This document shows positions 1-64,000 of a stretch of DNA of 64,000 nt, in pieces. The translations under genes were made by a program, and so were the position numbers. Each line of letters starts with the position of its first letter. Positions within the stretch are counted from its first letter, which is position 1. Origin of the DNA: Margaritifera margaritifera (Eukaryota; Mollusca; Bivalvia; Unionida; Margaritiferidae); the NCBI GenBank assembly GCA_029931535.1, contig JAQPZY010001670.1:7192501-7256500 (forward strand), in the 5' to 3' direction. Below the pieces are notes generated by a model. The model was not told the origin of the DNA. It was given only the letters and a program-made list of their open reading frames with translations, and ran no database searches.

Positions 1-497
1 TGCAGACCTGATTGTGAAGACTACATTGTGAAGACTAGATTGTGAAGACTAGATTTTGAAGACCACATTGTGGAGGCTAGATTTTGCAGACTAGATTGTG
101 AAGACTACATTGTGGAGGCTAGATTTTGCAGACTAGATTGTGAAGACTACATTGTGAAGACTAGATTGTGACGACTACATTTTGAAGACTACATTGTGGA
201 GGCTAGATTTTGCAGACTAGATTGTGAAGACTAGATTGTGAAGACTAGATTGTGAAGACTACATTGTGAAGACTAGATTGTGACGACTACATTGTGGAGG
301 CTAGATTTTGCAGATTGTGAAGACAACATTGTGAAGACTAGATTGTGAAGACTTGATTGTGGAGGCTAGATTTTGCAGACTAGATTATGAAGACTACATT
401 GTGGAGGCTAGATTGTGAAGTTATGAAGACCACATTGTGGAGGCTAGATTGTGAAGACTAGATTGTCAAGGCTAGATTGTGTAGACTAGATTGTGTA
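1..497. repeat. 14-bp minisatellite, cut by window start
   Basis: About 35 tandem units of roughly 14 bp with consensus attgtgaagactag. Variants with attgtggaggctag and attttgcagactag alternate, giving irregular higher-order blocks. The array is already running at base 1 and decays into unique sequence near 497. No coding sense was seen. Confidence 0.9.
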
Positions 498-786
498 TTA
501 TTCAACATCAGTTGTCATTAAAAGAACAGTAAAATGTTTATACAGATCACTCAGGTAAGCATCCAGAAGGGGTCTTTATTAGCAGGTGGTTGTAGTATAC
601 AGGTAAATTTGTATTGATTTATGTACAAATAGGACCTATGAAACCAGGCCTTTACACACAGAGTGCACTTATATTCAGGTGGTTTGTTGGTGTAGCAGGT
701 CTGACTGTATATATACTACTCATGTTGCTACAACCAAGAAAGATGTAGGAATTGCTACAGCAGTGTCATCAAGATGCTTCATCATG

Positions 787-1385
787 AAACTCTCTATACA
801 AAGACCACACAGTTGGTTGGTTGGTTTTTAATAGTTCTATAGAAAGATCACAATGTTGGTTTTTAATGGCTCTATACAAAGACCACACAGTTGGTTGGTT
901 GGTTGGTTTTTAATGGCTCTATACAAAGACCACACAGTTGGTTGGTTGGTTTTTAATAGTTCTATACAAAGACCACATGGTTGGCTTTTAATGGCTCTAT
1001 ACAAAGACCACACAGTTGGTTGGTTGGTTGGTTTTTAATGGTTCCTTACAAAGACCACATAGTTGGTTGGTTGGTTTTAATGGCTCTATACAAAGACCAC
1101 ATGGTTGGTTGGTTTTTAATGGCTCTATACAAAGACCACACAGTTGGTTGGTTGGTTTTGAATGGCTCTATACAAAGACCACACAGTTGGTGGGTTGTTT
1201 TTTAATGACTCTGTACAAAGACCACAAAGTTGGTTGGTTGGTTTTGAATGGCTCTATACAAAGACCACACAGTTGGTTGGTTGGTTTTTAATGACTCTAT
1301 ACAAAGACAACACAGTTGGTTGTGTAGTTTTTAATGGCTCTATACAAAGGCCACACGGTTGGTTGGTTTTTAATGGCACCTTTAA
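787..1385. repeat. 43-bp minisatellite
   Basis: About 13 units of roughly 43 bp, each with caaagaccacacagttgg followed by a variable run of TTGG, then tttttaatggctctata. Length differences between units come from the number of TTGG steps. Open frames crossing it are by-products of the repeat, not genes. Bases 498-786 before it hold nothing recognised. Confidence 0.9.
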
Positions 1386-1821
1386 CACATTATTGGTCAT
1401 ATCATGCAGAGAAAATGGGAGCTAAGTGCCTTTACCATGGGCACAACAAAGAAACAAATCCAAGCTGGCCTGAGTGGGTACTGAACCTGTGACCCTTCAA
1501 GTTCAAGTAATCTTTATTTAAAGTTGATTCACACTTGCACCATATAAAACACAAACTCTATTGCGATTTTACTACAGACTATTTAAAACAAAAATTTAAA
1601 TAATATTCAGGATTATTCATACAACAAGACAAATTACAACATACATTATATACAATCAATACAGTGGTACACACATTACCACATAGTTGTATGTGCCTAT
1701 ATAGAGTACATACTGAGACAAATTACAAATATACATGCAATCAAAACAGTAGTGTATATAGTAAACATAATTCCACAATACTCAACAAAGTACATATATG
1801 CATATATTGATACACTATTTT

Positions 1822-1896
1822 GGTGGTGGGGTATGGATCTAACATACATACCCATGATAATCCTACACTCTACCAACTGAGTTACCATGGCTCCCT
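1822..1896 (-). repeat. tRNA-derived SINE head or tRNA relic
   Basis: On the minus strand the segment starts gggagccatgg and contains aactcagttggtagagtg, a good RNA polymerase III box A / D-arm. About 30 nt further a five-base-pair T-arm is visible (gtatg, loop ttagatc, catac). The loop departs from the TTCRANY consensus and the acceptor stem does not pair well, so this reads as a SINE head or a dead tRNA. Bases 1386-1821 hold no gene; a second box-B-like string (ggttcagtaccc on the minus strand) lies near 1470. Confidence 0.5.
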
Positions 1897-2136
1897 AAAG
1901 ACCACAATGCCAATATCAAAACTGAAACTGCTTTGAATAAGTTTGTCTTTTGCCTGGATTTTTTACAAACAAGCTAAATTACAATGAAATTATGAATTAA
2001 CTTATAATTCATGGTTAGAGAATATGAGCCAAATTTTCATACTCAGAGATTAAAGTCCATGACATCAGCTAAAGAAATGAACCGATAATCCATAGTCCTG
2101 GATTTTATTTTCAAAGTACATGTTGACCTACATTAA

Positions 2137-3511
2137 CCCTTAAAGTGCAAGTCGCGACTTAAGTCGTTTTTCAGGTAAGCAACTGTTTACCTATCCCGGT
2201 ACTTCAGCTTGACATAATGGTTATTAAACTAAATTTGATTTGTACAATGGGCCCTGGAACCAGCATTTTTTCATAGTTTTAACCTTGAATTCATCAAAGA
2301 AGTCTTATAAATGCATTTTTATGATAGGCACTACCTAGAAAATTCAAAATGGCTGACTCCGAACATGGTTCATCTTGAGATGATTTGATTTGGCAAATAC
2401 TGGCTGATGATAGCGATGATGACAACGATTTTGAAAGTGTTGAAGTATATGAGATTATTAGAGCTGGGAAAGTGTTACTGGAAATGCCAGCGAGTGATTT
2501 TGAACCCCAAAATGATGTTGAATATGAGTCCGATGTACATGCTGGATGGACAAAAACTGATGGCATGCCGGTCAACCCAATGTTCAGCGGTATTTCAAAA
2601 TAAAATGTATAAATGGAGAATATCAAGTCTATATACCATTTAAGGCTATTTTTATATTAGGATTTCTTGCATCTGATCATAGATCAAATGAATCTATATG
2701 CACTGCAGAGAATAAATGGTGCAGACTTGATTGACAACAGCAGCATGAGAAAATGGAAGCCTGTCATACCTGATGAATTGGAACTCTTTTTTTTTTGCAC
2801 TGATTATGGCTGTGGTGCATACATCTGATTTCAGTTTTTTTACTGGACAGCTGAGTATGTGATATCAACCATATACTTCAGCCAAAAAAAATTGAGTTGG
2901 GATATATTTCTTAATAGTCTAAGCATGTAACACCTGAACAGGTAATGAACTTGACAGATGACTGTCTTTGTAAGCTCATAAGAGGACATTAGATGACAGA
3001 CATATACTAGAATAAATAACAAGAAAACTACAAGGCTTTGTGAACATTTATTACAAACTTTAGGGGTGTAAACTTACTTGTGGTATTCCTTGACTGAATG
3101 CTCATTAACTGTTACCTATTCTACACCTGTGATTTTCACAACTTGGATATAAAGTTGTAACAGGCATACATATGTATGGTTGAGCCATGAAAGAATGGAG
3201 TATTTTTTAGACATATTTAAACTTTGTCAATAAAAAAGATACAAAATACTGATGAAAAACAAAGGTAATTTATATATTTACTTGTATTTGCACCTGTAAG
3301 TACAAATATGATAAAGTTACATATGTGACATGATGCTTATAATAAAGTTCAGACATCAATAATTATTTTTTTTATATAGGGTTTGTATGTCTATTATGTA
3401 CAGTAATCAAAATACAGGCAATTTAAAAGCAGAATGCAATTTTCATTTCTTTTCTCAAACAATTCAGCACTGAGGGATCTTGTGCTACAAAACTATACTG
3501 TACTTTAAGGG
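2137..3511 (+). mobile_element. piggyBac-like element relic, 1375 bp
   Basis: Both ends carry the target duplication TTAA (2133-2136 and 3512-3515). The termini are inverted repeats: CCCTTAAAGTGCA at the left and the complement of CCCTTAAAGTACA at the right, differing at one base. TTAA duplications with CCCT-type termini are the hallmark of the piggyBac superfamily. Just inside the left end is a perfect 12-bp palindrome, aagtcgcgactt (2149-2160). The interior holds a broken transposase reading on the plus strand. At 1.4 kb it is an internally deleted copy that cannot encode a full transposase. Confidence 0.85.
2345..2935 (+). pseudogene. piggyBac transposase fragment
   Basis: The first part (2385-2603) encodes an acidic N-terminus with DDSDDDNDFESVE, as usual in piggyBac transposases, ending near GMPVNPMFSGISK. 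After a frame change, 2733-2822 reads SSMRKWKPVIPDELELFF, the W-x-P-x-T/P-x-E-[LI] entry to the piggyBac core domain. A third stretch (2833-2930), after an in-frame TGA, reads FYWTAEYVISTIYFSQ, matching the family's YW...F...M block. The catalytic acidic residues further downstream are absent, so the copy is dead. Family assignment rests on these motifs together with the TTAA termini. Confidence 0.75.
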
Positions 3512-3515
3512 TTAA

Positions 3516-4224
3516 TGTGTGACCAGAAACAATAAATAATAGAGTATACCAGCACAACCTAGGCAGTTTCCTCAAAACTGTTTAGTACTAGAACAAGAAG
3601 CATTGACACAAAGTAGGTCAAATCATATAAAATTGTGCTACAATTTGTTCCTAGCTTTGCTACAATATAATATATAAAATCCAGTCAGAACAAAACATCC
3701 ACTCACAATGGAAGTATGATTCTCTTAACATGAAACTAGGCCTTCAAAATCTCCCCTGACCATTTCCAAAGGCAAGTAAATTTTCAAGCATGAAAGCAAA
3801 TATCCTGATGCAGATTATCCCATGCAAAATATGACAGCTGAAAGTCACCCTTAGCTGTCCATCTCTCATATTGTACATTAGAATTTACATGAAACATGCA
3901 GTAAATTTATGTGAATGTGGTTTTATTTGAGATGAAATAAATATTGTAACCATTTCAGGTTAGTTTTCTTTTGTTTTATAATTTAGATGCTTAGGAAGGG
4001 AATGTGAAAACTTCACTGGGTAAATAAAAATCTAACATTCAATTGCATCATGGGCAATTACAAATGTTAAAAATTCTCTTGCCTATGGGCAAGTAAACTG
4101 TTATAAAAGAATTTCAAAGGCCTTGAAACAGAGAAAGATGAAATGTTATTCACCTTATGGAAGGGTGACTAAAGAGTATCAATGACTGTGTTACTTTACC
4201 ATAAGACATCAAGGTGTTACTCAC
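3516..4224. other. No gene seen; probable intron 3 of MFSD13A
   Basis: AT-rich unique sequence between the piggyBac relic and exon 3 of the minus-strand transporter gene. I looked here for the next exon, whose family sequence includes a K-P-G-Q motif, and found none. Confidence 0.5.
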
Positions 4225-4308
4225 TTTCTATTGTGTTTGACCATGTCATTGTCAGCTACATCAGACAGAGGCATGCTGAACAGGGCATATGTTCCATTTG
4301 CCAGACAG
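4225..4308 (-). CDS. MFSD13A: MFSD13A/TMEM180 exon 3
   Basis: Minus-strand exon of 84 bp. The acceptor is the complement of 4309-4311 (ccatttcag upstream) and the donor is GTGAGT, complement of 4219-4224. It encodes NGTYALFSMPLSDVADNDMV followed by KHNRK. This aligns with the human TMEM180 segment after the mid-C-terminal helix (E-G-T-C-K, then T-D-L-V-D-E-D, then N-H-R-K). The exon begins and ends in phase 2, which fits the phase-2 end of exon 2. The reading frame closes soon after the donor, as expected for an exon edge. The exon that should follow, with the conserved K-P-G-Q segment, was not found in bases 1-4218 and may lie outside the window. Confidence 0.78.
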
Positions 4309-4654
4309 CTGAAATGGTACACAGATTTTGATGGTGAAAAGTGTAAACTAATACAATGTTTTAAATATACTTCTACATATCTAAAATGTATGCATTTCAA
4401 AAGCCTATTTTCAAATAAGTTATTGTAGTGACTCATTCTCTCATACTAGAGTAAACAAAGTGTTTTAAGAGGTTTTTTTTTCCCCCTAAAATCCTCATGT
4501 AACAGCCATGCTGTGTATGAAGTGTAGAAACTTGGTCCAATTTACAGAACAATGATACAAATTTACATGTATATAAAGACCACATTCTCATCAAGAACAA
4601 TTTATGCAAATGTTAAGGTGGTCTTTATATAACTATTATAAGTATGCCAGTATA

Positions 4655-4690
4655 GCTGGTGGGGGGATTGGGGGGTGGGGGCTAGGAGTG
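4655..4690. other. G-run tract in intron 2
   Basis: Runs of 6, 6, 4 and 5 G on the plus strand are separated by short loops, a pattern that can form a G-quadruplex. On the transcribed gene's coding strand it would be a C-rich run. Confidence 0.4.
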
Positions 4691-4795
4691 GATGTTCCTA
4701 TTTTTACTGTATTTTCACAATAATCTATTTACAAGAAGTTATGTTAAAACAACAATCTTTCATAAACTACACTGAGAGTTTCAATATTATAAGTG

Positions 4796-5048
4796 TAAAA
4801 TAAGACATGGAATATGACAGTAGCACACTTTTATTGGTGTATGGAACATGTGATAACACAAGGAATATGACAGTAATAAAAGTCATAGCACACTTTTATT
4901 GTTGTATGGAACATGTGATAACAAGGAATATGATGGTAATAAAAGTCATAAATACACTTTTATAGCTGTATGGAACAGGTGATATCACAAGGAATATGAT
5001 GGTGACCCAAGTCATAGCAAACTTTTATTGGTGTTTGGAACATGTAAT
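4796..5048. repeat. ~70-bp tandem repeat, about 3.5 copies
   Basis: Imperfect copies share ggaatatgacagtaat, aagtcatagcacacttttat and gtatggaacatgtgataac. They lie in intron 2 of MFSD13A. Confidence 0.7.
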
Positions 5049-5370
5049 AAAACATCCATTTATGTTCATATTATATACACTCTATGAAAGGAGTTGCAAA
5101 ACAGAGAAATTATTCAACTCATTCAATTAATTTCATCACAAATGAGTGCAGCAAAACCTGCTTTAAAAGACACCTTCATTTAGAGGACACCTTATCCAAA
5201 AAGGAAAACATTTCTGAACCCATTTCTTAAGTTTATTTAAATGTTTCACCTCTAATGGACATTTGTCCACAAAGGACAGAACAGTGTGGTCCTTTTATTG
5301 TCCTCTATAGGCAGGTTACATAGTATTCATTTAATATCCTGTATTGCTACCAATATGAAGTTAGACTGAC

Positions 5371-5525
5371 CTGTCCAACATAAGAAAGAGCATCAGTATC
5401 CAGGGGTTCCTGGTGCCCAGTAGGAACAAACCCAGTCCTCCTGTCATCTTCCATAAGAAGTTAAACCTTATTACCCAAAAGTAACCAAACCTGCATACCA
5501 CAGGAACTCCAAAAATGACCAGGAC
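5371..5525 (-). CDS. MFSD13A: MFSD13A/TMEM180 exon 2
   Basis: Minus-strand exon of 155 bp. The acceptor is ctttgcag before GTCCTGGTC and the donor is GACAG followed by GTCAGT. It enters in phase 0 and leaves in phase 2. It encodes two hydrophobic helices separated by a short charged turn: VLVIFGVPVVCRFGYFWVIR, then a segment with KMTGGLGLFLLGTRNPW and LMLFLMLD. The pattern and length match the human TMEM180 region S-Y-V-A-P-H through the GLFLLKLG helix to the LFIASNR helix. Exon 1 ends exactly at a codon boundary, so the join keeps the frame. Intron 2 (4309-5370) is about 1.06 kb and has an array of ~70-bp repeats. Confidence 0.8.
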
Positions 5526-5804
5526 CTGCAAAGGAATGGATAAATTCTGATGATCCATTCTTATTTTGTTACTAGTTGATATCAAATAAAATATACTTCC
5601 CTCCATATGTCAAAGACAGCAAATAGAAGACAAGGCTTGCACAAAGCGCAGTACCTCCCCTGCAAACAGTGTTATGGTTTTTGTTCAACTTTGGAAACTT
5701 TAACACAAAATCTTAGACAAAATCTTTAAATTGTTGACAATGATGAAGATGCTGTCTGTGCTTAAATACCTGTCTTGTCAACAGGTGAAACATGGTGGAA
5801 CACA

Positions 5805-7500
5805 ACATTCTGTACATCACCAATAAAATATCTGAGCTGGTCATAAAGAACACATCATTCTGTACATCACCAATAAAATATCTGAGCTGGTCATAAAGAA
5901 CACATCATTCTGCACATCACCAATAAAGTATCTGAGCTGGCCATAAAGAACATATCATTCTGCACATCACCAATAAAATATCTGAGCTGGTCATAAAGAA
6001 CACATCATCCTGTACATCACCAATAAAGTATCTGAGCTGGCCATAAAGAACACAACATTTTGTACATCACCAATAAAGTATCTGAACTGGCCATAAAGAA
6101 CACAACATTTTGTACATCACCAATAAAGTATCTGAACTGGCCATAAAGAACACAACATTTTGTACATCACCAATAAAATATCTGAGCTGGTCATAAAGAA
6201 CACATCATCCTGTACATCACCAATAAAGTATCTGAACTGGCCATAAAGAACACAACATTTTGTACATCACCAATAAAGTATCTGAACTGGCCATAAAGAA
6301 CACAACATTTTGTACATCACCAATAAAATATCTGAGCTGGTCATAAAGAACACATCATCCTGTACATCACCAATAAAGTATCTGAACTGGCCATAAAGAA
6401 CACAACATTTTGTACATCACCAATAAAGTATCTGAACTGGCCATAAAGAACACAACATTTTGTACATCACCAATAAAATATCTGAGCTGGTCATAAAGAA
6501 CACATCATCCTGTACATCACCAATAAAGTATCTGAACTGGCCATAAAGAAAACAACAGTTTGTACATCACCAATAAAGTATCTGAGCTGGTCATAAAGAA
6601 CACAACATTTTGTACATCACCAATAAAGTATCTGAACTGGCCATAAAGAACACAACATTTTGTACATCACCAATAAAGTATCTGAACAAGCCATAAAGAA
6701 CACAACATTTTGTACATCACCAATAAAGTATCTGAACTGGCCATAAAGAACACAACATTTTGTACATCACCAATAAAGTATCTGAACTGGCCATAAAGAA
6801 CACAACATTTTGTACATCACCAATAAAGTATCTGAACTGGCCATAAAGAACACAACATTTTGTACATCACCAATAAAGTATCTGAACTGGCCATAAAGAA
6901 CACAACATTTTGTACATCACCAATAAAGTATCTGAACTGGCCATAAAGAACACAACATTTTGTACATCACCAATAAAATATCTGAGCTGGTCATAAAGAA
7001 CACATCATCCTGTACATCACCAATAAAGTATCTGAACTGGCCATAAAGAACACAACATTTTGTACATCACCAATAAAGTATCTGAACTGGCCATAAAGAA
7101 CACAACATTTTGTACATCACCAATAAAATATCTGAGCTGGTCATAAAGAACACATCATCCTGTACATCACCAATAAAGTATCTGAACTGGCCATAAAGAA
7201 AACAACAGTTTGTACATCACCAATAAAGTATCTGAGCTGGTCATAAAGAAAATAACATTTTGTACATCACCAATAAAGTATCTGAGCTGGTCATAAAGAA
7301 AACAACAAGTTTGTACATCACCAATAAAGTATCTGAGCCAACCATAAAGAACACAACATTCTGTACATCACCAATAAAGTATCTGAGTTGGCCATAAAGA
7401 ACACAACAGTTTGTACATCGCCAATAAAGTATCTGAGTTGGCCATAAAGAACACAACATTTTCTACATCACCAATAAAGTATCTGAGAGTTGTTGATAAA
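5805..7500. repeat. 50-bp minisatellite with 150-bp higher order
   Basis: About 34 units of 50 bp, consensus tgtacatcaccaataaagta then tctgaactggccataaagaa and cacaacattt. A marked variant (aaaata, gagctgg tcataaag, cacatcatcc) recurs at about 6001, 6201, 6351, 6501, 7001 and 7151, that is mostly every three units. The blocks 6501-6700 and 7151-7350 share further private variants, which points to a segmental copy of about 650 bp inside the array. Confidence 0.92.
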
Positions 7501-7920
7501 GAAAATAACATTCCTGTACACAAATTTTAAAAGAAAATTCACTCTCATACCAATTTGTACACAATAATTAATAAACCATGTTCTGGAAAAAAATAAAACA
7601 AAGTTTATATGACATCAAATAAAAGAGAAATCAATTAAAGGCTGGACTCCCCTACAGTGGGCTGAACCCAAACTGGCCACTATCATTAACATGATATATA
7701 TTGACAGTATTTAAATTGTGGGATGCCCATATTAAAAAATAGTAAGAAATAATTGATATTTATTTTCTAAAAAAAAAGAGGAATAATTTATGAATATATC
7801 AAGAACATGACCATAATTTTTCAGTTGCATAAGTTCAATAGCATTGGAGTATTTTCTATTTAAGCACTGTAAATACTACACAATTCAAATAGAATCTGAA
7901 ACTGGATCATTACATTTGAA
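7501..7920. other. No gene seen
   Basis: AT-rich unique intronic sequence with several short A runs. Confidence 0.5.
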
Positions 7921-9475
7921 AAACAAGAGGCCCAAGTGAGTCTGACATCGCATATTGGGCTTACATAACTTAACAGTTAACCAATGCACAAAGCAGGCTT
8001 GTGGAGTATTGTAAGAAAATATCCTGTAAACTATCTCCCAAACTTTCTATCATGTTGATTTTAGATATATTACAACATCCTGATAAAAATTCTTTCTAAA
8101 GATTAAGGCATAATTAATATGCAGTCTCTTGCTCATAATCGAAGTTATCCAGATCTTGATGATAATAAATCCAATAGATAAAAAATATGGCTTCAAGAAT
8201 ATTAGCAAGGTCAGCCCAACAAATTCAAGATAACCTCATTAATCTGCATGTACCTTGCTTACTCTTGAAACTGCCCAACATTGTGATGATACAAGACCAT
8301 ATTCAAAATTCCGATCCAAATCGGATCAGAATTATGGTTTAAAGAGTAGTAATAAGCTCAGCCAATCACATGCAAGTTCACAATTGACACAGTCCAAGAT
8401 CTTGACGATATAAGCATATATTTCTTAGTCTGATCAAAATCTGATCACAAATACGGTTTCCAGGGTGGAAAAAAATTCAGCCAATCAGATCCATGAGTAC
8501 ATCATTAATGTGTGTATCTCACTCATTATCAAACCCATCCAAGATCTTGATGATATAAATCTGTATTTCAAGTTGATCAAAATGGAATCAGAAATATGGT
8601 TTCCAGAGAGGCAACAAGTTCAGCCAATCAGATGCAAGACCAACTCATTAATATGTGTGCATCTTGCTCATTATTAAACTTGTACAAGATCTTGATGATA
8701 TAAGCATATATTCCAAGTTTGATCAAAATCGGATCAGAAATATGGCCTTCAGAGTGGTAACAAAGTCAGCCAGTCAGATGCAAGATCAGCTCATTAGTAC
8801 ATGTGGATCTCGCTCATTATTGAATTTATTTGAAATCTTGATGATATAAGCATATATTCCAAGTCTGATCAAAATCGGATCAAAAATATGACTGCCAGAG
8901 GGTTCACAAGGTCAGCCAAATCAGAAACAAGATCACCTCATTAATATGCATAGAGCTTGCTCACTATTGAGCCCATCCAAGATCTTCATGATAAAAGCTC
9001 ATATTTCAAGTTTGATCAAAATCAGACTGAAAACATGTCTTCCAGAGGCATAACAAGCTCAGCCAATCAGATGCAAGATTACCTAATTAGTATGCATAGA
9101 TATTGCTCATTATTGAACTCGTCTGAGATCTTAATGATATAAGAATATACTCCAATTTTCATCAAAATTGGATCAGACATGTGGCCTATAAAGTAGTAAC
9201 AAGGTCAACCAATCATATAGATGATCACCTCATAAGTATGCATGGATCTTGCCCATTATCAAACTTGTTCGAGACCAGAATGATATAAGCATATACTCCA
9301 AGTTGATTAAAATTGGATCAGGAATATGGCCTCCAGAGTGATGCATGGATCTCGCTCATTATCGAACTTGTCCAAGATTTTAAAGATATAAATCCATATT
9401 CCATGTTTGATTTAAATTGGCTCAGAAATATGGACACCAGAGTGGTAACAAGCAATTGTTGATGGTTGAATGCAC
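7921..9475. repeat. Dispersed element with ~146-bp tandem units
   Basis: It opens with aacaagaggcccaagtgag, a head I associate from memory with abundant bivalve dispersed repeats. About ten diverged units follow. The landmark gatcttgatgatat recurs near 8153, 8399, 8544, 8690, 8836, 8982, 9128 and 9275, giving a period of 145-147 bp. Each unit also carries caagtttgatcaaaatcgga, cagaaatatggc and cagccaatcagatgcaagat. Divergence among units is high, so the array is old. Confidence 0.8.
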
Positions 9476-9604
9476 AATGCACGATTCACGATGCATGACA
9501 GATGTATGGCTATACCATAAGCTCACTTAGCCTTACAGCGAGATGAACTAATCAGTAAGATGAAAGCGCTAGGAAAGGCTAAAAAAAGGACAGCTTGATT
9601 GCAT

Positions 9605-9920
9605 TGTAACTGGACTCTAGCTGAGTAGCTCTGCAGCTGCTATGGCCAGTAGCTCTCAAATAATGAAATTCAATCAAGCTGAATGGCTCTGTTGCCAGTG
9701 CCAGCCAAGGCCACTTGGCAGTAGCTCTCAGATAATTAAATCCACTCTAGCTGAGTGGCTCTGCAGCTAGTGCCACCTGTGACACTGGGAAGTAGCTCTC
9801 TGATAACGAAATCCACTCGGGCTGAGTGGCTCTGCAGCCAGTGCCAGCTGTGTTCACTGGGCAGTAGTTGTCCGATAATGAAATCCACTGAGTGGCTCTG
9901 CAGCCAGTGCCTGATATGGC
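9605..9920. repeat. ~72-bp tandem repeat, about 4.5 copies
   Basis: Units share gtagctctcagataat, gaaatccactctagctgag, tggctctgcagccagtgcc. The landmark gtagctctc starts near 9650, 9722, 9792 and 9864. The array abuts the 41-bp array that follows. Confidence 0.8.
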
Positions 9921-11925
9921 ATGGGGTTAGACATGCAGATGTCCTAATAATCAAAGCATGGGGTGGGTTAGACATGCAGATGTCCTAATAATCGAAGCAT
10001 GGGGTGGGTTATACAGACAGATGTTCTAATAATCAAAGCACGGGGTGGGTTAGACATGCAGATGTCCTAAAAATCGAAGCCTGAGGTGGGTTATACAAGC
10101 AACTGTCCTAATAATCAAAACATGGGGTGGGTTAGACATGCAGATGTCCTAATAATCGAAGCATGGGGTGGGTTAGACAAGCAGATGTCCTAATAATCTA
10201 AGCATGGGGTGGGTTAGACAAGCAGATGTCCTAATAATAAAAAAGTATGGGGTGGTGTTAGACCACAGATGTCCTAATAATCAAAGTATGGGGTGGGTTA
10301 GACATGCAGATGTCCTAATAATCAAAGCATGGGGTGGGTTAGACATGCAGATGTCCTAATAATCGAAGCATGAGGTGGGTTATACAGACAGATGTTCTAA
10401 TAATCAAAGCACGGGGTGGGTTAGACATGCAGATGTCCTAAAAATCGAAGCCTGAGGTGGGTTATACAAGCAACTGTCCTAATAATCAAAACATGGGGTG
10501 GGTTAGACATGCAGATGTCCTAATAATTGAAGCATGGGGTGGGTTAGACAAGCAGATGTCCTAATAATCAATGCATGGAATGGGTTAGACAAGCAGATGT
10601 CCTAATAATAAAAAAGTATGGGGTGGTGTTAGACCACAGATGTCATAATAATCAAAGTATGGGGTGGGTTAGACATGTAGATGTCGTAATAATCAAAGCA
10701 TGGGGTGGGTTATACAAGCAGATGTTCTAATAATCAAAGCATGGGGTGGGTTAAACACGCAGATGTCCTAATAATCGAAGCATGGGGTGGGTTAGACAAG
10801 CAGCTGTTGCAAAAATTAAAGCATGGGGTGGGTCAGACGTGCAGATGTCCTAATAATCGAAGCATGGCGTGGGTTAGACAAGAAGTTGTCATAATAATCA
10901 TAGCATGCAGTGGGTTAGACATGCAAATGTCCTAATAACTGAAGCATAGAGTGGGTTAGATATGCAGATGTTCTAATAATCAAAACATGGGGTGGATTAG
11001 ACATGCAGATGTCCTAATAATTGAAGCATTGGGTGTGTTAGAGAAGCAGATGTCCTAATAATCAAAAAGAATGTGATGGGGTTAGACATGCAGATGTCCT
11101 AATAATCAAAGCATGGGGTGGGTTAGTCATTCAGATGTCCTAATAATCGAAGCATGGGGTGGGTTATACAAGTAGCTGTCCTAATAATCAAAGCATGGGG
11201 TGGGTTAAACACGCAGATGTCCTAATAATCGAAGCATGGGGTGGGTTAGACAAGCAGCTGTTGCAAAAATTAAAGCATGGGGTGGGTCAGACGTGCAGAT
11301 GTCCTAATAATCGAAGCATGGCGTGGGTTAGACAAGAAGTTGTCATAATAATCATAGCATGCAGTGGGTTAGACATGCAAATGTCCTAATAACTGAAGCA
11401 TAGAGTGGGTTAGATATGCAGATGTTCTAATAATCAAAACATGGGGTGGATTAGACATGCAGATGTCCTAATAATTGAAGCATTGGGTGTGTTAGAGAAG
11501 CAGATGTCCTAATAATCAAAAAGAATGTGATGGGGTTAGACATGCAGATGTCCTAATAATCAAAGCATGGGGTGGGTTAGTCATTCAGATGTCCTAATAA
11601 TCGAAGCATGGGGTGGGTTATACAAGTAGCTGTCCTAATAATCAAAGCATGGGGTGGGTTAGACAAGAAGATGTCCAAATAATCAAAGCATGGGGTGGGT
11701 TAGACATGCAGATGTCTTAATAATCTAAGCATGGGGTGGGTTAGACAAGCAATGTCCTAATAATCAAAGCATGGGGTGGGTTAGACATGCATATGTCCTA
11801 ATAATCGAAGCATTGGGTGTGTTAGAGAAGCAGATGTCCTAATAAAAAAAAAATAATGGGGTGGGTTTAGACATGCAGATGTTCTAATAATCAAAGCATG
11901 GGGTGGATTAGACATGCAGGACATG
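9915..11925. repeat. 41-bp minisatellite, about 49 copies
   Basis: Consensus gcatggggtgggttagacat then gcagatgtcctaataatcga. Two larger copy events show inside. The block around 10238 recurs near 10608, about nine units apart. The block 10705-11158 is repeated almost exactly as 11159-11612, an offset of 454 bp or eleven units, including its private variants. Open frames here are repeat by-products. Confidence 0.92.
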
Positions 11926-12850
11926 GCCAGCTTTGGTTTAGTATAGTATAAAACCAGTTGTCGTCAACTTCTTAATAATTGTACCTTATGGCATATAATC
12001 ATTAAAATAAGGAGATATTGACATTCCAAACATTCCTTCAGCTAGTGGAGTTGTTCTAATCCACATCTAATTAGTACTCTGCTGTGAGGAAACCAGACTA
12101 GCTCAAACCTGGTAATTTCTCACTACACTGTAGCAATATCACTGCTACTGCAGTGAGAAACATCTGTCTGCTGGTAGTTTCTCAGGAGGAGATTGTTCAG
12201 ACTTTAAGTTATTCTTGCATAACTTATTTTATCATCTCTAACATAAACATCATCTTCCATCAATAAAATAAATGCTATTTGTAGAAATTAGTCATGCAAA
12301 TTATGAGCACTTAATTTAAAAAAAAAAATCCCATACAAAAATGTATGCACGCTGCTAACTGTAGTGGGTAACTAGACATTGATTAATGGTAACCATCCCC
12401 TAGGTATAATTTTTGCATGCAAATTAGATTGAGTTCCACCCCCAAATATGGACAAGTAACACTCAACTAGCTGTTCACTACATCCCAACTTACAGCTTCA
12501 TCAATAAAAATAGTCCAGCTTGCTGACTCCACTAGGCAGTGGTGAAGCAGCACTCAACTAATGGTCAACTATCGCTCAACTAACATATAGCTAGTGCTCA
12601 ACTAGCTGTTAACTGTAATGGTTCCAAACTTCCATAACCCCACCCCCAATTTAGTGTTATGCTTTAAATTAAACTGTTAGAAAAAAATTCATTTCTGTTG
12701 CATCTGTGACTACTTTCCTCTCTCTTCAATACACAAACACACACTTTGCAGTACTGTCCACATATCCACCTCTGTGGTTTTTCAATGATGCTTTTTCAAT
12801 TTGAAAAATTAAGCCTATTTCAAAAACCTTAAACAGACTATAACAACTGT
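11926..12850. other. No gene seen (intron 1)
   Basis: Unique intronic sequence. It has scattered copies of ctcaactagctg-type strings (12465-12615) and no recognisable coding stretch or RNA gene. Confidence 0.5.
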
Positions 12851-12854
12851 CAGA

Positions 12855-13556
12855 TCACAACATGCCAACTACATTAATAATGTCATATGCATGTCCCTTC
12901 CTTCTCAAGCCACATGCCAACTACATTAATAAAGTCACATGCATGTCCTTTTCATCTCAAGCCACATGCCAACTACATTAATAATGTCACATGCATGTCC
13001 TTTTCATCTCAAGCCACAAGCCAACTACATTAATAATGTCACATGCATGTCCTTTTCATCTCAAGCCACATGCCAGCTACATTAATAATGTCACATGAAT
13101 GTCCCTTTCCTCTCAAGCCACATTCCAATTACATTAATGTCTCATACATGTCCCTTTGATCACAAGCCACATTCCAACTACATTAATAATGTCACATGCA
13201 TGTCCTTTTCCTCTCAAGCCACATGCCAACTACATTAATAATGTCAAATGCATGACCCTTCCTCTCAAGCCACATGCCAACTACATTAATAATGTCACAT
13301 GCATGTCCCTTTTCTCTCAAGCCACATTCCAATTACATTAATGTCGCATGCATGTCCATTTCCTCTCAAACCACATGCCAACTACATTAATAATGGCACA
13401 TGCATGACCCTTTGTTTTCAAGCCACATGCCAACTACATTAATGTCACATGCATGTCCCTTTGCTCTTAAGCCACATGCCAATTACATTAATGTCACATG
13501 TATGACCTTTCCTCTCAAGCCACATGACAACTACATTAATAATGTCACATGCAGGG
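12855..13556. repeat. ~52-bp minisatellite, about 14 copies
   Basis: Consensus aagccacatgccaactacat then taataatgtcacatgcatgt and ccctttcctctc. Shorter units lack the aataatg step. Confidence 0.9.
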
Positions 13557-14800
13557 GGTTGGTCGACATTACTGATTGACATTTGAACAGCCAATGAATG
13601 AAGACCACCTATGGAAAGACTGAGACATCAAGAGTGATTCACAACTGGATACAATTGGAAGAATCAGTCGTCTTTATTTCAATACTATATTTGGACAATA
13701 AAAAAATAATTTCAAAAGTCTTGTATATTCAGTACACATTACTGTTTATAAAAGGATGATCGATTTCTTTTGCAATAAGTTTATGCTTTTAATTTATTCA
13801 AAGAAATATGCACAAACTTACGCACTGACTTGACGAGAAGCACATTTTGCTGAGCTTCCCAAGCAGCATAAATTTATCATTTTGTTCCAAAGGAAAGTAA
13901 TTCTCTGAGATATGGACAATTAAAATCCAAATTGACATCCGCTTCTGCTTAAAAAAAACCCCAAACAAACAAACCTAAAACACAGAATTTACACTGAAAT
14001 GTAAACTGTGTGCTTAGTCCTTAAGCAGTAATAGCACAGTGTTGAGGCTGAATATTCTGACTGCATGTGTACTGTAAGGGACTGACCATTTAATGTATGG
14101 GGCTTAAATGTTTGTTTTTTTTCGACCGGGATATTTTTTGTTCTTTCATCACATGATAAATTCATTTCAAGTGAAATATGGAATGGAATAACGTCTTTTT
14201 ATACTTCAAATCAGAGAAAGACAATTGTTTTCATGCATTTACCCCCCCCCCCACCCCTTAGAAAATTCAATTACCCCTCCCTAATAAAGAATTAACTTAA
14301 GCGGATGCTCCACAGAAATCAAGGCAGTGACCATTGTGAACACTGTTGTAAAATACTGACAAGGGTTTGCATCAAAGGATGATGTCAGTTTCAGCTTGGG
14401 AACAGTGATTTTTTTTTTACACGAAGCCATCTGACTTGGCACGTTGTACTTTACAGCCGCAATTATGATCCAGCCATTAAAAACGGAAGTTTTATAATTG
14501 CTAGTAATTAATCAGAACTCAACTTGTTACCAAAATTAAAAATGTGGAAAATTCTAAAATCTCAGATGTTCAGAGATTTTTAATTTCCAACAAGTTTAGG
14601 GCATTTTGCATGGATGTATTGTCTCCACATGTATCCTTTTTTTTGCTCATTTTTTCTAAGGCAAAAATATAAAAACAAAATATATTCTTAAAATTATTTG
14701 GACATGGATATTAAAGTATGCAGTTTCCCGTTTGTGACTGTTAGAGCCTTTGGTTATTGAGCATGTTTCCGTATGTGGTATATTGCTGTACAGCTAGAGT
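13557..14800. other. No gene seen (intron 1)
   Basis: Unique AT-rich sequence. It holds C runs near 14243-14262 and nothing recognisable as a gene. Confidence 0.5.
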
Positions 14801-14802
14801 TA

Positions 14803-14842
14803 CTGTGGCCGAGTGGATAAAGTATACACACACACACACACA
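14803..14842 (+). repeat. tRNA-Ser/Leu-like box A next to an AC microsatellite
   Basis: The string actgtggccgagtggataaa is a typical D-arm / box A of tRNA-Ser or tRNA-Leu origin. It runs straight into (AC)n at 14827. No box B follows at the expected distance, so this is a truncated SINE head at most. Confidence 0.4.
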
Positions 14843-15520
14843 CTTGGGTGTCTGCTGAGGGGATGTTGCCCCCGCCCCCACCCCTGATTTTTAAAAAATA
14901 ATAAATATACTCCTTTTATTTTGACCGCCCCCCCCCCCCCCCCCCCCCCTGAAAAATTCCTGTGGATGCCCCCCCCCCTTGACTTTGGAGCATGTAGTCT
15001 GGAGTTCCCGTGCACGGGTGGGAAAATTTCTTTCTTTTTTGCTCCATAACACTATAATGTTTAGCATGTTATTACTTTTCTTACCACTACCGAACGTTTC
15101 CAGATTTCAGTTTGTGTATGTCTAGATTTATAATCAGTCACATTTTAATATTTTAATTCTAAAGATTGCCTAAAAATGTCGACATGTCAAGCATAGAAAA
15201 ATTGAAATTTTGGTTAACATTAATAAGCATTTTAGTGTTATTTTTGAAACTCACATTGGTGAAAAACTCTTCAAAACATAAGCAGAATCACGAAAAACTT
15301 TAATGGCAGGAACATCTTTTTGGCTTAGTGTGAATGATGAGGCCGCTAATTAAAGAAAGCTAGCCAATCATGGAATACTTAAACTGTTACTTATGCATGT
15401 ACAAAAAAAAAAAAAAAAAAATAGTTTCTAATGTTAAGTGCAACTGATTTTGACGACTTTTACAGTAGTGATTTGGATTCCATATTTTATGAGAGAGAGA
15501 GAGAGAGTGAGAGAGAGAGA
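14843..15520. repeat. Simple-sequence cluster: poly-C, poly-A, GA
   Basis: A C tract of about 25 bases lies at 14926-14949 and a second at 14970-14979. A poly-A run lies at about 15402-15421. A GAGA tract lies at 15491-15522. The rest is unique AT-rich sequence without a gene. Confidence 0.75.
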
Positions 15521-15522
15521 GA

Positions 15523-17160
15523 GGAAACTTTACTAAGAAGAGTTAATGATCTAGAAATATTCATCTCATTTTTCTGTATTATGCATAGTATGCAATAGGA
15601 AAATGAACAGAAAAAGAACCAGTTAAACATTAATTTCATCTGATGCTCAAGTTTACTTGGTGATATAAATATACAGTAGTTACATACAGAAAATGGGCAT
15701 ATGTTTATCCTGGTTCAGGCAAACTTTGAGATTTTGCATAGGTGGGTTACTTATAATTTCTGTTGGTAAATTTTAAAAGGCAGGAATTAATTTTGATACA
15801 AGGTAGTTTTACAGAAAGGGAGCCAAATGATCGAGTGCTGTAGGTCTTGTTGTTAATAACAAATGGTCGAATTACATCTTTGTAAGTAGTTTGGAGCAAA
15901 ACCATTGTCAATTTTAAACAACTAATGTGACTGACAAGGAATGGAAGAAAATAAACTGATCAATGTAAAAATTTGATACTAGCTGTATTGATTAGTTCAA
16001 TAGTTTTTCTTTGTATCACTGATTTTTCTTTTACAAGAATCAAACATTGGAATAGCCTGTGGTTGTACAGTATGAATCACTTATCCCCGAGTAAACTGTT
16101 TATTGTCAACTCAACGGCAAAGACAACAAACCAGCGGAAGCGCTGTTTGTTGTACTTTTAGGTTATCAGTTCGCACATGAAATTATAAACACGTCAATAT
16201 CAAAGAAAACAAGATGTGTTGATGGTTTCTCTTGTGCTAGGTTATTGGTTTGAGCATGAGCACTTCTCTTCGAAAACTGCATGTGTCAACTACATGTATC
16301 TAGGATGACTTTTGTGACCATTTGTGATTTTTTAAAAACCACTACTTTGGTAATTAATGCAGAATAGTACAATTTAAAATAAAATAACGATGTGAAATCT
16401 TAATAATGTTTTATTTAAGCGATTGGATGTCAGAAGAAATCGTACAATATGTGAATGAGAACTCATGCATGGAGTAACCATTGGAACGATTTTGTTTCAC
16501 TTCAGTCAGGTATAACTTCAGCTTTGTTATTAATTTGTTGAATGTTTATCGTTCTTTTCATTGCAAGGAGTACAATATCATCTCACTTTCATATGATCAT
16601 TAAAAATTGTATTGCATAAACTGAAAAAGAAATAAGGATATGAATGCATGTTTAGACTCCGATAACATAGTACTGAATAAAAAAAATTAGATTCATTGCG
16701 CAAAATATAGTATTAATACAGTTTGCGAGGCACTGTCAATACGTTATTATCATCTAAAATTTGATTTGGCACATTGTATCATACATTATCTTCGTTAGAA
16801 CAAGGAAATATTTATAATTAACTGAATGACTACGTTTTTTTTTTTCTGTCTCAAAAGCAAATTGCTCCCCAATGGGATACGATGTAGATAAATCGGTGCC
16901 CCCCCCCCTCGCTCTCTCCCTTTATCTCAACCTTTGCTTGCAGGGGTCATAAACAGTAAACCACACCCATATTATCGAGACCACATCCACTCTGTGGTGG
17001 TGATCGGATGCGACTCCGCAAGAAAGTGTGGTGTGCAGGGCTATTCAGCACAAGACGCCATGGCAACTCTGTAAGGACGCACAGAGTGATGGTGGAGGTT
17101 TTTTTTCTTAATCCTCTCCACTCTCTCCACCCCCACCACGAAGGGTGGGGTTCCAAAAAA
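15523..17160. other. No gene seen (intron 1)
   Basis: AT-rich intronic sequence. From about 16860 the base composition becomes GC-richer, with a C run at 16901-16908. I could not assign 16950-17160 to any family. Confidence 0.45.
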
Positions 17161-17161
17161 T

Positions 17162-17465
17162 TATGAGAGCTGTACTGTAGTTGAGATGCGATATAAAAGT
17201 AAGCAGATAGTTGAGATGCCATATAAGAGAGTATGGAGATAGTTGAGATGCGATATAAGAGTAAGCAGATAGTTGAGATGCCATGAGAGTATGCAGACAG
17301 TTGAGATGCCATATAAGAGAGTATGCAGATAGTTGAGATGCGATATAGGAGGAAGCAGATAGTTGAGATGCCATATAAGAGAGTATGCAGATAGTTGAGA
17401 TGCGATATAGGAGGAAGCAGATAGTTGAGATGCCATATAAGAGAGTATGCAGATAGTTGAGAGAA
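17162..17465. repeat. 62-bp dimeric minisatellite
   Basis: Alternating units agttgagatgccatataaga gagtatgcagat (32 bp) and agttgagatgcgatatagga ggaagcagat (30 bp), about five dimers. Long open frames on the minus strand here reflect the repeat. The array lies about 330 bp downstream of the exon 1 donor of MFSD13A, inside intron 1. Confidence 0.9.
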
Positions 17466-17792
17466 ACTAACAGAGAAATTCTTGCAGTTAGCCAAAAGCT
17501 CCCAACTTGTTTCACTCAACTTTTTGTAAGCAACTTGTTAATAGGTGGGTAGCTGCTAACTGTTCTTTTTTGTGTGAACTTAACAGTAATTTCTGCATGT
17601 TAGACAATATTTCAATTGGTATGTTATATACAAATAAAACAATACAGTCTGTCAATTTTTCTTATAAATGGAAACATTTCTGTTAGGTTTGTCATCTTAT
17701 GAACCAAGAGAGAAAAATGATTTATTGAATGTGACTAATTAATCATCAGGATTCCATGACAATGCAAAATATGCTGCAGAAAGGTACATTAC

Positions 17793-18695
17793 CTGAGAAA
17801 TAATACTTAGGGATCCATAAAAACTTTTACGATAAGATGCAGGAATGTAATCTTCTGAGAGCAGTTCATCACCAATCACAGACATGAAACTGTTAAGGAG
17901 TGCTCGATGAAATTCTTGGAAAAAATTGGTGATCACAAATGCCAGAAAGTTCCTGTTAGTGAAAATCTGACATATGGTGTGCAGAAAAGGAATATTTGAC
18001 CTGGCTTCCTCCTTGCTCTGGCAGAGATCAGATGTTGATTCATTATCCTGTCTTTGTAGATCATACTCTGTATGGGCATTTTTACCTGTAATAGTGAACA
18101 GTAGAAAACTGCATAAAGCAAGCACAACAGCTGTCACTTGAAATGCTTTAAAGTCTTTCAAATTGTCTGAGGTGAATTCTAAAATGAATACGCTGGAGGA
18201 TCCAACCAGATTCCCAAGTTGAGTGTATCGAATCATTCTCAATCTGATATTATTATCTAGAGATATTTCTGTTAAAAGACAACAGTAAGCAAGTCCAACA
18301 TAAGTAAACATCAGATCCCAGCAGTACAGGGTGACAATCAAGTGTAACCCCACAACCCAGGCAGGGCCTCCTGTATATCCCCATGGAAACCAAGGAATTA
18401 AGAAGGCCACAGCAAGAAAGGGACCTGAGTAAAGGACACTCTCTCTCCTGGTCCTTGTGAACTTGTAGTTAGTGCTGTCCTGTATGTAGGCAAAAAGAGG
18501 GTCATTGATGGCATTCCAGACTAGATAGAGAACCTGAGCTAGCTGGAACCATCCCTCCTCTATTTTGTAAAGGTTCAAGAACACCTTTACATAGTAGAAA
18601 TGAAATGATGAGCTGATAATACCGAAAGCCATGGAAGTTGATGCCAGAGCCAGGATTCTCCTGGTCAGCGAGGACTGGCTGACACTGCCCTGCAT
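17793..18695 (-). CDS. MFSD13A: MFSD13A/TMEM180 exon 1 (301 codons)
   Basis: This is the first coding exon of a multi-pass membrane protein of the major-facilitator type. It matches TMEM180/MFSD13A, an orphan transporter-like protein. The ATG is the complement of 18693-18695. The exon is 903 bp and ends ...SIISQ at donor CAG/GTAATG (complement of 17791-17795), phase 0. Diagnostic segments are FYYVKVFLNLYKIEEGWFQ (residues ~33-51), YLVWNAINDPLFAYIQD, PFLAVAFLIPWFPWGY and NRNFLAFVITNFFQEFHRAL near residues 247-266. All align with the human protein in order. About seven or eight hydrophobic helices are visible. A charged loop near residues 205-235 corresponds to the family's central cytoplasmic loop. 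Human TMEM180 is about 517 residues, so some 40 percent remains for later exons. The frame runs 17 codons into the intron before stopping. Confidence 0.9.
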
Positions 18696-19200
18696 CCTAG
18701 GATTCTGCTAGTAACAATTGTCTTGTCCTGTCCTGTGTCACTGCAGCTTGTTGACAATCATTTTGTACATTACTTCAAAGACAATGGTTGGTTCTGAAAT
18801 ACAAATTTATATCTTGTCAAATTGGACTCATTTACGCTTTAACAATACTACTAATATATTAATATTTTACTTAATATGTGACATTTTGAAAGTAATGAGC
18901 CTGCTCAATCAATGACGAATTTTCAATTTTGTAGGTTTTGTGATATGAAATAAAAATGCCAACTGACTGGAATGGATGAACTTGTTGTACATGGAAACGC
19001 ATGTTTATTTCCATTATTTAGTAAGATCTGACAGTCTGCAAGACGAGCCTGTAAATATATACATTTGAAAATATATAAAAATACAAAGTATCAAACCTTT
19101 AAAAGCAAACAACAAACCAACAAGATTCACAAATATAATAATGCCAAAATATCTATCGGATAAGGGTGTTTTTAGTATTAAGATGATACAAAACCAATTA
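18696..19200 (-). other. 5' flank of MFSD13A; no motif confirmed
   Basis: Sequence upstream of the start codon on the minus strand. The string agctgcag before TGACACAGG (about 18737-18755) could be an acceptor for a 5'-untranslated exon. No TATA box or clear core promoter was recognised. Confidence 0.35.
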
Positions 19201-19202
19201 GA

Positions 19203-19425
19203 ACTCAATGATCTACAATATTAAGATGATACAAAACCCATTAGAACTCAATGATCTACAATATTAAGATCATAAAAAAACAATTAGAACTCACTGAAGA
19301 TGATACAAACCCATTAGAACTCACTGATCTGCAATATTAAGATGATACAAACCCATTAGAACTCAATGATCTACAATATTAAGATGATACTAAACCCATT
19401 AGAACTCAATGATCTACAATATGAA
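19203..19425. repeat. ~43-bp tandem repeat, about 5 copies
   Basis: Units read aatattaagatgatacaaaa then cccattagaactcaatgatc tac. Copies vary in length by a few bases. Confidence 0.85.
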
Positions 19426-19508
19426 GTTTAAAAAAATTGTTTTAGAAACCATCAGGCTGAATAAAAATCTCATGAAAATATTTTTAATTGCAGATATATA
19501 CATAAAAA

Positions 19509-19761
19509 GAATATTATCATACAGGTTAGAGAATTTTCAACCCTACTGAGAACTGAACCTGGGTCCACAGTTATGGCACCCATCACCTTGACTTCATGCA
19601 CCAACCCCCATGCCCTCTTGCCTTGGTGCACATCCCCCTAGTAAAGTGGGTATGGGGGTTAGTGTGTGCAGGCAAGGTGATGGGTGCTGTAACCCACAGA
19701 CCAGGGTTCGATTCTCAGTACGGGGCAAATTAAAAATTCTCTAACCTGTATGATAATATTC
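19509..19761. mobile_element. Foldback element with tRNA-like arms, 253 bp
   Basis: The outer arms gaatattatcatacaggtta and its complement taacctgtatgataatattc are near-perfect inverted repeats extending over roughly 100 bases each. Both arms contain a box-B-like string: gggttcgattctcagta on plus near 19705, and ggttcagttctcagtag on minus near 19555. The structure suggests two tRNA-derived units arranged tail to tail, or a foldback MITE that captured one. No target duplication was identified. Confidence 0.6.
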
Positions 19762-19837
19762 TTTCTCCATAAGTAATTTCACTTCATATTATCATGCATC
19801 CTCCAGTAGGATCCAGGGATAACCCTTTTTGCTCTGT

Positions 19838-19840
19838 GCA

Positions 19841-19879
<39 letters not shown>

Positions 19880-19880
19880 G
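19838..19880. repeat. (AT)n(AC)n microsatellite
   Basis: An AT run passes into ACAC. It lies just before the left edge of dispersed element copy A. Confidence 0.9.
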
Positions 19881-20430
19881 GGCTCTCAGGGATCCAAGCT
19901 GCTGGGTTCAATATGTGTGGAATTCCCCGGGATGCTCCCCCTTTTTATATTTTGGTCAGCTATGACCAATCTGCAGAATAGCTAAAGGCTAGACTTAAGT
20001 AAACAAGCACGAAGCCATTGTGACTAATTAACAGTTAATCCTTATCACTGTAATTATCTTGTGAAAAGGACTGCCCATCTGAAGGCAACTATGACATGCT
20101 TCAAAGAAAGTGTGTATGCAAGCACCTATGATTGTTCGGCAAATAAAAACGATGCCCTATTTTGTTGTAATGGTTTTTAAGTTGAATTGGTTATGACATG
20201 AATCATGAGATTTAAGTCATGAAAGTAATCGAAGTTTTCTCAGAGTTTGATTTGACAATATTGTCAAATCATTGATATAACAGCTGCTATGTTTGTGTGA
20301 TTTGTACTAGGGCACTACAGTATCAGTAGAGACTTTTAAAAAGAGTGCAGAAAAGTATGTCGCCTTGTAAAAATGAGTTGGCAAAATCTGTTTTCATTTT
20401 TTGGGAAGTGAACTTGTGATAAAAATGACA
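19876..20430 (+). mobile_element. Dispersed element, copy A (no long coding part)
   Basis: The plus strand here matches the minus strand of 37130-37725 in one continuous order. Shared strings include gctctcaggga, ttggtcagc, agctaaaggctagactta, gtgactaattaacagttaat, gacaatattgtcaaatca, ctagggcactaca and gagtgcagaaaagta. Similarity fades near 20430, just before the coding part carried by copy B. The remnant of the open frame starts atgaaagtaatc (20218) and is broken after 18 codons. Confidence 0.75.
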
Positions 20431-21056
20431 CTAATGCCAACATATGGCAGAAAATATAGGCGAAAGTTCCTTTTGACTGGTGATATTTGAGTATCAGTAC
20501 CTAAAGGTTGAGTGAATTCATCTTGACAACAATTCACATCTGTAGCCTCAAGCTATTTAGGTACCGTACATGTACCAAGATTAATTAATCTTTTCTGTAG
20601 AGCCCATGTTATATCCCACCTTTATTTATTTAAGGCCAACTCTTAAGGCATTTAACACTGTTTACAAATTAACATATTTATTTTGAATTAGTTTTTTGCA
20701 CATACGCTGCTTGGTATATTTTTTCATTCCTTCTTTGTTTCATTAATGATGGTAGTTTACGTTTATATATACAGTACAGTGTAATGTCAGGTGTTTACTT
20801 CTGTAAGTTTCTTTGGTATGAATCCAGATGCTATTTTACTTGCAGAGAAAACTTCACAGCATTGTAAATGATCATTCTGGGATTGAAACAAAATTTTGAT
20901 GAACTTATTGTTGTGGTTTATTTTTTGCTTTTAGTATTCTTGTGGGGGGGATTTTTCTTTTATAAATTTACATGTATAATGTTTAAACTTAACATTCTAT
21001 TTACTGAAAAATGTTTTTGTTAGTGTAATATTATAATTGGCTATGAATTCAATCCT

Positions 21057-21097
<41 letters not shown>

Positions 21098-21430
21098 TTG
21101 CACATAGCATTCGGTATTATTTATGATACTTTAGGTCAAGCTGTTTCTCTGATGGTTTTACATTTAACCTTGTAGCCCCTGTAACATTACCTGATGGTTT
21201 ACATTCGACCTTGGTACCCTTGTAACGACTTTGATAGCCCCTGTAACATTAACTGTTGAAGACATGTATGCAATCTGTAGTATTTTGTCTTTATTTTGCA
21301 TTAAATAAACTCTCATGGAAGCTGAGACAGTATGTTAGGTATACTAAAAACTCCACTGCCAGATATTGTCAAAACCCCTTTACCATATTTGACCTTTGTT
21401 TTACACTAGATAAGAAATAATTTTTTCATC
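20431..21430. other. No gene seen; (AC)n at 21057-21098
   Basis: AT-rich sequence with a run of about 20 AC units. There is also a short duplication around 21150-21250 (cctgatggttttacattta, ccttgtagcccctgtaacat). No gene or RNA was recognised. Confidence 0.5.
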
Positions 21431-22070
21431 TACAGCGAATCCAAGCTTCATGAAAACCTAATCAACATAATTAATGTCTGACCATGGCAACACAATTGGG
21501 TCAGCTGCCTCTGTGTCCTTCAGAAAGGCACCTAGCTCCCATTTCCACAACATGATATATACAATAGTGTGTTAAAAGCAACAAATTTATATTTTGCTGT
21601 CATTTAACATCATAATGTACACCTGCTTTCCATATTTCCTTTCATCTAACTGAACAATTATTAACCAATATTTAACAATCATAAAATACACTGCAGTGAT
21701 GCATTAAGTTCCACCAACTTTACCATATATAAAACCATTTTGTGACAATGTTTTATACCAAGTAATTCTTCTAAAAAACTGCAATTGTAACCTTTTAATT
21801 GAGATAGCCTGTGCAATCCACATACTTCTGCTTCATGCAGGTTAATAATGGAGTGACAAGTTTATCAAATAGATCCAAAACATTACTAACTTCAACAATT
21901 ACAACTTTATCTGGTATTAACTTATAAACTGCCTTTTGACCTTGATCGGAGAGCTTACAGAGCTTCAGAATACGAGTCACCCGATGTAAAAACATTTGTC
22001 AACAATCTCCAGCTCTTTACTATCAAAGAAAAACTTGTAACTCTGCCACCTTTCCTAAATATCATAACTT
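21430..22070 (-). pseudogene. Non-LTR retrotransposon reverse-transcriptase C-terminal relic
   Basis: Read on the minus strand in shifting frames, the order of motifs follows the C-terminal part of a LINE reverse transcriptase. It runs TKVMIFRKGGRV (about 22060), KELEIVDKCFYIG, SNVLDLFDKLVTPLL (about 21870), QNGFIYGKVGG (about 21710) and IVKYWLIIVQLDERKYGKQ (about 21640). These are the family's K-T-K-I-M thumb segment, the L-E-V-V-x-K-F-x-Y-L-G block and the L-F-D-K-L-V-x-P-I-L segment. At least four frame changes and several stops are needed, so it is inactive. The catalytic YxDD part would lie upstream and is not present. The clade was not determined. Confidence 0.72.
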
Positions 22071-22235
22071 TGGTCTTTTATGTATTTACTGATAATTTCC
22101 ATCTATCACAATACAGTTGTAAATTATCCTTTTTTTCAAATCACTCACAGTTCAAAAAAATTCAATATCATCTGTATCCATCAATAAAAACAAATGCATC
22201 ATACTATTATTTATTCCTTGAACACCATTTTGGTC

Positions 22236-24365
22236 AAATTCATCTTCTAGATCATTCACACACTGGTATGACTAAAAGCCATCTTCCAGATCATTCACAT
22301 ACTAGTATGACTAAAAGCCATCTTCCAGATCATTCACATACTAGTATGACTAAAAGCCATCTTCCAGATCATTCACATACTAATATGACTAAAAGCCATC
22401 TTCCAGATCATTCACATACTAGTATGACTGAAAGCCATCTTCCAGATAATTCACATACTGGTATGACTAAAAGCCATCTTCCAGATCATTCACATACTGG
22501 TATGACTAAAAGCCATCTTCCAGATTATTCACATACTGGTAAGACTTAAGCCATATTCCAGATTATTTACATACTGGTATGATTAAAAGCCATCTTTCAG
22601 GTTATTCACATACTGGTATGACTAAAAGCCATCTTTCAGGTCATTTACATACTGGTATGACTAAAAGCCATATTCCAGATTATTCACAAACTGGTATGAC
22701 TAAAAGCCATCGTCCAGATCATTCACATACTAGTAAGACTATAGCCATATTCCAGATTATTCATATACTGGTATGGCTAAAGCCATATTCCAGATTATTC
22801 ACATACTGGTATGGCTAAAGCCATATTCCAGATTATTCATATACTGGTATGGCTAAAGCCATATTCCAGATTATTCAGATACTGGCAAGACTAAAGCCAT
22901 ATTCCAGATTATTCACATACTGGCAAGACTAAAGCCATATTCCAGATTATTCACATACTGGCAAGACTAAAGCCATATTCCAGATTATTCACATACTGGC
23001 AAGACTAAAGCCATATTCCAGATTATTCACATACTGGCAAGACTAAAGTCATATTCCAGATTATTCACATACTGGCAAGACTAACACCATATTCCAGATT
23101 ATTCACATACTGGTATGGCTAAAGCCATATTCCAGATTATTCATATACTGGTATGACTAAAAGCCATCTTCCAGATCATTCACATACTGGTAAGACTGAG
23201 GCCATTTTCCAGATTATTCATATACTGGTATGGCTAAAAGTCATCTTCCAGATCATTCACATACTGGTAAGACTAAAGCCATATTCCAGATTATTCATAT
23301 ACTGGTATGGCTAAAAGTCATCTTCCAGATCATCCACATACTGGTAAGACTTAAGCCATATTCCAGATTATTTACATACTGGTATGACTAAAAGCCATCT
23401 TTCAGGTTATTCACATACTGGTATGACTAAAAGCCATCTTTCAGGTTATTTACATACTGGTATGACTAAAAGCCATATTCCAGATCATTCACATACTGGT
23501 ATGACTAAAGCCATCGTCCAGATCATTCATATACTGGTATGACTAAAAACCATATTCCAGATTATTCATATACTGGTATGGCTAAAAGCCATCTTTCAGA
23601 CCATTCACATACTGGTAAGACTTAAGCCATATTCCAGATTATTTACATACTGGTATGACTAAATGTCATCTTTCAGGTTATTCACATACTGGTATGACTA
23701 AAAGCCATCTTCCAGGTCATTCACATACTAGACATTTAAATAATCCTAGCTAGATTGTAATTGTGCCAAGTAAATACTTTCGAAGACAGGAAGTGGGGTA
23801 CGATTCATAATGAACTTGCAACAGACTATAAAAGCCATCTTCCAGATCATTCACATACTAGTAAGACTAAAGCCATATTCCAGATTATTCAAATACTGGC
23901 ATGGCTAAAAGTCATCTTCTAGATCATTCACATACTGGCAAGACTAAAGCCATATTCCAGATTATTCACATACTGGTAAGACTAAAGCCATATTCCAGAT
24001 TATTCATATACTGGTAAGACTAAAGCCATATTCCAGATTATTCATATACTGGTATGGCTAAAAGTCATCTTCCAGATTATTCATATACTGGTATGACTAA
24101 AAGCCATCTTCCAGATCATTCACATACTGGTAAGACTAAAGCCATATTCCAGATTATTCATATACTGGTATTAATAAAAGCCATCTTTCAGGTTATTCAC
24201 ATACTGGTATGACTAAAAGCCATCATCCAGGTCATTCACATACTAGTCATTTGCATACTAGTATGACTAAAAGCCATCTTACAAGTCATCACACACTGGT
24301 ATGACTAAAAGTCATCTTCCAGGTCATTCACACACTGGTATGACTAAAAGTCATATTTTATTGCA
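22236..24365. repeat. 39-bp minisatellite, about 54 copies
   Basis: Consensus attcacatactggtatgact aaaagccatcttccagatc, 39 bp or 13 codons. Because the unit is a multiple of three, a long frame (from 22070, 159 codons) stays open through the first part, with a 13-residue repeat. This is a repeat by-product. A 38-bp subfamily (ggcaagactaaagccatattcc) dominates 22860-23100. Unique sequence interrupts the array at about 23730-23830. Confidence 0.93.
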
Positions 24366-25029
24366 GGGTTGTCTCCAAACCAGATGAAGTGGAAATCACT
24401 TGTGCATTAAAAATGAGGCTTCATAAGTAAAAAGGCCATTCTAGTCATGTTTCACCCAATAGTTTTCAACCAAGATCAAGTTATAAGTAAATAAAGGTGT
24501 AACAAAATATAGGGAGTGATTAATATGTACATCATCAGATATCCATAATATGAAATAATTATTAAAAAAATAAATCAAAAACTGTGAGGCCAATTATGAT
24601 CACAAGATTCTGTCCTATACTGCATCCAATTAGAGCATCTTGAACCTTTTCTGTGAAAGAACCTCAGATCTGTTGCAAAGGCAGCAATTCTGAATTTCAT
24701 TCATGAGAACATATCATGGGATGACATGACCAAATACTATGATATTGTGTATGTGGACACAGAAGTATTGATTCATTTTTTTTATTTTTAAATAATGTTA
24801 CTTTCATTTAATAATATATTTTGTAGCTTGAATATGTTTAACAAATCTGTTATTTGGTCCATATTAATTCAGGAAACAGATCATAGGCTGCATACTACTT
24901 TATTGCATAAGACTTGCTTGCTGTTTGTCTTTTTCTCTCCTCAAAATGGGAAAATAAATTTGTCTTATAATCCTATCATTTTTCTGGCTTTTCTGAAAAG
25001 GTCAAAGTTGTTCAAATTGATACTGCATC
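24366..25029. other. No gene seen
   Basis: AT-rich sequence with no coding pattern or RNA gene recognised. Confidence 0.5.
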
Positions 25030-26115
25030 CAGCTGTAAGACAAGATTATGACCTCTGACCTTCAGACCCCAGAATCTATAGGTTTCTTTACTACCCTAAA
25101 TGCAAGCCATCCACAAATTTGGTCAGGGAACTTACTCTATAACAAAACTTATTTTGTACAATCCATTTTTCTTTGAGCCACAATGACTCTGACAACTGAC
25201 CTTTTGACCCCCAAATCAACAGGCCTTTTCCATACCTTAAGTGCAAGCCTACCACAAACTTTGGTCAAGGTATGTGGTCTAGAACAAAAGTCAGTATGCA
25301 AAAAAACAATTTTTCTTCTTTCAGTCACAGTAACCTTGATCTCTGACAGGCTTCCTTTTTACCCACCGTGTAAGTCGTCCACAATCTTTGGTGAAGGTAT
25401 ATGGTTGATAACTTAAATTTTGTGCAGAAACCATTTAACTTCTTTCAGAGTGAGCTTGATCTTTGACCTTTTTACCCCAAAATTGATAGACTTTTTCCTT
25501 ACCCCAAGTGCAAACCCTCACAAAGTTTGGTCCAGGTCTGTGATGTAGAACTAATGCCATTGGGCAGAAATGACTTTTCTTCTCTTAGCCAGTGACCTTG
25601 ACCTTTGGATCCCAAGACTGATAGGCTTCTTCCTTATCTTAAGTGCAAGGCATACACAAAGTTTGGTGTAGGTATATGATGTAGAATTAATATTGCAAGG
25701 AAACCATTTTTATTCTTTCAGTCACAGTGACCTTGATCTTGGACCTTTTGACCCAAAAACATGTAGGCTTTTCCTTAGCCCAAGTACAAGCCATCCACAA
25801 AGTTTGGTAACTGTAGATGGCGAGACAACTCAAGTTACTGTGCATAAACTGTTTTTATCCTTCCAGTTATAGTGATTAGACCTTTGGACCCCAAGATTGA
25901 TAGGGTTCTTCCTTATCCCAAGTGCAAGCCATCCAAAAAGTTAGGTAATTGTAGATGGTGGAGAACTTGAGTTATTGTGCAGAAACCATTTTTCTTATTT
26001 CTGTCACAGTGACTTTAACCTTTAACCCTGAAATCAACAGAATTCTTCCTTACCCCAAGTGCAAGCCATCCACAAAGTTTGGTATTTGTAGATGGTGGAC
26101 CGCTTGAGTTATTGT
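25030..26115. repeat. ~138-bp tandem repeat with TGACCT motifs
   Basis: About eight diverged units. The landmark agtgcaagccatccacaaag recurs near 25093, 25241, 25368, 25508, 25641, 25784, 25920 and 26057. Every unit has a cluster of the type gtgaccttgacctttgacc. TGACCTTGA, the complement of TCAAGGTCA, is exact at 25593-25601 and 25728-25736. The array could be an old satellite or a repeated portion of a dispersed element. Confidence 0.8.
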
Positions 26116-27105
26116 GTGTAAACAAAATTAGTAACAGACAGATGGATGGATAGTCAATATCATGCCAGGCATATAAAAATAAAATAAGAAGCTAAGTCAC
26201 AGTGACAAAACCTGCAAACAAGATTATGTCTATTGCATCATTTTGTAAGTCAGACAGACATAGTGGGGGTGGGTGGGGGGGAGAGGTGAGAGTATACAAA
26301 TATATTAAACACTTGTAATAACCATATACAACACCATGTTTTTGTCTCTAAAAGGTCATCTCACATCAATCAGAACAGAATCTGGCCTTTTGGTAGTGTT
26401 CCAAGTGCATGATAGTGAGCACAACAAAAGTGGAGCTTTTGGCTCTGCTATTTGGTCATGCTACTGAAGTGAGCTCTTAAAGTAACACGTATCATCTGCA
26501 CAGTGGTCCAGTTGAAAACCCATTGTTTGCATATTTATATTTCTGGATTCTCTCATGATTTATGAGTACTTCAGCAGAGAATGCAAAATTCTGAACAAAA
26601 AGAAGGCAAAAGACAAATCTCCTAATAGAAACAAAACACTTAAAATATATTTTTAATGTTCATCAAAGAAATTAATATTCAACACAACTTAAAACAGTTC
26701 CTTTGCACAGAGAATGAACATGCACAGGCCCCTGATTTTCAAATATTTCCATGACAACATGCAATGATAATTGCAATTAAAATGTAATGGGCAATTTCAT
26801 GCATTAAAATGCTAGCAGGTGATCACCAAACAGATTTATCAGCTGTAACAGTTAATATTTCTAAGTCAACTGTTTGATGAACACTTCAAGTGCTAAAAGC
26901 AGAGTCGCCGAAATTAACAGAAAGAAAATGGCGGTCATCATGGTTTGTAATCTTAACATGTAAATTTGTCTTTTGGTACATAATCAAAATCAATAAAATG
27001 AAAAATGTATGTCTGCATGCTATAATCCAGACAGTAAATAATGCCAAAAGTGTATTGAGTGCACTGACAGGGCATAATTTACTTGGTTAAATCTGAATGG
27101 GGATA
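26116..27105. other. No gene seen
   Basis: A G-rich tract lies at 26262-26288 (ggtgggggtgggtggggggg-like). The rest is AT-rich without recognisable features. Confidence 0.5.
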
Positions 27106-27256
27106 CAGTGGCAGTAATGTGAAGTCAAGCTCAAGGGCACTCACAGTGGCAGTATTGTGAAGTCAAGCTCAAGGGCACTCACAGTGGCACTTTTGTGAAG
27201 TCAAGCTCAAGGGCACTCACAGTGGCAGTTTTGTGAAGTCAAGCTCAAGGGTACTC
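27106..27256. repeat. 38-bp tandem repeat, 4 copies
   Basis: Units cagtggcagtaatgtgaagt caagctcaagggcactca are nearly identical, so the expansion is recent. Confidence 0.92.
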
Positions 27257-27618
27257 AGTGCTGACTCTCTACTACCACATGTGTGTTGTGTTTTGTATGT
27301 ATACGTGTGTGTGTGAGAGACGGAGAGAGAAACTGAGGGGGTGGAGAAGAACGGGGGTGGAACATCTTAAGTTGCCAGGTTAACATACTCAAACATAAGT
27401 TTCACTAATGTTTAGGATAAAGCTGGGTACTTTCTGTCAAATGGATAATCTATCACCTTTAATAAATCCTACTTCCACAACTTACAATGTGACACACTAT
27501 CACAACATTGTCTTTCAATAACTTGACAACATAAACATGTTTTGAGTTTAATCCATTTAAATGAATAAAATTGGATGTCAATGTGCACAACACAAGATTT
27601 TTGATTGGCTGAGTAACT

Positions 27619-27839
27619 TACCATATATACTCGCGTATAAACCGGGTCCAAATGCAAACAACATAGACCCTGATCTGCCGTAGCATAATATGCCAGCAGA
27701 TCAGGGTCTATGTTGTTTGTTCTACTGATTAGTTCTTACAACCTGCATAGACCCAGATCTGCCGGCGCATTATGTGACATCAGATCTGGGTCTATGCAGT
27801 CTGCAGTTTGTATCAGCTTATACAAGGGTATATACGGTA
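27619..27839. mobile_element. 221-bp MITE with two internal hairpins
   Basis: The terminal inverted repeats are TACCATATATACTCGCGTAT and, at the right end, the complement of TACCGTATATACCCTTGTAT. Inside are two separate hairpins. The first has arms acatagaccctgatctgc and its complement (27661-27717). The second has arms tgcatagacccagatctg and its complement (27746-27800). The two hairpins are related to each other. No transposase is encoded. Confidence 0.75.
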
Positions 27840-28494
27840 AAGATTCTAGTGCTACATCCAAATTTGTCAAGATGTTGCTAGGTCCAGTTTTAAGCTCGCT
27901 ATATGCTAGTTTCCGACCTTGCTCAGCCTTAGATGTGACCTGATTAAATTCTTTGTTTTAAATACATTTTTGCATATACAGTTTTACTTTTTACAAAAAG
28001 AATAAAGCTTAAAAATAATGAAAATTAGAAGCAGACTGTTCCAGCTTGGAAAATGAAAACTAGGGTAAGGTCGGTTGCACACATATTTTAAGTTATAAAA
28101 TGAGTTGCATGTCTAACTGTAAATCATCAGGAAAACAATAAATTACCATTATAGATTCATTATCTTCTTTGTCTTCCTTTTTGAAATATTTTATATATAC
28201 TAAAATGAAACACTCAGTACTCTAAAATATGAATCTACATGGCACTGTCCAAATTTATCCACTCAGTCTTTTCAACTAAGATTTTGTTTTTCAAAAGAAT
28301 AATCCTATATTTCAAAGGAAAAATCTAAACTGTGTTTCTTCGATAAATATGGCAATTATAAGTATTTATGAACTAAACTTGCACCCATCAGGTAATAATA
28401 TCTCCAAGTACAACTCATGAAAGTATACTTGGAAACATTACTAATACAAACTTAGATTATATGGTTTGAAGACAGATTATCTGTTTTAATAATG
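27840..28494. other. No gene seen
   Basis: AT-rich sequence between the MITE and the pogo/Tigger-like element. Nothing was recognised. Confidence 0.45.
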
Positions 28495-29399
28495 TACAGT
28501 TAAACCCCACTATAGCATGCTTCGTTATAGCACAAATTCGGTTATAACACGATCGTGGCATGGCTCCTGAAATTTCATATATTTTTTCGTACATGAAGAA
28601 ATAAAAAAAATTCTTCAAAGTACGAAAAATAATGTGTAAAAAATTAATTATCATTTTGGGGTAGAGATCATGTATGAATTTGGATATACATGTAACACAA
28701 TCGTTGCGTGGCTCCCAAAATTTTACAATAATTTCAAAATTATTTTGAATTCCTGCAAAGTTTTTATGCCAAAATAAACGAGTTTGATTGAATAATTTAG
28801 CAAGATGTAATGTATTCTTGAAGAAAAAAGTGTCTTATGATTGCATCTTTCTTTACATGAATAATGTTAAACGTTTCTATTTGTAAATATTCATTTCAAA
28901 TTTGTCAGTAGTCAACACTGCATTTTGATCTTAGCTTATTTTTGAAAGATGTCAGCTCATTAAAAAGTTGACAAGTGTTAATCTTATTATTATTGAATCA
29001 TGAACAAAAAGCCAGTAAGTCTTCTTTGTCTGTTTATTCAATGCATTCTGTGTACAATTGTTGCTCAAAAGAAAGAAGATTCTCATCCAAATATATAAAT
29101 CAATTAATTTAAGTAATTGCTAATCATCAAAGTCAATCTCACTGATAAAGGTTGTTCAAATTATGTGGCAATGATTTATAAAAATAAAAAAAATAAAAAT
29201 AAAATAAAACCAAAGCCGCCAACACGCACATGTGGCTTTGCAGTGTTATCAGACAATCGTCACGCAATCAACTGACCAGTGAATAATATCATGCATTCCC
29301 TATACAGTTGAGCCCACTGTTCCTTAACAGTTATTCTTGCTGTAGTCGTTCAAACAAATAGGTGTCAGAGTGTTAATTAGTGGTTATTTACAACAGATA

Positions 29400-29535
29400 T
29401 CGTGATACAGAAACGTAAAGCTTTTACTGTTTAAGAGAAGCTTGAAGCCCTGGGCAGGATTAAGTCCAGAGTTAAAGAAATGCAATTAGCTTCAAGATTT
29501 AGGTGTTCACAAGTCAAGCAAACAATGTGGTAGAC
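29400..29535 (+). pseudogene. pogo/Tigger transposase N-terminal HTH fragment
   Basis: The plus-strand frame encodes QKRKAFTV, a stop, EKLEALGRIKSRVKEMQLAS, then RFRCSQVKQTMW. This is the N-terminal psq/CENP-B helix-turn-helix signature K-R-K-x-[YFL]-T-x-x-E-K-L-x-[AI]-[LI]. The stop replaces one residue after the T-V. No DDE catalytic domain was found downstream, so the rest is deleted or too decayed to recognise. Location within matching TA-flanked inverted repeats supports the assignment. Confidence 0.65.
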
Positions 29536-30984
29536 TGAAAAAGTTTCTTACCCAAATTTACCTACCTTTTTAAGGAAAGACAATAGACTATCAATGCCTG
29601 CTCAATCAACCGTCATACACTCCCACTGAAAAAAGTTTATGGCCCAAATTGTCAGGAGCAGTTTTGGTCATTGCCACACACATGTAACCCCCCCCCCCCC
29701 TCATCTTAACCCTTTTTACTTTCTAGCTTCAGATCATTCACATATACACAGGGGTGGCGCGATTGGCTAATATGATCAAACATTATACTCCCTGCTTTTG
29801 CTCTGCAGTGAAGCAAAGTCATAGCTATAAACAAAAGTTTCAATGAATATTGGGTTTATTTAAGTTATTTTTTCCTCTGTACGTTAGAAAATGACTCAAC
29901 TGTTTTTATGGAACTCACTGTGTACCCATACAATCAAATAGTTTACTCCCAAGCTGGGTTCAGGCAGTTTACATGGATACACACCTGCAGAATTCTCATC
30001 TCAAGTACATTAAAAGGTCAATACAGTACCTCTGACCTCCTGTATGAATTTTCAGCTCAAGCAAAATGTACTTTTCAAGCCTAATACAGGTTTCTTTTTA
30101 GAAACTCCCAATGTCTGAATCATGCATATTGTGTCAGTCAGAAATCAGACCCTTTGGACATGTCAAGCAAATATGAATGTTGCGGGGGAAAAAAAAAATT
30201 GTCAAATAAGTTTGTGTGAATGTCTTAGCAAGAAAAATAAATATTATTATTCGACTGGATCTATCAAACATTTTTTAAAATATATATAAATTATGCTTCT
30301 TTGTACACATTTTTGATGGAATTACTACCGCATTTAGCTGTGTATAGTGCACACTTTTTTCACATAATTTTCTTATTTTAAGTTGCGGGTGAGCGTTTTA
30401 CAGAAGAACTACAATAAAGTTTTTTTCCAGGTCGATCTGACAAAAGGATAAAGGCACTATAACTGCCTACATGTCACATTCACTCCTTATGAAATATTAA
30501 ATCCGTTGCACCTTGCATTGTAATTAAATTGTTTACTGGTACTAACCATATTAAAGAAATAAATAATGAATAAAAACCTTGATAGTCTTGTTCTTTGATT
30601 GCTTATGTTAATAAACTTGTTTTATTTCACACTGCTGTGTAGCATTTTGTTCTGTGCTTCGACCGGAAATACATGTATGTAATAACTGGTAACTTGTTCT
30701 AAAGCTGTGCAGAGTACCGCATTGCAGCGGAATAAATATGAATACCATACCTGTACCATTAATGTTCAGTATTCCATAACCGTGGACCTAATACATTTTA
30801 TCTTCATTTATTCTTGGTTGAACTGAAATATAATATTTATAATTCAAGCAGTGTTAGTGTTCTCATCAGAGGCACCTTTACGGAACATATTTTTTGTGAC
30901 TACGGTTTGTCTGTTATGGTAACATTGACACATTGTGAAACAAAATAATCAATTAATGTATGAAGTCGGAAAACATACTTTTTT

Positions 30985-31570
30985 TTTCCTTTGGAAAATA
31001 AGCTTGGTTCTTAGTTTTATTTCTCATCTTAAATCATAGCATTTTATATATTTTTGTAACTATACAGTGATCAATGCTTCATTGATTCAGTGTGATCTGT
31101 TCACGGCAATCAGCGCCGGCTAAGCTTTAATGTGCTAAACATAATTACAATGCTTTGTCTAGGTAAACTTCCAATTTATTTACTTTTTCTTCGGAAAATA
31201 ACCTTGGTTCTTTGTTTGTTTCTCATCTTAAATCATAGTATTTTATATATCTTTGCGACTATACAGTGATCAATGCTTCATTGACACAGTCTGATCTTTT
31301 CCCGGTAATCAGTGCCAGGTAAGCTTTAATGTGCTGAACATAGTTACAATGCTTTGTCTAGGTAAACTTGCAATTTGTTAACTTTTCTTCGGAAAATAAG
31401 CTTGGTTCTTTGTTTTATTTCTAATCTTAAACCACAGCATTTGATCCTTCTTTGTTACAATTGAGTGAGTAATATTTAATTGACTCAGTGTGGTGTTTTT
31501 AAAGGTAATCAGCGCTGGCTAAAGTTTTGATGTGCCAAACATAATTATGAAGTATTGTCTTGGTAAATTC
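30985..31570. repeat. ~199-bp tandem triplication
   Basis: Three units start near 30993, 31192 and 31390 with ggaaaataagcttggttctt. They share tgatcaatgcttcattga, taatcagcgccggctaagct and acaatgctttgtctaggtaa. Confidence 0.8.
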
Positions 31571-31672
31571 TATCTAGGGCACTGAGATATATTTTAGAAG
31601 TGTCATGAAAGTCCAAATAACTGGACCTGAACTTTCACATAGCATCTTGTATTCAATCAAAGGCCAGGAATG

Positions 31673-31753
31673 ATGACAGACGAGGACATACGGCGACTTT
31701 TCGAGAGTGATGACAACGAAGAGGAATTTGAGGGATTTGATGCAATAGACTGA
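31673..31753 (+). pseudogene. Short acidic open frame in nested element
   Basis: A frame of 26 codons starts ATG and ends TGA, encoding MTDEDIRRLFESDDNEEEF followed by EGFDAID. Acidic tails or heads of this kind (E-F-E-G-F-D) occur in transposases of several DNA-transposon families, including piggyBac N-termini and some pogo-like C-termini. I cannot choose between them. The reading frame is lost on both sides. Its position inside inverted repeats suggests it is the remnant of the nested element's transposase. Confidence 0.35.
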
Positions 31754-32540
31754 ATTCATCAACAAAGTGAACCTTAAAACGGCCCTTTTAAGGGACAACC
31801 ATAACATCGGAAAGATATACTTAAAAGTTTGCCACTTTTCATTCCGTCTTTGACGATATCTGTAAAAAAAAGTATTGGTTATAATCGGTTGCCGAGTACT
31901 GACAGAAAAGACCAGAAAAACAGTCATGTGCTAGTTTATTGTAAAGAATTCAAACGTCGTGTAACAAATGATGATCTGTGCAATATCCAAAATGGCCGAC
32001 TGATGTTGCACTATGAAACGGAGTGAAATATTAAGATTTTAAAATGTATTATATCACATGCGCGTTATATGGCAGAACTAATTTTTTTTCCCTCAATTTG
32101 GGTCGAAATTCAGGGTGCGTGTTATATACCAGTGTGCGTTATACACACCAAAATATGGTATTATGGATACAACCAGATTCGACCAGTGAGTACATATACT
32201 CTTAACTATTTACGCTTAAGTTGCCGATTTTGTATTCATAAAAATAAATATTAAATATGTAATGACTGTTTTTAGTAGTTCTTGTTTAATATGGAACAAG
32301 TTTATAACTGCGTCTATGAAGTCCGTAGAATTGCCCCACCCCCCTGATTTAAGATGGTAACTGTGGCAATGAAGCACATAGTTTTGCGCCCACTAATATA
32401 CCCCCCTCTATTTTTTTGGTGCATGCATCATATTCTTCAGCTAAATGATTTGGTTGGTTATAGCACGGTTCGGTACATAGCACGATGTCATTTTGTGGAC
32501 CCCGAACATCGTGCTATAGCGGGGTTTCACTGTATAGACA

Positions 32541-32910
32541 ATTTGAATTTTATTATGGTTTTTTTTCTATGGAGGTAGTTTGGTTTGGTGTTTTATGGCA
32601 CAGCAACACAAGTAGATTATTTAGTGTTGAGCCAATTGTAATAATGTACCTTGCCCAAGGACACATCACGTTAGCCAACCTGGGTTGATGTGGAGGTAGG
32701 ATGGCTGTGAGTCTGGCACACTAAATCACTGACCCACTGTGGATCCTTTATATAGGCAGAAGCAACAACTGAAATGAAACCAAACAACCAAAAAAATAAA
32801 TGCCAGTTGAAAATAAAATAAAAAGGTGGCTGAAAAGTTTATCAAGAAGATGAGCAATTCATGATTCTAATTTTGTTGATGTAAACTCATTTTAACTGAC
32901 TTATTCCAAA
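32541..32910. other. No gene; weak dispersed-repeat resemblance
   Basis: The stretch taccttgcccaaggacacat (32646-32665) resembles a string common in animal interspersed repeats. Nothing else was assigned. Confidence 0.3.
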
Positions 32911-33195
32911 TATGTGATGTAACCCCCTCCCACTGCCTGGGAAGAGGTTGTCATCTCTTTTTCAAAGATGTTATGTAACCCCAGCCTGGGATAGGTTGTC
33001 ATCTCTGTTCCAAGCTATTATGTATCACCCTGCCTTGAAATAGGTTGTCATCTCAGTTCCAGAGATGCCAAGTACCTACCACCACCCCTTACCTTCTGCC
33101 TAGGAATAGTTTGTCAAGTCTGTTCCAAATATGTTATGTGTTATTGTGTTATGTAACCCCACCTGCTAGAATAGGTTGTCATCTCTATATAAACC
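32911..33195. repeat. ~60-bp tandem repeat, about 4-5 copies
   Basis: Units carry gttatgtaaccccnnctgcc then tgggaataggttgtcatctc and tgttccaa. They are diverged. Confidence 0.75.
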
Positions 33196-33534
33196 ACATT
33201 ATCTTAAAACATATTATGGTCTTGACACTGCTTGATGCATGCCATTGAAAGTCCATTACCAGTCATTAGTGATTTGAGTAACTGTAGCAAGATGACAGAA
33301 ACATGTTTCTATCAACCTATCTAATTTGTAGTGATTAAAAAAAAAAAATGTGTGAGAAAACACTTAATAAAACTGTGACAAGTGACATCTTATTATACAT
33401 GGTATTTCTGGATGTAACTGTCTCACTTCTAAAATGAATATCACTTGACATTAATATATGGTCATTGGTTTAACTTTGTTACATATGAAATTAGTAAATG
33501 TGTGTCTTTCTCTATTACTAATGATGATATGACC

Positions 33535-34110
33535 CTGATGTCAAATGGCTGTGTTCCACATACAGCAGTATTATACACAGTAGAAAACCTGATGCCAAAT
33601 GGCTGTGTTCCACAGCAGAAAATCTGATGCCAAATGGCTGTGTTCCACATGCAGCAGCATTATACACAGTAGAAAACATGATGCCAAATGGCTGTGTTCC
33701 ACATACAGCAATGTTACACACAGTAGAAAACCTGATGCCAAATGGCTGAATTCCACATACAGCAGTATTACACACAGTAGAAAACCTGATGCCAAATGGC
33801 TGTGTTCCACATGCAGCAGTATTACACACAGTAGAAAACCTGATGCCAAATGGCTGTGTTCCACATGCAGCAGTATGACACACAGTAGAAAACCTTATGC
33901 CAAATGGCTGTGTTCCACATGCAGCAGTGTTATACATGGCAGAAAACCTGATGCCAAATGGCTGTGTTCCACATGCAGCAGTATTATACACAGTAGAAAA
34001 CCTGATGCCAAATGGCTGTGTTCCATATACAACAGTATTACACACAGTAGAGAACATGATGCCAAATGGCTGTGTTCCACATGCAGCAGTGTTATACATG
34101 GCAGAAAACA
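33535..34110. repeat. 54-bp minisatellite, about 10.5 copies
   Basis: Consensus aaaacctgatgccaaatggc tgtgttccacatgcagcagt attacacacagtag, 54 bp or 18 codons. Because the unit is divisible by three and lacks stops in several frames, long frames are open on both strands (for example 33518-34111 minus and 33599-34114 plus). No host-protein signature is present, so these frames are not called genes. Confidence 0.93.
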
Positions 34111-34261
34111 ATAATAAACAGGTTTATATTAAAATACATCTAAGACACACTGTAGTATAATACCCAGTAGAAGAAGAAGAAAAAAACAGTAAACATACAG
34201 TATGTTTATATTAAAGTGGAGATAATCTATTCAATCACAGATAGATACATGTAGATAGTTA

Positions 34262-34292
34262 GATGGACAGACAGACAGACAGACAGACAGAC

Positions 34293-34382
<90 letters not shown>

Positions 34383-34385
34383 GTA
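34262..34385. repeat. GACA/GATA microsatellite
   Basis: About six GACA units pass into more than twenty GATA units. Confidence 0.97.
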
Positions 34386-36245
34386 TAGACAGATAGATAG
34401 AGCTATAGATTAGATAGATGAACAGACAAACAAATATATAATCTCCCTAATTTGAGGACAATATGAAAAACTGATTACAGCCTAAAGTATTGCCACATGG
34501 AAATCATGATTTTTAAAATGATGCTTAAAATATTTGCAGGAATTGAATTGAAATAAGTACTTGCTGCAAGAAAAATACATAGATTGATAAGACAGATTGT
34601 TGGATTTTGCCCCTTGATGAGTAAACCAAATAAAAAAATATAGTTATGCAGTAGCATCATTTCATTGACAAAGTTTCTTAATAACATATGTTGCCGTGCA
34701 TACTTTAGAAGATGCTTATTTTGTATCTCTTTTATCCAAACATAAAATTATTAATGACACCTGCAATGTAAGAGTCATCTTGTACCGGGAAACATAATTG
34801 AAAAGAACCGGATCACAACAACATAGCAGCAGAGAATTTATGAATTTAGGTAAGGGCTACTGGTGATGCACAATTTAGGTCAGGTGAATGGGGTATGGTA
34901 CTCGGATTGTGAAGAAATAGCTACAAATTATGGTAATAGTGATGTCCCATTTCCTTCAATTAGTTATCCTGTAATACTCAGCATTGAGTGTCTGAAAGAA
35001 TAACTTATAATAAAAATACATGTATTCCATACATTTTGTCCACAGACTTTGATGCAGTGTATGGCAACATGGAGTCTGTATACACTGAAAAAGAAATGTC
35101 ACTGATACTTATGAATAATCCATTGAGTGGCAAGAAGAAGTGGATTTTGTAAAAAAACTTTAAGAAATTGAACATACCAGAAAGCTGTTTTTCTGCACAT
35201 ACTGTTTGCAAATAAAATACATTTTTGTCAGTCCTGAACAGCCTTAACCATGGTTCCCAAGAAAAGGTAGGTAAGCCTGTACTGGCCATAGGCAGCATTT
35301 TATGATGAACACATTGAGACAATCATACATGTACTTGGTAATAATAATAATAATGTGACAAGTTTCAATCCCAAACATTATGATGATCCCCCCCCCCCCC
35401 CCCCGCAAAAAATCTATCTATATATCTATCTGACTAGCTCTATATAATTCTTTTCATAATGTGAGGTTAAATCGTCTGGATCACAATTGGTAATTTAGTT
35501 TTCCATACTTTACTAATTAATGAGCCTTGAGTTTAAATCTCTAACTACTTTCTTGGTATCCTTGTAATGGGTTCAAGGTAAAATGTACAAAATATAAAAG
35601 TGTGGTCTGATATTTTCCCTTTATGTTTCTTTCATGAAAGAAAGTATATGGAAACCATTCTTCAAAATACAATTAGAATATTTGTGATGAATATGATGTT
35701 ACAGGACATTAAACTAAAACTCAAACACTTAAGGAAATGAAAAGGGGCCTGGATTGTGAGAAGGTGTAACATATTTACTACTGTGTAAGAAATACATGAA
35801 ACATATGTAAGGAACTAGAAGCTTCCGGATTGTTGACAGTAAGCCATCAGTTACCATGAAGATACGAAATACAATTTGCAAGAAACATTGTATACTGTCA
35901 ATCCTACCCTGTGGGGACTTGCACCTTAAACCATAGTATGTAAATAATTGAGATGACCGCTTTCAAAATATGCATAAAGTTAATGATTCTGATAACACCA
36001 AGTAAAATATGTGACTAGCAGTTTATCTGCATCCCAGCCCTTCCTTGGGACATAGCCCCAGTTCATAATTTGGAAATGATAGCCATTGCCATATTATTAT
36101 CATATATGCATATACTAAGCATTAAGAGAAAATGGTTGAGACTAAAATAATAATGGCCATTGTGTCCAATGTAAGTCTCTGGTATTTAGCAAATTACACA
36201 AACTAGTAAATGACAGGAGTCTCTGATATTAAATTATATGAAAAC
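34386..36245. other. No gene seen; small simple repeats
   Basis: It contains (AAT)n at 35338-35354, a C run at about 35388-35404 and short GATA-like remnants to 34430. No coding pattern stands out. A minus-strand frame at 35005-35322 was examined and not supported. Confidence 0.5.
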
Positions 36246-36251
36246 ATTGTT

Positions 36252-36330
36252 GGGTCTGAATGGTATAACGGTAATACACCCAGGACTCTCAACAGAGTTT
36301 CAGGATGAGGAGTCCTGGAGTCTTCACCCA
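36252..36330 (+). repeat. tRNA-Gln/Glu-like relic
   Basis: The string ggtctgaatggtataacggt aatacacccaggactctcaa resembles the 5' half of tRNA-Gln or tRNA-Glu, with box A and an anticodon-like loop. The 3' half is poorly matched, so it is a SINE head or a dead tRNA rather than a functional gene. Confidence 0.35.
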
Positions 36331-36680
36331 TGGAACTCAGGAGTCCCCAGCCTATTTCTGAGGCCTCAGGCATAAGCTCACGGTTCCCTCACTTTCAAAA
36401 GGATAGAAAGGAAAATGAAAAAGTACATCATCATTATTTTATTACATATCTAGATTAAATTCTCAGCTTCATAAGATCACATTGGAGAGAAACTATTTTT
36501 CAGTAACTGTCCAAATATTTTTTTATATCTTACTGCAGTTTCTCATCTGCAAACTAGTTTTTCAAATAAGTTAGTTTCTTCACTTTTTCTTGTTCTTTGA
36601 CTTAACAAATCTATATGTTGCATTCTGGTTATCGATGTCTTCAAGTTCAGGATGCTCATCCATTATTCAAATTAATTTAT

Positions 36681-37125
36681 TCACCGTTTCATTGTATGGA
36701 ACTGTGCTGACTTGCAGTCATCATTTTTCACGCTAATTTCAAGAATTTTCTCAACAACATGCGAGACCGTTTTATTTTGCATAGCATGGCAATCCTCAAC
36801 AATTAAATGATCCAGGTTAAATTTGTGACGGACAAAGGCTGATAGCTTTAAGTTAGTATTTCCATTTTGAGTGAAAGGATTTTGCTTTCCAGCAGTCTTA
36901 CACCACTCACAAATTGCTCTTAATGTACTATCTTATTCCACTTTTTTCAACCTTGAGAACTGCCTCTCCCACTCAGATCTCCAAGTTGTCACGTTTGTAG
37001 TTCTGAAGCCATTTTTATCAGCATCCTTCACCTTAGTCAAGATGGATTCAGCATTAAATATACATTCCGAGTTTGAGTTCTCTTTGTTGTCTTCACATGT
37101 GCTCCCACTTTCATGTTGCATTTGC
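36681..37125 (-). pseudogene. TTF/BED-like zinc-finger protein relic (hAT/ZNF862-like)
   Basis: From the ATG at 37121 the minus-strand frame runs to a TGA at 36681-36683 with only one internal stop (TAA at 36933-36935). The first half ends WRSEWERQFSRLKKVE. The second half reads RAICEWCKTAGKQNPFTQ, then LKLSAFVRHKFNLDHL. The spacing C-x2-C followed by H-x5-H, with N-x-F-T-x-G-x-x-N between, is that of the TTF-type finger in the KIAA1586/ZNF862 group and related hAT-derived proteins. No hAT catalytic domain follows. It is contained in dispersed element copy B and is therefore transposon-derived rather than a host gene. Confidence is moderate because the assignment is by motif alone. Confidence 0.55.
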
Positions 37126-37725
37126 TTTTTAGTTATTTTTATCTCAAGTCAGTTTCCCGAAAAATGAATAAAAATTGTACTGACTCATTTTTATGAGTGA
37201 AAATACTTTTCTGCACTCTTTAAAAAAAGTGTCTACTGATATTGTAGTGCCCTAGTCTAAATCACATGTACCGAAGTAGCAGTTATTATTATTATTATGG
37301 CATATCACTGATTTGACAATATTGTCCAACTCAAACTCTGAGAAAGCTTTGATTACTTTCATGATTTATTATACGTGTTGTCACCAATTAAAACACTGTT
37401 AAACCAAAAAACAGCATCATTTATTTGCTGAACAATCACAGGTGCTTACATACACACTCAAATAGAACATTGGTTTCTTTCACGCTACATCAGACAAGGA
37501 TTAACTGTTAATTAGTCACACTGGCTTCATGCCTGTTTACCTAAGTCTAGCCTTTAGCTATTCTACAAATTGGCCATGGCTGACCAAAAATATAAAAAGG
37601 GGGTCGTAATGGGGGAAAATGAGGTGTGTCACAGGGACACATTACACAGACAAAAAGATGTGTCCTCTAAGAATTTCACCCATGTTTGACATGGAAGCTT
37701 GGGTCCCTGAGAGCTCTGAACACAT
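36681..37725 (-). mobile_element. Dispersed element, copy B (with coding part)
   Basis: The minus strand of 37130-37725 matches copy A on the plus strand at 19876-20430. Copy B continues past the end of the homology into the zinc-finger coding relic. Between the two parts a second frame, starting atgaaagtaatcaaagctt (complement of about 37346-37364), encodes MKVIKAFSEFELDNIVKSV with a later stop. Neither terminus could be defined. Confidence 0.6.
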
Positions 37726-39361
37726 CTTTGTGCTCACTGGTTCCATTCCAGGCTCCAGAAAGAGGGGGAGTACAGTGGTGACCTATACATGGTATGTTAA
37801 ATGCTGCTGTTACTCCGGTTTCTTTCCACTGAAATAACCACACCATGAAAACATAGGTGCTGTTGAAGGTACTTGATATATGCAGGGGATGACAATTACC
37901 AAGCCCAACCAACCTGGATCCATATAAATCGTTGTTGGCCACATGACATTTTATGTAATTACAATAAAGTGACATATAAACATAAATAACATGCTAATTT
38001 CTATATTATCTGTTGCATATCACCTTTACCATGTTAGTTACGTAGGTCAATATTTGAACTGGTGGCCCATGTAGACCAACAGTTGCATCAAATAGCCTCC
38101 TTCTATCCTGCTTTCTAAAGCACCTCATGTCTTTGCAAATGACTACACTATACAATGATAAAAACTAACTTACTCAATGTTCAAATGTCACACACCAAAC
38201 AATACCAATAACTACTTATCACAAATACCAAAAAATATCACTAAAGTACCACTAATATGTATATAACTGATTATACAAATAAGCGTCAACTCTTTCCGTA
38301 ACATGTGGCCTACTTGACACCGTTGAATCCACTGCAGAAAAACACATGGATGTATACATGTCATACTCACTGTCACTGAGTATGTTATGCTAAACTTTGC
38401 TTAACATTCATGATTAGTGACAATCATAACATCCAACAGAGCTGAAGGGACTACCTTCCTCTAAGGTATGCAACTGCTCATATATATCTTACCTGATCAC
38501 TTTGTAAGTTTCTTTAAATTTTTGATTTTCTTCTACATAACCATGAACTTGCAATAAGGGTAGTGCCTTCTCACACACTAGTGGAAACATATCCTACAAC
38601 TACAATAGTTCTCTTACTTAAAAGCAAAATCAATATATCTCCCATTTGTGCAGAAATATACGGTATATTTTGGATATTCAGCTAATGTTAAATAGTTTTC
38701 ATTGTCTTTACACAGATATTAAGAACTAAAGACTGGTAATACCAGAAGATATAAAGTTTGGTGGATTAATGTTTACAGAACTACATGTGGTGAAAGGAGA
38801 GAAGACAAGAAGTAAAATGTAAAATAAGAAATGTCATGTAGTACATGTATGTATTCCACGAATGTTTAGGAATTTTCATCGCTATTAACTGTACTGATCA
38901 CAACTAAACTTTCTATATTGAAACTTTGATAGCTATTGGATTACAGATATGCATGTAATACAACTCTCAGTCATGGAACTGTACTGATTGGAAGAAGACC
39001 AATATGGCAGCCTCCATTACATGGCATAACGATGTTTGCCATATGCAGTATATGTAAGGCCCCATGTATATGCAAAATGTACTGCTTGTTGCATCTTGTT
39101 TAGTCTTTATGCAACACAATAATTGCAATGCAATAGCTCAATCTTATCTCAATCCTATGATCTATAGCGCATAAAATGCAATATCAAATTGCCTATTTTA
39201 GTTATTATAACTACATTTTCTGCAAAACAGATTGTACCTGCACATTTCACTGACAGTTTCTTAAGTAAATAATGTAACATTTTCCAGTTATTACGTACTG
39301 TACATATTTTGCTATACCACACCCACCCACATTATGAAGCCTTTTTTTCCATTACCAACAG
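37726..39361. other. No gene seen
   Basis: AT-rich sequence. The minus frame at 37676-37975 overlaps element B and has no recognised domain. Nothing else was found. Confidence 0.45.
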
Positions 39362-39510
39362 TCCTTATACATTAAAGTTGCAGAACATTCCTTGTTCTTG
39401 TTGTACAATAATTTCACATTTTGATACCATCACAATGTTTAAATGTAATAAAGAACAAATTTGTAGTTCCGATTTAGTAACTGACCGAGACGAAGTGAAA
39501 GTAGTCACAG
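39362..39510 (+). CDS. Candidate internal exon, unknown protein
   Basis: A pyrimidine-rich acceptor (cctttttttccattaccaacag, AG at 39360-39361) and a consensus donor (cacag/gtaagt at 39511) bracket 149 bp of open plus-strand frame. The predicted product includes DTITMFKCNKEQICSSDLVT followed by DRDEVKVV. It is cysteine-rich, with five Cys in about 49 residues. Entry is phase 1 and exit leaves one base. I do not recognise the family and no partner exon was found nearby. It may be a real exon of a plus-strand gene whose other exons lie in the long unassigned stretches, or a chance pairing of splice-like strings. Confidence 0.25.
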
Positions 39511-39752
39511 GTAAGTATATATTCTACAGTATTATCATTCAGGATCCGATACATTCTTAAAAGTATCCCACCTTTAATATCGCAAAGTAATTATCTGCCA
39601 CGGTTACAGTTCAGCTCGGAATTATTTCATCCCATCATACGTTGCGAATTTCAAACCATACCTTTCTTCTTTCCGCGCAACTTTTGCAATTTGGAAAATC
39701 ATGTGTTTTCGAGCATGAGAAGTGAAAGGCCGAGAACGTTCCGATTGGGAGC

Positions 39753-39805
39753 CACAGGGGCTCGTATTGATAGATAAGTTGTCAGCAACAATACGAGCCC
39801 CTGTG
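39753..39805. repeat. Perfect 17-bp stem hairpin
   Basis: The arms cacaggggctcgtattg (39753-39769) and caatacgagcccctgtg (39789-39805) pair perfectly around a 19-base loop. The adjoining string gaacgttccgattgggagc (39732-39752) has a close relative at 40278-40300 (gacattccgattgggagcag), so part of the unit is duplicated about 550 bp away. Confidence 0.75.
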
Positions 39806-40300
39806 TTGGGAGCAACCTCATTCAGAAAGTACCCGTCTCTTTCCGATGCAATTCAAATAATGTCGACGCTCTGAAAGAGCCTGGGAGGTAATCGTAGTGA
39901 TACTTTCCAAATTGATCAGTTTTGGGCGGACGAGCATCCGGCTAGATGTGCGAAGAACAGAGTCGTATAAGATGATAGGTCTTGAAAATAACACTCGACG
40001 CCGTTTCAAAGCAATGAAATACATGCACATTTAATTTGAAATCTTATTCCTGCAACTTTGTGATGACAAAATTGAAGAAATCATTTGGTTTGAATTGTCT
40101 GTAACTATTGATTGCATTGTTGTTAGTGATTACACATCATATATTCATTGTGACGCAATGAAGTTATTATGACGTAATACCAACCATGGGCTTGAGGGTG
40201 GTTCTAAATGGTCATTATTTATCGATACATCTGAGAAAATTTTCTTTTTCTTTCCTAGCGTGCGAAGGAAAAGGCCGAGGACATTCCGATTGGGAGCAGC

Positions 40301-40825
40301 CTACTTAAACCATGAAGTGAAGTGGTTTGACGCGGTCTTTAGGGCAGGGTAAAGAAAAGTCAGTACCTATACACGGTATACACCATGCACTATACCCACA
40401 ACTACAACTGCTACAATTAAAATAAAATGTAGACGAAACCAGAGCGACAAAATTCTCTGAATCATAAAAATGTCCTGTAAGTATAGTCTATATTTTTAAA
40501 ATCTCTGATCTTCAACTTATTTACATATGGTGACAAGTATATATAATGTAAAGGACAAATGTGTTTGCATTTTGCATTGTTGCATATAGATGACCTAGAG
40601 AACAACCAGATCTCACATAATTTTACTAAAATCTTACAGAATATTTACTAAAATAACACAGACTGATATTGTGAATGTGTCATAGGTATGTAGAACTCCC
40701 TCCGTAGATCTGCAGCTGATTGATCTCAAAATGACGGTAACAAAGATACACAAATTATAACTTTATTTTGAAATCTAAAATGCAAATAATATATTGAAGG
40801 TTAAACATACAAGGCTTTACAACAT
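40301..40825. other. No gene seen
   Basis: AT-rich unique sequence between the short duplicated motif and the LINE relic. Confidence 0.45.
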
Positions 40826-40829
40826 TTAA

Positions 40830-41388
40830 ATAGCAGTATGTGTATGAGTTTTCACATGAATAAAGAATAGTCGGTAGAACTACGGAGTTGAATAGTCGGA
40901 ATTTCGTTGTGGTACTGAGCGTTTTGGTCATACAGATTTTGTTAGTCTTCCGAATGTGCTAGTGCATTTCCCAATTCTGATTTTTACATCTATGTATTGC
41001 CCAGACAACTGCCTAAGTAGGTGAATGCATTCAAGATCTTTCTCGTTGCAAGTTATATTAGGTCTTTTTATTTCCCCTACGGCCATAATTTTAATTTTCT
41101 TGCTGCTGATGTTTAGTCCCAGTTTGACTGCCATGTATGAGATGGTTGTGGTTGCATCTTGTAGGTTGTCTTCGTCTGTCCCAAATATCGCAATATCGTC
41201 TGAAAAATCGAGATCTACAAGTCTCCCGTCCTTCCATGGTATTCCAAGCGAGCGGTCTGTATGTGCCTGCCCCATTATAAAATCAATGAGCAGGAAGAAA
41301 AGAAATGGTGATAGGGTACATCCCTGATGGACTCCAGTAAGAATAGGGAAGAAGTCTGTTTTTCTTGTTTCGGTCCTGATGTTCATTA
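40830..41388 (-). pseudogene. LINE reverse-transcriptase fragment (inverted 5' segment)
   Basis: The minus-strand frame 40928-41386 encodes the palm of a non-LTR reverse transcriptase: GVHQGCTLSPFLFFLLIDF, then LVDLDFSDDIAIFG, then GLNISSKKIKIMAVG. The usual active-site motif [FY]ADD reads FSDD here, so both aspartates are kept and Ala is Ser. The frame stops at 40928, and after a frame change the minus strand continues with KFRLFNSVVLPTILYSCEN (to about 40830), the family's L-L-Y-G-x-E segment. The next segment of the same element is found on the opposite strand starting at 41391, so the two form one rearranged insertion. Confidence 0.82.
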
Positions 41389-41390
41389 TT

Positions 41391-41736
41391 CACTTAAGGC
41401 GCATTCTGAAGATCACATGCAAAGATCATGTGACCAACACATCTGTCCTAGAAAGATGGAATAAAAAAAACCCGATCTGACACCATCCAAGAAAAAAGGA
41501 TGAAATGGATCGGGCACATCAGAATGCCGGAAACAAGAGCAGCTAGGGCAGCTATAGACTGGACTCTCACCTTTGGAAAACGGAGAAGAGGAAGTTCGAA
41601 GCAGACTTGGAGAAGGGCAATGATAGAGGACCTAAATCAGATGGGACTCGCCCTCAAAGCAGCAAAATCAAAAGTCAAAGACAAGAAATGGAGAACTCTT
41701 GCTGCCCAGTGTTCCGATAGGAACAGGAGAACCTAA
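41391..41736 (+). pseudogene. LINE C-terminal fragment (sense 3' segment)
   Basis: The plus strand begins LRRILKITCKDHVTNTSVLE at 41392, passes a stop and a frame change, and continues from 41500 with MKWIGHIRMPETRAARAAID, then GKRRRGSSKQTWRRAM and KDKKWRTLAAQCSDRN. These are the conserved C-terminal segments of the same type of LINE protein, after the L-L-Y-G-x-E block. The frame ends at a TAA at 41734-41736. A 3' tail follows that I could not delimit. It abuts the inverted palm fragment directly, as expected for a 5'-inverted insertion. Confidence 0.8.
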
Positions 41737-41739
41737 ATA

Positions 41740-42284
41740 ACTAACTAATGTATATTAGAGTGCGAGTGCTCTGGTAAAATTTATAAATTATTATCATCTC
41801 GTGTAGGGTTACGAGAATACTAAACGAATATTATAAATCTAAAAATTTTCACTATCCTATTTATTCCTATAATTGAAATCTCTACAGATGACACCTGGGC
41901 CCTCTACGGGAAATATAATCTTAATTTTGAACATGAGATTTTCCGTAGGGGGGGGGGGTATATTCCTATAAATTGAGCCCTCTACTATCCAACACCTACT
42001 TTTTGATTACTATCCAGCAGTAGTAATATAAGGCACTTGAGGGTACAAGGGGAATTAACATTACGCCGTAGGTTTACATGCGGCGCTACTCTGAGGGCAC
42101 TAGAGGAATGGTAATTTTAAAAATGTCCATAGGTTTAACATGTGGGAGGAACTTGGCGGCTCAAGGGGAATTAACATTACGCCGAAAGGTTACATTGGGG
42201 GTTGTTATAGGTCGGTTCATATTACTACAAAAAGAAAAATAAAAAATCTGGGACACAGCGGGAAATGTAATGTTAATATTTTAT
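41740..42284. other. No gene; short repeated strings
   Basis: A G run lies at 41949-41958. The string aaggggaattaacattacgc occurs at about 42048 and 42165, suggesting a partial tandem duplication of roughly 117 bp. Confidence 0.5.
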
Positions 42285-42600
42285 TTAGATACTATCCAAC
42301 ACCCACATTTTTATTATCATCCAACATCAACTATTTAATTACTATCCAACACGCCACTTTTTGATTACTATTAAGCACATACTTTTTGAGTACTATCCAA
42401 CACCTCCGTTTTGAGTACTGTGCAACACCCACTTTTTAATTTCTATCCAACACCCACTTTTTGATTACTAGCCAACATTCACTTTTTGGTACTATCTAAC
42501 ATCCACTCTTTTAGTACAATCCAACACCCACTTTTTGATTACTATCCAACACCCACTTTTTGATTACTATCCAATACCCCATATATACTATCCAACACGC
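42285..42600. repeat. ~25-bp tandem repeat, about 12 copies
   Basis: Units read tactatccaacacccacttt ttgat with point differences and small deletions. Confidence 0.88.
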
Positions 42601-42681
42601 CGTGTGAAGTGACTAAAAGTTCCAAGACGGGTAGCATGTAAAAGAAGGGGGATGAAATATACACACACTATCACATACAAG

Positions 42682-43050
42682 TGTTACGACTCTATGTCTT
42701 AAAAGTATGTAACAGAAAGAAAGTGAAACCAACAATGTAAGTAATATCAACAAGCAATTTATTTCCATATAATACAAAGTGAAATTCAAAAGATACTTAC
42801 AATATTATGAATCAAATTCCAAATAATCCTAAATATCGTAATCACAAGTCCAAGAATATAGAATATTCAGAATGAGTTCCAATAGTCTTGAATATCCTGA
42901 TATATCACAATGATACAATCCAGAATGTTTGAGTGAGTTCACAAAAGTCCAAAGTAATGTATTAGTTCAAACGTCAATGAGCACTTTAGTAATTCCAATG
43001 AATATATATTAAATAAATAATTCCTCTTGAATTATATCTGATTTCAACGG
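42682..43050 (-). mobile_element. LTR remnant related to the solo LTR at 56147
   Basis: Starting tgttacgact, the plus strand here resembles the complement of the solo LTR's right end, tgttacgactaggggtaatg. Shared features include a following tgtaaca, the stretch aaattccaaataatcc, and atcacaagtccaagaa versus atcacaagttctagaa. Orientation is opposite to the solo LTR. The other terminus was not found, so the length is a guess. Confidence 0.4.
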
Positions 43051-43780
43051 CACAGTGTAAAATCTGATCACAAATGGATTCCCACAGACTGATCTAAAAC
43101 AGGAATAAGTTAATGCGTATCAAGTCTCTGATATATACACATCTTCTAATGACCCACATCATAACAGGACATGATTCATCCTGATGGAAAAAAATCAGTC
43201 TAATTGTAAATAAGACTGACATTGAACTCAATTGCTGGTCATCATCTTGTTGACAAGTAACTGTAATTTAAAGTACAAATAAGTACAATCTTACTATAAC
43301 GGACAAAGTTAGGCACACATTATAGATTCAATATACATAACACAAGTAAGCAAGTTCGGTACGCGGACGTGAAACAAAAAACATTACAAATGTAAAGATT
43401 GACTTAGAAAATGTGAAACGGCATGTTCAAATATGATTTTTGGGGTTAAAAAACAAGTTAAGCATATTTTTCTTCAAAATAAACATTTTGTTGTTGTTGT
43501 TGTTTGTCTGTTTAATCAGCCCTACTCATTAAAACATCAAATATGAAGAGGGAGGATTAGGACTAGTTCCTTCCTCTTCGTTTACAAATGCCAAAAACGT
43601 TAAACATGAACGTATTTACAAGGTTGACAATGTTGTGGAGTCAGACAAGACTTCCAGTGAATTTGTACAGTGTCATTTTGCCATCGATGCACGCTAAGTT
43701 TCTGTGCGAAAGAAAACTAGAGAGCCATAATGTTCACAAAATCACATTTCTGTTTTATCGTCCCTTCTAAAGTAATCATG
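43051..43780. other. No gene seen
   Basis: AT-rich sequence that should contain the left terminus of the Polinton. I found no terminal inverted repeat matching a segment to the right of 55.7 kb. Confidence 0.4.
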
Positions 43781-43786
43781 ATCAAA

Positions 43787-44425
43787 TCAAGTCACTAAAT
43801 CTTCTAAGGGAAATCTAAGACCGCGTTGATGGAAATATACACAATATTGTCCACACACAATGAAATCTGATCCTTGTAATCTCATATTACCGAATTGAGT
43901 AGATACAGCATTTCTTCTCATAAAGTCGATGATGTCGTCTTCCAGAAGAGGTGATCCATAAAAAAAAAAAATATTCCACACGGTGGTCGTTGGGAAAGTA
44001 GACGGCTTCCCTATTGGTGCCTGGGCGATGACTGTCGTCCGTGTTGATGACATAGGCTTGAACGTTTTTAAGTATTTGATGAGGAAGTTCATCTTTAGCA
44101 CACATCACTGGTGTTCAAGAAGCTGTGCACGAATTGCGAGTCAGAAGGTAATGAAGTTTCCAGGTATTCATTCTTTTCACGGGTAATGATAAGTTATCAG
44201 TTCACACTTAACTTTTTCCTTGAAAAAATCTGTCAAGTAAGTCGATAAACGGGAACTCTCGGTACTTTTTTGCAAGATAGCTTCGATGCGTTTTGTTTCC
44301 AATGGAGGTAAGGAATGGTCACTGAAGGTTTTAAACCACACTTTCAGAATCTTCTGTTCTGAGATGATAGTCCACGCATCTTCAGATATTCTTCCAATCT
44401 GTCTTCTGAACTCATCATCAAACAT
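43787..44425 (-). pseudogene. Polinton adenain-like cysteine protease (PRO)
   Basis: Capsid-maturation protease of the adenovirus-protease family. Visible in two frames are LPHQILKNVQAYVINTDDSH (about 44030-44090), a VYFPNDHRVEYFFF segment, then LQGSDFIVCGQYCVYF (about 43820-43880). The last holds the nucleophile-type cysteine of the C-G-Q-Y-C motif. Where family members have the catalytic His after a Gly-Thr, this copy reads Asn (GTNREAVYF). At least one frame change and an internal T run break the gene. An upstream frame (44177-44425), beginning MFDDEFRRQIGRISEDAW, may be its N-terminal part or a separate small gene; I cannot tell. It is the most downstream gene of the element. Confidence 0.75.
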
Positions 44426-44479
44426 TTGTCCTGTTGTTTCTGACTAGGATGATCGATTTGACATCCATAACAATACTAT

Positions 44480-45900
44480 ATGGTTAGGCCTTACCTATAT
44501 CCATGGGTTCGTGTTCCATCTGTTTTTTTTTTTTTTTTGTTTTTTGTTTTTTTAATAGCCTAGGATCACTTCTCTCAAACTGTTCATTTCCATAGTATAA
44601 TTGAATTCTGCATGCAAGCAATGTGAAGCTGGCGTTCAATGTGTTTGCCAGAGCTACTGCAAACTGAAGTTCCACACGAAGTTAGCCCGATTTTATAGGG
44701 TGGAAATGTCCCTCGTCGCTGCCTTGGTCTGGAGTGAAATCAAAGCTACACAAAGCATATCCTCCTGCATAATTGTCGTACGAAATGCCGTGGCTACTGT
44801 TGGTACCGAACTGTCCTGTGGCTTTGAATAGTGTTAAGTAAGATCTCAAGTAATTGGTTTCTGGGAAAATTTAGGTTCAAAGGGTCTGGTACACAACGTC
44901 TGTCCATCTTGGGTGAGTTCTGTCTTGGACACGTTGAGTGATGGAACACGAAACGATTTTGATTGATAGCTCCGTTGAGAGCCGCATTGCTGACGATGCC
45001 AATGAGCAAATGTTTTGGTAGCTGACCTTGGAAAACATGATCTTCTATCTTGGATCGCAGTCCAGAGGCAATGGTGAACGTTTTGACTGCCACTCGTAGT
45101 AGATTATACTAGGCTGTCGTTCTGCGCAGAGCTTGACTGATGTCGTTTCCAACTTTGGGTTTGACTTGCACACGTCGCACGTAGAGTTTGGCTCCTTCGA
45201 TGTTCGTTTTGTACTCGTTGGCATTAGCCATCAAATGGAACACGGCACTTCTTCGATTCGGTCTCAGGCGTACATCCACTCAACTCAACAAATACTTGTC
45301 TTGCCACCACATGTCCAAATGCAAACGATCCATCATTTCTAAACAACGTTCTTGTTTGATTTTCTTTGGGCGGTCATTAAATCCAACATTGTGAGAATCG
45401 TTAACCGCAGTAAACTCTTTGTTGTTGAACTTGTCCAGCGTGTCAGGTTTCCATACCAATGAGGCAACCAGATGTGTGGTCTTGGCTCGTGTTCCGTACG
45501 TCAAGAGATTTTCCAGGTAAGTTCAGTAAGGGTAAGTGTCCATGCTGCTGCTGACTAGTTTGCTATTCAAGTACAAATCAACTTCGCTGAACAATGAATG
45601 CATGAAAATGTTAACGGGAGCTACTCTTGAGAAGTTTGACTTTTAGTTACAAGTAACTGTTATTCAGATCGATGTAATCTTCGGTTTATCCTTTGATTTC
45701 AAATTCGATAGGTGCTGAAGTGGATAGAGACAACACGGTTTGAAATTATGCCCATTTGGATTCTTGCATCGGCATCATCGTTGATGGCATGGCAACCAGT
45801 TCGAGTTCTGACTTGAAACATTCGCAAGAATCTCGGTGCATCAATTTTCATTTTTTAGTTATCAAAAACGTCAAATTCTCTGACAGCTGTTCTTTTCTTA
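44480..45900 (-). pseudogene. Polinton major capsid protein (double jelly-roll type)
   Basis: Family members form the hexon-like shell. In order from the N-terminus, broken frames show a DYIDLNNSYL-type segment (about 45670-45720), then LTYGTRAKTTHLVASLVW-like coding (45280-45504) ending RLHLDMWWQDKYLLS. TFTIASGLRSKIEDHVFQGQ follows (44794-45093), then LPKHLLIGIVSNAALNGA, and finally ELQFAVALANTLNASFTLL near 44600-44675. The G-R-L-H-x-D-[IM] and F-Q-G-x-L-P-K/R segments are hallmark strings of Polinton capsid proteins (F54H12.2-like). At least four frame changes and several stops make it inactive. Start and end are approximate. Confidence 0.8.
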
Positions 45901-46079
45901 TTCTGTTTCTGATCGTGTCTATGAGATCTGAAGGGTTTTCGTCGTCTTTTTCTGCGTTGTTCTTGCTGTAGCGTAGAGGAGGAGTTAATACCTTGGTAAG
46001 ACTTGTGAAGAGAATTTATAGGGGTGTCTTGGCGCCCTAGGAGGTCCTTTCCTGTCTCAATCAACACAATTTTTTGCAT
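45855..46079 (-). CDS. Small basic ORF upstream of capsid gene
   Basis: An uninterrupted frame of 74 codons starts MQKIVLIETGKDLLGRQDTP and contains an arginine/lysine cluster (QRRKRRRKPFRSHRHDQKQN). Such clusters suit a nucleic-acid-binding or nuclear-targeted protein, but I do not recognise a family. It lies directly upstream of, and in part overlaps, the start of the major capsid region. It could be an independent small core protein, or the degraded N-terminus of the capsid gene in another frame. A stop follows at 45855. Confidence 0.4.
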   Translation of the reverse strand: MQKIVLIETGKDLLGRQDTPINSLHKSYQGINSSSTLQQEQRRKRRRKPFRSHRHDQKQNKKRTAVREFDVFDN

Positions 46080-46499
46080 TCTTTCATGAAAGCATCTTTA
46101 GGACTTTGTTGGTCGATGATACATTTTGGATAAATTATTTTCCTTACGTCAAATGTGCATCTTTTAAAGCATGCAATCCTCAAGTCACCATCGGTTTTAA
46201 TATGGGTACTACCGTAGGAAAAGATGATTTTACCATATCTCTCAAACCATGTCCTCGTTGTCGAGCGACTCCTCTATACACATGATGCAACTGTTACAAT
46301 TCTGGAGAATCGTTTTTGAAAATGTAGTTTCACGGTGACTTTTCCTTTCGAGAATACAATATTTTATCAAGTTCTCCTTTTATACTAATATTGACACTGT
46401 CAAAATACGATTTACTGACAGGAAGATAATGAGGATGTACAAATTCTCAGCGAACGTGGTACGTGTTTTCTCCTTCATCGTAAGCAGCTATGGCAGAAT

Positions 46500-46852
46500 T
46501 CAGATTGAAAGGAATGACTCTTAGCAACAAACAAATACGTTTCCTACGACGTTGTACTCGACGACATCAGAGTACACAAAAATAAAATTTAGTCCTTCGT
46601 TTAATTGAATAGGGTTGAGAAACAACACGTAGAATCGATCGTTGTTGTGAATGTCGTTTGATTGTGGTGGTATATTCGTGTTTCCACCCAGAATAGTAAA
46701 CAAACTGGGACAAAATCTGATAGACAGCGTTTTGCTGTCTGAAAAATCCATTTTAAGATGTTAAGTATTGGCATGGTAGGCAATACCAATACCAATAAAG
46801 TGTGAGCTACTTGTTCAATTATGACAATACTACGAGTTACAAAAAATTCCAT
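46500..46852 (-). pseudogene. Polinton penton/minor capsid, C-terminal part
   Basis: The minus-strand frame from 46751 reads MDFSDSKTLSIRFCPSLFTI, then LNFIFVYSDVVEYNVVGNVF ending near 46521. The Y-x-D-[VI]-[VI]-E/Q-x-x-x-V-G-[DN] segment is typical of the C-terminal third of Polinton penton (PY) proteins. Read together with the N-terminal part at 47990-48398, the gene is split by about 1.1 kb of unrelated, hairpin-rich sequence. Further C-terminal coding to about 46150 is too decayed to follow. Confidence 0.6.
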
Positions 46853-46959
46853 TTAACGCGAGTATTTCGGGTTGTGAAAATTTTGTGTACAAAGTGTACA
46901 TATTATTTGCAAAAAAACAATATCAATCTTTGAGTAAGAATTACTCATATCTTTTCGTA

Positions 46960-47965
46960 TCACGCACACTACAATTGTAAGTTGTAATTTTTTAGACGGT
47001 GGTTCGAAATTGATCAAATTTGTGTTTTAAAAGAGTATAATCAAAAGGGGTTTTCGAAAAAAAGCCAAATTGAAAACCCCATTGATTCAGGCAATGTGAT
47101 AGCCCTTAGAAGGACTGTTTAGCCCTTAGAAGGACTATTGCTAACAGCAGGTGGTCCCCGGTAGAGAAGCTCTGTCTGACTGCCTTGCTGGCTCTCTCCT
47201 TAACGCAGCGCCCCCTTGGTAGCTCGCTATGTAGAACATGCGGGTCCATGTGGTCGGCTGTTGGGGGGGGGGGGGGGTACGTCGACATTTACTCAATTGG
47301 TCAGCACAGCAGCTTGGCCCCATACTTCCATACTTCAAGAGCGAGTCATTTTTGTAGTTGTAGTTGGGTGTTCCATAGCTGCTGCAAGGCTGCCAAGACT
47401 GCCTCCTCCCCTCCTCGTCCACTGCGTCTCCCTCCACTTTATTGGTATTAGGGACAGCCCGACTTAGTTTAACTGGGCAGAATTTGATCATGTATGTACG
47501 TTCCAGGCGTTTCTGCTTCCGTCACGCTTCGCCCTTTCGCTTGCCTAGTCCGTGCCGCCTTTGCCACTCCAGACTGCATCATTGAAGCAATTCAATCAGC
47601 AATTATTTAACCCCCTTAATTGTGGGGAACCATGCTGCGCTGGAGGGGTGTACTCAGCAAAGTGTCAGGTGTGTTGCTAACTGTTAACACACCTGACTAA
47701 ATATGAAATTAAAACTTACACATCCCTCTGGGGTGTGTAAACTGTACACATCCTTCAATAGCGCGCATTCAATTAACCCCCTTAATTGTGGGGAACCATT
47801 CTGCGCTGGAGGGGTGTACTTAATTAGAGTCAGGTGGTTGCAAACTGTCAACACACCTGACCACTAAATCCCCCTATGCGTGCTTTGCACGCTGCGGGGG
47901 TACATAGTCGTACATGCCCGAAGGGCGAAAACGACTATAATCCAAGCAAGAAGAAGAAGAAGAAG
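46960..47965. mobile_element. Hairpin-rich insertion splitting the penton gene
   Basis: GC-richer sequence with no capsid-like coding. A 92-base segment beginning ttaacccccttaattgtggg occurs twice, at 47609 and 47773. Each copy ends in a hairpin. The first (47664-47697) has perfect arms gtcaggtgtgtt and aacacacctgac. The second (47829-47861) is the same with a one-base bulge. A G run lies at 47263-47276, a direct repeat of tagcccttagaaggact lies at 47100 and 47120, and a (GAA)n tract marks the right edge. It resembles a non-autonomous foldback element. Its limits are approximate. Confidence 0.5.
47046..47080. other. Hairpin ggggttttc/gaaaacccc
   Basis: Nine-base perfect arms sit at 47046-47054 and about 47071-47079, close to the left edge of the insertion. 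It could be a terminal hairpin of that insertion. Confidence 0.45.
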
Positions 47966-47989
47966 ATGGTAGGCAATCAGTAAGTACAC

Positions 47990-48398
47990 TTCGGCGAGTT
48001 TTCTCCAGTGCTTTGCCAAACCGATCGTTGAAAATAGCTGAAATTGTATGGACTAGATTTTGAGCATTGAAATAATATCCTGAAGGAATTCTCATAGTAT
48101 AGATATTCAACTGAGGATTCGCTGGCGATGGTGTTTTGGATTCGTAAATGAGAGGATCATTTTTGTCCCTTTGTTCTTGGGCTTGTTCGTTGGATATTTC
48201 AACAAACAAAGTCGTTTCATCTCCAACCAAATTCCTGACTTGAGTTGGAAAATGATTTCTACCAAAGCCACTTCCCAATGTGCTTCGTGATCTACTTGTA
48301 TTGACTGGGGTAATTTGGATGTGAAACAACAGAACGTGTTGTTGGGAAACACATCCATAACTGTCACTGGGTAATGTTAAATACAATTGATTATTCAC
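47990..48398 (-). pseudogene. Polinton penton/minor capsid, N-terminal part
   Basis: The frame starts MNNQLYLTLPSDS at 48398. Overlapping frames then give DVFPNNTFCCFTSKLPQSIQ, HWEVALVEIIF and, back in the first frame, QLNIYTMRIPSGYYFNAQNL. The order L-P-S-x-S, F-P-x-N-T, W-E-V-[AG]-L-x-E-I and G-Y-Y matches the N-terminus of Polinton penton proteins. Two frame changes occur within about 120 bases, and the coding stops making sense near 47990 where the hairpin-rich insertion begins. It follows the integrase and the small membrane-type ORF. Confidence 0.72.
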
Positions 48399-48544
48399 AG
48401 TTCGATGATCTTGGTCTTCGAGTTGTCTCTCAATGTCAAAGGGTGATCTTCCATAGTCTATTCCAGAACAGGGCTGCTGCTGTGATTGGGAGAGTAGTGG
48501 TGACTGGCGTTGGCGAAACTACCGTTATTGTAGTTACAGTCGGT

Positions 48545-48795
48545 ATATTTCAACTAGGGATAGGGAAGATAATCAATACAACTGCTGAGTAAAATAGTCC
48601 ACAATTGTTTATCTCCTTGTTGCAAAATCAAATTTCCAATGGTTGCTCCGATGACATAATACACTACAAAGTTTGGCAGAAAAAGACTTTTTTATTCTTA
48701 GGAACACGTTCTCCACACCGCACACATAAGGGTTGTTTTTCTAGTTCTTGGAGAGAGGAACTCTGAGAAGGAGATGTAGCTGTGTTTAACTTCAT
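48545..48795 (-). pseudogene. Small Polinton ORF: CxxC start, hydrophobic end
   Basis: From the ATG at 48793-48795 the minus strand encodes 43 residues including LEKQPLCVRCGERVPKNKK, a single C-x2-C knuckle, ending at 48664. A frame change keeps sense going with a hydrophobic stretch, LPNFVVYYVIGATIGNLIL, down to a stop near 48560. In that reading it is a protein of about 80 residues with a zinc-ribbon-like half and one membrane-spanning segment. I do not recognise the family. It sits between integrase and penton on the same strand and is probably an element gene. Confidence 0.4.
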
Positions 48796-48806
48796 GTTGG
48801 TAAGTT

Positions 48807-49860
48807 CTACTTCTTTTTATAGGCAATGACTTGTGAAGCAGCAATCCAAGAACCGAAGCTGCGTTGATATCTTTTACAACGAACTTTCACTTCTTGAAGT
48901 CGATGTTCTCCCACTTTACGTGTTCTTCGATCGAGAATGCTTTCGATATCGTATACGTCGTCTCCTTTCTTAGTCACTCTTTGTAATTCAGGCAAGTACA
49001 AAGTTCCTTTTCACTCTTCTCCGTTCATATTTGTCAATTTATAGACAGGAGGATCACGTCCACGCACTTGTCCAGTGACACGAAACAATTCTGTCTTCCA
49101 GTTGGGTAAATAACTTTTGTCAAAAGTGCGTTTTGTTTTTCCAATGCGAACCCAATCTCCGTTGTTTAACACTTCTTTCATTGTTCTGGTCTCTGACGTT
49201 CCAAACAATCGATCAATCACCATCACTTCGCTTTCAGGAGTCACTTCTTCTGGAGCACATCTGATGCTACGATGATACGATTGATTGTAAGCTTTGACTA
49301 GACGTAGTAACACGTCGATATATTTGAGAGTATGTTGATGTGTAAAATATTTCCACATCATTTCTTTTAAACTTTGTAAACGTTCCACGACACAAGCTTT
49401 TGTTTCAGGATTTTCAGTGACGTTAAAAATGAATGTGTCTATTTCAATTCTTTTTCAAAAGCTTGGTTCAGAAATTCGGTGCCTTGTCTGTTTGCCATCG
49501 TAGAGGATGTCGACCACTTTGTTTCAAGACCAGTTTTAAAGCTCTCACTAACTATGAACTTGTTTTAGAAGTCAAAGGAACTACCCATGCTGGTTTTGAA
49601 AACATGTTAATGACACAAAATATATATTTGTAACCTCGATTTTACGACGCCAAATGAGAAACATCCGCTAAATCTGCTTGCCATTGATGGTCGATGCCTG
49701 CTACTTTCGTTTGACTTCTGGTAAAGTTCCGTCGAATGGGGTTGTGTAACATGTACGTCGAGAGTTCTTGTGACCATTGTCATATATCTTGCAGACGTAA
49801 ACCTGAGTTTGGTTTTAGCGGCACGCTAGAATATTTAAATTCCTTCGTAGACAGCAGCAT
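48807..49860 (-). pseudogene. Polinton integrase with C-terminal chromodomain
   Basis: Retroviral/Ginger-type integrase (rve fold) that would insert the element. The N-terminal piece near 49850 reads NIYYNPAHAA. The catalytic core between 49400 and 49780 is recognisable only in pieces (for example GHKNSRRTCYTTPFDGTLPE). The frame 49011-49388 is well kept: YIDVLLRLVKAYNQSYHRSI, then VRIGKTKRTFDKSYLPNW and VRGRDPPVYKLTNMNGEE. Frame 48807-49001 adds a chromodomain: YLPELQRVTKKGDDVYDIES with CKRYQRSFGSWIAASQV. Several stops and frame changes in the core make it inactive. A second copy of its N-terminal piece lies at 51660-51810 as part of a tandem duplication. Confidence 0.82.
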
Positions 49861-49939
49861 GAGCAGGATTGTAGTAAATGTTTGCTAAAAGTGTATCCAT
49901 GTGGTTTGCTCTTGTTCCTGTTCATCAATAGGTCACCCA

Positions 49940-50230
49940 CTATTCGATACTGCTCTTAGGTTGTTTGTGTGGTAATTTTGATTGCGGCGATGATTGACGT
50001 GTTCGACGAGCAATAGGAGTAGGAGTAGTCATCGGTTCTTTGGTTACTTTTTTCTTGATTTCTTTTTTCACGTGTGTCTTCCCTTCTTTCTTTTGTTCTT
50101 CTGCTGAAGAGGGTGTCAACATCAGAGTTTTGGCCCAAACTTTCATTTCCTCTCATCTGGGTGCAGGGGAAGGTGTCGATAAAGTTGTCATACTAGGAGG
50201 AGAAGGAAATAGAGCAGACAAAGTATGAAA
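49940..50230 (-). pseudogene. Polinton small basic protein X, copy 1
   Basis: A frame of 68 codons (49940-50146) encodes MKVWAKTLMLTPSSAEEQKK, then KKEIKKKVTKEPMTTPTPI and ARRTRQSSPQSKL. It is rich in Lys/Arg and Ser/Thr and lacks hydrophobic segments, so it may be an unstructured DNA-binding or core-type protein. A close relative is X2 at 51782-52066, which helps show that this is real coding sequence under common descent. It lies upstream of the integrase start and downstream of ORF Y. The family was not recognised. Confidence 0.45.
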
Positions 50231-50560
50231 CACTTCTCTTGTTTCTTATTCTTTTCTTCCATCCCTGTGGCTGTCATAGTTTTTGTTGCTTTTTTTCTTA
50301 ACTTTTCATGACATTCTTGAAATCTCAGAGTAGGTTTAGCTGTTTCCTCTAAAGCTTTCTGGTGAAACAGTTGAAGACGCTGCAATAAGTGTCCATACCG
50401 TTGCGCTATTTCTCTTTCTGTCAAATCTGTTCGATCCATCAACGGTTGTAATTCTTGTTGTAAGTGCGACATCTAGGTGAAATTAGGATTAGGAGGTAAA
50501 TGGGGTGTCCGTTGTTCGTACCAACGATGGAGTTCCATCTATCGTTTGTAAGTAACATAA
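50188..50560 (-). pseudogene. Polinton small helical protein Y, copy 1
   Basis: From the ATG at 50472 the frame encodes MSHLQQELQPLMDRTDLTER followed by EIAQRYGHLLQRLQLFHQKA, ending at 50188 (94 residues). The heptad-like spacing of leucines suggests a coiled coil. The same string, MSHLQQELQALMDRRDF, recurs in copy 2 (about 52320-52370). There it is preceded in frame by HRWYEQSTSHLPPNPNL, so the true start may lie further upstream (about 50560 here). Function unknown. Confidence 0.5.
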
Positions 50561-50719
50561 GTTAATTTTCGTCCGTCGATAAGATCCTAGGGTACAAGTG
50601 TGATGTCTTTTCAGAAGAGTGTCCTTTTTATCTTCTTTTTCATTATCTCATTACTCCTCCTAACAGATGTCTAGCAATCGATTCTAACAAAGGAGCAGCT
50701 ACTTTTAACAATTGTCTTA

Positions 50720-50968
50720 TCAGCATGGTGAGAAAAGTTTTGTTGAACGAGCATATTGTTTCTTTTTACTGATGGGCATTTTCTTTTTCACCATTTGGCG
50801 AAGAAGGTGACGATGACGTTCTAATCTCCGTTTCTGTATCTGGGTCAATGGCACCGTTCCTTTCAAAACTTTCAGACAACATTCACAAACGGTATCGATG
50901 ACTTCTTTTAGTGCTTTTTGAATGATTTGTTTTCGCATCGGAGCATTGGATTTGGTCAGTACTGACAA
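50720..50968 (-). pseudogene. Polinton small basic/hydrophobic protein Z, copy 1
   Basis: 82 codons with KGTVPLTQIQKRRLERHRHL and LRQMVKKKMPISKKKQYARS. In copy 2 the homologous frame (52501-52758) continues into a hydrophobic C-terminus. Copy 1 stops soon after TKLFSPC, so its hydrophobic end is lost to a frame change. Family not recognised. Basic plus amphipathic composition recalls small virion proteins, which is inference only. Confidence 0.45.
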
Positions 50969-51139
50969 AACAAACCAATGTTTGGCTAAATGAGGGGGGA
51001 GTCCCTTTTACCCCCTTTTTTGGATGAAGGTTTCTCTGGACGTTGTCGATAATGATGGTGTGAACTTCGTGACATCTTTGTTTCAGGAAGAAAAAACTGA
51101 AGTGAATCTTATCCAACACTTTCTCCTTTATTATACTGG

Positions 51140-51655
51140 AATTAATTTGTCTCACTGAATGTCGGGATGTCGTATCAACTTGACTTTAGGTACTACTGGT
51201 GTTTTCAACAGACTAAATCTTGCCAGTTCTTGTTTGAAGAAATTCAGTAAACCTTGTAACACGCCTGTTCTGTCTTGTACTTTTGTCTTAGGAGAGGCCA
51301 CTATTGTGGCTGCAGCAGCAGCTAAAGCAATAGAAAATTCGCCGCCGGAGAAGTAGAAGTTTCTTTAGAGATGGGTTTGCATTTTTTGATCAAATTGAGA
51401 AAGACTGGTCTTAAATCAGGTTTGGCAGGCATCATCATTAACGAAGGAGAAGAAGAAGTGGCAGGAGAAACCGTCACCAAGCGAGATTTTCTTGAATACG
51501 TGCGCGTTCTAGCGGCAGTACCTCTCTTCTTTACAGGAGATGTTTTTCTCTTAGTGCTTTCTTCTTCTTCTTAGAGTGTGAACTTGATGCACCACCTCTC
51601 TTCTTTTTGGTCTGCTGTCTTTTAGGTGGTTTGTCATTTTTAGCTTCAGCTTTAG
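51140..51655 (-). pseudogene. Polinton lysine-rich protein W, copy 1
   Basis: Minus-strand coding in several frames. It opens (about 51660-51560) with a Lys-rich run that includes KPPKRQQTKKKRGG, has an FKKISLGDGFS segment near 51490, and ends with TPVVPKVKLIRHPDIQ near 51165. Copy 2 has the same order of segments at 52800-53350. Composition suggests a nuclear-targeted, nucleic-acid-binding protein. Not recognised. In-frame stops and frame changes separate the parts. Confidence 0.4.
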
Positions 51656-51781
51656 GATTCCATTGTAACCACTATCGAACATCTTGCAGACGTTGACTTT
51701 TGAGTTTGGTTTTCGCTGTACGATCCAATGTTTGAATTCCTCCGTAGCCAGCCGCATAGGCAGGATTGTAGTAAATGCTGT

Positions 51782-52066
51782 TCAAAAGTGTATCCTTGTT
51801 GTTGATGCACAATAAGTCACCCAATTTTCGTGTGGTATTTTGGATTGCGATGCTTGACGTATCCGACGAGAAATAGTAGTAGGGAAGGAGTTTCCACAGA
51901 AGTCATCGGTTTTTTTCCTCACGTTTTTCTTTACTTCTTTTTTCACTTCTCTCTTCCCTTCTTTCTTATCTTCCTCTGCTGAAGATGGTGTCGACATCAT
52001 CTTTTTGACCCAGGTTTTCATTTCTTCTCGCCTCGGAGTACAGGAAGGTGTCAAAAGAGTTGCCAC
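51782..52066 (-). pseudogene. Polinton small basic protein X, copy 2
   Basis: 94 codons beginning MATLLTPSCTPRREEMKTWV, then KKMMSTPSSAEEDKKEGK, KREVKKEVKKNVRKK and RRIRQASQSKIPHENW. Parallel to copy 1 over its whole length, with the same S-S-A-E-E-x-K-K-E-G-K core and R-R-x-R-Q-x-S pattern. Conservation of these features in both copies argues they were coding when duplicated. Function unknown. Confidence 0.45.
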
Positions 52067-52246
52067 ATTGGGGGGAAAGGTGTTTGAGCAGAGGGGGTAT
52101 GAAACATTTCGAACTCTTCTCTTTTCTTTATCTATTCCATCCCCGTGGCCATGTCTGTCGTCGTCATTGGAGCTGCTGCTACTTTTTTCATTCTTCAGTT
52201 TTCACGACATTCTTGAAATTTCTCAGAGTAGGTTTGGCCGTCTCTT

Positions 52247-52504
52247 CTAAAACTTTCTGGTGAAACACTTGAAGAAGCTGTAGTAATTGTCCGTACCGTG
52301 CGAATTTTCCGTTTCTGAAAAATCTCTTCGATCCATCAATGCTTGTAACTCTTGTTGTAAGTGTGACATCTCTGTAAGATTAGGATTAGGGGGTAAGTGA
52401 GATGTTGATTGTTCGTACCAACGGTGTTCATTTTCGTCCTTCCATACGATAAAGGTGTACAGGTGTGATGTCCTTCCAGAAAGATCTGTCCGTTTTATGT
52501 TCAT
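52247..52504 (-). pseudogene. Polinton small helical protein Y, copy 2
   Basis: A frame of 85 codons encodes an N-terminal segment (MNIKRTDLSGRTSHLYTFIV), HRWYEQSTSHLPPNPNL and the copy-1 string MSHLQQELQALMDRRDF. A frame change then ends the similarity near 52290, so the C-terminal half of Y2 is read in other frames (to about 52150). It shows that the Y protein probably starts upstream of the internal Met used in copy 1. Family unknown. Confidence 0.45.
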
Positions 52505-52758
52505 CTCAACTCTCCTCTTAAAAGAGGTTCAGCAATCGATCCTATCAAGGGAGCAGCGACTTTTAACAACAGACGTATCAGCATGGAAAGCAATCCTCCT
52601 CGTTGAACGAGCACTATTTTCTTTCGACTAACTGGATTCTTTTTCACCATTTGTCGAAGAACGTGACGATGTCGTCCTAATCGCTGTTTCTGTATCTTGG
52701 AAGACAACATTAGACGTTGAGGATACTGTGAACTTTGAGAGGAAGATATCTTGTTCAC
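52501..52758 (-). pseudogene. Polinton small basic/hydrophobic protein Z, copy 2
   Basis: 85 codons with the basic core KQRLGRHRHVLRQMVKKN, shared with copy 1, and a hydrophobic or amphipathic tail, LLSMLIRLLLKVAAPLIGSI. It ends RGELR, overlapping the start of Y2 by four bases. The layout (basic middle, amphipathic end) is compatible with a membrane-active or internal virion protein, but that is inference without a family match. Confidence 0.45.
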
Positions 52759-52789
52759 AGGAACTGAAGTGAGTCTTCTCCAAAACTTA

Positions 52790-53370
52790 TTCTTTTATAC
52801 TGGAATTCGTCTCCACTTGTTGTCGGGACGTCGTACTAACTTGACTTTAGGCACCACTGGGCGTCGAGGTGTTGTCAACAAACTATATCATGCCAGTTCG
52901 TGTTTAGACAAATCCGGGAAACTTTGTAACATTCCTGTTCTGGCTTGCACTTTGTTTCTTACACAATGCCACCTCTTTGGCCCCATCAGCAGCAGCTAGA
53001 GTAGCAGAAGAAGATGACGATGACGACGGAGAGGTAGTAGAAGTTCCTTTAGAGATAGGTTTCCATTTTGTTATCAGATTGGGAAATATTTGTCTTAAAC
53101 CAGGTTTCGCTGGCATCATCAATAACGGAGGAGGTGTAGGAGGAGAATAAAAAAGGGGAGAGGTTTTCGTGAGTACTTGAGAGTTCTAGCTCGAGTACCT
53201 CTCTTTCTTGAAGGATCTTTTTTTTTTCTTCTTCTTCTTATTGGGAGAGTTTGATGTGGAGTGTGAACTCACTGCCACTATCTTCTCTTTTGTCTGTCTT
53301 TTGGATTTTGCTTTTTTGGTAGGTTTTGCCTTTTTGCCTTTGGCTACTGTATTAGGATCTCATCATAGAA
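52790..53370 (-). pseudogene. Polinton lysine-rich protein W, copy 2
   Basis: Same order of segments as W1: a Lys-rich N-terminus (about 53280-53350), an acidic or serine-rich middle (SPSSSSSSSATLAAADGAKE, 52960-53040) and the VPKVKLVRRPD-like end near 52820. It is interrupted by stops and by length changes in TTC/TTT tracts at 53216-53240. Function unknown. Confidence 0.4.
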
Positions 53371-53740
53371 GCGAACGTATAATCACACCCCCTAAGACAT
53401 CCACTGCCACTTCGTTTCAAGATAATTTGTTTCTTCGTTTGAGTATCGATTCTTGTATCGGCGAGTTATGTCAAGCTAATTTATGTTTGTTTCTCTTTTT
53501 TTTTTTTCCTTCTTTTTTTTATAATGTTGTGTGTGATGAGGAATGTGAATAATTCTCTGTAGTAATTGATGTGCTATCAAGGTATACCATCGTAGCACTC
53601 ATCTGAGATTGGCTTCTAACAAATGCGAACGCACTGGAGTATTTTTTTATGGCACACAGTGCAAGAATCAATTGCTCAGGGGTATGAGATTGAAAGGAAG
53701 TAATGTTGAATACTGTCAGAGAGGAAAGAAGTGAATGGTG
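53371..53740. other. Polinton interior, not assigned
   Basis: T-rich tracts at 53490-53520. Minus-strand frames are short. No domain was recognised. Confidence 0.4.
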
Positions 53741-53743
53741 TTT

Positions 53744-54472
53744 TTATAGTTTTATTTGGACAGACGAAAACGAGGAAGGCGACGTGTAAATGACTGGACC
53801 TCCTTCTTGACACCAATCATGAAATAAATCGTCGCGAAATTTCAAATAATCTGGAGTGGAAGGTTTTAAATCGATCAGTAAATAGGCATGTGGCAATTGA
53901 GTGGCATTGTCATAAGTATAATTCAACCAAGGTTTTCCTGATTGTTTAGCCAAGACTTGAACTTGAGATTTGTCTCTTGGACTTTTAAATAACACCACAC
54001 AATGAGCATTGAGACAGATGGTGCGGTGCACCTTACCTTGTTGAAATAAATTTTGCGTAATGTAAATAATTCTGGCGTTATGATGATGTCCTTTCAGTGG
54101 AAACCAAAGTTGACTTTCCTTTTCGCTTTTTTCAAACATGTCATCGAAGATGACGAAGTGCGTTTAATTAGAGTCAGACAAGATCGCATCGTCTTCGTGA
54201 GGAATCCCTTCCACAAGCGAAATGAATTCTCCTTGACTATCTTTTAGTAACTTGTAAGTTGATTGCCACTCTTTGTAACAGCACAGGATACGTTGTGGAG
54301 GACGATCGAACAAAAGGGATTTTTGTTCGATCACACGTTTGACAAAGTCTGATTTGCCTGAACCACTTGTTCCGGCAAACGACATGTTAGAGGGATGGCA
54401 AAAATACAGTGTTTCCCAACTTTGATGCTGTGGCCTTTCGTCAATCACTCTGAGAACGGAGGATGCAACCAT
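53744..54472 (-). pseudogene. Polinton genome-packaging ATPase (A32/FtsK-like)
   Basis: P-loop ATPase that in this class drives DNA into the capsid. The N-terminal frame (54164-54472) contains the Walker A motif in MSFAGTSGSGKSDFVKRVIE at about residues 29-48. It then has RPPQRILCCYKEWQSTYKLL, and it stops at DAILSDSN. The second frame (53744-54139) carries ESQLWFPLKGHHHNARIIYI, TQNLFQQGKVHRTICLNAHC and VVLFKSPRDKSQVQVLAKQS, the family's H-H-x-N, Q-N-L-[FW] and K-N/S-P-R-D segments. The Walker B acidic pair falls in the break between the frames. One frame change near 54150 is enough to inactivate it. Confidence 0.85.
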
Positions 54473-54717
54473 AACTGTAGAGTAGTTTGGAAATTTTTGA
54501 GACGATCACAAAGAACACAAGACACTTTATATTTTATATATTTAATTTTTCACGGTATAACACAAATATTACCATTTCTAAAAATTTTAATGTTTTGTTT
54601 CTTTCTTAAAATCAGTCACACGTCTTTGACATAGTCATCCACCTTTTGATACCAAGCGTCGAATCCAATACTTTTCCAGTAACGTACATCATTCCAGTCG
54701 TAAATCTGTTGGTCTAG

Positions 54718-54928
54718 CTAACTAGCCACACACACTTGTTGGTAAGTATGAAAGGTAGATAAAGTGGGACGAATTTCTGATTCACACAGGGGTACAGAAG
54801 TCGCATTCATCACTAATCGCAGCTCTTTTTTACACAATGAGTTTGTCGTGCACAGACAAATATTGGGCGTCACGTCTTTGCATGAACTGGTGATAATTTT
54901 GCCAAAAAGAATCTGCAGGTGAACGAAA

Positions 54929-54987
<59 letters not shown>

Positions 54988-55176
54988 CACAATACGTCGT
55001 CCTAAATTCAAAGAAATTGAAATCAGTTCTTTTAAAAGCAGTTGGTAATCCATTAAGTCTTGAATGGTGTCATTGACTTCATCCCATGAAATTTGGTGCA
55101 ACACTGACTGTATAAGTTGTGGCATGGAGAGTCGCATAACGCGTTCGCAGAAGATTCTTATCACGTGTTGGCACAA
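54718..55176 (-). pseudogene. Unknown Polinton gene with AC-repeat expansion
   Basis: A 152-codon frame. The N-terminal half (MCQHVIRIFCERVMRLSMPQ, then LHQISWDEVNDTIQDLMDYQ and LLLKELISISLNLG) looks helical. A run of (AC)n at 54932-54992 then reads as a Val-Cys repeat, which is a microsatellite and not natural protein. After it the frame continues TPNICLCTTNSLCKKELRLV to SEIRPTLSTFHTYQQVCVAS. The two flanks probably belonged to one protein before the microsatellite grew. Cys pairs in the second half could be a zinc site. No family recognised. It lies between the BIR gene and the ATPase on the same strand. Confidence 0.4.
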
Positions 55177-55339
55177 AAGCTCTCTTTCCGACTACGCTAC
55201 CTCCGTCTTCAGTCAGTCTTTTAATAGCATTCAGGTACCAATGGTTATTCATTTTATGTCACCGAGGATGCAATTGTTCTTTGCGTTTCACCTGAATCTG
55301 TACAAAGTAGTGGTAAATGCGCTCAGGTAGCTCCAAAGG

Positions 55340-55679
55340 CAAACTACGAATCCTCTCCAGTTCTGAAGTATCCAATGGAATGGTTTTCTGGACCGACCAA
55401 GGAAAGGCTCAGACTGCACGGAGACCATCTGGAATGTTCAAGGTAAGCTGTATCTTTATACTCCCATTCGTTGAGTTTCACACCAGAACTGAAACACTAT
55501 ACTTTATCTTTTTCTCTCAAATAGACAAATCCTGCTCTCGCCAAAGCTTTGGGAGTAGGTCCTTGCAAATATTTAGGCCATCTGCGGAATTAACCTCTTC
55601 CAAAATCTTGGATAAAATTCAACACATCCAACAAACCAATGATGAATTTGACATGATCGATGGAAAAGCCACCCTTCAT
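55340..55679 (-). pseudogene. BIR-domain (IAP-like) gene relic
   Basis: The minus-strand frame from the ATG at 55677-55679 (MKGGFSIDHVKFIIG...) has a stop at 55590-55592. It then encodes FRRWPKYLQGPTPKALARAG, FVYLREKDKV, a TAG (55497-55499), CFSSGVKLNEWEYKDTAYLE and HSRWSPCSL. The order L-A-x-A-G-F-x-Y, D-x-V-x-C-F-x-x-G, W-E-x-x-D, E-H-x-x-W-x-P-x-C is the baculovirus IAP repeat (BIR). BIR proteins bind caspases or pro-apoptotic partners through a zinc fold of C-x2-C, H and C. Here the second Cys of the first pair is Ser, and two stops interrupt the gene. No RING finger was found downstream. It is on the same strand as, and about 870 bases upstream of, the ATPase gene, so it is probably cargo of the Polinton. 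Confidence 0.78.
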
Positions 55680-55704
55680 ATCACTTCCTTGTTGTGTTTA
55701 TGAA

Positions 55705-56060
55705 ATTAACGTTATCTTTGTCACAGAGCGCAGCGAAATTGATATGTTTGCATGTAATCAAATTAGCACTCAGTGCTAATATAGGTAAGTACTCAATGCT
55801 AATATAGGTAAGTCATGTAATCATCGTTCAGTTCATTCTGCAAAGCGAGTTCTCAATCGTAAGAATATCTGATAATTAATGATGTCCCAAATTACAACAA
55901 CTGACAATGATTTCAAAATTATTACGTTGTCAATGCTGGTCTGATATGTTTGAACTTAATAATATCAAACTTTTGTTCTGTTTTGATTTATTATTATCGT
56001 CCGTTGTATGCCACTCTTCTCGGTTAAATACTTATCTACTATTTCTCTGTATGTTCCATT
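55705..56060. other. No gene seen
   Basis: AT-rich. The string cagtgctaatataggtaagt recurs within 55770-55815 as a short tandem duplication. The right terminus of the Polinton should be near here, but no inverted repeat was found. Confidence 0.45.
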
Positions 56061-56061
56061 T

Positions 56062-56064
<3 letters not shown>

Positions 56065-56146
<82 letters not shown>
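56065..56146. repeat. (AT)n microsatellite split by a solo LTR
   Basis: A run of about 40 AT units resumes at 57019 after the LTR insertion. Confidence 0.95.
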
Positions 56147-56150
<4 letters not shown>

Positions 56151-57018
56151 AGGGAATTATGTATCATTTTTCTTTTAATAATGGTATATTTTATTAGTTT
56201 ATGACCTCTGTTCTTAGTGTAACAGCTGTCGTCTTGAGTACACATAAGGTAGGCTCGGTCGATATTTCGCTGAAGCTTTAGTCATATCACGTGGTTTTAG
56301 AGCGTGTGAAGAGTTGAACTTCTGACCTAGATTCTATGAGTAAATACGTTATTTACTGTTTATATACATTGGTACAATGGTACTTTAGAGATGTCACGCA
56401 TAACCTAATTTCCGATTGGTCTGGAGAGGGTTGTAATATTTCGAAATGCCCAGCTGTTTATCAAAGACGTAATGGGTTTTATTTTGTTTCTCCGTAGTGG
56501 GAGACTATATTTTAGGATTAATAGCAGTATTCTGGCATTCCTAGCATAGTCTGTCAGCTTGAGAGGTCATAAACGAAATTAGTTCATTTTGTGTGCGGAT
56601 ATTCTGTTTCAGTGATATATTATCATACAGTACATTCTGGATTAGTACTGTTTCTTACACTCTAATAATTATACAGCTCCGTGGAATTATCAGAAACATT
56701 TCTAGAACTTGTGATATTCCATTCACAGGGATTATTTGGAATTTATAAAACTTGGATATTTGATTCTTATTAGCACATTAGTACAGTGAAGGTTCCTTCA
56801 TTCGTAACATACTACATTCGGAATATTTGGATTAACTTCCGGATCATTGAACTTTAGAACAATTTAGGACTTTTAAGGATATTCTATAATGTAAGTATTC
56901 TATACTTTGATTGTTTATTGAAATATTTTAGGAAATTAAATATTTGTATTTTAAATCTTGAAAATCTTGAAAGCTTGTTTGTGTCTTTTCTTGTGTTACA
57001 TTACCCCTAGTCGTAACA
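56147..57018. mobile_element. Solo LTR, 872 bp, inserted in AT repeat
   Basis: Begins TGTTAGGGAATTATG and ends CCCTAGTCGTAACA, so the termini TGTTA and TAACA are inverted repeats, as in retroviral-type LTRs. Both sides are atatat, consistent with a short target duplication in a microsatellite, although the duplication cannot be sized in such a context. No internal region is present, which points to recombination between two LTRs. A related remnant in the opposite orientation starts at 42682. Confidence 0.7.
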
Positions 57019-57062
<44 letters not shown>

Positions 57063-57065
57063 GCA
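57019..57065. repeat. (AT)n(AC)n microsatellite
   Basis: Right half of the AT run interrupted by the solo LTR, passing into ACAC. Confidence 0.95.
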
Positions 57066-57175
57066 CAATCCCTGTTTGTAATCTTCAAACTCTATAGATC
57101 CATGACATATTACTTTTTCATCTATATATCCTAATTCATCGTACAGTTGACTTTTTGTACATTTATCAGCAAAAA

Positions 57176-57455
57176 TGGTACAAAGTTTTGTCGAAGATTT
57201 TAAAATGAAAGAATTTTAAAATCTTGTATATGAAGATGGTGAAGATTATATTATACAAATACGAAATCAAACACAAGTTTAAGATTTTGTAAATCTGCTA
57301 GTGGTTTTGATAATCAAGCTACAGGTAATAATGAAGTATTGCATGTGTATATATTTAACAAGAAGAAAAACGAAATAAAATTGGAGGAGCTATTAAAAAT
57401 TCTAGTTATACAGTGGGCTTGCATATTGCATGTAAATATACAAGACACATGTATA
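57176..57455 (+). pseudogene. Unknown coding relic 1 (two-strand block)
   Basis: The plus-strand frame starts MVQSFVEDFKMKEF, passes a stop and reads NLVYEDGEDYIIQIRNQTQV. After a frame change it continues RFCKSASGFDNQATGNNEVL HVYIF-type coding, and in a third frame IGGAIKNSSYTVGLHIACKY. The pieces are contiguous and of normal protein composition in an AT-rich region where stops should be frequent, which supports real but decayed coding. A hAT-like MITE interrupts it at 57458. No family recognised. Confidence 0.35.
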
Positions 57456-57457
57456 GA

Positions 57458-57613
57458 CAGGGCCGGCCCAAGGGGTTTTGGCGCCCTAGGCGAACTATGC
57501 AAAAAAATTCACTTCCATCTAATTTGGCGCCCCTTACCGTCTAATGTGGCGCCTCTTAAAGCCTGGCGCCCTAGGCGACCGCCTAGTTCGCCTATATGGT
57601 CGGGCCGGCCCTG
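57458..57613. mobile_element. 156-bp hAT-like MITE
   Basis: Perfect ends CAGGGCCGGCCC and GGGCCGGCCCTG, with longer arms containing ggcgccctaggcga and its complement. The flanking octamers tgtataga (57450-57457) and tgtaaagt (57614-57621) agree at six of eight positions, as expected for a decayed 8-bp target duplication of the hAT superfamily. No coding capacity. Confidence 0.75.
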
Positions 57614-57960
57614 TGTAAAGTGTTAAAAATGATGATAGGCAGATCCGGTTATGTAATTTTCTGAAGATCACCAGAAGTGGTAGTTAAAAACTATTATTAC
57701 CTAGTTCAATAAAGAAACAAGGCCGATGATCTAGTTTTATGAAAGAATTAAATGTCGATGATTAAACATGTGGACAAACTGTTAATAATTCCACCATAAC
57801 AGACTAGGTTCAGGATAGCTAAATACACTTAAAAATACTGGAGAAACCGCAGAGCCCGGATAAAACCAACAACAGGACCTAAATATCTATTAGAATCCAG
57901 TGTTGTATAAAGACAGCCAACAAAAACACCCGAGGATATTGAGATGTAAACGACAAACAT

Positions 57961-58380
57961 AAGCGAGACGTTTGATCAACAGGTACGAGAAGCAGAAAAT
58001 TTAATAGAGTATTGCCACAAAAGAATTCAAAGTGGAGAACTTCAACCTGCAGTGAATAGATTATTCGCTACATAAGAGGAACGAAAATGAAGGGGTTATG
58101 TAGATGCTGTAGAAATTGACAATTCGAAAATAGAATCATATAAATCTGATGTAGAAAAATATCTGCAAAACAGATTGAAGAGTTTGGAAAATAAGTCAGC
58201 AAAGAATCGGACACCAAAAGCTGTATTGCAAGGACTGTTGTAAGGTGTTGAAAGTAAACGAGCTCAATCAGTTGCACATGTAACATTGTTGGAGAGAAAT
58301 TTCAGAGAAAACATCGGATTAATAAGAAAGTCAGATTTTACCATTAGGCGAAAGGCTGAAGCAGCTCTTTAAAGAAAATG
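57961..58380 (+). pseudogene. Unknown coding relic 2: charged helical protein
   Basis: One plus-strand frame keeps sense for about 135 codons with three scattered stops: TFDQQVREAENLIEYCHKRI, QSGELQPAVNRLFAT, YVDAVEIDNSKIESYKSDVE, KYLQNRLKSLENKSAKNRTP and ALQSVAHVT-type coding to ERNFRENIGLIRKSDF. It is strongly charged and predicted helical. It leads directly, by a one-step frame change near 58341, into the hydrophobic-tail region that follows, so the two are probably one protein. I do not know a named family. Confidence 0.45.
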
Positions 58381-58692
58381 GTGTTGCAATACCTGTTATA
58401 GCCACTGCAATAAGTATGACAATATCAAGAGGTGATCTGTATATTGCTAACACTATTAGAGATGGTGTAACTAGTGGTGGAGCAGAAGGCGCTGTTCCAT
58501 CAGGTGGCAAACATGATTCATTCGTTGACAAAAGTAAAAGGGGCATAATAAATGTCATCTATTTGTTTGATTTAGCCAAATAGCAGCATCAGTATTACTG
58601 GTAGTGTGATAAGTTGGTTGTTTAGGAGTTATGGTAAAAGTTTCCTGTATGAACATATTAGTTTACTTGTTTTAGTATTAGCTGGTTTATAA
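58341..58692 (+). pseudogene. Unknown coding relic 3: hydrophobic C-terminal region
   Basis: The open frame 58341-58583 encodes PLGERLKQLFKENGVAIPVI, ATAISMTISRGDLYIANTI and a Gly-rich linker (GVTSGGAEGAVPSGGKHDSF), ending at TAG. One base further a second frame, 58585-58692, gives ITGSVISWLFRSYGKSFLYE and HISLLVLVLAGL before TAA. Two membrane-type segments around a Gly-rich linker resemble, from memory only, a recurrent repeat-associated protein type in cnidarian and mollusc assemblies. I cannot name it or verify this. Confidence 0.45.
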
Positions 58693-58755
58693 CCTAAGGT
58701 TTAAACAAAACATCAAGCAGAAATAGAGTTTCTTCATTGTGCGTCACAAAGGCCA

Positions 58756-58971
58756 TTACTTTAAATAGTAAACTAAAGCAGCTCCTGCAACCATTAGTAT
58801 CAAAATAAATAATTGTTTGTTTCATGGTCAATATCGTTGAAAATTGGACATTGTCCGCACTTTCTGATTGCCATGTATCATCTGAACGTCCAAGTATAGG
58901 CTCTTATTTGCAGATCTCACAGTAGGACAAGAATCATTATAATCCCTGTTCTCTACATAATGTTTACTCAT
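58756..58971 (-). pseudogene. Unknown coding relic 4: small tail-anchored type protein
   Basis: The minus-strand frame from the ATG at 58969-58971 reads MSKHYVENRDYNDSCPTVRS, then LYLDVQMIHGNQKVRTMSNF. It meets TGA-CCA-TGA and continues in the same frame with NKQLFILILMVAGAALVYYL before TAA (58756-58758). The layout is a soluble head of about 47 residues and one membrane segment at the C-terminus. It faces relic 3 tail to tail, 63 bases apart. No family recognised. Confidence 0.4.
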
Positions 58972-59365
58972 TTTGTCTTATATTTCATCCTCTACAATTT
59001 TTTGTCGTACTATCACACTGTTTATCAGCCTTTGGAATATTGCTCTTTACTACATCGGTATTCAGGGGATAATCCAGGAGTATCGCTGGGGACTGTGTGG
59101 AGTGGAGGTTATGGGAGGGGCGTAAACAAGTAGACAAGGAGTCTGTGGGATGGAACCCATGGGGCGAAGCTCCTTAAAGCTCTGGCATTTTAAGCGCTTC
59201 CAGGGCATAATTTTAACCATCTAACTGTAAAGAAAACTTACTCTATGAAACGTTCCGGTTGTTTCGAGCTCATTTGTTTTTGGGAGGGGGTACGCCTGTT
59301 GGCCCTCCGTCCCCCTCTCCTGGTATTGATTATAGGGTTTAATCCGATAATCCGAATGTAATAGA
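58972..59365. other. Unassigned; GC-richer part near 59090-59300
   Basis: No domain recognised on either strand. A stretch near 59155-59200 (aacccatggggcgaagctcc) resembles non-coding repeat sequence. Confidence 0.35.
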
Positions 59366-59368
59366 GGC

Positions 59369-59655
59369 TTAGGATTTCTGTAAATTGTTGGTGTCTCCAA
59401 AGATACTACCTGTTTTCATGATCGTATCACTCAGTAAAAGAAACATACCGTCACGGCCAACACCACTAATTTGACTCATAAATCTGCTATATATTGTTAA
59501 AAACTGGTCATAATGTTTTCATCTAAATTGTAACGTTGCTGTCCTAAAATATAGCTCCATTAACTTCTTAGCAGTGTTTGATGTTGCGGAAATAGAAAAC
59601 CGCTGCTTTTCTGTAGATAAAAGTATGTCCAACACGCTTCCTCGTCTATTGTTAT
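59369..59655 (-). pseudogene. Unknown coding relic 5 (minus strand)
   Basis: A 95-codon minus-strand frame with one internal stop: VLDILLSTEKQRFSISATSN, TAKKLMELYFRTATLQFR, stop, KHYDQFLTIYSRFMSQISGV and GRDGMFLLLSDTIMKTGSIF, ending at TAA (59369-59371). Such a length with one stop, in AT-rich DNA, is unlikely by chance. No domain recognised. With relic 4 it gives a minus-strand pair converging on the plus-strand relics 1-3, a layout typical of small DNA-virus-like elements and not of LTR or LINE elements. Confidence 0.45.
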
Positions 59656-59834
59656 TTTTTCTTCAGTCTAAGTGAAATCACATCTTGCTTCATAAAACCA
59701 TAAAGCAAAAAAAAAAAAAAGTCACGATCCTTCTTACCTGTTATAGGATGTTTCTTTTTCATTCTCTGGTAATTCTAGCCAGGGTTTCTATTAGTATGTC
59801 ATTTTTACCCTTGATATATATCTGGTTATTATTA

Positions 59835-60410
59835 AAAGGAGAAACGGTCATCAGATACATTACAAGACTGCTGAATAATATCATTCGAACAGGAGGACTT
59901 CCGGATATCCTAAAAGTCGGCATCCTTACTGAGGTCCCAAATAAGGGTAAAGACCAAACTATTTCAAGAAATTACAGAGGTATTATTGTCACCCCAATTA
60001 TATGCAAGGTGCTAAAACAGTCCTGCAAGGGGAAAAAAATTGAAGCAATCCTGAATCACTCCCCAAATCTATTACAACGCGGATTCACCAAAAATATCTC
60101 ATCTAACACTGCTGCCCTCTTTATAATAGAAGCTATAAGCGAAACGCAGGATTGGGGAAAACCACTTGCTATCGCCACTTTGGATGCTGAAAAAGCGTTC
60201 GACGCCGTATAGCATGGCCGACTATTACGCAAGCTCTATGACTCCGGCATCACCGGAACACTATGGCTCCTGATAAAAATTACATGCAGACAAAATCCAG
60301 CTAAAAAATCAAATGGGAGAATTTGATCAGCGACCCCATAACCATACTACAAGGGATCAAAACAAGGAGCCATACTCTCGCCAACCCTATATAAATGTAT
60401 ATCGATTTTT
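59835..60410 (+). pseudogene. LINE reverse-transcriptase fragment
   Basis: The plus-strand frame to 60212 encodes LNNIIRTGGLPDILKVGILT, EVPNKGKDQTISRNYRGIIV, LQRGFTKNISSNTAALFIIE and KPLAIATLDAEKAFDAV. These are the finger and palm entry motifs of non-LTR reverse transcriptases (K-G-K-D/x-x-x-N-Y-R-G-I, L-Q-R-G-F-T, L-D-x-x-K-A-F-D). After a TAG it continues HGRLLRKLYDSGITGTLWLL and KQGAILSPTLYKC to about 60400. The left edge near 59835 is abrupt, so it is 5' truncated. The right edge meets the Ty3/Gypsy LTR region. Which clade it belongs to was not settled. Confidence 0.82.
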
Positions 60411-60495
60411 CACCTGCATCTTAAGTTGGCCGTTTTGATAAGTATCCCCATATCAAGAATGGGATGATCCAGTTATGAATAGACTCGTAGGGTAA

Positions 60496-60878
60496 TGTGA
60501 TAGGTCACGTAGTACCTGGTGTATATAAATGCCGAAGGTGAGCTGATTCGGGATTCTAATGCGTATCGTCCTCAGAGCAAGAAGATTCGAGAGAAGCGAG
60601 AAAGCCAAGACCGTCGTGAAAGTAATTATTCTAATAAGTAGGCTAGTAAGTAGGCTAGGGGTGAAGTGCCTGACAAACGCTTTCAACCACTCTAGCGATA
60701 TTAACGGTGATGAAGGGAATAATTATTTTATTTTGTACGCATAGGTAAGCGCCAGGGCTGTAGAATATTTATTTGGCGCCGATACCAATCTCTGGAAAAC
60801 CAGAGTACGAACAGCAAGGGGAAGGTTCGCTACCAAAGCTGTAAATATTCGTTTATGCACGCCCCTTTACACGTCACA
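60496..60878 (+). mobile_element. 5' LTR of Ty3/Gypsy element, 383 bp
   Basis: I place the LTR from TGTGATAGGTCACG to ACACGTCACA because the ends TGTGA and TCACA form the short terminal inverted repeat expected of LTRs. A TATA-like string, gtatataaat, lies at 60520-60529. The coding region for gag begins 58 bases after its end. The 3' LTR is outside the window, so the limits rest on these signals only. Confidence 0.6.
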
Positions 60879-60885
60879 TAATAAT

Positions 60886-60903
60886 TGGTGGCAGCCATCG
60901 GAT
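60886..60903 (+). promoter_or_regulatory. Candidate primer-binding site
   Basis: tggtggcagccatcggat lies seven bases after the LTR end and begins TGG, complementary to a tRNA CCA end. An alternative is tggcgccgataccaatc at about 60773, which starts like a tRNA-Lys site but would lie inside the proposed LTR. Confidence 0.4.
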
Positions 60904-60936
60904 TGGAATAAGGTGCTTGTATAATTAGTTTTTAGC

Positions 60937-62557
60937 ATGGCGTATAGAATACTAGATAACGAATGGTTTGTAACCCCACCTGATTCAAGGCGCAGACAAA
61001 GTGCTGGGGACAGATATGTGGCTGCAGAGTTTGCGCTGATTGACCAATCTTTCAATGAAACTTTCGGGATGGTGAATGGGGGTTCGCCCAAGAAGGGCGC
61101 ACGACGTTCAAAGCCTATCGCCAATGAAGATAACATTCAGATTGTGAGTGGGCTAGCAGCGAAGCTCGAAGATAGCCTGAGTAAGCGCATTGATAACAAA
61201 TCAGAGGCAGCCCGGTGCGCTGTTCATGATAGTATTGCCAAATTAGCAACTATTACAAGAAATGTTGCGGCACAGGTACAAAACAAGGCGCGGTGCGCCG
61301 TGGCAGAGGCGCAAGGTTCGCATGCTTCAGGTAAAGAGACGTGCACTGATGCACAGCCGCATGCGCTGTCCCATAACATCTTGGCACCAGACAAAAGTAG
61401 TAAAAACATGTTAATATTTTGCAAGATAGTAAAAACGAAGGTACAGATTCTGGTGTGAGAAAATCAGATAACACTTTCCCCGTGTTTTCGACTCCAAAAA
61501 TTTGTGCAAGCCCATCGAACGCACACATAACTTACTCCCAGGCCTGCTGCAATAAGTAGTATACATGGTAAAAGTCCTGACCCATGTATGCGAGCGCATG
61601 TGTCAACCACAGATAATTGCTAAATCAGACAAGTCAGACGAAATCATGTCATATCAAACAAGCAAGATTTGATGGAACTGGTTCCTGGCTAGATTATAAG
61701 TCCAATTTCGAGGCATTTGCCCACCTTAATGGTTGGAGTACCGAGCAAAAAGACATGTATCTCGCCGTTTCCCTTCGCGGACAAGCGCAAGGCGTCCTCT
61801 GAAACCTGAAGGATGGTGCTGGTGAGAATTATAAGCATCTTTCACAGGCACTCGAGGAACGATTTTCACCTCCCCACCAAACGAAATTGTACAGAGCGCA
61901 GCTGAAAGAGGGAAGACAAAGAGCTGCCGAAACACTTCCTGAACTTGGACAAAGTATCAGAAGACTTGTACAGTTAACCTATCCGACAGCACCAGGCGAT
62001 ATAACTGAAGTTATGGACAAAGAAAATGTTATTGACGCACTGGTAGATTCCGATATGCGACTTCGTATTCAACAGGCGCGGTCAAAATGTTTAAATGATG
62101 CCATACACCAAGCCGAAGAACTGGAAGCCTTTGATCGCGCAGAAAAACAGCGCAATGCTGATCGTAGCTACTATCGTCAGTTAGGAGCCAATGAAAAATA
62201 AGAGAAGGAATATCAGAATCAGTGGAGATGGAGCATATGCTAGCTCCGCTGAAACACATGATCCGAGAGCTCCATGAAGAAATAAGTATGTTGAAAAAGT
62301 CGTCTGAGCGCGATAAAGTCCCAAGTACTAACGTTAGAGCGGATTCTCATAAGAATTCTAACTCTAAATCCCTGACTCGCATCAAATATTTCAAATGTGG
62401 CCAGAGGGGACATATTAAGAAAAATTGTCTAGAATTAAACATACCTGTAAAAGCTGGTAACAAAAACACGAAGGGTCAAGCTACAGCCGGAGCAGCGCGG
62501 AAATTGCTTAGGCGCCAGGGCTGGCGCCGTGACAGTCATCCAAACAGATACCAGTGA
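60937..62557 (+). pseudogene. Gypsy gag (capsid/nucleocapsid) relic
   Basis: It starts MAYRILDNEWFVTPPDSRRR (60937) and the first frame ends at 61458. From about 61617 a retroviral-type capsid segment reads ARFDGTGSWLDYKSNFEAFA, then AHLNGWSTEQKDMYLAVSLR. After a stop at 61801, 61887-62201 continues LPELGQSIRRLVQLTYPTAP and DKENVIDALVDSDMRLRIQQ. A nucleocapsid zinc knuckle lies at about 62387-62428, but its first cysteine codon is TAT (62387-62389): YFKCGQRGHIKKNC, where the pattern is C-x2-C-x4-H-x4-C. At least three frame breaks inactivate it. It precedes protease and reverse transcriptase in the usual Ty3/Gypsy order. Confidence 0.82.
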
Positions 62558-62609
62558 AAAGAAAACAACCGGCAGCACTTGGTTGGAGTTCAATCTGTAG
62601 CTACCAGGC

Positions 62610-63062
62610 ATGAATGCATGTGACAGCATCCAAGGTCTCGATACCAAGCTTTTGATTGATACCGGAGCGACCGTCAGACTGGTGTCTGAGAAATTCTATT
62701 CTCAAATTTCTATCCAAAGCCGGCCTCCACTCGTCAAAGCTAAGCAGGATATTGTCTCTGCAGGAGATACCATGTTGACGCTTTTAGGACAAACAACTTT
62801 CACTTTTGGTATGGGCGGTAACGTTTACCACAGCAAAACGGTGGTGGCAAAGATTGATGTCACCGGGATCATAGGTTTGGACTTTATGAAGGACAACTGT
62901 GCGTCAACAGATGTTGCCAATGGCATATTTAAGATTGGCGACAAGTCGTTGCCCGTCTCGTTCGAAGGAACGTTGAGATGTTACAGAATAGCTTTGGCAA
63001 CTCCTGTAAATATGTCGCCTAGAAGTGAGATTGTCAAACCCGCAATCCGCTGTGTTTCTTAA
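62610..63062 (+). CDS. Gypsy retropepsin-type protease region
   Basis: An open frame of 150 codons with the aspartic protease motif in KLLIDTGATVRLVSEKFYSQ (Asp of D-T-G-A near residue 17) and the flap-distal GIIGLDFMKDNCASTD segment (I-I-G-L-D-F-[LM]). Each subunit of such proteases supplies one Asp to the dimer active site; this residue is intact. The frame ends at a TAA at 63060-63062, then coding resumes in another frame toward the reverse transcriptase. Not itself disrupted, but part of a pol gene broken on both sides, so not likely expressed as a working polyprotein. Confidence 0.75.
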   Translation: MNACDSIQGLDTKLLIDTGATVRLVSEKFYSQISIQSRPPLVKAKQDIVSAGDTMLTLLGQTTFTFGMGGNVYHSKTVVAKIDVTGIIGLDFMKDNCASTDVANGIFKIGDKSLPVSFEGTLRCYRIALATPVNMSPRSEIVKPAIRCVS

Positions 63063-63289
63063 AGACAAAATACCTCCCCAGTTTGAAGGGCTGATAGAGC
63101 CATCTACATCGTTGTTTGCGGAAAGGCCAATCATTGGTGGCCAGAACATTAGTAAAAGGGGGACATACAGTTTGACTACGGATGATGAATCCGTCAAATG
63201 AACCGCACATGCTATATCCAGGAACAGTAGTAGGCAATTTTAGCCCAGTTAAGCGTGTCTCCTGTCCAATAGCAGAAATCAGTCTGCAA

Positions 63290-64000
63290 TGAGACAGGCT
63301 AACAGACTGTCTGAGCGAGCTCTATCGATCAACAACGTCTGAACTATCACCGGAGCAGGCACATAAAGTAAAACAATTGCTCTGTAAGCACTCGGGGATA
63401 TTTTCATCTTCAAGCCATGATCTTGCGCGCACGGGTATAGTGAAACATACCATAAATATAGGATATGCAAAGCCAATTAAGCAGCCACTGCGTCGCCTGC
63501 CAGTACATACAGACGAAGAAGTGGATTGGAATGTCGATGATATAATCAGCAGGGGTATTGTGGTAACCTCTTGCAGTTCATGGTCGTCAGAAGTCGTCCT
63601 TGTCAGGAAGAAGGACGGAACCTTAAGGTTCTGTGTCGACTCCCGCAAACTGAATGATATCACAGTGAAAGCTGCGTATCCTCTTCCGAAAATAGACGCA
63701 TCCCTTGATCAATTAGCAGGCGCCGAATGGTTTTCAGCACTAGATCTCTGATCGGGATATTTGTCCGATTGAGGTTGATGAAGCAGATCGGCAGAAAACT
63801 GCGTTCTCTACCCGAAGGGGCCTGTTTGAGTTTACTGTAATGTCATTTGGCCTGTGCACTGCACCAGCGACATTCGAACGGCTTATGGAAACGGTCCTGG
63901 CAGGATTGCAGTGGAATATTTGCCTAAATATATTTGTATGACATCTTGGTCATAGGAAAGAGTTTTCAAGATATGCTCGCCAATTTAGATGAAGTGTTAG
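63290..64000 (+). pseudogene. Gypsy reverse transcriptase, cut by window end
   Basis: Connection region and reverse transcriptase of a Ty3/Gypsy pol. Frame 63377-63751 shows HDLARTGIVKHTINIGYAKP, then VVLVRKKDGTLRFCVDSRKL, NDITVKAAYPLPKIDASLDQ and AEWFSALDL with the first catalytic Asp, followed by a stop. Another frame continues DEADRQKTAFSTRRGLFEFT and MSFGLCTAPATFERLMETVL. At the second catalytic box the expected Y-x-D-D reads Y-L-Y-D, with TAT at 63937-63939 where GAT is expected. The element is therefore catalytically dead. RNase H and integrase would lie beyond base 64000. Confidence 0.85.

Follow-up and report, generated by a model that had tools for sequence, protein, structure and literature searches.

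A BIR (IAP-repeat) domain gene is supported as a regular part of a Polinton/Maverick element of Margaritifera margaritifera. The stretch of 64,000 nucleotides analysed here (the window) probably holds an old, dead, 5′-truncated copy of this element, in which the BIR gene was accessory cargo that would have delayed host-cell death. The position of the BIR within the element, its conservation, the open reading frames of its second copy (BIR2), the constraint on that copy and its predicted fold are directly supported.

The BIR relic of the window occupies 55347–55589 on the minus strand and was recognized by Pfam matches on both of its pieces and by tblastn with ORFs of other copies. The translation of 55589–55500 corresponds to positions 5–37 of Pfam BIR (E 1.1e-4; 23.1 bits, the curated cut-off being 22.9), while that of 55496–55347 corresponds to positions 39–66 (E 1.3e-3; 19.7 bits, under the curated cut-off). 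As the pieces follow one another in consecutive order with a stop between them, a chance resemblance is unlikely. By tblastn, ORFs of other copies align with the relic at 55583–55386 (66 aa, identity up to 70%). A first-pass annotation of the sequence had proposed such a relic at 55340–55679, on the same strand as a Polinton ATPase and upstream of it. The relic is real on the strength of the consecutive Pfam pieces and the alignment to sibling ORFs, the coordinates are correct to within a few bases, and the minus-strand BIR (55589–55347) indeed precedes the ATPase remnant (54457–53771). The annotation also counted two stops in the BIR. One of them, at 55499–55497 of the minus-strand translation, does lie inside the domain, but the other (55592–55590) precedes it, just ahead of the start of sibling similarity (~55581), and a third (55346–55344) follows it. 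The zinc-site pattern CX2CX16HX6C is lost in the relic: the second zinc Cys is a Ser, just as had been read at first, and the last Cys comes one residue earlier than in intact copies. The BIR copy of the window is dead.

On the minus strand, the window keeps the gene order of intact copies from the BIR through the integrase, as mapped by tblastn with ORFs from those other copies. The BIR is followed by the remnant of a protein in which LPLELRERIY-like motifs recur (LRER; 55100–55408, minus; ~40–49% over 86–104 residues, E to 3e-18), which follows BIR2 in intact copies. Next come the remnants of ORFX (55134–54991) and of an ORF that overlaps or follows it (54885–54619), both on the minus strand (37–54%, E to 2e-24) and separated by a CA-repeat. 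The A32/FtsK-like packaging ATPase remnant (53771–54457, minus) is 72% identical to the intact copy at locus L053, itself a Pfam Pox_A32 match (3.4e-8). Further remnants of post-ATPase ORFs were found at 52504–53841 (minus) with ORFs of loci L052–L063, and the same query ORFs match again at 49928–51528 (minus), giving a second copy of part of this block. The two sets of matches lie at about 53.1–51.8 and 51.5–49.9 kb, the second mostly of higher identity, and represent either a partial internal duplication or a second insertion. The rve-type integrase remnant (48828–49900, minus) is 61–72% identical to an ORF of L062 and 32–33% to the integrase of L058, and BLASTP also supports it (7e-13). Pfam recognizes nothing in the window piece; the L062 ORF matches rve at 6.8e-6, below the cut-off, and the L058 integrase at 2.4e-11. 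Farthest downstream is the remnant of a candidate capsid gene (44917–45811, minus; 31% over 239 aa to L058:8818–9999, E 5e-28), whose homolog lies near the integrase in L058. The ORF, shared between 45811–44917 and L058:8818–9999, has no Pfam match and may encode a capsid protein. PolB gave no tblastn match in the 64-kb window, and the upstream breakpoint of this copy falls at 55581–55589, where sibling similarity ends.

Sibling copies place the BIR within the element. The assembly of the window (2,453,371,941 bases in 1,696 contigs) was searched with the minus-strand query 55760–54560, and the best 40 of 6,339 candidates, including the window itself, were scored; such first-look candidate counts are not copy numbers. 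BIR sequence is present in all 39 other places scored, which are 72–81% identical to the query in the main matching piece and mostly extend through the next genes. Lack of the BIR would cost a copy just ~200 of ~1,020 matching bases, but the ranking does favor BIR-bearing copies. Matches begin at query base 176–186, the start of the BIR, in 36 of the 39 places and inside the BIR, at base 222–257, in the other three. Their common start near window position 55581 marks a breakpoint of the window copy itself. Of 29 sibling loci (L023–L051), all 29 have a detected BIR, 26 a PolB and 24 an ATPase; where detected, all on the same strand, PolB lies upstream of the BIR (26/26) and ATPase downstream (24/24). 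The BIR match is split or contains a stop in 25 of the 29, so the subfamily of the window is old and decayed. Two younger sets, L001–L020 (the first 20 of 150 places scored in a Pfam BIR search) and L052–L063 (12 longer loci), were also selected by BIR and have the same arrangement wherever the genes were detected, with PolB upstream in 17/17 and 10/10 and ATPase downstream in 1/1 and 10/10, respectively.

The assembly was also searched with the ATPase, a query lacking BIR, and the best 142 of 10,044 candidates were scored. At least 43 of the 142 have a BIR upstream on the same strand in a fixed place among the BIR matches listed, a lower bound as the other 99 were compared only with the best 150 of 6,513 BIR candidates. 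No BIR in any other arrangement occurs within 10 kb of the ATPase places among these listed matches. Because nearly all loci were found with BIR-containing queries, copies devoid of BIR were less likely to be seen, and the counts do not give the share of Polintons without BIR. The first-pass annotation had regarded the BIR as a member of the Polinton and had suggested looking for it at the same position in other copies. Its presence in every scored sibling, the fixed gene order and the colinearity down to the integrase uphold that membership, and the position is indeed constant, between PolB and ATPase wherever those two were detected. The BIR was probably acquired before the sublineages of the element in this genome diverged, and was then kept.

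The sibling loci also bear on whether the BIR could have come to lie in the window independently of the Polinton. It might be a host IAP exon or retrocopy that landed by chance beside the remnant, as the IAP families of bivalves are large and include many genes without introns, which two studies attribute to retroposition (PMC7831173; PMC8917759). However, the BIR is continuous with the next genes of the element in 39 of 39 sibling places, and the order relative to PolB and ATPase is fixed wherever detected, diverged lineages included. Segmental duplicates of one host locus are likewise unlikely, since the siblings are 72–81% identical and lie on many contigs. A chance neighbor or host retrocopy was rejected on the presence of BIR in all of these siblings and the fixed PolB-BIR-ATPase order, and is very improbable. 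Slightly less probable still is that the BIR is part of a different mobile element, for instance a LINE or a Gypsy with a BIR, which sits inside the Polinton. Planarians do have giant Gypsy elements with BIR, known as Burro (PMC6431247), and ORFs identified by eye as reverse transcriptases lie 4–8 kb from the BIR in the window. Nevertheless, no such ORF was noticed adjoining the BIR by eye in the parts of the ORF lists viewed, the alignment runs continuously into ORFX, and the order of BIR with PolB and ATPase is constant. A nested retrotransposon was rejected on these sibling alignments and this order.

As a gene of the Polinton itself, the BIR is represented by many open copies. In the Pfam BIR search of the assembly, all 150 places scored, the best of 6,513 candidates that are not to be equated with verified copies, exceed the cut-off and have no internal stops. 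Seventeen of the loci L001–L020 belong to the main lineage, with PolB upstream of BIR2, while L003, L005 and L007 belong to a second lineage. The younger lineages share the order PolB, one or more BIRs, LRER repeat protein, ORFX and ATPase, and their BIR2 frames are open. Most of the younger copies examined have two BIRs, BIR1 and BIR2, each a single-ORF gene; of the 17 main-lineage loci, 15 have a detected BIR1, which is split in several. In all of the 12 loci of L052–L063 except L057 and L058, hence in 10, BIR2 lies between PolB (in L053 a DNA_pol_B_2 match, 2.8e-39) and ATPase with the order unchanged. L017 and L018, on different contigs, are 99.91% identical over 3,200 bases, so the element has amplified recently. 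Between L053 and L055, the stretch from PolB to ORFX, containing BIR and LRER, is unaligned at megablast sensitivity and its flanks are 85–87% identical, whereas other pairs of loci align across this stretch at 81–88%. The LRER protein (L053:3627–4712 and homologs) lies between BIR2 and ORFX. It has no Pfam family and no confident structure model (mean pLDDT 39), and its LPLELRERIY-like repeats may resemble F-box motifs.

The second Polinton-like lineage, represented by L057 and L058, has a single detected BIR with an rve-type integrase ~2 kb away. In L058, the BIR lies at 4563–4985 and the integrase at 6804–7649, and this lineage also contains the candidate capsid ORF. Its BIRs retain the zinc-site pattern CX2CX16HX6C and the residues of the peptide groove described below. 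L003, L005 and L007 contain close copies of the BIR part of this lineage, after which come repeated CxGC...HEC proteins.

BIR2 has evolved under moderate constraint. Among 13 distinct sequences out of 16 matched by the intact-motif pattern, a set that omits L009 (65 residues), BIR1 and the second lineage, summed dN over summed dS for the domain is ~0.42, with single pairs at 0.20–0.65 (55 of 78 pairs, dS > 0.15). For the whole BIR2 gene, the median dN/dS is 0.54 (69 pairs from 14 loci; range 0.39–1.21), higher than the 0.146 of the ATPase (22 pairs, 8 loci), so the gene is retained while evolving faster than the core of the element. Values for BIR1 are left aside as their rows are mixed; in at least L002 and L006, where BIR1 was not found, the query hit BIR2. 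The zinc-site pattern CX2CX16HX6C is present in BIR2 of all 17 main-lineage loci of L001–L020. Across the 12 rows of alignment A2, the zinc ligands, W124, D128 and W137 do not vary, and L121 hardly does. We take the spacing of L121, W124, D128 and W137 to be that of the XIAP BIR3 groove residues L307, W310, E314 and W323. By its sequence, BIR2 has the L, W, D/E and W of a type II peptide groove. In the four BIR1 rows that were aligned the groove Trp is missing, and BIR1 may be a duplicate that has degenerated and has a different partner.

Structure prediction is consistent with this assignment. The AlphaFold model of BIR2 has a pLDDT of 73–92 (means of 10-residue blocks) across residues 71–150 and below 50 elsewhere, and the modelled domain appears XIAP-like: the best solved matches of the BIR model in Foldseek are to XIAP BIR2 (E 6e-9, 49% identity). 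Its viral matches comprise baculovirus IAP-3, an abalone herpesvirus IAP and ostreid herpesvirus proteins. Pfam detected no RING in the BIR ORFs scanned (BIR1 and BIR2 of L017 and the BIRs of L007 and L058). The L017 proteins have BIR and a weak zf-C3HC only, those of L007 and L058 BIR only.

The BIR2 protein would most likely be made during the virus-like replication of the element. Its type II groove could then engage the IAP-binding motif at the N-terminus of caspases or of the proteins that de-repress them, so that BIR2 would occupy or shield caspase N-termini or titrate IAP antagonists. A cell that is producing DNA or particles of the element would thereby be kept alive and its death delayed, as by the IAPs of baculoviruses and other invertebrate DNA viruses. 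With no RING in the scanned ORFs, the protein would act by binding rather than by a ubiquitin ligase activity of its own. Expression of BIR2, its target and its effect, like the capture of the BIR from a host, are steps that we infer. BIR domains also have non-apoptotic roles, and a Polinton-borne BIR might be survivin-like or sensor-type, or might serve as a zinc scaffold in replication or in the virion. The missing groove Trp of BIR1 and the lack of RING in the scanned ORFs would suit such a role, but BIR2 and the second-lineage BIRs retain the groove residues, and the best structural matches are caspase-regulating IAPs. A BIR without an anti-death role is accordingly unlikely, though well ahead of the chance neighbor and the nested transposon, and a delay of cell death is the reading we favor.

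Relatives beyond this genome are few. The protein database yielded just three relatives of the BIR, from jgi/ena sources on contigs of 1,145–1,503 bases. No relative turned up among viral contigs, for which the queries were an alignment, the ATPase, the candidate capsid ORF and two BIR proteins. A phage collection gave four weak, partial matches to PolB and nothing for the candidate capsid ORF. The BIR tree (64 columns), from which the BIR1 rows of L008 and L009 were dropped for not fitting a search pattern and other BIR1 copies left out, has one group of BIR1 and BIR2, one of P0003 and the second-lineage BIRs, and one of three human BIRs, with only 3 of 21 inner branches well supported. It was built without rows for bivalve host IAPs and herpesviruses, and the origin of the BIR is not readable from it.

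The element and its relatives share with Polinton/Mavericks and adintoviruses the PolB, A32/FtsK-like ATPase and rve integrase and also have a candidate capsid ORF, but differ from them in having one or two BIR genes and the LRER protein between PolB and ATPase. An adenovirus-like cysteine protease was not matched among the subset of element ORFs given to Pfam. Adintoviridae are defined (PMC11071296) by a PolB with an OTU-like N-terminus, a recognizable hexon and an integrase with a chromodomain. In an 849-aa stretch of the PolB, DNA_pol_B_2 is the sole Pfam match, and Pfam finds no chromodomain in the L058 integrase ORF. No BIR-bearing Polinton was recognized in the literature searched, a body outside of which most subscription journals and Starrett et al. 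(2021) fall, and priority is uncertain.

Among known BIR carriers, IAPs are usual in large DNA viruses of invertebrates (for example, PMC12548425). Those of baculo-, nudi-, entomopox- and malacoherpesviruses resemble the present BIR in fold, with structural matches among herpesvirus proteins and IAP-3; here, in contrast, the gene sits on a Polinton with many genome copies, and no RING occurs in the scanned ORFs. Burro, too, is a mobile element that combines BIR with further domains linked to apoptosis (PMC6431247), but it is a retrotransposon encoding one giant polyprotein, unlike the separate genes of this DNA element. The intronless BIR-only IAPs of the hard clam (clade 1) and of oysters are single-exon BIR genes as well, although they are attributed to retroposition in PMC7831173 and PMC8917759. 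According to the former, 51 of 159 hard-clam IAPs are intronless (42 of 49 in clade 1), the intronless genes are scattered over chromosomes, and DNA transposons are enriched around IAPs. The word Maverick does not appear in the main text of PMC7831173, and neither Maverick nor Polinton appears in the text of PMC8917759 as consulted.

It is possible, though we put this forward tentatively, that Polintons multiplied the intronless BIR genes of bivalves, that much of the ‘retroposed IAP’ class is Polinton cargo, and that BIR and LRER form a fast-evolving counter-defense block, perhaps acquired twice, in the main and L058 lineages. Polinton cargo is a testable alternative to retroposition for the bivalve IAP expansions, and counts that treat such genes as host immune genes might then need correction. 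It has been considered that Polintons may be integrated viruses; a conserved IAP among their cargo, itself under constraint, suggests that like infecting viruses they encounter host-cell death.

Elsewhere in the window, inspection by eye recognized the remnant of a Gypsy-like LTR retrotransposon at 60925–63751 (plus strand), with a gag containing a zinc knuckle, a protease and reverse-transcriptase motifs. Fragments of non-LTR reverse transcriptases were likewise seen by eye in the ORF list at 40928–41389 (minus) and 59676–60212 (plus). Three tandem-repeat arrays, at 16947–17537, 21890–22549 and 33518–34123, have long open frames, either on a single strand or on both.
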